Origin: a virus
Strand: one strand, 5' to 3'
DNA: 34,157 bases
Virus record (IMG/VR): IMGVR_UViG_3300027872_000018
Coordinates: 1 to 34,157 of that record
Shown: positions 1 through 34,157 of the stretch, piece after piece
Position numbering within the stretch: position 1 is the stretch's first letter
Layout of the letters: every line of letters begins with the position of its first letter
Position numbers and translations under genes: made by a program
Notes under the pieces: generated by a model
Told to the model about the DNA's origin: nothing
The model's database searches: none
The model's input: the letters and a program-made list of their open reading frames with translations, nothing else

Positions 1-52
1 GAGTCTCGACGACTGCGGTATCGGCCTGCTTCAGGTCACTGACATAGCTCAT
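1..52 (-). CDS. 5' end of a leftward gene, cut by the window edge
   Basis: An ATG at 52 (reading leftward) is preceded by AGGAG with a 7-nt spacer, a good ribosome site. The visible 17 codons read MSYVSDLKQADTAVVET and are open to the window edge. The start lies 3 nt after the stop of the 157-aa gene, as expected for the next gene of the same leftward operon. Nothing can be said about function from so short a piece. A second in-frame ATG at 45 is possible but has poorer spacing. Confidence 0.6.
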   Translation of the reverse strand, partial: MSYVSDLKQADTAVVET

Positions 53-55
53 CGA

Positions 56-529
56 TCAACTCCTGATCAGGTTGTAGACCGCGTCACCGCAGTCGTTGTT
101 GAGAGACCAGGCGTCACCGCGACGAGCTGCGAACATCGAGTGGCCGTTCTCGACCGCGTACTCAATGTGATCAGACAAAGCCATCTGGTCCCAGGCTTCG
201 TTGATGGCGTCGTACTCGCGCTGCGAGTGATCTTCCTCGTCGAGCAGCGGGTAGTCCTCTAGCGAGGACTGCATCTCGACGAGCGCGTCACCGTGCTTGG
301 GATCCACGAGGAGGATCTCGAACCAGCCGCAGGCCCAGTGGCCAAAGCGGTGGACCTCGACCGTGTCCGACTCGCCACCGAGCTGCTTGAGCGCGGCCTC
401 GAAGTTGGACTCGTCGAGTATGTCGCTGTCGCGGTTGCGGCCCACGGGTGCGACCAACCAATCCTCTCGATCCTCATCGAAGGTTATGTGGTTGTCCCAG
501 GCCGTGGGCTTGAATTCCGAATACTTCAT
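56..529 (-). CDS. Hypothetical protein, 157 aa, acidic
   Basis: I do not recognise a named family. The product is acidic and rich in Asp/Glu and aromatic residues, with one Cys near residue 67 (HWACGWFE) and a second near the C-terminus (NNDCGDAVYN). It has no signal peptide or membrane segment and looks like a soluble cytoplasmic phage protein. It is the fifth complete gene of the leftward operon that starts near 4098. Its ATG is preceded by the block TGAGGTAACGTCATGAAGTA, which is nearly identical to the start regions of the 200-aa and 192-aa genes upstream, so the start is well supported. About 80 nt with a stem-loop separate it from the preceding gene, whereas most genes in the operon overlap. 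Confidence 0.75.
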   Translation of the reverse strand: MKYSEFKPTAWDNHITFDEDREDWLVAPVGRNRDSDILDESNFEAALKQLGGESDTVEVHRFGHWACGWFEILLVDPKHGDALVEMQSSLEDYPLLDEEDHSQREYDAINEAWDQMALSDHIEYAVENGHSMFAARRGDAWSLNNDCGDAVYNLIRS

Positions 530-541
530 GACGTTACCTCA
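529..541 (-). promoter_or_regulatory. Start-associated repeat, copy 1 (TGAGGTAACGTCA)
   Basis: On the minus strand this reads TGAGGTAACGTCA, and its last base is the first base of the ATG at 529. GAGG serves as the Shine-Dalgarno sequence. Identical 13-nt blocks lie at 1213-1225, 1788-1800 and 2675-2687, each at a gene start. A ribosome site alone would need only GAGG, so conservation of the following TAACGTCA is unexplained. Confidence 0.8.
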
Positions 542-584
542 ATATGCCCTGTCTCATCAGTGCGGGTAGGGCGGATCCCGCAGA

Positions 585-604
585 CGAGCCCACTAAGGGG
601 CTCG
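585..604. other. Stem-loop in the 200-aa/157-aa intergenic gap
   Basis: CGAGCCC (585-591) and GGGCTCG (598-604) form a perfect 7-bp stem around a 6-nt loop. On the minus strand no T-run follows, so it is not a classical intrinsic terminator. On the plus strand only a short TTT follows. It sits just downstream of the stop of the 200-aa gene and may be an RNA processing or attenuation element. Confidence 0.4.
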
Positions 605-610
605 TTTCGA

Positions 611-1213
611 CTACGCGTCTGAGCGTGAGCGAATGACCTGGTCCTCAGCGTCGACCACTCGCCAGTCGGTGACCAACGTCCAGCGGCCCATCAGATCCTT
701 GGCAGCAGCCACGGCTGAGTCGATGTCGTCGTACTCGACCTTGTTGCCTGCCCAGGTGCCAGAGCTGTCAGCCTGCACCTCGACGCGCAGCGGCGGGATC
801 GTCATGTGACTGTCCTTAGCCTTCGCTGCGCGCCAGATCTTTTCACACTCTGCCCGGTCGCGAGAGTCTGTGTGGTCGGTGCCACAGGTTGGGCAGATCG
901 GGCTTCGAGGAGAGACTGGGGTCAGATCGTAGGCCACATCATTGTGCACGAGGTTGAGGTAGCCTTTGACCTCCAACCAAGTCAACAGAGGGGCGGCTGA
1001 GTCGGGATCCTCCCGGCCAATCTCCTCGGCGCGAATGAGCCCGGATGCCAGGCGCGGGATCACATAACCTTCAGCGGTCCAGCCGTGATCGTCTTTGCCC
1101 GCGACGAGCACCGCCGTCTCGCAAGTGGCGACGATGCGGTAGTTGCTGGGCAGGTAGCTCGCGATCTGGTCAGCGCGGCTCATGTTGTCGATGTGTACGA
1201 GTATCAGCTTCAT
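611..1213 (-). CDS. Hypothetical protein, 200 aa, with a CPTC motif
   Basis: The protein starts MKLILVHID and has an alpha/beta-looking N-terminal part (residues 1-65). In the middle is a possible metal-binding stretch, CPTCGTDHTDSRDRAEC, which offers three Cys and one His. The C-terminal part (about 140-200) looks like a separate small beta/alpha unit. I recognise the general look of an early-region phage hypothetical but can name no function. The start is fixed by the TGAGGTAACGTCATGAAG block and by a 4-nt ATGA overlap with the stop of the 192-aa gene, which implies translational coupling. Confidence 0.75.
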   Translation of the reverse strand: MKLILVHIDNMSRADQIASYLPSNYRIVATCETAVLVAGKDDHGWTAEGYVIPRLASGLIRAEEIGREDPDSAAPLLTWLEVKGYLNLVHNDVAYDLTPVSPRSPICPTCGTDHTDSRDRAECEKIWRAAKAKDSHMTIPPLRVEVQADSSGTWAGNKVEYDDIDSAVAAAKDLMGRWTLVTDWRVVDAEDQVIRSRSDA

Positions 1214-1788
1214 GACGTTACCTCAGTGGAATTGTTGGGGGAGAAGGCGTTTTGGACTTCCTGGAATTGTTCTTCGATGTAGCTCTTGTCCTGTCCTGAC
1301 CTACGGCAGGCATCGAAGATCGCGGCATCGCGGGGGATGAACTTGACCAGCTCCTTCTTGACCGGGGAGATCGAGAAGCCCAAGAAAGTGTGCTTCTGAG
1401 TGTCGTAATCGTAGGAGGTCGTGGTGTTGAACGCGTTGCGGCTGGCGTTGAAACGCACGGTCTTGAACTTGGTGGGCGTCTCACCTATGACGATGACGAT
1501 CTGCGTGCCTTTGGAGCCAAAGGGAATTTGCGCGTATCTGATCTTGTCCACCACTTCGTCCAGGAGACGCAGTGCTGCGCGAGCGCGTTCTATGAGCACC
1601 TGTGCGTTGCCGCTGCCATTCTCAGGATCATTGCGGAAGCGCCGAAACAAGTGCAGGTTCTCCTGGTTGATCGGATGGTGCAGTCGCCCATCGTGGCACT
1701 CTTGGATGCACCAGGTGAGATCTTTCTCGGGGCGATCTTCCAGCAGTGCTAGTACCAGGCGATAGAGTTCAGTGTGGTCGTACTTCAT
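1210..1788 (-). CDS. Hypothetical protein, 192 aa
   Basis: No family is recognised. The N-terminal half is helical and charged (residues 1-80, with a Leu/Arg-rich segment near 65-80). The C-terminal half contains a beta-rich stretch around IVIVIGETPTKFKTVRF, so the product is probably soluble. The last residues are TEVTS because the coupling block ACTGAGGTAACGTCATGA is read in frame, with TGA as the stop. That stop overlaps the ATG of the 200-aa gene by 4 nt. Its own start overlaps the stop of the upstream PP-loop gene in the same way. The position between an enzyme pair and other hypotheticals gives no clear functional clue. Confidence 0.75.
   Translation of the reverse strand: MKYDHTELYRLVLALLEDRPEKDLTWCIQECHDGRLHHPINQENLHLFRRFRNDPENGSGNAQVLIERARAALRLLDEVVDKIRYAQIPFGSKGTQIVIVIGETPTKFKTVRFNASRNAFNTTTSYDYDTQKHTFLGFSISPVKKELVKFIPRDAAIFDACRRSGQDKSYIEEQFQEVQNAFSPNNSTEVTS
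1213..1225 (-). promoter_or_regulatory. Start-associated repeat, copy 2
   Basis: TGAGGTAACGTCA on the minus strand, ending in the ATG of the 200-aa gene at 1213. The upstream TGA in the block is out of frame with the 192-aa gene, which instead reads through it as TEVTS before stopping. Confidence 0.8.
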
Positions 1789-2672
1789 GACGTTACCTCA
1801 GTGATGTTGACGAGGGGGATGCCCCTCAGTTTCTCTGTCAGGGACACGCCATCGACATGGAGAGTTGAGCGCGTGTCCGCTTCGAGCTGGATGTATTTGT
1901 TGGCCAGGTCAGGGTAGAGCGTGGCCGCATTGCGCAGATCATTCATCGATCCAAAGATGCAGAACCTGCACGAGAGCCGCTGGTTCTTGGTGGCGCGAAC
2001 GCCATCGAATCCATATGCCCAGTGGGGATCCTGACCCGCGTCACGGATCTCGGACCACACATCTTCCAGCTCCCAATTCGCGAGGGGCCACCAGTCGATG
2101 CACTCCCAGGTGCCATTGCTGAATTGCTTCTGGGGCGTGAGCTGGGAGGCGGGACGTTCAGTCACGCGTTTGGCGCGGTTGCCTGACTCAGGGCCACGGA
2201 TCCCTACGCAGTTAACGATGATGCCGGAGTGCATGCCGCGCGCTTTCGCGATCCTCTTGGCATCACGCCAGATGGGTTGAGTCTTCAGCTCCCCGGTGCA
2301 GAAGCGCTCGCTGCCGTTGGGTGAAGCATCGATGTGCTGTCTGCCCTGGTTGTCGAGGCGGGCGCGGTTGCGGTGCACAAGTCCAAAGAAATCCTTGTCG
2401 GATCCATCTTTGAAGAACGCGTGCACAGTGTGCACCGGGTGTTCTTCGCGGACGGTGGCGCGGATGTGATCCAGCGTCCCAGGCCACTCGATGTCGCCCA
2501 GGTCAGCGTGCATCACAATGATCTGGTCAGCGGGGATCCCCAGGCGCAGCAGCGCTAGATACTCGGCCTGGCTGTCCTTGCCACCACTGTGGCTAGCGAG
2601 GAACAGAGCACCGCGAGCGGCTAGTGCTCGTGCCTCTAACAGTCCTGCTATGGTGCGGTTGATGTTGTTCAC
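1785..2672 (-). CDS. PP-loop ATPase, PAPS-reductase/DndC-like family, 295 aa
   Basis: The P-loop-like pyrophosphatase motif SGGKDS is at residues 29-34. It is followed by HADLGD (55-60), CTGELK (125-130), the family motif GIRGPES (157-163) and a CRFC pair (C235, C238). In the PAPS-reductase/ATP-sulfurylase-small-subunit/DndC superfamily the SGGxDS loop binds ATP or PAPS. Separate Cys like those here ligate a 4Fe-4S cluster in DndC-type members. The natural substrate of this phage protein is unknown. The start is GTG at 2672: the repeated start block has ATA where its siblings have ATG, so initiation appears shifted one codon downstream. The gene ends in TEVTS with a 4-nt overlap into the next gene. 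Confidence 0.85.
   Translation of the reverse strand: MNNINRTIAGLLEARALAARGALFLASHSGGKDSQAEYLALLRLGIPADQIIVMHADLGDIEWPGTLDHIRATVREEHPVHTVHAFFKDGSDKDFFGLVHRNRARLDNQGRQHIDASPNGSERFCTGELKTQPIWRDAKRIAKARGMHSGIIVNCVGIRGPESGNRAKRVTERPASQLTPQKQFSNGTWECIDWWPLANWELEDVWSEIRDAGQDPHWAYGFDGVRATKNQRLSCRFCIFGSMNDLRNAATLYPDLANKYIQLEADTRSTLHVDGVSLTEKLRGIPLVNITEVTS
1788..1800 (-). promoter_or_regulatory. Start-associated repeat, copy 3
   Basis: TGAGGTAACGTCA on the minus strand in front of the 192-aa gene. The bases after it (TGAAGTAC) also match copy 1, extending the identity into the first codons (Met-Lys-Tyr) of two otherwise unrelated proteins. Confidence 0.8.
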
Positions 2673-2674
2673 TA

Positions 2675-2687
2675 TGACGTTACCTCA
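2675..2687 (-). promoter_or_regulatory. Start-associated repeat, copy 4, with a shifted start codon
   Basis: TGAGGTAACGTCA on the minus strand; its first three bases are the stop codon of the 288-aa PP-loop gene. The position that is ATG in the other copies is ATA here, and the first usable start is the next codon, GTG at 2672. This should reduce initiation of the 295-aa protein relative to its neighbours. Confidence 0.75.
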
Positions 2688-3551
2688 GTAGCTGTTGGTG
2701 ACTTGGTGGCCGTGCGAGTACTTGTACTCGTCCAGCTCCGCGTCAGTCAGGTGGCCGAATTTTTCCTCGGCCTCGATGAGTTTTACCGGCAGCAATTTGA
2801 CGCCGTATACGCCGTGGTTTTTGGGCCGGTCTGCGAAGCGCGCGATCTTGCGTGCTTCAAATTGTGTCCACTCCGCGAAGCCCTCGGGATCGTTGCGTGC
2901 TCTCCAGAGCAGCTCCGGCATGGACTGGAAGTGGCAGTACTTGCACGTCGAGGGCCAGACCTTGCCAATGATGTCGAAGCGTGCTTCGAGGAATGCTTGG
3001 CACGCTGCGCGGTCCCAGCCCCAGGCGGTTAGCGGGTACTCGCGGACTACGCTTTCGCGCTGCCAGATCCTGGGGAAGTCTTTGCCCAGGCGTTTCTCTT
3101 CGCCTTTGGAGATGCCTATGATCATGCGCACCCTACCGTGCTCGTTAGCGAAGCGGACAAGGTTCTTCTTGCCGGTGTCCTCGACGGGCTCGTCGAGAAG
3201 CACGGCGCACAGAGCATTCAGCCACTTGTAGATCGGGACGATCTTCAGCTTCTCCGTGCATGCTTTGGCGCGGGCTATGTTGACGGTGTCGTTGGCATCC
3301 CAGTACTCCAGAAGCGACTGCCAGGCGGGAGTGTGGTACTGGGATCCGGGGCGGATCCACTCGAAGTGGATGCCTGCGGCTATGCACAGTTGCTGCGCAC
3401 GCGCCACCGTTTCGTAGGTGTGATCCTCTTCGTTGCCGGTGTCCGCGAAGACCACGGCGTTGATGCCGAGCCTGTGCGTCTCCAGCTCTTCGAGGAGGAT
3501 GGCGGTGCTGTCCTGGCCACCGCCAAACGATAGAATCGTTAGACCGCTCAT
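2685..3551 (-). CDS. Second PP-loop ATPase, PAPS-reductase/DndC-like, 288 aa
   Basis: The PP-loop is GGGQDS (residues 10-15), a variant of SGGxDS with Gln in place of Lys. Further motifs are FADTGN (35-40), CTEKLK (98-103), IGISKGEEKR (145-154) and CKYC (C203, C206) followed by HFQSM. The order Cys-T-x-x-LK ... CxxCxFxSM is the same as in the downstream 295-aa protein, so the two belong to one superfamily, although overall identity is low. The three Cys are candidates for an Fe-S cluster. I chose ATG 3551 over an upstream in-frame ATG at 3584 because 3551 overlaps the stop of the 125-aa gene as ATGA and keeps GGAGG about 6 nt upstream. The substrate is unknown. Confidence 0.85.
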   Translation of the reverse strand: MSGLTILSFGGGQDSTAILLEELETHRLGINAVVFADTGNEEDHTYETVARAQQLCIAAGIHFEWIRPGSQYHTPAWQSLLEYWDANDTVNIARAKACTEKLKIVPIYKWLNALCAVLLDEPVEDTGKKNLVRFANEHGRVRMIIGISKGEEKRLGKDFPRIWQRESVVREYPLTAWGWDRAACQAFLEARFDIIGKVWPSTCKYCHFQSMPELLWRARNDPEGFAEWTQFEARKIARFADRPKNHGVYGVKLLPVKLIEAEEKFGHLTDAELDEYKYSHGHQVTNSY

Positions 3552-3925
3552 GCCTTGTCCTCCCAACGAGCACCGAGCACCCAAGTGGAACCGTCAGCGC
3601 GGAGGTGCGCGCCTATGGCTACGTTCCAAGGTGTGGGGTAGTGGTTACGTCGGACTTGGAAGTTCGAGTTGACGCGAGGGTCATACTCGACGCGCTCCCA
3701 AGTGCCCGGTAGGACGTCAGCGCCGGGTGCCTCGACGCCATCGAAGAAGGCGATGACTGAGCGCACGCCGCTGCTTTGGCACTTGGCCTGCCCTGCGGGT
3801 TGGATGCGAGTGGAGACGTCGGTGAGCTTCACCTCTTCGAGGTAGCGGGTCACCTTGCCCTTCTGTGTCTCCACCCACTGCGGTCCACCCTTGCGGGCAT
3901 TGTGGAGGTTGCGATGCACTCTCAT
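3548..3925 (-). CDS. Hypothetical protein, 125 aa, basic N-terminus
   Basis: The product begins MRVHRNLHNARKGGPQW, a basic stretch, and continues with a beta-rich body (WVETQKGKVTRYLEEV ... TWVLGARWEDKA). It is small and soluble, with no recognised catalytic motif. The start overlaps the stop of the upstream 58-aa gene as ATGA, and its own stop overlaps the start of the 288-aa PP-loop gene in the same way, so the three are translationally coupled. Being fused by overlap to the PP-loop genes makes an accessory role to them possible, but this is inference from position only. Confidence 0.7.
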   Translation of the reverse strand: MRVHRNLHNARKGGPQWVETQKGKVTRYLEEVKLTDVSTRIQPAGQAKCQSSGVRSVIAFFDGVEAPGADVLPGTWERVEYDPRVNSNFQVRRNHYPTPWNVAIGAHLRADGSTWVLGARWEDKA

Positions 3926-4098
3926 GAACGGACTCCTCGACCAACGATGCTGCGACCAACAGGGTGCGCGGTGGCGACTACGGTCTTGACCTCGAAGTCG
4001 TTGATGCGCACTGCCTGCGGAGCTGCACGGCGCTGCTCATTGAGATACCAGGCAGTGCAGATGCTCCAAGTGGAGACTGTAAGCAGTAGTTCGATCAT
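3922..4098 (-). CDS. Small hydrophobic-leader protein, 58 aa, first gene of the leftward operon
   Basis: An ATG at 4098 is preceded by AAGGAG with a 7-nt spacer, a strong ribosome site. The 58 codons end in TGA at 3922-3924, overlapping the next ATG by 4 nt. The N-terminus MIELLLTVSTWSICTAWYL is hydrophobic enough for a single membrane segment. It is followed by a basic, soluble tail (NEQRR ... GRSIVGRGVRS), so a small inner-membrane protein with the C-terminus inside is plausible. No family is recognised. It is the first gene after the control region and probably marks the 5' end of the operon. Confidence 0.65.
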   Translation of the reverse strand: MIELLLTVSTWSICTAWYLNEQRRAAPQAVRINDFEVKTVVATAHPVGRSIVGRGVRS

Positions 4099-4110
4099 TC
4101 GTTAACTCCT

Positions 4111-4127
4111 TGACGTTACTGACGTTA
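4111..4127. repeat. Tandem TGACGTTA pair in the leader of the leftward operon
   Basis: TGACGTTA occurs at 4111-4118 and 4120-4127, a 9-bp period. On the minus strand this is TAACGTCA twice, immediately upstream of the AAGGAG site of the 58-aa gene. The same 8-mer is the 3' part of the start-associated repeats at 529, 1213, 1788 and 2675, linking the leader to the internal gene starts. Confidence 0.7.
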
Positions 4128-4143
4128 TCGTCCGGTTGAACCG

Positions 4144-4165
4144 TTAAGCTCGCTAGCGAGCTTAA
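4144..4165. promoter_or_regulatory. Perfect 22-bp palindrome, candidate operator
   Basis: The arms TTAAGCTCGCT and AGCGAGCTTAA are exact inverse complements with no central gap. It lies 46 bp upstream of the first leftward start. In DNA it suits a dimeric repressor. In RNA it would form a 9-bp stem with a CTAG loop. No T-run follows on either strand, so it is not a terminator. Confidence 0.6.
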
Positions 4166-4169
4166 TCCC

Positions 4170-4189
4170 GAGTCAACCCCTGAGTCAAC
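4170..4189. repeat. Tandem GAGTCAAC repeats
   Basis: GAGTCAAC is present at 4170-4177 and 4182-4189 with a 12-bp period. On the minus strand each contains TTGACTC, a -35-like hexamer (TTGACT), but no good -10 follows at 16-18 bp. An operator or a promoter with a divergent -10 is possible. Confidence 0.4.
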
Positions 4190-4194
4190 ACTTC

Positions 4195-4233
4195 ATGTGC
4201 ACTTTATGGGCAGGATATGTGCACTCTGTCACA
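4195..4233. promoter_or_regulatory. ATGTGCACT pair, the second embedded in a CRP-like site
   Basis: ATGTGCACT occurs at 4195-4203 and 4217-4225, 22 bp apart (about two helical turns). The second overlaps TGTGC-N6-TCACA at 4218-4233, matching 9 of the 10 informative positions of the CRP-family consensus TGTGA-N6-TCACA. Binding by a host CRP-type regulator is inference. Confidence 0.4.
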
Positions 4234-4339
4234 CTTTGAGCATAAAGTAGCCCTTCATGGTGTCTTGATCCCTTGGACAAGAGAGACGAGCAATGACGCG
4301 CACACCTGCGCGAGCAATGAATACACTGGGCTAACGAGC

Positions 4340-4600
4340 GCACTGAGGGGTGCGGGCTATCGGCCAGGCCATCGAGTGCTCGGGATGCGAGCAGCTCGGG
4401 GCAGCAGGTCAGGCCCATGCCACCGAGCGCAGCCAACAGGTGGACTGAGGGGCGCGCCCCCCAGTCACCTCGTTGGATGGTGCCCTGCCCAACAGGGCAA
4501 CAGAGGGGTGGGGGCCATCGAGCAGCCGAGCTGCCCGAGGGCACAGGGGTGGGGGTGACCTCGGTGACCCTGGCCAACGAGGGCACAGGGGGGAGGGAAG
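4340..4600 (+). repeat. G-run repeat region
   Basis: Variants of (CT/CA)GAGGGG or CACAGGGG followed by G-runs recur at about 4344, 4446, 4502, 4544 and 4586. The 14-mer CGAGGGCACAGGGG is exact at 4536-4549 and 4578-4591. The segment also contains the 12-bp palindrome GGGGCGCGCCCC (4449-4460) and a 7-bp stem TGCCCTG/CAGGGCA (4481-4499). The strand asymmetry (G on plus) and lack of coding signal suggest a structural or protein-binding role. Confidence 0.5.
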
Positions 4601-4700
4601 CGCTCCGGGCGGAATGAGTCTCATGGATCCCGCCGAGGGGTCTCCGACTCGCGGGGCTTCAGGCGAAATGACCTCATTTCGTACCCTCGCCAATCTGAGT

Positions 4701-4725
4701 TAATAGTTTTTCCTGCTATAGGGAT
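4701..4725 (+). promoter_or_regulatory. Candidate rightward promoter (extended -10, T7-like core)
   Basis: TGCTATAGG at 4714-4722 fits an extended -10 (TGn followed by TATAnn), but the -35 position (about 4694) is poor. The bases CTATAGGGA at 4716-4724 with TAATA at 4701-4705 also resemble a T7-type promoter, although the gap between the blocks is 3 nt longer than in the T7 consensus. Either reading starts transcription near 4721-4729, upstream of the terminator at 4826. Confidence 0.35.
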
Positions 4726-4825
4726 CAAGGGTGAAAAGGGTTACCCACCCCAGGCTCCATGGGCTTCTCGGTTGCTCTTCTCATCAATTGGGTCTAGGCT
4801 CGATTCCCCGCTATGCCCAGGATCT

Positions 4826-4868
4826 CGGGTGGGGGTCTTTTCAGCCTGGCCCCCACCCGGATTTTTTA
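4826..4868 (+). terminator. Rho-independent terminator in front of the rightward operon
   Basis: CGGGTGGGGG (4826-4835) and CCCCCACCCG (4850-4859) form a perfect 10-bp GC-rich stem with a 14-nt loop. It is followed by A and then six T (4862-4867). The features are those of a strong intrinsic terminator for rightward transcription. It lies only 21 nt upstream of the first rightward gene, leaving almost no room for another promoter, so rightward late transcription probably has to read through it. Confidence 0.85.
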
Positions 4869-4889
4869 TTTCGATACAAGGACTTAGCG

Positions 4890-5045
4890 GTGTCAATTCC
4901 AAGACGGAAGCCAGTCATCCACAAGCTATCGGGCCGCGCCGTGGCCCAGGCTCTCGATGGCAATGAGCGTCCCTACCCGGTTTACCAGTTCTCGCGTCGA
5001 GCGTTTTTTGAGCGGCCTCAGCACAACCCGTTCAAGGGTCTATGA
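4890..5045 (+). CDS. Small basic protein, 51 aa, coupled to TerS
   Basis: A GTG at 4890 follows AAGGA with a 7-nt spacer. The ORF ends in TGA at 5043-5045, overlapping the TerS ATG at 5042 by 4 nt. The product is basic and aromatic (PRRKPVIHKLSGRAVAQ ... YQFSRRAFFERPQHNPFKGL), suggesting nucleic-acid or protein binding. The reading frame is open farther upstream to 4731, but that longer form would span the intrinsic terminator and includes unlikely sequence, so the short form is preferred. No family is recognised. Its position suggests a packaging accessory or a translational leader for TerS. Confidence 0.6.
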   Translation: MSIPRRKPVIHKLSGRAVAQALDGNERPYPVYQFSRRAFFERPQHNPFKGL

Positions 5046-5821
5046 CGAGAGCTTCTAACAATCCTGATAAGGGGCACTCCACGAAGAAGCGCCTGCCACT
5101 CGGGGAACGCCCCGGCGGGCTTGCGGGCAACCGCGTCACCCCGAAGAGGTGGACGACTCTCATCACTGCCATCGCCAACGGAGTCCAGCGGCCCGATGCG
5201 ATCCGCGCCGCCAGGATCACCGAGTCGACTTATCACCTGTATCTGATTCAGCACCCCGACAAGGTCCACGAGCTGCGTGAGGCCGAACTAGCCTGGATCC
5301 GAACGGACTGGCCAATCGAGCGAATTGAGAAAATGCTCACCGAGATCGCGTTGGGATCCACGAACAAGGAAGCCGCCCTGGAGCTGAACCTTCTCCCCGG
5401 AGAGCTTGAGCAGTTCCTGCGCATCATCTTCCGCGATCCCGACCTGAAGCAGCTCTATGATGAGGCGAGACAGATGCAGGTGGAGAGCTGGGGCGATGAC
5501 ATCATTGACATCTCCAACGCGGCCAATGCGGACACCTACCTCGACGCCAAGGGTACTCTCAGGATCAATGGCGAGGTGGTCAACCGCTCGAAGTTGAAGA
5601 TTGCCGCCAGGCAGTGGCTCATGGCGAGATTGCATCATGAGCGCTTCGGAGATCGCATCAAGACCGAGGTCGAGGGCAACCTGGTTGTCGATCACGTCGA
5701 GCTGCTCGATGGCGCACGCCGCCGAGCAGAGCAAGCGAAGGAACGATCACGTCAGCTCACCGATAGCGTCCCAGTGCCAGCAACACCTGAGGTTCCATCT
5801 CCCAACCAACAAGTCCATTAA
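5042..5821 (+). CDS. terS: Terminase small subunit (probable), 259 aa
   Basis: TerS recognises phage DNA and hands it to the large subunit. The N-terminal 50 residues are basic (KGHSTKKRLPLGERPGG). Residues 33-150 hold two helix-turn-helix-like units: RWTTLITAIANGVQRPDAIRAARI and TEIALGSTNKEAALELNLL. The C-terminal segment WGDDIIDISN ... SKLKIAARQWLMARLHHERFGDRI has the pattern shared by many phage TerS proteins, in which an acidic helix is followed by an Arg-rich W(L)xxxL helix and a (F/Y)GD(R/K) end. The tail from about 225 is polar and probably disordered. TerL is encoded three genes downstream, which supports the call. The ATG overlaps the preceding stop. Confidence 0.8.
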   Translation: MTRASNNPDKGHSTKKRLPLGERPGGLAGNRVTPKRWTTLITAIANGVQRPDAIRAARITESTYHLYLIQHPDKVHELREAELAWIRTDWPIERIEKMLTEIALGSTNKEAALELNLLPGELEQFLRIIFRDPDLKQLYDEARQMQVESWGDDIIDISNAANADTYLDAKGTLRINGEVVNRSKLKIAARQWLMARLHHERFGDRIKTEVEGNLVVDHVELLDGARRRAEQAKERSRQLTDSVPVPATPEVPSPNQQVH

Positions 5822-5830
5822 GGGGTTAGT

Positions 5831-7171
5831 GTGACCTGGGCTCTTGATGGCACAGCCGAGCGCGAGTTCTCGGGCACCGGTCCTCTCGTCGAGGCTGTGG
5901 GCATCTCCGCTGCCGGGGGTGGCACCGACAACGACGACTACCTGATCGTTGCGGTGTCGAACCTCCAAGGTTTCGCCGACGATTCGGAATTCAGACTCAC
6001 TTCACTGACGTTCACCAAGGACTCGGATGGCACTCAGGGCGGTGCCATGACCGAGCTGTTCCGAGGACGTATTGAGCACGCTGCTGGCACCACTGAGGAC
6101 TGCATGCAGTTCTGGGTGGCGCGCAACGCTGACTTTGCAGTAGCACTCGACTTCGAGTCTGTGGCAGCGGACTTCCGCGCCAGCATGAACGCCAGCAGCG
6201 GCATCAACTCCGACTGGCACCTGGCGGTGTTCATCATGCGCTCCGACGCGATGCCGCTCGGTGGCGACATCCTCGATTTTATCGAGGGTGGTTTCTGTCA
6301 AGTGGGCAACGACGACGTTGCGTCAGACGACGCCACCGACTCTCCCGACTTTGGCGCACTCACCATCGTCAACACCGACGTCGCCGGTGATATCGGTTGC
6401 GTGTCGAGATCGCAGAATCAGACTGCGACGATCTCGGGTGTCAATCCGAAGTGCGACGTCCAGAGCTACAACATTTTCGACACCACGCTGCAGAATCACA
6501 CGCGAGTCTCTCCGGGTGGGTTTACCTATGTCACCGTCATGGGCATCGGCATGGATGCCAACCAGTGTCTGGCCAAGACCAATACCGGTGCCAATACCTC
6601 ACTCCAACTAGGTGCGGTCAGGATCTCGGAGAGCGCGGTCACAGGTGGGCCGCTGATCCCATTCTTCGACGGCATCGACGACTCGCGTACCTGTGAGCCT
6701 GATTTATCGACATCGGGGGCTGCTGGACCCGAAGGTGTGAGCCCAGCCATCGCCCAGAGCGTTGCTACCGAGGGACCAATCGCAGGCGCAGGTGCCCTCG
6801 GCGTTACCGTTGCAGGAACGACTGCCCTCCTCGATAGCGCCTCTCGCACTGCCACGGTCGCTACACCGGACCAGACGAGCAAGACCAAGCGCGGCGTGAA
6901 GCTATTGTTAGACGTCACTGCGGTTCCAGGCGGCGATAACATCGTTGCGACCATTCGAGGCAAGGATCCGATCTCTGGGAAGTACTACACGATCCTCTCT
7001 ACTCCCGAGATAACCGGCACCGGACTGGTGGTGCTGACGCTGCACCCCAGCCTTATCACCGTGGCCAACGTAGCGTTCAACAATATCTTGCCCGACACCT
7101 GGCAAGCAGTCATCACTCACTCCGCTGGCGGTGCATTCACCTACCAGCTCTCAGCCTCGTCACTGGAGTAA
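5831..7171 (+). CDS. Probable virion/decoration protein with C-terminal paralogous domain, 446 aa
   Basis: A GTG start follows AAGGGG. Residues 1 to about 300 are beta-rich, Gly/Ala/Asp-rich and without a recognised fold. A Gly/Ala/Pro-rich linker (about 295-329) leads to a 117-residue C-terminal domain (330-446) containing VTAVPGGD, GKDPISGKYYTIL and ILPDTW. That domain is repeated as the whole of the next gene and resembles small domains found in structural genes of many phages. A surface-exposed virion role is inferred. It is odd that such a gene sits between terS and terL rather than among the tail genes. Confidence 0.65.
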   Translation: MTWALDGTAEREFSGTGPLVEAVGISAAGGGTDNDDYLIVAVSNLQGFADDSEFRLTSLTFTKDSDGTQGGAMTELFRGRIEHAAGTTEDCMQFWVARNADFAVALDFESVAADFRASMNASSGINSDWHLAVFIMRSDAMPLGGDILDFIEGGFCQVGNDDVASDDATDSPDFGALTIVNTDVAGDIGCVSRSQNQTATISGVNPKCDVQSYNIFDTTLQNHTRVSPGGFTYVTVMGIGMDANQCLAKTNTGANTSLQLGAVRISESAVTGGPLIPFFDGIDDSRTCEPDLSTSGAAGPEGVSPAIAQSVATEGPIAGAGALGVTVAGTTALLDSASRTATVATPDQTSKTKRGVKLLLDVTAVPGGDNIVATIRGKDPISGKYYTILSTPEITGTGLVVLTLHPSLITVANVAFNNILPDTWQAVITHSAGGAFTYQLSASSLE

Positions 7172-7174
7172 CCC

Positions 7175-7552
7175 ATGAGTTCGATCCAGTTCAATCGCAC
7201 CGACCTAGTACTCGCCAACGTCGCGCGCACCGCTTCACTCGACGCACCCGATCAGCGCAACCAATTGCAACGCGGCATGATCCTGGTGTTCGACATCACT
7301 GCGGTTCCAGGCGGTGACACCGTGCTGCTCACCATCGAGGGCAAGGATCCGATCTCGGGTGAGTACTACACGATTCTCGCGGGTGCAGCCGAGGCAGGCA
7401 TAACGACCTTGGTGATGCGCGTCTATCCGGCACTCGTCGCGATTGCGAACCTCACGGTCAACGACATTCTGCCCGACACCTGGAGACCGACCGTGACCCA
7501 CTCCGGGGCAGGATCGTTCGAGTACTCCGTGGCAGCGAGCTATGTGAGATGA
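7175..7552 (+). CDS. Stand-alone copy of the GKDPxSGxYYTIL virion domain, 125 aa
   Basis: The protein aligns along nearly its whole length with residues 330-446 of the preceding 446-aa protein. Shared blocks are DITAVPGGD, GKDPISGEYYTIL, NDILPDTW and THSGAGSFEYS. The DNA around the VPGG and KDPIS blocks is also close to identical, pointing to a fairly recent tandem duplication. Small beta-domain proteins of this kind occur in phage structural regions, so a role in the head or tail surface is likely, but no enzymatic motif is seen. GGAG lies 6 nt before the ATG. Confidence 0.75.
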   Translation: MSSIQFNRTDLVLANVARTASLDAPDQRNQLQRGMILVFDITAVPGGDTVLLTIEGKDPISGEYYTILAGAAEAGITTLVMRVYPALVAIANLTVNDILPDTWRPTVTHSGAGSFEYSVAASYVR

Positions 7553-7815
7553 CAGGCCAAGTATTCAAGTTGTCGCCGACGAGCGGGATCCGTAAGTTCT
7601 GGAAGGAGTTGATTCAGGAGAAGGCACAGGTCTTCGAGCTGGATCCAGACAACGGACTCGTTCGCGACGACGACTGCTTTTCGTGTGGCAATTGCGCTGT
7701 CACCGATTTCGCTATTCGACGTGACGGCACCATCACTTGTTGGGGCTGCGACGAGGTCATGCACATTCGTTGGTTCAGACCCGACGATGACGATCCCGAG
7801 CGAGAGGTAGCATGA
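7549..7815 (+). CDS. Small zinc-ribbon-like protein, 88 aa
   Basis: Five Cys are arranged as CFSCGNC (C43, C46, C49) and CWGC (C64, C67), followed by H72, which is a typical layout for a small Zn-binding knuckle pair. The N-terminus is basic and amphipathic and the C-terminus acidic (PDDDDPERE). The start overlaps the stop of the 125-aa gene by 4 nt and the end overlaps the TerL start by 4 nt, so it is made together with the packaging motor. A DNA- or protein-binding accessory to packaging is inferred. No named family is recognised. Confidence 0.7.
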   Translation: MTGQVFKLSPTSGIRKFWKELIQEKAQVFELDPDNGLVRDDDCFSCGNCAVTDFAIRRDGTITCWGCDEVMHIRWFRPDDDDPEREVA

Positions 7816-9272
7816 GTCGAGCGGCTACAAAGATCACGCCCAGCGAATACGAGCTGGAGCTGTCCAACGACATCGCGGAGTTCTTCGACGATCCGTTGGG
7901 CTTTGTCTATTACGCTTTTCCATGGGGCGAGGGTGAATTGCAGGATCATGACGGTCCTGACACCTGGCAAGCCGAGCAACTGGTGCGTGTTGCTCAAGGG
8001 ATCAAGACCGATCCCTTGGGCACGATACGCGAAGCCACTGCATCCGGGCACGGAATCGGCAAGTCAGCCCTCGTTGCATGGATCATTCTCTGGGCCATGT
8101 CCACTCGCCCGCACCTCAATGGTGTTGTTACCGCGAACACACTGCCGCAGCTCTCCACCAAGACCTGGCGCGAGCTGTCGCTGTGGCACAAGCGCATGAT
8201 CAACGATCATTGGTTCAAGTGGACCGCGACCAAGTTCCACCACAAGCAGCACCCGGAGACCTGGTTCGTTGCGGCGGTGCCCAACACCGAACACAACTCA
8301 GAGGCGTTCGCGGGCCTTCATGGTACTCACACGCTGATCATCTACGACGAAGCCTCGGGTATCCCCGATACCATCTGGGAGGTCTCCGAGGGTGCCATGA
8401 CTGACCCGCGTGCGATGTGGTTCGTGTACGGCAACCCCACAAAGAACACCGGCAAGTTCAGGAATTGCTTCGCCAACGACACCCGGTGGACGGTGCGTCA
8501 GATCGACTCGCGCACGGCCAAGATGACCAATAAGGACGAGATCTCCGAGCAGATTGCTGAGTACGGAGATGACTCCGACTTTGTGCGAGTGCGTGTCAAG
8601 GGACAGTTCCCGCGCGCGGGCTCGATGCAGTTTCTCGCCAGCGACATCGTGGACCGGGCCATGGTCTGGGAGTGCGAGTACGAAGCGCATTTTCAGATGC
8701 CCGTTGTCATCGGCGTCGACGTTGCACGCTACGGTGATGACAAGACAGTGATCGCGATTCGCCAGGGAAGGAAAATCCTCGAGCTGCGTAAATTCCGCGA
8801 GCTGAACACCATGCAGGTGGCAACCATCACCGCTGACGCCATCCGCGAGTTTCGCCCAGCCGCATGCTTCGTCGACGGTGTCGGTATTGGCGCGGGAGTC
8901 GTCGACCGACTGCGACTGATGGACTACGAGATCATCGAGGTCAACGCGGGCTCGAAGTCCGACGATGACGTCACCTACTACAACAAGCGCATCGAGATGT
9001 GGGACCGGATGAAGCGGTGGATCCGCGACGGTGCCGACATCCCCAACGACACGGAGCTGCGCAATGGTCTCATCGGCATCGAGTACATGTTCGATGACAA
9101 GGAGCGCATGCGACTCGAACGCAAGCAGGACATGAAGCGTCGTGGGCTCGATTCACCTGACGAGGGTGATGCCATCGCACATACGTTCGCAGAACGCCTG
9201 GGCGACATGCATACGCGCTACTTTGAGCCGAGCGATGGTGCCTTCGAGCCAGAAATGGAGGAGCCAGCGTGA
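7812..9272 (+). CDS. terL: Terminase large subunit, 486 aa
   Basis: This is the packaging ATPase plus headful/cos nuclease. Walker A is SGHGIGKS (78-85), Walker B is LIIYDE (175-180) and the coupling motif is GNPT (207-210). The C-terminal RNase H-fold nuclease shows Asp at 303 (VIGVDVA), 355 (CFVDGVG) and 453 (DEGDAIA), the expected acidic triad. Length is normal for a TerL. ATGA overlap with the preceding gene and a GAGAGGT ribosome site support the start. All key catalytic residues appear intact. Confidence 0.95.
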   Translation: MSRAATKITPSEYELELSNDIAEFFDDPLGFVYYAFPWGEGELQDHDGPDTWQAEQLVRVAQGIKTDPLGTIREATASGHGIGKSALVAWIILWAMSTRPHLNGVVTANTLPQLSTKTWRELSLWHKRMINDHWFKWTATKFHHKQHPETWFVAAVPNTEHNSEAFAGLHGTHTLIIYDEASGIPDTIWEVSEGAMTDPRAMWFVYGNPTKNTGKFRNCFANDTRWTVRQIDSRTAKMTNKDEISEQIAEYGDDSDFVRVRVKGQFPRAGSMQFLASDIVDRAMVWECEYEAHFQMPVVIGVDVARYGDDKTVIAIRQGRKILELRKFRELNTMQVATITADAIREFRPAACFVDGVGIGAGVVDRLRLMDYEIIEVNAGSKSDDDVTYYNKRIEMWDRMKRWIRDGADIPNDTELRNGLIGIEYMFDDKERMRLERKQDMKRRGLDSPDEGDAIAHTFAERLGDMHTRYFEPSDGAFEPEMEEPA

Positions 9273-9880
9273 GCGCACCTCGTCCACCTCGCCAGGCCAA
9301 GCGTGTGCGCTACTACCATGTGCCCCAGCGCAAGATAGTCGTGTGTACGACTCAACGTGCGGGCTCGGCTTCGATGGCCGAGTCCTTAAAGCCCAACACC
9401 GAAGGACTGAACCAGGTGATCAGCCAGTCTCGCGCGCTGCGCCTCAAGCGCGAAGGCGCGAAGGTGTTGTTGTGGATCCGGGATCCATTGGAGCGCATTG
9501 CATGTGCGTACCCGATCTTCGGTAAGAACCCTAACGACTACGCCGAGATGATTCTCTCGCAGAGCAATCCGCACTGGTCGCCTCAGACATCGCTTCATAG
9601 AGTGGCGGGACATGGATTTCTCCCAACCCACGTCTACCCGTTCGATTCGATCAGTGAGAGCTGGCCGATGGAGATCGGCTACAAGAATCCGTTGCAGCAC
9701 GTCGGTCGCCAACCTGGTCGTATGAGCTGGGCCGAGCTGTCCGATGGGATGCGCGCATCAGTGATCGACGACATCATCAATCACTGGAAAGCTGACATCG
9801 TTATGCACGCTATTGCACTGGGGAGCTGGGAGTCTCGACGCCAGCCCGAAGAGATGACCGTTTTCGCGGAGGCTGTATGA
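9269..9880 (+). CDS. Sulfotransferase-like protein, 203 aa, with Cys at the PAPS-binding Ser position
   Basis: Two motifs match the PAPS-dependent sulfotransferase fold (Sulfotransfer_2 type). These are a 5'-phosphosulfate loop-like segment KIVVCTTQRAGSASM (22-36) after a beta strand, and VLLWIRDPLERIACAY (66-81), the 3'-phosphate-binding strand and helix, usually RDPxxRxxSAY. The Ser of that motif is replaced by Cys79. The C-terminal helix DIINHWKADIVMHAIAL fits the end of such proteins. The family normally transfers sulfuryl groups from PAPS to hydroxyl or amino groups; activity here is unproven. GTG start, with GGAGG 7 nt upstream and a 4-nt overlap with TerL. P-loop kinase or degenerate NTP-binding alternatives are less likely. 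Confidence 0.65.
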   Translation: MSAPRPPRQAKRVRYYHVPQRKIVVCTTQRAGSASMAESLKPNTEGLNQVISQSRALRLKREGAKVLLWIRDPLERIACAYPIFGKNPNDYAEMILSQSNPHWSPQTSLHRVAGHGFLPTHVYPFDSISESWPMEIGYKNPLQHVGRQPGRMSWAELSDGMRASVIDDIINHWKADIVMHAIALGSWESRRQPEEMTVFAEAV

Positions 9881-10119
9881 GTGAGCTGTTCTTGGTCGAC
9901 AAGCCCGAGGACAACGTGTTGCCGCTGCGCAAGGATCCGCAGTACATCGCGAAGTGTCCCGAGTGCAACGGACGCTTCTGGTTGTTGCGTGTCGACGGTG
10001 TCGGTAATGAGTGGGAGCACATCCTTGGATCCGAGTGTAGTGAGTGCGGCTTCTTCGTGGACTGGATCAGCGTGAATAGGGATGGAGGAGGTGAGGACGA
10101 TGCACCTAGCGCGGCATGA
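9877..10119 (+). CDS. Small zinc-ribbon protein, 80 aa
   Basis: CPEC (C27, C30) and CSEC (C54, C57) are separated by 23 residues containing two predicted strands (GRFWLLRVDG, WEHILGS), which is a classic zinc ribbon. The flanks are acidic and the tail GGGEDDAPSAA is probably disordered. The start overlaps the upstream stop by 4 nt and has GGAGG 5 nt before it. Zinc ribbons of this size in phages often bind nucleic acid or bridge proteins; the target here is unknown. Confidence 0.75.
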   Translation: MSELFLVDKPEDNVLPLRKDPQYIAKCPECNGRFWLLRVDGVGNEWEHILGSECSECGFFVDWISVNRDGGGEDDAPSAA

Positions 10120-10499
10120 GTAGCATCGTATTGGCGAAGCATCTGCCGCGCGGGTTATCGCTTGAGCAGAAGCGCACGGCGGAAGAGGTGATCGACAAAA
10201 ACAAACACGATCACCAGGTAACGATTCTGCCCCCGCTTGCACGCACCCACGAGAATCGTCTCAGTCCCTCTCAGATGGTGACCCTCTACCACTGGGGTAA
10301 CGGTTCCGGGTGCAAGCGGGTGGCTTTTTACTACACGCACCAGCTCAAGAAGAACGAGGTGATGATGGCCACGCGTGCGCTGATGCCAAATGGGTCAAGA
10401 CCGGATCGCAATCAGCCGATGGAATGCGGGAGTTGTGGCGCGCAGCTCCACCAGAAAGGCGATCTCTCGTATCACAAGGACAGGTACTTCATGACATGA
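10116..10499 (+). CDS. Hypothetical protein, 127 aa, with C-terminal CxxC/His motif
   Basis: The first half is helical and charged. The C-terminal part has CGSC (C104, C107) followed by His112 and His120, a possible CCHH zinc site. No family is recognised. It is the third small Cys-rich protein around terL. Both ends overlap neighbours by 4 nt (ATGA), so it is translationally coupled within the packaging block. Confidence 0.65.
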   Translation: MSSIVLAKHLPRGLSLEQKRTAEEVIDKNKHDHQVTILPPLARTHENRLSPSQMVTLYHWGNGSGCKRVAFYYTHQLKKNEVMMATRALMPNGSRPDRNQPMECGSCGAQLHQKGDLSYHKDRYFMT

Positions 10500-10936
10500 G
10501 CAAGCTCGCCAGGCCAACTTCATCCGGTCGCTTCGGTCGTGACATCACCGATGACTACAACGAAATTTCCATCTTCGAGCTGAGTGGCGTCAAGCGAGCG
10601 AAGCTTGAGATGTGGATCGCCAAGAACATCGGCACAGCTCTCGTGAAGTACTACCCGAATCGCGAGTGGGGCGTCAGAGTCGATGTGGAAGGCCGGATGG
10701 TCATCATCACCTGCGACTCGATCTCGCTTAAGAAGGGCTACCACATCCACATGGCAGACCGGAATCTCAACGAGCTGTGCGCTAGGTCCGTACAAGCGGC
10801 GGGCGAAATCTTGGAACGTCATGGCATCTCTCGCAACAAGGCGTTTGATGCCGACATTCTAGAGACGCTCAAGCGTGATTGGGATGGCGAAGTCGTGGCT
10901 AATGATTCAGATGCGAGGATAAGCGGTGCCAACTGA
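10496..10936 (+). CDS. Hypothetical protein, 146 aa, upstream of portal
   Basis: The start at 10496 overlaps the stop of the 127-aa gene. A longer in-frame extension to 10310 exists but would lie inside that gene and has a different composition, so it is rejected. The sequence looks like an alpha/beta domain (residues 20-75, with strands around WGVRVDVEGRMVIITCD) followed by helices (NLNELCARSVQAAGEILERHG). No motif is recognised. The stop falls 10 nt inside the portal start region. A head-completion or packaging role is possible from position only. Confidence 0.65.
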   Translation: MSKLARPTSSGRFGRDITDDYNEISIFELSGVKRAKLEMWIAKNIGTALVKYYPNREWGVRVDVEGRMVIITCDSISLKKGYHIHMADRNLNELCARSVQAAGEILERHGISRNKAFDADILETLKRDWDGEVVANDSDARISGAN

Positions 10937-13271
10937 CCAAACACAAGGCGACGACAATCCTGAATTCGTAGGACGCGGTGCAACGCAGCGCGGGATCATG
11001 GACGACCCGCAACATCCGACGAGCCCGAGCGCGATTGAGCCGAAGCTCGATCCGCAGCACCAGGCGGGCGCACCGTACCAGCGTGGGCCAGGTGACATCC
11101 CACCAGGTGAGACACCACCGAGTGATTCACCTGGTGGATCCAACTACGACGACGCCGAGGAAAAGGAGGGCAAGGAGTTCTTCGCGCAAGCTCCGGCTTG
11201 GTTGATTGCGAAGGCGCACGAGATCTACACGACCTCGACCGACTACCTCGATGCAAACATCACCAACACCTGGGAGCGCACGCTCTCGCACTTCAACAGT
11301 GAGCATGCACCGCACTCGAACTTTAGGCGCAAAGACTTCCGGCGCTCGCGTGTGTTCCGACCGAAGTCACGCTCCTCGACCAAGTCGGCGGAAGCGGGGC
11401 TCACCGTGGCCGCGTTCTCAACTCAAGACGTCGTCGACATTCAGCCCGACGATAATCGGGATCCCATCCAGCGGATCTCTGCCGAGGTCAACAAAGAGAT
11501 TCTGCAATACCGCCTAGACCGGAGAATGCCCTGGTTCCAAACCGCACTCGGCGGCTACCAATCGACCAAGGTCTATGGACTGTGCATCTCGTTTCAGTAT
11601 TGGAGATACGAGGCGGACATCGACTACGAGCCTGCCATCGACGACGACGGCAAGCTCATGCAGGACGACGATGGCAATGCGCTCGGTTACAAGGTGCCGC
11701 TGGTGCGCAAGGACGAGCTGGCCTGTGATCTGATTGCACCGGAGAACTTCCGCTTCGATCCGATGTGCGACTGGCGCGATCCGGTCAACACCTCGCCCTA
11801 CCTCGTGTACATGATGCCCGTCTATGCCGGTGAAGCGTTGGAGAAGATGGAGCAGATCAATCCGAACACTGGTAAGCCTTACTGGAACAAGCACGCTCTT
11901 GGAACGATCCTCGCCACACGACGCAAGAACTACGACAGGACTCGCCAGGCGCGCGAGGGGCGTGAGCGCATTGACCCGGCAGACGAGCAGCACGGTAACG
12001 CGTACACGATGCTGTGGGCTCACATGAACATCTCCAAGGTCAACGGCGAAGACATCATGTGGTGGACGATGGGCACCGAGATCCTGCTGACCAATGCAGT
12101 GAAGCTCACCGATCAATTCCCACATCTAGAACGAGGTGAGCGTCCATTCACAGTTGGCTTCTCCACCATCGAGGCATTCAGAAACTATCCCGCAGGTGAC
12201 CTTGAACAGATGGCTGGCCTGCAAGAAGAAATCAACGTCATCGCCAACCAGCGACTCGACAACGTGAAGCTGGTGCTCAACAAGCGCTACTACGTTAAAC
12301 GTGGCGCGCAAGTCGACCTAGATGCACTTATCCGAAACGTGCCAGGCGGCGGCGTGATGATGAACGATCCCGAGAAGGACGTGCAGACGGTCAACACACC
12401 CGACATCACCTCGTCGAGCTACCAGGAGCAAGATCGCCTGGCGGTGGAGTCTGATGAGCTGGTGGGTACGTTCAGCCAGTCCTCGGTGCAGTCGAACAAG
12501 AACCTCAACGAGACTGTCGGCGGCATGTCGATGGTGAGTCAGACTGCCGGTTCGGTTTCGGACTACGCACTGCGCATCTTCTTCGAGACCTGGATGGAGC
12601 CGACACTCAAGCAGCTCGTGAAGCTCATCCAGATGTACGAGACAGACGAGACGATCCTTACGCTCGCGGCCAATAAGTCGCAGCTCTGGGTACGCTACGG
12701 CATGAGTGAGATCACCGATGAGCTGTTGAAGCAGGATCTCACTGTGCGGGTCAACGTCGGCATCGGTAACACCGATCCCGTGAGGCGAGTGGAGAAGCTG
12801 ATCTTTGGCGTGACCAAGACCGCCGAGCTGCCGCAGATGGTTGCGCGTATGAAAGCGCCTTCAGTGGCGGACGAGATATTCGGTGCGCTCGGCTACAAGG
12901 ATGCATCTCGCTTCTTCATGACCGACCAGGAGTTCGAGCAGGATCAGCAAGAGAATCCGCCTGGGCCACCGCCTGAGATAGAACTCAAGCGTGAGGAGTT
13001 CCAGATTCGGCGCGAGGATAACCAGTTGCGTCACCAACGCGAGCTTATGAAGCTCGACCTGGAGGCCACGATTGGTTTCGCTCGTATCGCAGCCGAGAAA
13101 GAAATCACTCTCGAGAAATTGTACGAGACACTCAATTTCGACAGAGAGAAATTGCAGACGACGCGCCAGGTCGCCGCGCTAGACAACACCACTAAGGTGC
13201 GCGAGTTAGGCGAGGCGCGTCGGGAGAGACAACAACGACCAGCACAAACTGCTGGGGGAGAGAGTAAGTGA
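10926..13271 (+). CDS. Portal protein, 781 aa
   Basis: This is the dodecameric ring at the head vertex through which DNA is packaged. The N-terminal 85 residues are Pro/Gly/Asp-rich and probably disordered. The core follows with typical portal features: ITNTWERTLSHFNSE, a clip/wing region, the sequence PFTVGFSTIEAFRNYPAGDLEQMAGLQEEIN and a long ring-forming helix. The C-terminus from about 670 is a charged coiled coil (ELKREEFQIRREDNQLRHQRELMKL is its start), comparable to the barrel/tail helices of large portals. The large size is nearer to N4/SU10-like portals than to T7. GTG start with AGGA 6 nt upstream. It sits between packaging genes and the scaffold, as expected. Confidence 0.85.
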   Translation: MPTDQTQGDDNPEFVGRGATQRGIMDDPQHPTSPSAIEPKLDPQHQAGAPYQRGPGDIPPGETPPSDSPGGSNYDDAEEKEGKEFFAQAPAWLIAKAHEIYTTSTDYLDANITNTWERTLSHFNSEHAPHSNFRRKDFRRSRVFRPKSRSSTKSAEAGLTVAAFSTQDVVDIQPDDNRDPIQRISAEVNKEILQYRLDRRMPWFQTALGGYQSTKVYGLCISFQYWRYEADIDYEPAIDDDGKLMQDDDGNALGYKVPLVRKDELACDLIAPENFRFDPMCDWRDPVNTSPYLVYMMPVYAGEALEKMEQINPNTGKPYWNKHALGTILATRRKNYDRTRQAREGRERIDPADEQHGNAYTMLWAHMNISKVNGEDIMWWTMGTEILLTNAVKLTDQFPHLERGERPFTVGFSTIEAFRNYPAGDLEQMAGLQEEINVIANQRLDNVKLVLNKRYYVKRGAQVDLDALIRNVPGGGVMMNDPEKDVQTVNTPDITSSSYQEQDRLAVESDELVGTFSQSSVQSNKNLNETVGGMSMVSQTAGSVSDYALRIFFETWMEPTLKQLVKLIQMYETDETILTLAANKSQLWVRYGMSEITDELLKQDLTVRVNVGIGNTDPVRRVEKLIFGVTKTAELPQMVARMKAPSVADEIFGALGYKDASRFFMTDQEFEQDQQENPPGPPPEIELKREEFQIRREDNQLRHQRELMKLDLEATIGFARIAAEKEITLEKLYETLNFDREKLQTTRQVAALDNTTKVRELGEARRERQQRPAQTAGGESK

Positions 13272-13591
13272 GCGACGTCGACTACTCGAAAATCGACTTC
13301 ATCAATGACGCCGAGCGCGGATACTTCGAGGAAGCTCGCCTCGGTGTCACTGTCCAACACTTCCTCGTGAGCGATGTGGGGCGCTATCTTCACGGACGCG
13401 CCAAATTCGCACTGGAGGAAGTGAAGCAAAAGATGTTGGACCTGGATCCTGGAATACCTAGTTTTCTCCAGGAGTTCGTGGGCCTTCAAAAAGATGCCTG
13501 GGCCGCTGAGAGTTTCATGAAGTGGTGCGCCGAGGCAATCGTCAACGGAGAGAATGCTAATCACCAGCTAGAGGAATACCGCAATGGCTGA
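13268..13591 (+). CDS. Hypothetical head protein, 107 aa
   Basis: GTG start overlapping the portal stop by 4 nt, with GGGAGAG just upstream. The product is largely helical (EARLGVTVQHFLVSDVGRYL, KFALEEVKQKMLDL, and a C-terminal helix), without a recognised motif. Small helical proteins between portal and scaffold are common in this gene order and may act in head assembly. Its end overlaps the scaffold start by 8 nt. Confidence 0.7.
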   Translation: MSDVDYSKIDFINDAERGYFEEARLGVTVQHFLVSDVGRYLHGRAKFALEEVKQKMLDLDPGIPSFLQEFVGLQKDAWAAESFMKWCAEAIVNGENANHQLEEYRNG

Positions 13592-14747
13592 AGCTACCCA
13601 ACAGGGCGCGCAGCAAAATCCAAAACTGGATCCCGCGCAAAAACCCAATGCTGAAGAGTACGTCAATCCGCGTGACGCGATCCTGGACTCGATGGAAGAG
13701 AAGATCGACGCATCACGTCAGCAAGACGTGAGCCAATACAACGCAGAGCTGCGCGGTGAGCTGGAGCGAGAAGGCGAAATGCCCGTTGCTCCAGATCCGA
13801 AGGTTCCAACGGACGCTGGTGGAGCGGCAAGCGTACAGCCGATGCACGAGCCATCCCCGGAACCTGGCGCAGCTCCTCAACAATCCGATGACTTGGCCGA
13901 GCACATCGTGATGCACGAAGGTCAACCGATGTTCAAGGCCAAGGTCGACGGGCAGGACATGCTCATACCGCTTGACCGAGCCCGTCAGCAGATTCAAAAG
14001 CACGAAGCAGCCGAGCTACGACTGCAGAATGCCGCGAATATGCAACGTCAACTTGAGACGCGCGAAGCTGCGCTACAGCAGAACGAAGCTGCGCTTCAGA
14101 CTCGCATGACTCAACTGACGCAAGCGCCACCATCCGCAGGTACTACGGACGTGGACGATCCCGAAGCTCTCCTCGGAGAAGCTAAGGAACTCGTGTCGTC
14201 GCTCTTCACTCAAGACGAGGACACGGCAGCTCTTAATTTGGCGAAACTGCTCTCGAAATCACGGGCACCGACAGCGCAAGCGTCGGCCCCAGTCATCGAT
14301 GAAGCACAGCTCGTCGCTAGAGCGGCAACCGTCGCCGTTGCACAGATGACCAAGCAGCAGATCGAAGAGGACGCGAAAACTGGATTCAAGCAATTCAGGG
14401 AAGACTATCCCGACATCATGCGCGACCGGAATCTCTATGCAATGGCAGATGCCATGACCGATGAAATCGCGGCGGAAAATCCTGATTGGAAACCGTCCGA
14501 GGTCATGGTCGAATCGGGCAACCGTGTACGGAAATGGGTTGGAGAAATGAAGGGTGATGAGCCCGCAGATCCCAATCCGAAACCGAAGGTTACGCTCGAA
14601 GATCGTCAACAACGCAAGGAGAATCTAGTCCCGATCCCAGCCGCAGGTTCGGCGCAGCAACAAGAGCTGCACGAAGATGATGATCAAGCGGAAACACCGG
14701 CAGACATAATTGCCGGGATCCGTGACGGTCGGGGTCAACCGACTTAA
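13584..14747 (+). CDS. Scaffolding/internal head protein, 387 aa
   Basis: The protein is highly charged, Gln/Ala/Glu-rich and without a globular signature. A disordered N-terminus with Pro/Gln stretches is followed by a short ordered element (DLAEHIVMHEGQPMFKAKVD, about 103-122) and then a long coiled coil (about 140-180, QNAANMQRQLETREAALQQN). A helical region (about 265-325) and a charged tail follow. Position directly before the major capsid gene and this composition fit a scaffold. GAGG lies about 9 nt before the ATG. Confidence 0.8.
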   Translation: MAEATQQGAQQNPKLDPAQKPNAEEYVNPRDAILDSMEEKIDASRQQDVSQYNAELRGELEREGEMPVAPDPKVPTDAGGAASVQPMHEPSPEPGAAPQQSDDLAEHIVMHEGQPMFKAKVDGQDMLIPLDRARQQIQKHEAAELRLQNAANMQRQLETREAALQQNEAALQTRMTQLTQAPPSAGTTDVDDPEALLGEAKELVSSLFTQDEDTAALNLAKLLSKSRAPTAQASAPVIDEAQLVARAATVAVAQMTKQQIEEDAKTGFKQFREDYPDIMRDRNLYAMADAMTDEIAAENPDWKPSEVMVESGNRVRKWVGEMKGDEPADPNPKPKVTLEDRQQRKENLVPIPAAGSAQQQELHEDDDQAETPADIIAGIRDGRGQPT

Positions 14748-14779
14748 GGTTCTCGTTAGGTATCTAAGGAGGTACATCA

Positions 14780-15703
14780 ATGGCAGGCCAAGTTTGGCAA
14801 ACCAACGCACTCGGGGGATTTATGTTCTCCGTGAATCTGAGCCGCAAGCTCAGAACTGCGCTGCAGCCGATGGTGCGCTTTCGTCAGTTCTGTGATGCAC
14901 GCGAGGCGTTTGGCCTCGGCAAAGGTGACCAGTTCAACTGGAACGTCTACAGCGATGTAGCCGTGCAAGGTGGACAGCTCGCTGAAACGGCAACGATGCC
15001 GGAGTCGAACTACACGATCACGCAAGCAACACTGACCATCACGGAATTTGGCAACAGTGTTCCATACACGAAAAAGCTGGATGATCTCTCAGAGCATCCA
15101 GTGACCGAGGTGATCCACAAGGTGCTGAAGAACGATGCACGCAAAGTGCTCGACTCTTCGGCCAATGCGCAATTTGAACTGACGCCCATTCGCGTCGTCG
15201 GAGACTCGGCAACGACAATCTCCGTGACAGAGAACGGTATCCCTTCAGGCGCACCGGCCCAGGAGTTTCTCACTCAGCACGGCAAGTTGATCGCAGACGA
15301 GATGGCGGAACGAGACATCCCCACCTTCGATGGCAACAACTACATGGCCATCGCTCGTCCCTCGACGCTGCGCGCACTCAAAGACGAGCTGGAAGCAATT
15401 CACCAGTTCGTATCGGAAGGGTGGTATGTGATCATGAACGGCGAGAAGGGCCGTTATGAAGGCATCCGCTACACCGAACAAACGAACATCGCTGACGAAG
15501 GTTGGACGAATAGCGATGGCATCTTTTTCTTCGGAGCAGACACCGTCGTCGAAGCGTTTGCAATCCCCGAAGAAATTCGTGGCAAAATCCCGACTGACTT
15601 CGGTCGGTCGCGGGGTATCGCATGGTACGCAGAGCTGGGTTATGGACTAGTCCACACCCTGGCTGCGGAAGCGCGGATCCTGAAGTGGGACTCAACAGAG
15701 TAA
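14780..15703 (+). CDS. Major capsid protein, N4-gp56-like HK97 fold, 307 aa
   Basis: The shell-forming protein. The sequence has the pattern of the N4-gp56-type major capsid family: an N-terminal arm (LSRKLRTALQPMVRFRQFCD), the extended loop region (QLAETATMPESNYTITQATL), the conserved YTKKLDDLSEHPVTEVI helix, and the A-domain part (NYMAIARPSTLRALKDEL). The C-terminal strand is GLVHTLAAEARILKWDS. It is shorter than N4's own coat protein. The ribosome site is very strong (AAGGAGG), fitting high expression, and the gene follows the scaffold. Confidence 0.9.
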   Translation: MAGQVWQTNALGGFMFSVNLSRKLRTALQPMVRFRQFCDAREAFGLGKGDQFNWNVYSDVAVQGGQLAETATMPESNYTITQATLTITEFGNSVPYTKKLDDLSEHPVTEVIHKVLKNDARKVLDSSANAQFELTPIRVVGDSATTISVTENGIPSGAPAQEFLTQHGKLIADEMAERDIPTFDGNNYMAIARPSTLRALKDELEAIHQFVSEGWYVIMNGEKGRYEGIRYTEQTNIADEGWTNSDGIFFFGADTVVEAFAIPEEIRGKIPTDFGRSRGIAWYAELGYGLVHTLAAEARILKWDSTE

Positions 15704-15713
15704 GGAGGACGTT

Positions 15714-16112
15714 ATGCCTGGACAATTCTACGACAACGCACTCCAAACTCAGCACGACGATGCGGCATCAGTGTATTCTGGCGCTGCGGATCTCATCGTG
15801 CTCAACGGTCCTGCGGGACGTGCTGGTCGTGTCCTGGATCTGACACTCCAAGTCACGACTGCTTTCACGATAGGGCTCAACCTGGTAGATATCGGTGAGG
15901 ACTCCGGCGACGTTGACGCGCAGCTGGCGAACTTCACGCAGCAGTTCACGGGTAGTTCTATCGGCGACACTCTGGCACCGACTCGGGACAATTCAGTAGT
16001 TGCACTCGAAGATGGTGTCGACATCGCTGCCGATGTAGTGACGGATCTCATCACTGACGGTGGCTGTACCGCTGGTGCTGCGGACACCCGTCTGCTCATC
16101 GCCTGGTTCTAA
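15714..16112 (+). CDS. Probable capsid decoration/head protein, 132 aa
   Basis: The product is beta-rich and low in charge (SGAADLIVLNGPAGRAGRVLDLTLQVTTAFTIGLNLVDI), with a Cys near the end and a hydrophobic C-terminus (LLIAWF). No family is recognised. It follows the major capsid gene with its own strong ribosome site (AAGGAGG), which suggests a stoichiometric structural protein such as a cement or decoration protein. Confidence 0.6.
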   Translation: MPGQFYDNALQTQHDDAASVYSGAADLIVLNGPAGRAGRVLDLTLQVTTAFTIGLNLVDIGEDSGDVDAQLANFTQQFTGSSIGDTLAPTRDNSVVALEDGVDIAADVVTDLITDGGCTAGAADTRLLIAWF

Positions 16113-16122
16113 GGAGGTAACC

Positions 16123-16419
16123 ATGCCATCGGATGTTAGAGGCGGCGGCGACTTGGGTTACGGAGCTGGCGTAGGTGCCGGTTACGAAGCACCCGAGAGA
16201 ACCGCGAACACGATCCGAGGTTCCTTCATGCGAATGGAATCATCGGGTGTCGAGTTTGGACTCTCTGCTCATAGCGAGTTCGACCCGGAGAACCCGGTGT
16301 TTCCGCAGTACAACAATGCAAGGAACCCACTCAACGGCAACTCACGAGAGACGCCGAATCCCTACTATGACTCGAAGTACGGAGTCACGGAGAAGGGCCA
16401 CAGTTTCGACGTCTTTTGA
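16123..16419 (+). CDS. Hypothetical virion protein, 98 aa
   Basis: ATG at 16123 is chosen because AAGGAGG lies 6 nt upstream; the frame is open earlier but without a ribosome site. The N-terminus is Gly-rich (RGGGDLGYGAGVGAGYEAP) and the C-terminus is Asn/Pro/Tyr-rich (FPQYNNARNPLNG, NPYYDSKYG), so it is largely flexible. The strong ribosome site and location among capsid genes suggest a structural component. No family is recognised. Confidence 0.6.
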   Translation: MPSDVRGGGDLGYGAGVGAGYEAPERTANTIRGSFMRMESSGVEFGLSAHSEFDPENPVFPQYNNARNPLNGNSRETPNPYYDSKYGVTEKGHSFDVF

Positions 16420-16428
16420 CGTTGGAAA

Positions 16429-16460
16429 CCAGCCAAGGGGGCTCTTGCCCCCTCGGTTGG
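16429..16460 (+). terminator. Strong stem-loop downstream of the capsid genes (partial terminator or processing site)
   Basis: The outer arms CCAGCC (16429-16434) and GGTTGG (16455-16460) pair, with one G-T. After a 2x2 internal loop, GGGGGC (16437-16442) and GCCCCC (16447-16452) pair around a TCTT loop. No T-run follows (ACTGTTAGG), so full termination is unlikely. It may attenuate downstream genes or stabilise the capsid mRNA. Confidence 0.5.
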
Positions 16461-16477
16461 ACTGTTAGGAGGAGATC

Positions 16478-16834
16478 ATGGGGAAACCCAGATACGACTA
16501 CCAGAATGAGCGTCTTGCTCGTCCGATGGATACGCTCGATAGCGATGCGATCCTCGATGGCCCAGCGACGTTCAGCGAGGAGTTCGCGGAGTACGCATGC
16601 GAGTGCGAAGGGATCTCGGGTATGAAGTACATCGACACCGAGTTCGACAATTTCGTGATGGACGAGACCGAGATGCCCCGCAGTGCGATGGGTGAGCGTC
16701 CGTACAAGCCGGGTGTCGCAGACAACCCGCACAACGAGCGCTTCGGCGCAACGACGCCACCGAATCACTCCGGCGTCGACAACCCTGCGCCAGTGGATAC
16801 GAAGAAGTTCCTGTATCCCCAACGGCGCTATTGA
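16478..16834 (+). CDS. Hypothetical head protein, 118 aa
   Basis: Starts MGKPRYDYQNERLARP with TTAGGAGG as a strong ribosome site. The protein is acidic in the middle, with two close Cys (YACECEG). It is Pro/Asn-rich at the C-terminus (ATTPPNHSGVDNPAPVDTKK), probably extended. No family is recognised. It follows the stem-loop and sits among small head genes, so a minor structural or head-completion role is plausible. Confidence 0.6.
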   Translation: MGKPRYDYQNERLARPMDTLDSDAILDGPATFSEEFAEYACECEGISGMKYIDTEFDNFVMDETEMPRSAMGERPYKPGVADNPHNERFGATTPPNHSGVDNPAPVDTKKFLYPQRRY

Positions 16835-16845
16835 GGAAGACGACC

Positions 16846-17055
16846 ATGGCCGAGAACGAAGAAGGCACAGTGACTGAGGATCCGACTCCAGATACGGAAG
16901 CAGCGGGTCCAGATCTGCAAGCGGAAGCAGCCCCCGAGCCCGAGCCAACACCGGCACCTGGTGTCCCGCCGGAAGACTTCGTGAGCGTTCGTGGTCTCTC
17001 TGGACGCGCCAGGCGAATGCGCAGGAGTGACTACGACAAGATGAAGGGGGCCTAG
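16846..17055 (+). CDS. Small protein with acidic/Pro-rich N-terminus and basic C-terminus, 69 aa
   Basis: ATG 16846 follows GAGGAAG at a good distance. Residues 1-44 are Glu/Pro/Ala-rich (PEPEPTPAPGVPPEDF) and disordered. The end SVRGLSGRARRMRRSDYDKMKGA is basic and helical. Such a bipolar layout suits an adapter that binds DNA or an acidic partner. No family is recognised. The next gene starts 1 nt after the stop. Confidence 0.6.
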   Translation: MAENEEGTVTEDPTPDTEAAGPDLQAEAAPEPEPTPAPGVPPEDFVSVRGLSGRARRMRRSDYDKMKGA

Positions 17056-17056
17056 A

Positions 17057-17380
17057 ATGGCTGAGTTCAACCCCGAGCTTCCTTACGCGACGATCCGGCA
17101 CATCAGCGGCAAGGTGCAGTACTCACAGCTCGGCACGGTGTTCACGCGTAAAGGTGTCGAGGTTGGCCCGGATTCCAACTACGAAGCACCGAAAGAGCCC
17201 GAGCCCGAGGAAACGAGCGGCTTGCTCACTCAAGCTGCTAACGAAGAGCAGGCGCAAGAGAACCAACGCTCGGAGACATTGCGACGAGCTGCTGCGAAGT
17301 TGAGCGGTGTACCTCAAGACGTGATCGATGCACGTCGAGAGAACATGGCTGCGCTTCAGGCTGAGGAGAAAGCTGAATGA
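17057..17380 (+). CDS. Hypothetical protein, 107 aa
   Basis: Residues 1-40 look folded (YATIRHISGKVQYSQLGTVF); a Glu/Pro spacer (PKEPEPEETSG) follows, and then a charged helix with many Ala/Glu (NEEQAQENQRSETLRRAAAK). AAGGGGG precedes the ATG. It overlaps the adaptor start by 4 nt. A head-tail connector accessory is possible from its place directly before the adaptor. Confidence 0.6.
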   Translation: MAEFNPELPYATIRHISGKVQYSQLGTVFTRKGVEVGPDSNYEAPKEPEPEETSGLLTQAANEEQAQENQRSETLRRAAAKLSGVPQDVIDARRENMAALQAEEKAE

Positions 17381-18105
17381 GTACGTTCCTGGAGCTGGTT
17401 CAACAGTTGCACACGCAATCAGGTGCAGCAGGTGCAGCACCCACAACGGTCGTTGGTCAGACCGGTGAAGATGGGCGCATGGTGGATTGGATTCAGGAAG
17501 CAGATAACTACATTCAGAACCATTGGCTCAACTGGAAATTCTTGTGGAACCAGGTGTCGCTTTCTACAGCGACGGGTGTTGTTAGTTTGAGTCCACCAAC
17601 GGATCTCAACTTCTGGGACTTCAAGACATTTAAGCTCAACGATCCGAGTGTCGTCGGTGCTATCGACGAGCCACTCGGATTTCTTGAGCACGACTCTGTC
17701 AAGTGGTTGATACGCGATAACAGTCAAGACCAACCTTCGCGTATCATCCTGATGCCTGACAACTCGATTGAATTTGAACCTGTGCCTGATGCGGTTTACA
17801 CCATCAAGGCCGACTACTTTCGAGCGCCCACCTTATTGGCGGCTAATACGGATGTCTCATTGATCCCTGAGACATTTCATCCAGCCATTCTGGGATATGG
17901 CCTGATGCTCTATGCGAACTACGAGAACGCACCGGAGATCATGGCACAAGGTCAGCGAACCTTTGGCCTCTTCATGCCCAGGCTGGAAAACCATCAGTTG
18001 CCGAATCAACGCTTCTCTCGCTACCAGTCGACCGGCAGCTTCTTCGACGTCAGTGCCAGCGGGGATCTCGATTCCGCTGGTGGCTTCGCCGTTGGTAACA
18101 TTTGA
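17377..18105 (+). CDS. Head-tail adaptor (T7 gp11/SU10-adaptor-like), 242 aa
   Basis: Adaptors form the ring under the portal in short-tailed phages. The N-terminus MSTFLELVQQLHTQSG, followed by MVDWIQEADNYIQNHWLNWKFLW, has the pattern of these proteins: a helical start in which paired Trp and Asn surround a long helix. A beta-sandwich part (residues 65-140) and a C-terminal helical hairpin (PETFHPAILGYGLMLYANYENAPE) follow. The flexible tail is Ser/Gly-rich. Its position just before the nozzle gene is the expected one. Confidence 0.75.
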   Translation: MSTFLELVQQLHTQSGAAGAAPTTVVGQTGEDGRMVDWIQEADNYIQNHWLNWKFLWNQVSLSTATGVVSLSPPTDLNFWDFKTFKLNDPSVVGAIDEPLGFLEHDSVKWLIRDNSQDQPSRIILMPDNSIEFEPVPDAVYTIKADYFRAPTLLAANTDVSLIPETFHPAILGYGLMLYANYENAPEIMAQGQRTFGLFMPRLENHQLPNQRFSRYQSTGSFFDVSASGDLDSAGGFAVGNI

Positions 18106-18114
18106 TGATGAGAG

Positions 18115-20817
18115 ATGCCGCAAACAAAAACTCAATACTTTCCGTTCGGCGGTGGACTTGACGTAGTCACGCCCGCGATCTCGGTCAACCCTGGCCGAGC
18201 ACTCGCGATGCAGAACTACGAGCCTTGGTTCAACGGCGGCTATCGTCGGATCCCAGGATTCGAGCGCTTCGATGGCAGACCCAAGCCGAGTGAGCAGACG
18301 TTCCTCGGGATGGAAGTCAATGCCGTCGAGGATCTCGTGCTCGGTACAACGCTGACCGGTGCGCCTTCGGGTGCGACCGGTGTCCTGGTCGGGATCTACG
18401 AGGACGATGGTACTCGCGGTAACGACATGATCGCGCTCACCAAGGTCACCGGCACGTTCCTCATCGGTGATGACCTGGGTGTCAACGTCACCAACGCGGA
18501 CCAACAGCTCAAGATCGATGGAGCTGCGACCGATGCGGATTCGGTCTTGGTCGTAAACGATCCGCTACTCATTGACGAGGGCATCGATGACGCCGATGGC
18601 CTGGTCAATGACACGATTCGCAATGCCTGGGCCGCACTCGCCACGGTGAGCTGGCCGCTCGAAGACTTGGCCGCAGAGGTCACCACCATCAACGAGTGGA
18701 CGCTGCGCGTGCGTGCGCGATTGATTCGCAAAGGTGATGCGGTGTTCCGAGACAACACGGTCTACGCACCTGCACCCGAGAGCGACGATACAGTCACCTA
18801 CAGATTTACGTTTGCACCTGGAGCTGACTCCCAGGTCATCGACTTCACCGAGATAGATGCGGGTATGGGATTCATCACTCGAGAAATCACTCAGCTCGCA
18901 GCAGCAGCCACACCAGCCAACATTAACGCCGAGCTGGTAGTGATGACCCAGGAAGCGTTTGCGCAACTTGGGGATCTGTTTGACGGGCTCTCGTTGGAGA
19001 TTGACAGCATCGACCTGGTTGTCGACTACGACGGTGACGTTGTCATCAAGTCGGATCCGGTGTTGCGTGATGCGGTTGATCAGGACACCGAGGATACGTT
19101 CTTACTCGCAGCGCAGGATGAGTACCGTGGAGACATCGCAGTCGTTCCAGGAAGCGGTGCTGTTCGAGCTGCATGGCAACTTGGGAGTGTGAACTATGCT
19201 ATTCGTGATAACGTCGGCGTCACCGCCGGGATCCTGCACCTTGCCTCTGCTGCCGGTTGGACGACCGCCGGAATCATCCTCGGTGAAACCATTGATTACG
19301 ACACAGGTCTTGCTGCGTTCGATAGTGTCGTGGAAGGAGATACAGTCACTGGATCGGTGACCGGTACTACCGCAACCATTCATCGCATCATCTTGAACGG
19401 TGGGTCCGGGGCATTCGACGGCACGGGATCCGGTTACATCGTTGTCACAGGTGTCGCTGGTCCTGGGTTCAATGGAACAGAGACGTTGGAGTCGCCAGCT
19501 CTCACTGTCATCTGCACATCAACATCGGTCAACACCGCATTCGCATTCTCACCCGGTGGGATCTACGAGTTCGTCAATCACAATTTCTTCGCAGGTTCGG
19601 GATCCTTGCGCGCATACGGTGCCAACGGTGTTGACAATGCATTCGAGATCGATGAGAGCAGCATCGTTTCAGAGATCAAGATGCCACCTGTAGCAGAGCT
19701 GATCGATCCAGATGATGACTTACCCATCGGTGCACCGTTCCTGGTCGAGGAACACAGAAATTTTCTCTTCCTTGCCTTCCCAGGTGGACGCTTCGTGCAG
19801 TCGGTTGTGGGTGAGCCGTTGAACTTCTCCGGCTTCCTCGGTGCAGCCGAGTTCGGAGCTGGTGACGAGGTAACCGGCCTGGAGAGTATCGTCTCCAACG
19901 TGCTCATCATTACCACCGAGCGCGAAGCACGCGGACTCTTCGGCACCACTCCTTCTGACTGGGAACTGCGGCTCATGACAGAGAAGGCCGGTGGGTCTCT
20001 CTACTCGGTTCAAAAGGTCGACACGGTGTACGCGCTCGATGACCTGGGTGTCACCTCGATAGCGCGAACGGATGCCTTCGGTGACTTCGTGGGCTCTACG
20101 ATCTCACAGCTCGTGCAGCCAATCATTGATATTGTGCGCTCGATCTTCACTGACTCCACTGTCGTGCGCAGCAGCAATCAATACCGCATGTACTTCAGTG
20201 ACGCCACTGCGCTCGTCATGTATGTCCCGTTCGTGGGCTCGGCCAACCAGCAGCGCATTGCTTCGGGTGTGCAGACACGCACGAAGGTTGAGTTCGGAGC
20301 GCTTCTCTATCCGTTTGCAGTGAGCCGTATCTGGAACACCGAGGATGAAACCGGTCTAGAAAAAACTTACTTCATCACTGAGGATGCGGGCGACGGCTTT
20401 GGCTTCGTGCTGCAGGATCAGATCGGTGAGAACTTCGACGGTGAGGACATCATCTCGACCGTGCGACTCGTCTTCAACCAGGTTGGCTCACCCACCTATC
20501 GCAAGCGATTCAAGCAAGCCGATCTCGAACTCAACTCCAACAAGCCGTTGACCATCAAGTTCATCACGTCGCTGACCTACGGTGAAGAGGAAGGCACCAT
20601 CGAGGACATCGAGGTCACTGCGGGTGGAGGTTTCTGGGATGTCGACAACTGGGACGAGTTCTTCTGGGACGGCCAGACGATTTCAACAGCGCGAGGTGAT
20701 CTAACAGGCACGGGAGAGAACATTGCATTTGTCTTCTTCCATGAAGGACCGATCTCCAAGCCCTTCACGTTGCAAGGACTCACGTTGCACTACGAACCAC
20801 GGAGGCTTCAGCGCTAA
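18115..20817 (+). CDS. Tail nozzle/stem protein, 900 aa
   Basis: The N-terminus FPFGGGLDVVTPAISVNPG, continuing to NYEPWFNGGYRRIPGFERFDG, is the hallmark start of podovirus nozzle (tail tubular B/stem) proteins. The body is beta-rich with repeated acidic loops. Later stretches around GRFVQSVVGEPLNFSGF, ITTEREARGLFG and YSVQKVDTVYALDDLGVTSI fit the propeller-like platform of this family. The C-terminus (PFTLQGLTLHYEPRR) is also typical. The stop is followed directly by the fibre ATG. Confidence 0.8.
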   Translation: MPQTKTQYFPFGGGLDVVTPAISVNPGRALAMQNYEPWFNGGYRRIPGFERFDGRPKPSEQTFLGMEVNAVEDLVLGTTLTGAPSGATGVLVGIYEDDGTRGNDMIALTKVTGTFLIGDDLGVNVTNADQQLKIDGAATDADSVLVVNDPLLIDEGIDDADGLVNDTIRNAWAALATVSWPLEDLAAEVTTINEWTLRVRARLIRKGDAVFRDNTVYAPAPESDDTVTYRFTFAPGADSQVIDFTEIDAGMGFITREITQLAAAATPANINAELVVMTQEAFAQLGDLFDGLSLEIDSIDLVVDYDGDVVIKSDPVLRDAVDQDTEDTFLLAAQDEYRGDIAVVPGSGAVRAAWQLGSVNYAIRDNVGVTAGILHLASAAGWTTAGIILGETIDYDTGLAAFDSVVEGDTVTGSVTGTTATIHRIILNGGSGAFDGTGSGYIVVTGVAGPGFNGTETLESPALTVICTSTSVNTAFAFSPGGIYEFVNHNFFAGSGSLRAYGANGVDNAFEIDESSIVSEIKMPPVAELIDPDDDLPIGAPFLVEEHRNFLFLAFPGGRFVQSVVGEPLNFSGFLGAAEFGAGDEVTGLESIVSNVLIITTEREARGLFGTTPSDWELRLMTEKAGGSLYSVQKVDTVYALDDLGVTSIARTDAFGDFVGSTISQLVQPIIDIVRSIFTDSTVVRSSNQYRMYFSDATALVMYVPFVGSANQQRIASGVQTRTKVEFGALLYPFAVSRIWNTEDETGLEKTYFITEDAGDGFGFVLQDQIGENFDGEDIISTVRLVFNQVGSPTYRKRFKQADLELNSNKPLTIKFITSLTYGEEEGTIEDIEVTAGGGFWDVDNWDEFFWDGQTISTARGDLTGTGENIAFVFFHEGPISKPFTLQGLTLHYEPRRLQR

Positions 20818-23706
20818 ATGGCTAACACTTATTACAACTTTGGTGGTCCGTTCATTCCGAACACCAAGGTACGTTCGGGACAAGTCAATCCAGAATTTGA
20901 AGGTGTCGAGAGCGGCTTCGATCTCCTGCCGAGTGCAAGTGATGCGCTCACGCGTGGCGTCGTCGAGCTGGGTATCGATGTGCAGGGTGGCACGGTCAAC
21001 GAGTACGACGTTGGGATGCCAGACACTCGACTCACTAACCAGGAAGGTGACCTGGTCGTCTTCCGTGCGACTCACACCAACGACGGTGCTGTCGTCATCA
21101 ATGTCGACACCATCGGTGACATCGCTGCAGTCGAGTTCGATGGATCCGTATTCGCAGGCGGCGAGATCGTCACGGGACGCGTGTACGAGTTCCGCTACGA
21201 CAACGCGAACACCCAGTTCGTTCTCTCGCAATCGACCGATGCAGCCAACCAGGCGATCTCTGCAGAGGATTGGGCGATCCGGCCAGAGGATGACCCCGTG
21301 CCGGTCAGCTCGGGTGGTGATGGCTCCACGACGTTCTCCGCGCTGCACTGGTCCGCGAAGTCGGCAGCGTTCGGCGGCGGGCTCGACTTCTTTGGTGACC
21401 ATGACGCGAGCAGTGGGGATCCGGCCTCACCCGCGACAGGCAATCCTCTCTACCGGATCTCGGTAGCGGGCACGATCACAGGCGCGGGTGCGGTTGAGAT
21501 TGGTGACGACATCTACTGGAACGGTGTCGACTGGAATCGCATCAACAACCAAGGCACTGTGTTTGTCGCAGGCACCAGTGCTGACGATCCGACATCACCA
21601 GGCACATTCGATTCCAACTTAGAGTGGCAGAACGTCAGTGGTGCTCCACTCGCGAATGTTGGGTACAACACTGATGACGTGTTCGCGCTCATCAGTCGCG
21701 TGCATGGCGGCGGCTTACGTTTGGCTGGTGAGGCTTCGGGTGGAAGTGTAGAGACCTACCTGACGGGTAACGATGGTGCAGGTACGACGCTTCACTTCGC
21801 GGGCTTGCAGAAGTTCGCGACCGCATTGGCTGGTGTCATCATCAATGACTCAACGACTAACGATCCGACAGCGGGTCTAGGTCAGTCTGCGCTGATCAAC
21901 CTACGCAATGGATCGTTTGCACCCGTAGCTGACTTCGGGTTTCTCGCAGCGGCCACTACGCTTCGGGTTAAGAACTTCGTTCACGGCGGACCTCTCAGCC
22001 TTCTAGGGGAAGCATCCGCTGGTGCCGAAGTCACATTCGCTGTTTTCGATCCTTCGAGCACGGGTAACCGGATTTTTCACAACTCTACGCAACCGGGGTT
22101 TCGTGTCATTCAGACGACGAATCTCGGGATAGATGTTTACAACGATTCTGCAAGTGCCACTGCCCGTACCTCTTTAGGTTTGGTGCATGCTTTTACTGAT
22201 GAGTACATGCTCAACATCGAGGGAGATCCTGTCACCAATGTTGTTGAAATGCTTGTTGGTACGGATCGAAGAGCACGTCTCGACATCTATGCAACAGACA
22301 CCGCACTCAATCAGGTGCTCATGGCTGATTTCGATGCGCAGGCTGGTCCTGTTCGTCTATATCACTCCGATGCTGCAGGTACGACCGAGATCGCTCTTTC
22401 CACGACAGCACTCGGTGCCGATGTTCGCGCACCTTCCGGGATCGTTCCTACGCTCACGTTGACTGAAGCCTCGACCGTCCTAGCCACACTCAATCACGAG
22501 ATCATAGCTTCTGGAACCGACAACCTGGTTCTTCGCAACGAGGCTGACTCGGGCTTCATTGAGCTGCGCGGACGCAATAGCGCCAGCGGCGATGCGCTCA
22601 TGGCTGATTTCGATCCCGATGGCTCATCGCGTTTGTATTGGGATGAGAACCTGCAACTGCGCACAGCCTCTATTGGCCTGGAAATAATTGGTCGCGGTGC
22701 AGCGAGTGCGGCTGTTCGATACTTCGCGAGCAATGGGACGACTTTGATAGGTCTCATGAGCTTCGGTTCCACCGTGTCGTTCCAGAGCAACCCCAATGCA
22801 ACGAACGACGGTGCGAACTGGCAGTTCCAAGGAGTAGATGCAGGTGGTGTAGGCCGCATCATGCAGATCATGGATCCTGATGCGGGCGTTGCACTCCATG
22901 TGTTAGGTGTTCGAGGATTTTTGACGCGGACTAACGACGTTCAAATCATTCCCACAGTCACTGCGAACTTAGCCAAGCTTCAGCTCACAGGACTGCTCGG
23001 CACGCCTGTTCAAGCCAATATCGGTTTCGATGGTGGCACTGCTCTGGAGATTCGCAACCTCGTCGACGGTGGCGCAATTGAGATCAGAGGTGACACGGGT
23101 GCAGGTGCAGAGACGTTGCTTGGTGTGTTCGATGCAGACACAGGCTTTCAGCTCAACCACACGGACGGTTTGATCAGAGCCCGTAGCGCGACGACTGGTA
23201 TATTTGTACGCGGTGATGGAGCAGCGAGCGCCAGTCTTTTCCTAGAAGGTTCAGGAGGGGTTTTAGTCGCGCAGATAGACGTCGGTGCCGTCTTTGACAT
23301 CTACAACCTCGTTGACGGGATCAATATGCAAATACGCGGGAATGACGCTGGAACTGTCATTCGCACAATGATTGACATGGACCCCGACAACGATCTTGAC
23401 ATTTATCATCCTTCAGCAGGCACGGTTAACATTCGCACAGTCGTCGCCGCTAGTGGTGGAGCCACGGTCAACAACGCGCTTACCGGTGCTGGTCTTGAAC
23501 GTGTGCTGACTGCATCCGATGGTATAGCAACAGCGACGACAACCGAGCTGGCAGACATCACGGATGCGATCAACACGGGTGCTCGGAAGGTAGCCGGGTT
23601 TGAAGTTTTCAACACGACAACCAGTATCGTAGTTTGGGCTGTCGGTGCTGCTGACGGTAGCCTGTGGCTTAACGCTACCGGCGCGACAGCGCACACACCG
23701 GTATAG
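20818..23706 (+). CDS. Tail fibre/receptor-binding protein with irregular beta repeats, 962 aa
   Basis: Residues 1-170 form a virion-anchoring N-terminus, beta-rich and ending with the collar-like segment AEDWAIRPEDDPVPVSSGGD and SALHWSAKSA, often seen near the start of phage fibres. From about 288 the chain is built of imperfect modules with a core like L-x-x-x-N-x-V-x-G-G-x-x-x-I-x-G (copies near 288, 382, 464, 570, 743 and 828), consistent with a trimeric beta-fibre. The C-terminus (IVVWAVGAADGSLWLNATGATAHTPV) may be the tip or trimerisation part. Host specificity is therefore likely set here. Confidence 0.8.
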   Translation: MANTYYNFGGPFIPNTKVRSGQVNPEFEGVESGFDLLPSASDALTRGVVELGIDVQGGTVNEYDVGMPDTRLTNQEGDLVVFRATHTNDGAVVINVDTIGDIAAVEFDGSVFAGGEIVTGRVYEFRYDNANTQFVLSQSTDAANQAISAEDWAIRPEDDPVPVSSGGDGSTTFSALHWSAKSAAFGGGLDFFGDHDASSGDPASPATGNPLYRISVAGTITGAGAVEIGDDIYWNGVDWNRINNQGTVFVAGTSADDPTSPGTFDSNLEWQNVSGAPLANVGYNTDDVFALISRVHGGGLRLAGEASGGSVETYLTGNDGAGTTLHFAGLQKFATALAGVIINDSTTNDPTAGLGQSALINLRNGSFAPVADFGFLAAATTLRVKNFVHGGPLSLLGEASAGAEVTFAVFDPSSTGNRIFHNSTQPGFRVIQTTNLGIDVYNDSASATARTSLGLVHAFTDEYMLNIEGDPVTNVVEMLVGTDRRARLDIYATDTALNQVLMADFDAQAGPVRLYHSDAAGTTEIALSTTALGADVRAPSGIVPTLTLTEASTVLATLNHEIIASGTDNLVLRNEADSGFIELRGRNSASGDALMADFDPDGSSRLYWDENLQLRTASIGLEIIGRGAASAAVRYFASNGTTLIGLMSFGSTVSFQSNPNATNDGANWQFQGVDAGGVGRIMQIMDPDAGVALHVLGVRGFLTRTNDVQIIPTVTANLAKLQLTGLLGTPVQANIGFDGGTALEIRNLVDGGAIEIRGDTGAGAETLLGVFDADTGFQLNHTDGLIRARSATTGIFVRGDGAASASLFLEGSGGVLVAQIDVGAVFDIYNLVDGINMQIRGNDAGTVIRTMIDMDPDNDLDIYHPSAGTVNIRTVVAASGGATVNNALTGAGLERVLTASDGIATATTTELADITDAINTGARKVAGFEVFNTTTSIVVWAVGAADGSLWLNATGATAHTPV

Positions 23707-23717
23707 AGGTGAATTAG

Positions 23718-25136
23718 ATGGCAGAAGATTTCTTACCCGAAGGAGGCGTTGAGCCTTTTACTCCTGGTGAGTTTGATATTGATCCTGTAACAGGTCTACC
23801 GGTTGAACAGCAGCCGCCGCCGACGACACAACCACCACCGACGACTCAGCCGCCACCCGACACAGGGGGAGGTGGAGGAGGTGGAGGAGGTGGAGGTGGA
23901 CTACTCTCAGGTGCGGCGGATGCGGTAGCGTTTGATGAGGGCGGCGAGCCTTCGGTTCAGGATCTCTACTCGGAGCCGGTGGATGTAGCAGTTGCGGAAG
24001 CACCCGAAGGTGTGACTGCGACCGAGGCCGGAACGCAAGACGCGGTAGCAGGTGTCGTCGACACACCAGGTGTCGCTGCACCGACTGGTGGTGATGCAGC
24101 GAGTGCGCTTGCATCGGGCTACGATCCCGAAAAGATCGGTGTCGGTGATGAGATGACCGTGGCCGGTCAGCTCGAAAGTATCACTGGAGCTGACTCTCCG
24201 TTGATGCGACAGGCCCGACAGAAAGGCATGCTCGAAGCAGCTCGTAGAGGCTTACAGAATTCCAGCATTGCAGCCGGTGCAGCTCAAGGTGAGACCGTGC
24301 GGCAGGCATTGCCGATTGCGCAGCAGGATGCATCAACTTATTTCCAGGCAGCTCGGGACAACATGGCTGCGGCTAACCGAGCTTTGGAGTTCGGTGCGAG
24401 TGCGGAGAACGTCGCGGCACTCACCAACGCTGCCGAGCAGAACCGCATCACCGCGCTCACCATGTCACTCGGCACCGATGTCTCGAAGTTCAACGCAGCT
24501 CAGTTGAATCAGGCCGAGGTCATCAACGCACAGATGCAGACTGCGGTAAGTCAGCAGAATGCCGAAGCATACAACAAGGCGCAGCAGCAGCTCGCGCAGT
24601 TGCAGACATCTGCGGATCTCACGAGCGCGGATCAGAACTTCCGTGCGAGCTTGCAGGCGGTGGACACGACCAACCGGATGAACCAGCAGATCCTGGCGCA
24701 GAACTCTGCGATCAATCAGCAGTACCTGGCAGGCACACAGGCACGCGATCTCGCTACGATCCAGGGACAGTACCAGCAACTCATCTCGACCAACGAGACA
24801 GCGGCGACACTGTTCAACTCTTACTTCACCGGGATCTCGGGGATCATGGCCAACAAGGACATCTCTCCCGAGCGTGTGGCCCAGTACATCAACGTGCAAC
24901 AAAACATGTTGGAGTCGTCGCTCAAGTTCATGAGTGAGATGAACACGCTCGACCTGGGAGACATCCAATTGCCTGGTGCGGGAGTGGTGGGAGCAGGCGG
25001 TGGAGCTGACATCTTTCCGACAGGTGGTGGGCCTGGGACGGTGACAGAGAATCCACCAACAGTAGCGGCAGGTACTGGTCCCGATGAAGCAGAGCAGTAC
25101 CTTGAACAGATAGGTGGGGTAGGTGCGCTCGTATGA
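23718..25136 (+). CDS. Internal virion protein with Pro/Thr repeats and poly-Gly, 472 aa
   Basis: The N-terminus contains PPPTTQ in tandem and a run of 12 Gly (residues 50-61, DNA 23865-23900), followed by an Ala/Val/Glu-rich disordered stretch to about 150. From 150 to 390 it is one long helical domain rich in Ala, Gln and Asn (ALPIAQQDASTYFQAARDNM and similar), like the ejected core proteins of podoviruses. The C-terminal region is again Gly/Pro-rich. GAGG precedes the ATG. The place after the fibre and before other internal proteins supports the call. Confidence 0.65.
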   Translation: MAEDFLPEGGVEPFTPGEFDIDPVTGLPVEQQPPPTTQPPPTTQPPPDTGGGGGGGGGGGGLLSGAADAVAFDEGGEPSVQDLYSEPVDVAVAEAPEGVTATEAGTQDAVAGVVDTPGVAAPTGGDAASALASGYDPEKIGVGDEMTVAGQLESITGADSPLMRQARQKGMLEAARRGLQNSSIAAGAAQGETVRQALPIAQQDASTYFQAARDNMAAANRALEFGASAENVAALTNAAEQNRITALTMSLGTDVSKFNAAQLNQAEVINAQMQTAVSQQNAEAYNKAQQQLAQLQTSADLTSADQNFRASLQAVDTTNRMNQQILAQNSAINQQYLAGTQARDLATIQGQYQQLISTNETAATLFNSYFTGISGIMANKDISPERVAQYINVQQNMLESSLKFMSEMNTLDLGDIQLPGAGVVGAGGGADIFPTGGGPGTVTENPPTVAAGTGPDEAEQYLEQIGGVGALV

Positions 25137-25564
25137 TCATTCGACCGGCAACGCTCGCGGATCGTGACGCCATCTTTGAGATAGCGATGGAGCAAGCTGA
25201 ACTCTATCCTCGCTTGCGCCCGAACGTGGACAAGATCAAAGCGCTCATCGTTGAATCGATCAGCTCGGCACGGCACTACTCGTTAACGACTTATCACGAA
25301 GGCAAGCTAGAAGGTGTGTTGGTCGCGTTCACCCAGAACAACGCGTGGGCACAACGACAGAACTGTGCGGTGATGTTATGGGTGTCTAAGTATCCGTGTG
25401 CAGGTGCGCAGATGCTGCGCATGTTTCGTGACTGGGTGAAGGGACGACGCGCGATCAGAGTTGCGGGCTTCGCACCGGATGTGAATCTGGATCCGCGTGT
25501 GTGGAAGCTCGCAGAACGAATTGGATTTGATCCCCACGGTGGGGCGTATCTGCTCTACAACTGA
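25133..25564 (+). CDS. GNAT-family N-acetyltransferase, 143 aa
   Basis: The start MIIRPATLADRDAIFEIAMEQA is the typical beta1-alpha1 of GNAT enzymes. Then follow a beta2-4 sheet (YSLTTYHEGKLEGVLVAFTQ, CAVMLWVSKYP), the acetyl-CoA region (PCAGAQMLRMFRDWVKG, a degenerate form of the QxxGxG/A loop) and the C-terminal ERIGFDPHGGAYLLYN. Length is standard. Small GNAT proteins recur in structural gene blocks of podoviruses; the substrate is unknown. It overlaps the preceding gene by 4 nt. Confidence 0.8.
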   Translation: MIIRPATLADRDAIFEIAMEQAELYPRLRPNVDKIKALIVESISSARHYSLTTYHEGKLEGVLVAFTQNNAWAQRQNCAVMLWVSKYPCAGAQMLRMFRDWVKGRRAIRVAGFAPDVNLDPRVWKLAERIGFDPHGGAYLLYN

Positions 25565-25572
25565 GGTGGATG

Positions 25573-26490
25573 ATGGGAATTCTTAAGAGCATTAAGAAGG
25601 GTTTTAAAAACGTCTTCAAGGGCATCGGCAAAGTCTTCAAGAAAGGCCTGGCTTTCGTTGGCAAGATCACGCAGTCCAAGTGGGGCAAGATCCTGATGCT
25701 TGCGGCGACGGTGTTCACTGGAGGCATGGCACTTGCGGGCGGCATCGCAGCGTTCGGCACCTCGGCTGCAGCAGGCGGCACGTTCATGACCAACTTTGTA
25801 GCAGGCGCAAGCGGTTTCATGACGGCACTAGCGAGTCCGGTTCAGCAAGCACAGAAGATGTTAGGTGGTGCAGCCACGGCTGGAGAAACAGCGACCGCCA
25901 TCACCGCTGCTTCACAAGCAAAGGCACCACTCGAAGCACTGCAAGGTGCTACCGCAGCAGGCCAACAAGTAGGAACCGGTATAGCCGGTGCAGGTGAAGC
26001 GATACAAGCAGCAGGTGGAGCTACATCAGCGCTTCCAGGTCAAGCTGCAGCCGGAGTCGGCGGTGCCGGAATCGGCGGCGGTGGTGGAACCACTGCGCTC
26101 GACATTGCGGGAGGAGCTGCCGGTAAAGGTGCGAAGGGTCTAGACCTGGCAAGTAAGATCGGTCCTTCCCAAGTAGGGCAAGGAGGCAACTGGTTGACCA
26201 ATGCCATCAAGGCAGGAACGGATTTCGCTAAGACACCAGCAGGTGCCAAGATGCTCGAACATTTCGGTGCCGGAGGCGCACGCGAAGCCGAGATGGATAA
26301 GTACATGAAATTTTATGATCGTTATCGCAGAGCGTGGCAGAACCCCGACAATCCGGTTCAACAAATGCTCGCGCAAGAAGGCTCCTTCGACATCGATGTG
26401 CCGGAAGGTTACCTCGGACGACGCGTTGGCAACCCGGCACAGATCCGCGATCAGTTTGAGCCGACGATCCCGTTCTCCAGGGGAGGATAA
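25573..26490 (+). CDS. Membrane-active internal/ejection protein, 305 aa
   Basis: I use ATG 25573 rather than 25570 because GAGG (25563-25566) then has a 6-nt spacer. The N-terminus GILKSIKKGFKNVFKGIG is basic and amphipathic like a pore-forming peptide. A long Ala/Gly-rich hydrophobic stretch follows (ILMLAATVFTGGMALAGGIA and beyond, about 38-80), and then Gly/Ala-rich low complexity. The C-terminal part (MDKYMKFYDRYRRAWQNPDN) is helical. This layout is common for podovirus internal proteins that breach the host membrane during DNA entry. Confidence 0.7.
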   Translation: MGILKSIKKGFKNVFKGIGKVFKKGLAFVGKITQSKWGKILMLAATVFTGGMALAGGIAAFGTSAAAGGTFMTNFVAGASGFMTALASPVQQAQKMLGGAATAGETATAITAASQAKAPLEALQGATAAGQQVGTGIAGAGEAIQAAGGATSALPGQAAAGVGGAGIGGGGGTTALDIAGGAAGKGAKGLDLASKIGPSQVGQGGNWLTNAIKAGTDFAKTPAGAKMLEHFGAGGAREAEMDKYMKFYDRYRRAWQNPDNPVQQMLAQEGSFDIDVPEGYLGRRVGNPAQIRDQFEPTIPFSRGG

Positions 26491-26493
26491 GTT

Positions 26494-27177
26494 ATGGGTC
26501 AAGCCAGTCAACCACCACCAGGCGGCGGCGGACTACTTCAACAAGCCGCACAGAAAGCGGCTAGCGTGCCGCCGCCTGCAGCACTCCAACAACCTCCTGG
26601 TGGTGCGCCACAGCCAGGTGCACAACCTGGTGCAGCTCCAGGTGCACCTGGTGCACCACCGGAAACGCAACCACCGGGCTCACCTGTACCGGGTCCGACA
26701 GTTGCGCAGCCCACACCGACTGACATCTCTGGCATGGAGATGCCTGGTGAGGAAGCATCAGCGGCAGAGGAAGAAGAGTTGGTGCGCGCACGCGAAGCAT
26801 TGGAGCGGATCCTCTACGACAGCGACGAGCTGTCGAACTCTCTCATGGGTCAGATCAATCCCGAGGACAAGATCGGAACGACGACCAAGGCCACTGTGCT
26901 ACTCATCAATCAGATCGATGACAAGATCGATTTAGACGAGGCGATCATTGCACCGTTCACCATGGAAGCGGTGGATCGTCTTGCCGAGCTGGCTGAGACG
27001 CGTCACGGTTTCGAGTACTCCGAGCAAGAGCTGCAAGCAACACTCGGTGCAACCTGGGAAGGTGTGATGACAATGTTCGGTGTCGACGAGAACGACTACA
27101 AGCGTTTCGTCTCCGGGATCGGTGAAGATCAGATGGGCCAGCTCAAGACACAACACGAGGGATTCCTCCGTGGGTAA
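26494..27177 (+). CDS. Internal virion protein with Pro/Gln/Gly-rich N-terminus, 227 aa
   Basis: Residues 1-75 are Pro/Gly/Ala/Gln repeats (such as GGAPQPGAQPGAAPGAPGAP). Residues 85-227 form an acidic helical domain (ARLR-type pattern around EEEELVRAREALERILYDSD, then DDKIDLDEAIIAPFTMEAVDRL). The ribosome site is GGAGG at 7 nt. It lies between the membrane-active protein and another Pro-rich protein, so an ejected virion component is likely. No specific family is recognised. Confidence 0.6.
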   Translation: MGQASQPPPGGGGLLQQAAQKAASVPPPAALQQPPGGAPQPGAQPGAAPGAPGAPPETQPPGSPVPGPTVAQPTPTDISGMEMPGEEASAAEEEELVRAREALERILYDSDELSNSLMGQINPEDKIGTTTKATVLLINQIDDKIDLDEAIIAPFTMEAVDRLAELAETRHGFEYSEQELQATLGATWEGVMTMFGVDENDYKRFVSGIGEDQMGQLKTQHEGFLRG

Positions 27178-28663
27178 GCTAGCACTTTGGGGCGCAATCG
27201 AAGGACTCGGTAAGGGTCTGTCCCGTGGCGCAGAGATGCGCTATGAAGAGGAGAAGGCTACGACTGCGGATCGTCGTGGAATGCGGCTCGAACACTTCAA
27301 GCAAATGCAAATGAACGAGCGCACTAAGTTGACAGAGGGCGGTGCGACAGCACGTCACACGGAAACGGTCAGTGCGCAAAGAGACATTGCTCAGTCGAAT
27401 CGTGAACTGAAAGAAACGATGGCGGATGCACTGAGCGCACATAAGACAGGATTCCAGGAACGCAAGTATGTGTTGGAGGGCGAACTCGAAAAATTGCGAC
27501 AGCAAGGTGAGTTCGATCTCGAACAAGTGAAGGCGATCAGCTCCACGAGTCAGTGGGAGTTTGGTGAGTACGAGAAGGAGACGCAAGATCCGAAGACAGG
27601 CGCACGATCTACCGTCAAGATAAAAACAGCCAGTGACAAAGTCTCCGGTGTGACATTCGATCAGCACGGCTCTCACATGGTTCCTACTCGTATGCCTTTT
27701 GGAGCTGTGGAGGAACGCTTCCCTGGATCCCAAAGAGGCGCGGACGGCGAGTACCTCTTGACCAAGAAGGAGCGTGGTAAAGCAAAGGAAGATGCGGAAG
27801 CGTGGCTCCTTGGAAATCCACAACATCGTGGAACGTATTTGGAATCGTTCGGCTACCTACCGACTTCCTTCTTTGAGAAACATGGCGGCTTGGTGCAGAC
27901 GCGAATTTCGCAGAGTGCACGCGAGACCTCCAAGGTGCCGCGAACAGAAGTTGCGGAAGCTGCAGCGGCGACACCAGGAGTGCCAGCGGCAACCGAGGGT
28001 GCTCCACCGACAGCACCACCAGAGATTGCTGCGGCTATCGATAAAGCAGGATTCGGTGCCAGGGGTAGCGGGGGTGGACCTGCACAACCTGGTGCACTTT
28101 CACGCGCAGCCGCAGGTGCACCGCCAGGAGCAGCTCCACCGCCGCCAACGACACCGACACCTGCACCAGCTCCTGGCCGTGGACCGGGAGAGCGAGGAGA
28201 GCCGCCAGTCGCACCTGTGACGGGTGCGGTTGCTCCACCAGGACAGCCAGCAGCTCCACCGACACCGCCACCGCCGATCACTGTCGGGATCCAACGAGAT
28301 CGTGCAGGGGAACCCGGTACGGTAGAAGCCGAGTTCAGAGCTTTGGGGGAACATGGCAGAGAAGCACAAGCCGCGTTTGCTCGTGACGTCGCGGCAACTC
28401 GTGGTTCATCTGCGCAACTACGAGAAGCCATTGGTGAGAGCATCAAGAAACCGCAAGCTGCTATCGCTATCGCAGAGAACGCGGTCAAGACCGGTAACAT
28501 TTCGAGCCAGTCCGACTTCGACATGCTCAAGCGCAGTTGGTTGATGGTGAGACCGTATGTGAGTCAAGAAGTCGTCAATGCGCTCGAACCGCTATTGCTC
28601 AAAGGTCCATCCCCATCCCCGGAACCAGGTCCAGGTCCATCTCCAGTTGTAGCAGGGCGCTAA
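27170..28663 (+). CDS. Internal virion protein, Pro-rich linker, 497 aa
   Basis: GTG 27170 is the start: GAGGGA lies upstream, it overlaps the previous stop, and the encoded GKLALWGAIEGLGKGLSRGA reads like a true N-terminus. The upstream extension is a shadow of the previous gene. Residues 20-160 are a charged coiled coil (QMNERTKLTEGG, QERKYVLEGELEKLRQQGEF). A mixed domain follows (about 165-255), then about 130 residues of Pro/Ala/Gly linker. A C-terminal helical domain comes last (about 395-480). This suggests a virion core or ejection protein. Confidence 0.65.
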   Translation: MGKLALWGAIEGLGKGLSRGAEMRYEEEKATTADRRGMRLEHFKQMQMNERTKLTEGGATARHTETVSAQRDIAQSNRELKETMADALSAHKTGFQERKYVLEGELEKLRQQGEFDLEQVKAISSTSQWEFGEYEKETQDPKTGARSTVKIKTASDKVSGVTFDQHGSHMVPTRMPFGAVEERFPGSQRGADGEYLLTKKERGKAKEDAEAWLLGNPQHRGTYLESFGYLPTSFFEKHGGLVQTRISQSARETSKVPRTEVAEAAAATPGVPAATEGAPPTAPPEIAAAIDKAGFGARGSGGGPAQPGALSRAAAGAPPGAAPPPPTTPTPAPAPGRGPGERGEPPVAPVTGAVAPPGQPAAPPTPPPPITVGIQRDRAGEPGTVEAEFRALGEHGREAQAAFARDVAATRGSSAQLREAIGESIKKPQAAIAIAENAVKTGNISSQSDFDMLKRSWLMVRPYVSQEVVNALEPLLLKGPSPSPEPGPGPSPVVAGR

Positions 28664-28666
28664 CCA

Positions 28667-31600
28667 ATGTCGATGACTCCCGAGGATCTCAGAGCGAGGT
28701 TCACTCCTCTGGGTCAGTACGGACGACTGGGTGAAGAGGAACCAGAGATCACCGTGGAGTCTCTGCGTGAGATGTTCAGCGGTGAGGCTCCTCCACCTAC
28801 TGAAGAACCCGCTGCTACGCCCCTCGAAGAAGCCGTTTCCGTACAGAGCTTGCGTGAGCGTTTCAGCGGTGGCGAAGGAATAGTTAGAGAAGCTCCCGAG
28901 CCGGAAGAGGATGTGATCGAGTGGTCTGACTATGGTCGCGAGATCATGGCTGGTGGTGCCGGTGTGGCCTCGGGTATGGGTTGGTTAGTTGAGCGCATCG
29001 GTGAAGGTGTCTCTGCCAGTGGACTCGACTACGTCGGTAGCAGTCTTCAGGAATCGGGTAAGGCTGTCAGAGAAGCAGGTGCGCGTGCCAGCGACGTGTG
29101 GATCAACGAGAGCTTGGACTCTATCGGCATCGATCAGGAAGGTTTGTCTCAGTCAGCTCGGCGTGCGCTTGCAACCGAGTTCCTCGGTGAAGGCACACTC
29201 GGTGACAAGTGGCGCAAGGTTCGTTTGATTGCAGCGTCATCGGCACTCGGGACCATGGCCGGAATGGGTGCGGGTGCAATCTTCACCAAAGGCATCTACG
29301 CCATGAGCGCAGGTGGTCGAGCTGCGGCTTCAGCGTCCACTGCCGGTCGCGCACTGACCGTGGCCGAGCAGGAACTTGCACGCGGTTCCATGCGCAGATC
29401 CGCAGCCATCGGATACAGCCTCGGTGAAGCTGGAGTCGCGGCACCGGCATCAGGTGCTGGCGTGCAAGAGCACATCATGACGATGAGTGAGCCCGAGCTG
29501 TCGAAGAGCTTGGAGTACCAGGCGGTCTACTCAATGACCGAAGGCACGCACCGAGAGCGATCCGACTACGCACGCAAGACCGTGGCCGCTGCTGCATCTA
29601 ACCAAGCATTTGCATTCACCATGATCACCACTGCAGCGCTCTCTGCGCCGTTCTCCAACACGATGGCGAAGATGTTGGGAGGCGACGACATCGTGCGTGG
29701 GATCTATGCACGCGCAGGCTTAGGTGCAGCCGAGGAAGCAACACAAGAATTCCTGCAGTCGGGATCCGAGAAGATCTCCGAGAACTTCGCGCTGCAAAAC
29801 CAAGGCTTCGATGTCGACATCAGCGAGGGTGTGCTTGAAGAAGCAGTGGGCGGTGCGCTCGCTGGCGGACCACTCGGTGCAATGTTTGGCATGGCAGGAC
29901 GTGCTGGACCGGAGCCGACAGCCGACACGGATCCGATGCTGGCGCTCGAACGCCAACAACAGCTCGAAGCCGAAGCAGCGGGTGCTGATGAACTCGACCA
30001 GGCAGAGGCAGGAGCAGAAGCCGCCGCTCTAGCGACAATGAATCTACCGGTGATGGAAGATGATGGCGGACCTGGTGAACCTCCACCTTCAGGCTTACCG
30101 GTGCCAGGGGATGTGCCCGAGGAAGGTGCGACCGAGGCCGAGATCCGCGAGCTGCTCGCAGCGCAAGCTGAGAGGGAAGCCGCCGAGCTGGAAGCCGAGA
30201 TCGAGGAGGACATTGGGCCACACGTCGTGCCGCCGTTGCCGGTGCCGGAGCCGACACCAGCAGAGCGAGCCCGAGAGGGGTTCGAGGAGAGGGAAGCCGA
30301 GGTCGCCGCTGCAGCCGCTGTAGAGGTCGCTGAGAGGCCACGGCAGGAAGCTGAAGCAGCAGCAGCGCGTGAACTGGAAGCCGCCGAGGAGGCCGCTGAA
30401 GAGGTTGAGGCGGCTGTTGAACCAATTCCCGAGGAGGCAAGGCCGACCTTGGCCGACATCGCGCCGCCCGAGGTAGCCGAGCTGGCCGAGCCGCTCGCAC
30501 CCGCGCCGCCTGGTGAGCCACTGCTACCCGAAGACGCACCGCTGCAGCTCGAAGATCTGCGGCCCGATTTCTTTATCACACCCGAAGGTGAAGCCGTGCC
30601 TGCCAAAGGCGGCATGGTGTCCCTGGTAGGTGGAGCAGAAGGAGTTCCAGGATATGAGACCGTCACCCCCGCAGCGCAAAGACTTCGACAACTTAGAACA
30701 GTACGAAGAAGCGGTGAGTTTCCATCAGCGCAGGATCTCTCATCGACCCGCTACTCCGACCTCGAAGGAGTCCCCAAGACCTTCACCGTCCAAGGACGAG
30801 GAGAGATAGAGTTTGGTCGTCACGTTAGTGCGCGTGACGCTGCTTACGAATACACCGATAAGGCCGACTTGGACTACAAGCCGCCGCGCAAATACGCGAA
30901 GCTAAACAAGTCGCGAGCTGGCCGCATCGCCAACGAGTTCTCATCGCTAGAACACGCTCCGAACGATCCAGAGGTCAAGGCTGCTTACCGGGCGATGATC
31001 GATGAGACGGTCGCTCAGTACGAAACAATTCTCGAGACTGGACTCGAAGTCGAATTCATCAGCGGAGAGGATCCTTACAAAGGTAACCCACGCTTGGTGA
31101 TGTTGGACGTCATCGAGAACAACCACATGTTCGTGTACTCCACGCGTGAAGGTTTCGGATCCGACGAGACATTCGATCCCAGCGACAACCCGTTGCTCGA
31201 AGAGACCGGCTTCGAGATCGGCGGCAAGGCTGCACTTGCTAACGACGTCTTCAGGGTGGTGCACGACTACTTCGGTCACATCAAAGATGGTGTCGGGTTC
31301 CGCGCAGAGGGTGAGGAGAACGCGTGGCAGTCACACGCTTCTATGTACACACCGCTCGCACGTCGAGCGATGACGACAGAGACACGCGGCCAGAACAGTT
31401 GGGTGAACTACGGTCCCTTTGGTGATCAGAACAGAACGGCAACTGCAGAGGATACGATCTACGCCGATCAGAAGATTGGATTGCTGCCGAGCTGGGTGTC
31501 GGAGCAGGGACGAGCTGAAGACATAGCAGCTCCGATTGTCGAAGCTGCTACGACCGAGGAAGTGGACCGAGCTGCACAGGAAGCAGCGACGTCGCCGCTG

Positions 31601-34157
31601 AACGAGCTGGCCGAGCCCACCGAGGAACAGATTGCGGCGGGCAACTATCCCAAGGGACATCTGACACCGGCCCAGGTCGGGATCCCAGGCATCGAGATCT
31701 CCATCGAGAACCCGAAGGGATCCACGCGCACGGGTGTTACTCGTGAAGGACGTCGTTGGCGCACTGAGATGAAGGATCACTACGGTCAGATCCTCGGCAC
31801 CGAGAGCGCCGAAGGTGAGACCGAGAACCTCGATGTGTTCATTGGCGATAACCTCGACAGTGACACCATCTTTGTCGTTGACCAGATCGACCAGAGCACA
31901 GGCAACTTCGACGAGCACAAGGTGATGCTCGGCTACACCAACCAGATGGATGCGCTGCGTGGCTACAAGCGCAACTACGAGAAAGGCTGGAAGGTGGGTC
32001 CGGTTACCGCCATGACCAAGCGCGAGTTCCGCGACTGGGTGAAGGAAGGCGATAAGACCAGGCCAGTCAATCAAGGACTGCGTGGACGCGAACCGGTGGG
32101 GCCAGTCATCAGTGAAGCCGAAGCACTGGCACTGGGTGAGCGTGTGTCAAGACGACGACGTCGCGGTGTACGCTTCCGGCTCGGTGAAGAACCGGAGGTG
32201 CCATTCTTCTCACGCATGCGCAGGACGTTGGAAGAGAAGCTGCCAGGCCAGGTGCGCGTGAGTGAGCTGCCCGCTCTGTTAGAAGCCTACGTCAAGAAGG
32301 GTGGCTTCCGTGCAGAGGAAGCACAGTACCCAGGTCGCGGCAGGATCCTGGAGCCAGCCACACTTGCCAGAGCATTCGCTGGACGAGGCACGGTATCGAA
32401 GCAGGAGATCCTCGACTACGTCGACTTCATGCGACCGGACATCGTTGAGGTTGTACTCAATGAAACGGATCCGGCCATTGCACGCGAGCGTGGATTGCCA
32501 GAAGAAGTGCACTATGAGAAGTACCTCCCAATCGATGCAGGTTGGAACTACCGAGAAATCCTGATCACCATGCCCGAGCGAGCAGGCCGATTCGAGGCAC
32601 GCCACACGAGTGCGCACTGGAAGACGCGCAACATTCTCGCGTCACTGCGCACAACCGATTTGTTGGATACCGATGGCCAAGAAGGTTTGATGTTGCAGGA
32701 AGTGCAGTCGGACTGGCACCAGGCTGGACGCAAGGCAGGTTACAAATCTCCCGCCGAGCGAGCCATGCGTGAACGCAAAGCGAAAGCAGCGGGCCGCTTA
32801 CTGACGCTCGACGAGCAAGAGCTTGAAGAGATGCTCGGTCCTCCACCGTCCGAAGCAGGTGAAGTCGAGGAAGCACCTTACTCGAAAACATGGCGCACGA
32901 TGGCGCTGCGGCGAGCTATTCGTCACGCTGTGCTCGAAGGCAAGAAGTTCGTTGCTTGGCCCACTGGTCGACAACAAGCGGACATGTACGATCTTCGTAA
33001 GGTGATCGACGAGGTCATCTACGACGAGCACGGCGAGAATCTGATAGTGATCGGAGAAGATGGCAAAGTTCTCCAACAAGAAGTAATCGAACTCAATGGC
33101 GTCGAAAACATCATCGGAAAAGAGTTGACCGACAAGCTGAAAGTAATTCAAAAAGAACGCGAAGCTCTGCGCAACGAGTACTCGTTGGAGATGCAGGAGG
33201 AAGGCGACAACGCTGGCAGCTTCTACATCTACGATCCCAACGGGGAGCTGGTGCGTGACTGGTGGGGTGAGCCGGTTACCATCAGTCAGCAAGAACACAT
33301 CGGTGATCTCGTCAACTACACCGACAACAAGTATCCCGGCTTCGAGAGTGAGATCAAGCTCACCGGCACCGCGCTCGCCATGGGTGGTGAAGGCATGGAG
33401 GCGTTCTACGACAGGATGCTTGTCAACGATGCCAACAGCCTGGTGAAGCGACTCGGTAGCAAGGTGGAGTTCTTGTCGATGCAAGTCGTACCAGGTGAGT
33501 CATCCGAGGCGCACGGTTTCTACGTCACCGACAAGATGCGCGCGATGGTTTCCGAGACAGGTCAACCGTTGTTCCGACGTGGCACTCCCGTGAGTGAAAC
33601 CGTTGCAGCTCCAGCACCGCTTTCGGTCGAGCAAGCAGAGGCAGCACTCGCACCGTTGAAGGCACAACTGCCGAAGCTACAGCCCGTGGTCTTGGAGAAT
33701 GTCGAGGCAGCTCCTCAACATGTGCTCGATGAGGCAAGGCGAACGAACCGTATGAATGCGCGCGGTGTCTACGATGGGGAGAACCTCTACATCTTTGCAA
33801 ACAATCACACCAACGCTGACGACTTGATCGCGACCGCGTTGCACGAAGGCGTTGCGCACAAGGGACTCGACTTCCTCTTCGGTGACGACTTGCCGATCCT
33901 GCTCGATGACATCTACGCGAACGCTCCCAAGGGAGAGATGGATCGCGTGGCAACCGACTACAACCTGGATCTCAGCAAGGAGAATGATCGACGTGAAGCA
34001 GCAGAGGAGTGGGTGGCAGAGGTTGCAGAACGAGATCCCAGCAATACACTCGTGAAGCGCGCGGTGGGAGCCATCCGAGATTTCCTTCGACGAGCTGGGA
34101 TCCTGTCGAGCTGGACCGAGGCCGACATCCTGGTGCTGCTAGCGAACACACGCAAAG
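28667..34157 (+). CDS. Giant polyvalent protein with inorganic-pyrophosphatase-like and zincin domains, at least 1830 aa, cut by the window end
   Basis: An uninterrupted frame runs from ATG 28667 to the last base, so the C-terminus is missing. Residues 1-75 hold three short LRxxF repeats. Residues 185-340 and 390-415 contain Ala/Gly-rich hydrophobic stretches. Residues 420-640 are Glu/Ala/Pro-rich linker. Residues 740-945 are a domain with HDYFGH (866-871) and TTETRGQNSWVNYGP. Residues 991-1132 match the inorganic pyrophosphatase-like domain of phage polyvalent proteins (SIENPKGSTRTG, LDVFIGDN, FDEHKVMLGY). Residues 1200-1590 hold LQEVQSDWHQAG (from 1343) and HGFYVTDKMRAMVSETGQPL. Residues 1690-1790 are a zincin-like peptidase with HEGVAH (1726-1731) and EEWVAEVAE (1780-1788). 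Such proteins are thought to be injected with the genome and to counter host defences. Confidence 0.85.
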   Translation, partial: MSMTPEDLRARFTPLGQYGRLGEEEPEITVESLREMFSGEAPPPTEEPAATPLEEAVSVQSLRERFSGGEGIVREAPEPEEDVIEWSDYGREIMAGGAGVASGMGWLVERIGEGVSASGLDYVGSSLQESGKAVREAGARASDVWINESLDSIGIDQEGLSQSARRALATEFLGEGTLGDKWRKVRLIAASSALGTMAGMGAGAIFTKGIYAMSAGGRAAASASTAGRALTVAEQELARGSMRRSAAIGYSLGEAGVAAPASGAGVQEHIMTMSEPELSKSLEYQAVYSMTEGTHRERSDYARKTVAAAASNQAFAFTMITTAALSAPFSNTMAKMLGGDDIVRGIYARAGLGAAEEATQEFLQSGSEKISENFALQNQGFDVDISEGVLEEAVGGALAGGPLGAMFGMAGRAGPEPTADTDPMLALERQQQLEAEAAGADELDQAEAGAEAAALATMNLPVMEDDGGPGEPPPSGLPVPGDVPEEGATEAEIRELLAAQAEREAAELEAEIEEDIGPHVVPPLPVPEPTPAERAREGFEEREAEVAAAAAVEVAERPRQEAEAAAARELEAAEEAAEEVEAAVEPIPEEARPTLADIAPPEVAELAEPLAPAPPGEPLLPEDAPLQLEDLRPDFFITPEGEAVPAKGGMVSLVGGAEGVPGYETVTPAAQRLRQLRTVRRSGEFPSAQDLSSTRYSDLEGVPKTFTVQGRGEIEFGRHVSARDAAYEYTDKADLDYKPPRKYAKLNKSRAGRIANEFSSLEHAPNDPEVKAAYRAMIDETVAQYETILETGLEVEFISGEDPYKGNPRLVMLDVIENNHMFVYSTREGFGSDETFDPSDNPLLEETGFEIGGKAALANDVFRVVHDYFGHIKDGVGFRAEGEENAWQSHASMYTPLARRAMTTETRGQNSWVNYGPFGDQNRTATAEDTIYADQKIGLLPSWVSEQGRAEDIAAPIVEAATTEEVDRAAQEAATSPLNELAEPTEEQIAAGNYPKGHLTPAQVGIPGIEISIENPKGSTRTGVTREGRRWRTEMKDHYGQILGTESAEGETENLDVFIGDNLDSDTIFVVDQIDQSTGNFDEHKVMLGYTNQMDALRGYKRNYEKGWKVGPVTAMTKREFRDWVKEGDKTRPVNQGLRGREPVGPVISEAEALALGERVSRRRRRGVRFRLGEEPEVPFFSRMRRTLEEKLPGQVRVSELPALLEAYVKKGGFRAEEAQYPGRGRILEPATLARAFAGRGTVSKQEILDYVDFMRPDIVEVVLNETDPAIARERGLPEEVHYEKYLPIDAGWNYREILITMPERAGRFEARHTSAHWKTRNILASLRTTDLLDTDGQEGLMLQEVQSDWHQAGRKAGYKSPAERAMRERKAKAAGRLLTLDEQELEEMLGPPPSEAGEVEEAPYSKTWRTMALRRAIRHAVLEGKKFVAWPTGRQQADMYDLRKVIDEVIYDEHGENLIVIGEDGKVLQQEVIELNGVENIIGKELTDKLKVIQKEREALRNEYSLEMQEEGDNAGSFYIYDPNGELVRDWWGEPVTISQQEHIGDLVNYTDNKYPGFESEIKLTGTALAMGGEGMEAFYDRMLVNDANSLVKRLGSKVEFLSMQVVPGESSEAHGFYVTDKMRAMVSETGQPLFRRGTPVSETVAAPAPLSVEQAEAALAPLKAQLPKLQPVVLENVEAAPQHVLDEARRTNRMNARGVYDGENLYIFANNHTNADDLIATALHEGVAHKGLDFLFGDDLPILLDDIYANAPKGEMDRVATDYNLDLSKENDRREAAEEWVAEVAERDPSNTLVKRAVGAIRDFLRRAGILSSWTEADILVLLANTRK

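Follow-up and report, generated by a model that had tools for sequence, protein, structure and literature searches.

A repeated translation-start block and a type II hammerhead ribozyme at gene junctions of a phage operon

Four adjacent genes of a leftward phage operon start behind the same 13 letters, and the question raised by this locus is what these letters serve for. The DNA analysed, referred to here as the window, is the whole of IMG/VR record IMGVR_UViG_3300027872_000018 (34,157 nt), which is probably a fragment.

Copies and anatomy of the start block

The 13-mer TGAGGTAACGTCA is present in four exact copies, all on the minus strand and all at starts of leftward genes (529, 1213, 1788 and 2675; Table 1), just as the first-pass annotation had reported; the rest of the record contains none. 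No block stands at the remaining leftward starts (51, 3551, 3925, and 4098, which has AAGGAGTTAACGA instead) or at any of the 25 rightward starts listed for the record.

Each block comprises GAGGT, a Shine-Dalgarno sequence (SD), and AACGTC, the spacer ahead of the start codon. Three copies run directly into ATG (TGAGGTAACGTCATG), with the ATG overlapping the last base of the block at 529, 1213 and 1788. Copy 4 is followed by ATA in place of ATG, and gene D starts three bases on with GTG (2672); the 14-mer TGAGGTAACGTCAT is kept intact there despite the displaced start codon. Identity beyond the 13-mer reaches to ACTGAGGTAACGT in three copies and to TCATGAAG in three copies. Two upstream genes, C and D, do read the block as their C-terminal residues TEVTS, as had been noticed earlier. 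Folding revealed no consistent pattern of SD sequestration over the four blocks.

Table 1. Features of the leftward operon (positions in the window)
Feature	Position	Strand	Remarks
Gene A	56..529	-	157 aa, PHROG 4313; start block copy 1
Start block copy 1 (gene A)	529..541	-	SD GAGGT 536-540, ATG 527-529
Type II hammerhead ribozyme	543..612	-	Rfam RF02276, 37.6 bits (gathering score 37)
Gene B stop codon TAG	611..613	-	overlaps 5' strand of ribozyme
Gene B	611..1213	-	200 aa; start block copy 2; 3' end at ribozyme
Start block copy 2 (gene B)	1213..1225	-	read by gene C as ...TEVTS*
Gene C	1210..1788	-	192 aa; start block copy 3; C-terminus ...TEVTS*
Start block copy 3 (gene C)	1788..1800	-	read by gene D as ...TEVTS*
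Gene D	1785..2672	-	295 aa, PAPS-reductase family; GTG start at 2672; C-terminus ...TEVTS*
Start block copy 4	2675..2687	-	TGA 2685-2687 is the gene E stop; start moved to GTG 2670-2672
Gene E	2685..3551	-	288 aa, second PAPS-reductase family protein; ordinary RBS
Gene F	3548..3925	-	125 aa, Phage_L5_gp82 family PF25735; ordinary RBS
First gene of the operon	3922..4098	-	58 aa; RBS AAGGAGTTAACGA
Two TAACGTCA half-copies, leader	4111..4127 (4111-4118, 4120-4127)	-	just upstream of first SD
Perfect 22-bp palindrome TTAAGCTCGCTAGCGAGCTTAA, leader	4143..4164	.	coordinates +/- one base, read from sequence

As GAGGT is an ordinary SD core, only the leading T and AACGTC still call for an explanation. 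The earlier proposal that the conserved letters have a role besides ribosome binding would concern just these, and not GAGGT. Chance or convergent similarity between ribosome-binding sites (RBSs) could be invoked because the SD accounts for five of the 13 letters and the adjoining ones belong to a start codon. This reading is refuted by the copy counts, by the identity of seven non-SD letters in all four copies, and by the excess of the shorter TAACGTCA, and we give it practically no credence. TAACGTCA occurs six times in the record, in the four start blocks and, as had also been seen before, twice in tandem in the operon leader, against 0.47 occurrences expected in the record; none of 100 shuffles reached six. 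The leader palindrome may, judged by its sequence, be operator-like.

A hammerhead ribozyme between genes B and A

A type II hammerhead ribozyme, overlooked in the first-pass annotation, abuts one copy of the block; in relatives, such ribozymes are the partner of a repeated start block. The RF02276 covariance model matched over its full length (model positions 1-66), and the match shows the core CGAAA/CUGAUGA, an NUH cleavage site, closed stems I and III and an open stem II. The stem III hairpin spans 585-604, stem I 561-582 and CUGAUGA 554-560, with cleavage at GUC^U predicted between 583 and 582. A pseudoknot of 5 bp pairs GCCCU in loop I (568-572) with AGGGC in the tail (546-550). The 5' end of the ribozyme sits within the TAG of gene B, and its 3' end is one base short of the gene A block. 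Folded without pseudoknot and core, 515-615 was no stabler than shuffled sequences (z -0.37).

No other hammerhead was matched by Rfam in the window up to an E-value of 10. The best local scores at the three other blocks (14.0, 13.0 and 10.5), set against a background with a 95th percentile of 13.0, a 99th of 13.9 and a maximum of 14.5, do not establish ribozyme remnants; a candidate at 1225 was suggestive, but not significant given this background.

Start blocks and hammerheads in other phages

IMG/VR contained terminase homologues with 66-78% identity, plus G016 at 76%; querying with gene D alone returned no relatives. The best 80 terminase matches in bacterial genomes were at most 55% identical and mostly from Pseudomonadota. 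The exact 13-mer was absent from the terminase relatives searched, among them several that keep gene D (G002, G010, G014 and G016); gene F is kept in G009, G010, G014 and L245, the last a locus without a terminase match. IMG/VR scans for TGAGGTAACGTCAT and GGAGATCTGACATG gave only single, chance-level matches and thus revealed no sibling phage sharing the block. The homologous divergent operon of G009 has a repeated block of its own at its starts, AACTGGAGATCTGACATG (three full copies and one with GGAGATCTGACATG only), and no ribozyme. The first-pass annotation had held that absence from all gene-keeping relatives would refute its reading; the exact block is indeed absent where the gene at 1785-2672 or that at 3548-3925 is kept, but a different repeated block is found there. 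Since relatives carry other repeated blocks in the homologous operon, there is no call to assume a widely conserved factor that reads TAACGTCA.

The blocks and the leader half-copies could still be envisaged as sites of one phage regulator: as DNA, Cluster A stoperator-like, the leader sites would be promoter-proximal and the start sites would block transcription; as RNA, they would be bound by a translational repressor comparable to RegA of T4. In favour of such sites, the six TAACGTCA all share the transcribed strand of a single operon, copy 4 is intact though its start codon moved, and the 13-mer comes close to a dyad, with 5 of 6 pairs symmetric (binomial p = 0.005). In L245, the operon that includes gene F has two TGACAACGTCA dyads in its leader (5532 and 5565), with no further one in the 12.4 kb of the locus. 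The near-dyad and the L245 leader dyads together make a regulator acting at leader and starts a live alternative; the dyad of the 13-mer is not accepted as proof of an operator. Yet the block always includes the SD, at starting distance from the start codon; gene-keeping relatives carry unrelated blocks, L245 is devoid of such a site at its gene starts, the G009 block is in the leader only where it serves the first gene as RBS, and by eye no dyad is seen in other blocks (L410, L324). On balance we regard a regulator as unlikely.

Several relatives, with terminases 67-76% identical, possess hammerheads. G006 has nine at gene junctions, eight of them inside 4.6 kb, and the starts that follow carry TCTCAGGAGA in five of nine cases and TCTCGATTGATTGGAGATATG in two. 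Five copies are 70-95% identical from stem I to the start, while the 44 nt upstream are mostly 14-43% identical (one pair 73%), and the loop I-tail pseudoknot covaries between copies (UAUCU/AGAUA to AGUCU/AGACU). The recombination-seam role suggested earlier for the block would be compatible with this repeated ribozyme-plus-block unit. In G016 (L252), four hammerheads by motif, three by the Rfam model, are followed by variants of AACGCAAGGAG(TTAACGCA)ATG, with one of which the RBS of the first gene in the window, CAAGGAGTTAACG, has 13 letters in common. G002 (L107) has three by motif and two by the Rfam model, followed by AACGCAAGG, and G014 has one. Those with hammerheads show the arrangement of ribozyme and start block at successive junctions, the block differing by genome; in G010 no hammerhead was found, and its RBSs are ordinary and unrelated. 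Tandem repeats of 21 nt in G005/G006 look like a coding repeat unrelated to the block and were set aside.

To survey such loci, IMG/VR was scanned with a type II hammerhead pattern and a stem-checking script, giving at least 183 distinct ribozymes in at least 117 loci among the matches listed, to which the following counts on ribozymes and their start blocks also refer. In 116 of 171 hammerheads the stop codon of an upstream ORF begins 4-8 nt ahead of CGAAA, compared with 49 of 2068 control CGAAA sites (2.4%); in the commonest placement (43 cases) it overlaps stem II, UAGUCGAAAC being an example. Downstream, the next start codon follows at a distance of mostly 20-40 bases from CUGAUGA and usually has an SD. 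A loop I-tail pseudoknot of at least 5 bp is present in 56% of hammerheads, versus 6% with shuffled tails. Post-ribozyme start blocks are genome-specific: 18-nt blocks share at least 9 nt in 30% of within-locus pairs, in 0.9% of pairs between loci and in 2.8% of comparisons with other SD starts of the same locus. An SD 10-mer repeated at three or more starts was found in 11 of 120 hammerhead loci and in 1 of 201 other viral loci (p = 1.2e-4), which is supportive only, as the controls were unmatched for gene density. The situation of the window, one ribozyme start accompanied by ribozyme-less copies of the block, also occurs in L410, L324, L338 and L356.

These results bear on whether the copies could be recent neutral duplicates, in which recombination spread a good RBS and the spacer has not yet diverged. 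Blocks are genome-specific in every lineage seen, and the four copies are identical amid unrelated flanks, three extending to ACTGAGG or ATGAAG. However, divergence is complete directly outside the block, and neutral copying would thus need repeated transfer of tiny pieces of 13-20 nt; moreover, repeated blocks recur in several relatives independently and are commoner in hammerhead loci than in others. We consider neutral duplication quite improbable.

A proposed junction module and its known counterparts

The reading we favour, with moderate confidence, is that the 13-mer forms one half, the translation start, of a reusable gene-junction module running from stop codon through ribozyme and SD to start codon. 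The full module would consist of an upstream stop codon overlapping a type II hammerhead, the ribozyme itself, its pseudoknot tail, and as 3' half the translation-initiation block (SD GAGGT, spacer AACGTC, start codon). The B/A junction (613-527) has all of these parts. Self-cleavage of the RNA at 583^582 would be expected there, giving gene B an mRNA that ends in a 3' hairpin and gene A a short 5'-OH leader containing its own SD; cleavage would thereby split the polycistronic RNA into single-gene pieces. The three other junctions have the start block alone, and because the upstream gene runs into it, initiation there is probably coupled to termination; a ribozyme may possibly have been lost from them. 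The block would spread by copying inside a genome, its version differing per lineage, and the operon is probably an early one. We infer cleavage, its effect on expression and the direction of spread. Counting against the module are the presence of a ribozyme at only one of the four window blocks, the identity of all 13 letters, which, including spacer letters unpaired with 16S rRNA, exceeds the needs of an RBS, and the two leader TAACGTCA, which precede an SD and do not follow it.

Since most phage junctions place the stop codon within the 5' strand of the hammerhead or right beside it, a ribosome that terminates there would sit on stem II and the beginning of stem III. Processing might hence be gated by the ribosome, cleavage occurring only once it leaves the ribozyme, an extension of the module that we put forward as tentative and rather doubtful. 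The cutting of the mRNA would then be timed to translation of the upstream gene, and the downstream gene would be handed a freshly cut leader with a genome-specific block. The stop-codon overlap in 116 of 171 hammerheads among the matches listed, against 2.4% of controls, is in any case a constraint on any model of phage hammerheads. If the module exists, such phage operons would be cassettes of ribozyme, start block and gene, with mRNAs cut into single-gene units.

Among known systems, the stoperators of L5, a Cluster A mycobacteriophage, are 13-bp repeats that point in one direction and lie close to gene boundaries, with related leader sites. The window block is likewise 13 nt long, one-directional and placed at gene boundaries, and just its 8-9 nt core recurs in the leader. 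It differs in holding an SD at every copy and in having only four copies in one operon, and no repressor was identified in the 34-kb record.

Type II hammerheads have been described as clustered copies flanking genes in prophages, with a loop I-tail pseudoknot and a suggested part in transcript processing (Perreault et al., 2011; PMC3088659). The ribozymes reported here are of the same class and permuted form, with the same pseudoknot, and several copies flank single phage genes. Unlike in that account, they are tied to a genome-specific SD/start block, and the preceding gene's stop codon adjoins or overlaps their 5' strand; stop codons, Shine-Dalgarno sequences and ribosome binding did not come up in a text search of the paper. 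Hammerhead arrays and start-associated sequences are each known separately (PMC3088659, PMC3203893). A description of their coupling, or of the stop-codon overlap, was not found in the literature, searched mostly in non-subscription papers, which is not proof of novelty.

The start-associated sequences (SAS) of Cluster K mycobacteriophages are 13 bp long, and about half have an extra upstream element, the extended SAS or ESAS (Pope et al., 2011; PMC3203893). Their function is stated to be unknown (PMC3203893), and the role of prokaryotic hammerhead ribozymes has been called an open question (PMC6155905); if blocks and ribozymes are halves of one module, the two questions become testable together. 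The conceptual likeness to SAS proposed at first pass fits in form: both are asymmetric 13-nt blocks with SD letters, in one orientation, a few nt from the starts of non-structural genes, and with conserved letters unable to pair with 16S rRNA. The sequences differ, the SAS consensus being GGGATAGGAGCCC and the window block TGAGGTAACGTCA, and there are four copies here versus 11-19. Unlike SAS, the window block is not conserved at homologous genes of the terminase relatives searched, and its upstream element is a hammerhead ribozyme instead of a 17-bp imperfect inverted repeat.

Hammerhead ribozymes and a hammerhead-like element in relatives

In a terminase relative of the window, G006, a single phage operon carries nine type II hammerheads, eight of them within 4.6 kb. 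These form a loop I-tail pseudoknot in two subtypes, and the changes between the subtypes are compensatory. In a second terminase relative, G009, GTCGAAACCCGG and a GC-rich hairpin lie 5' of one start block; they look like a partial hammerhead that lacks the CUGAUGA core.

Leader dyads, palindromes and a further start block

In L245, the operon with gene F has two TGACAACGTCA dyads in its leader, the first flanked by TTGACA and TACGGT hexamers 17 bp apart, followed by GGTCGCAGCGACC, to which GGTCGCTGCGACC in the leader of the terminase relative G010 is similar. The palindrome in the window leader is perfect, with two TTGACT hexamers nearby. The GTTTGTGACATCATGTCACAAAC palindromes are spread over locus L225, some coinciding with possible ATG starts. 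A further phage (L052) repeats a start block of its own, GGAGTAACCA(CC)ATG, with seven copies of the core, all on the same strand.

Features of the window, its relatives and other loci
Source	Position	Feature
G006 (locus L121)	23587-30263	hammerhead operon
G009 (locus L113)	18150-18260	GTCGAAACCCGG and hairpin
L245	5532-5575	TGACAACGTCA dyads
L225	4885-13507	multiple GTTTGTGACATCATGTCACAAAC palindromes
L052	4855-8748	repeated start block
window	about 4143-4164	22-bp palindrome
window	1785-2672, 2685-3551	PAPS-reductase-family proteins
window	28667-34156	long ORF
window	10926-13271, 17377-18105	portal and adaptor

Other window genes and phage type

The two PAPS-reductase-family proteins are neighbours in the same operon; in relatives, one or both are kept alongside the product of gene F, a member of the L5 gp82 family. 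The long ORF, of at least 1830 aa, extends past the record end and contains an inorganic pyrophosphatase domain (PF18823, residues 986-1126). As the portal and adaptor match models from phage SU10 (PF23899, PF24175), the window phage is suggested to be an SU10-like podovirus.
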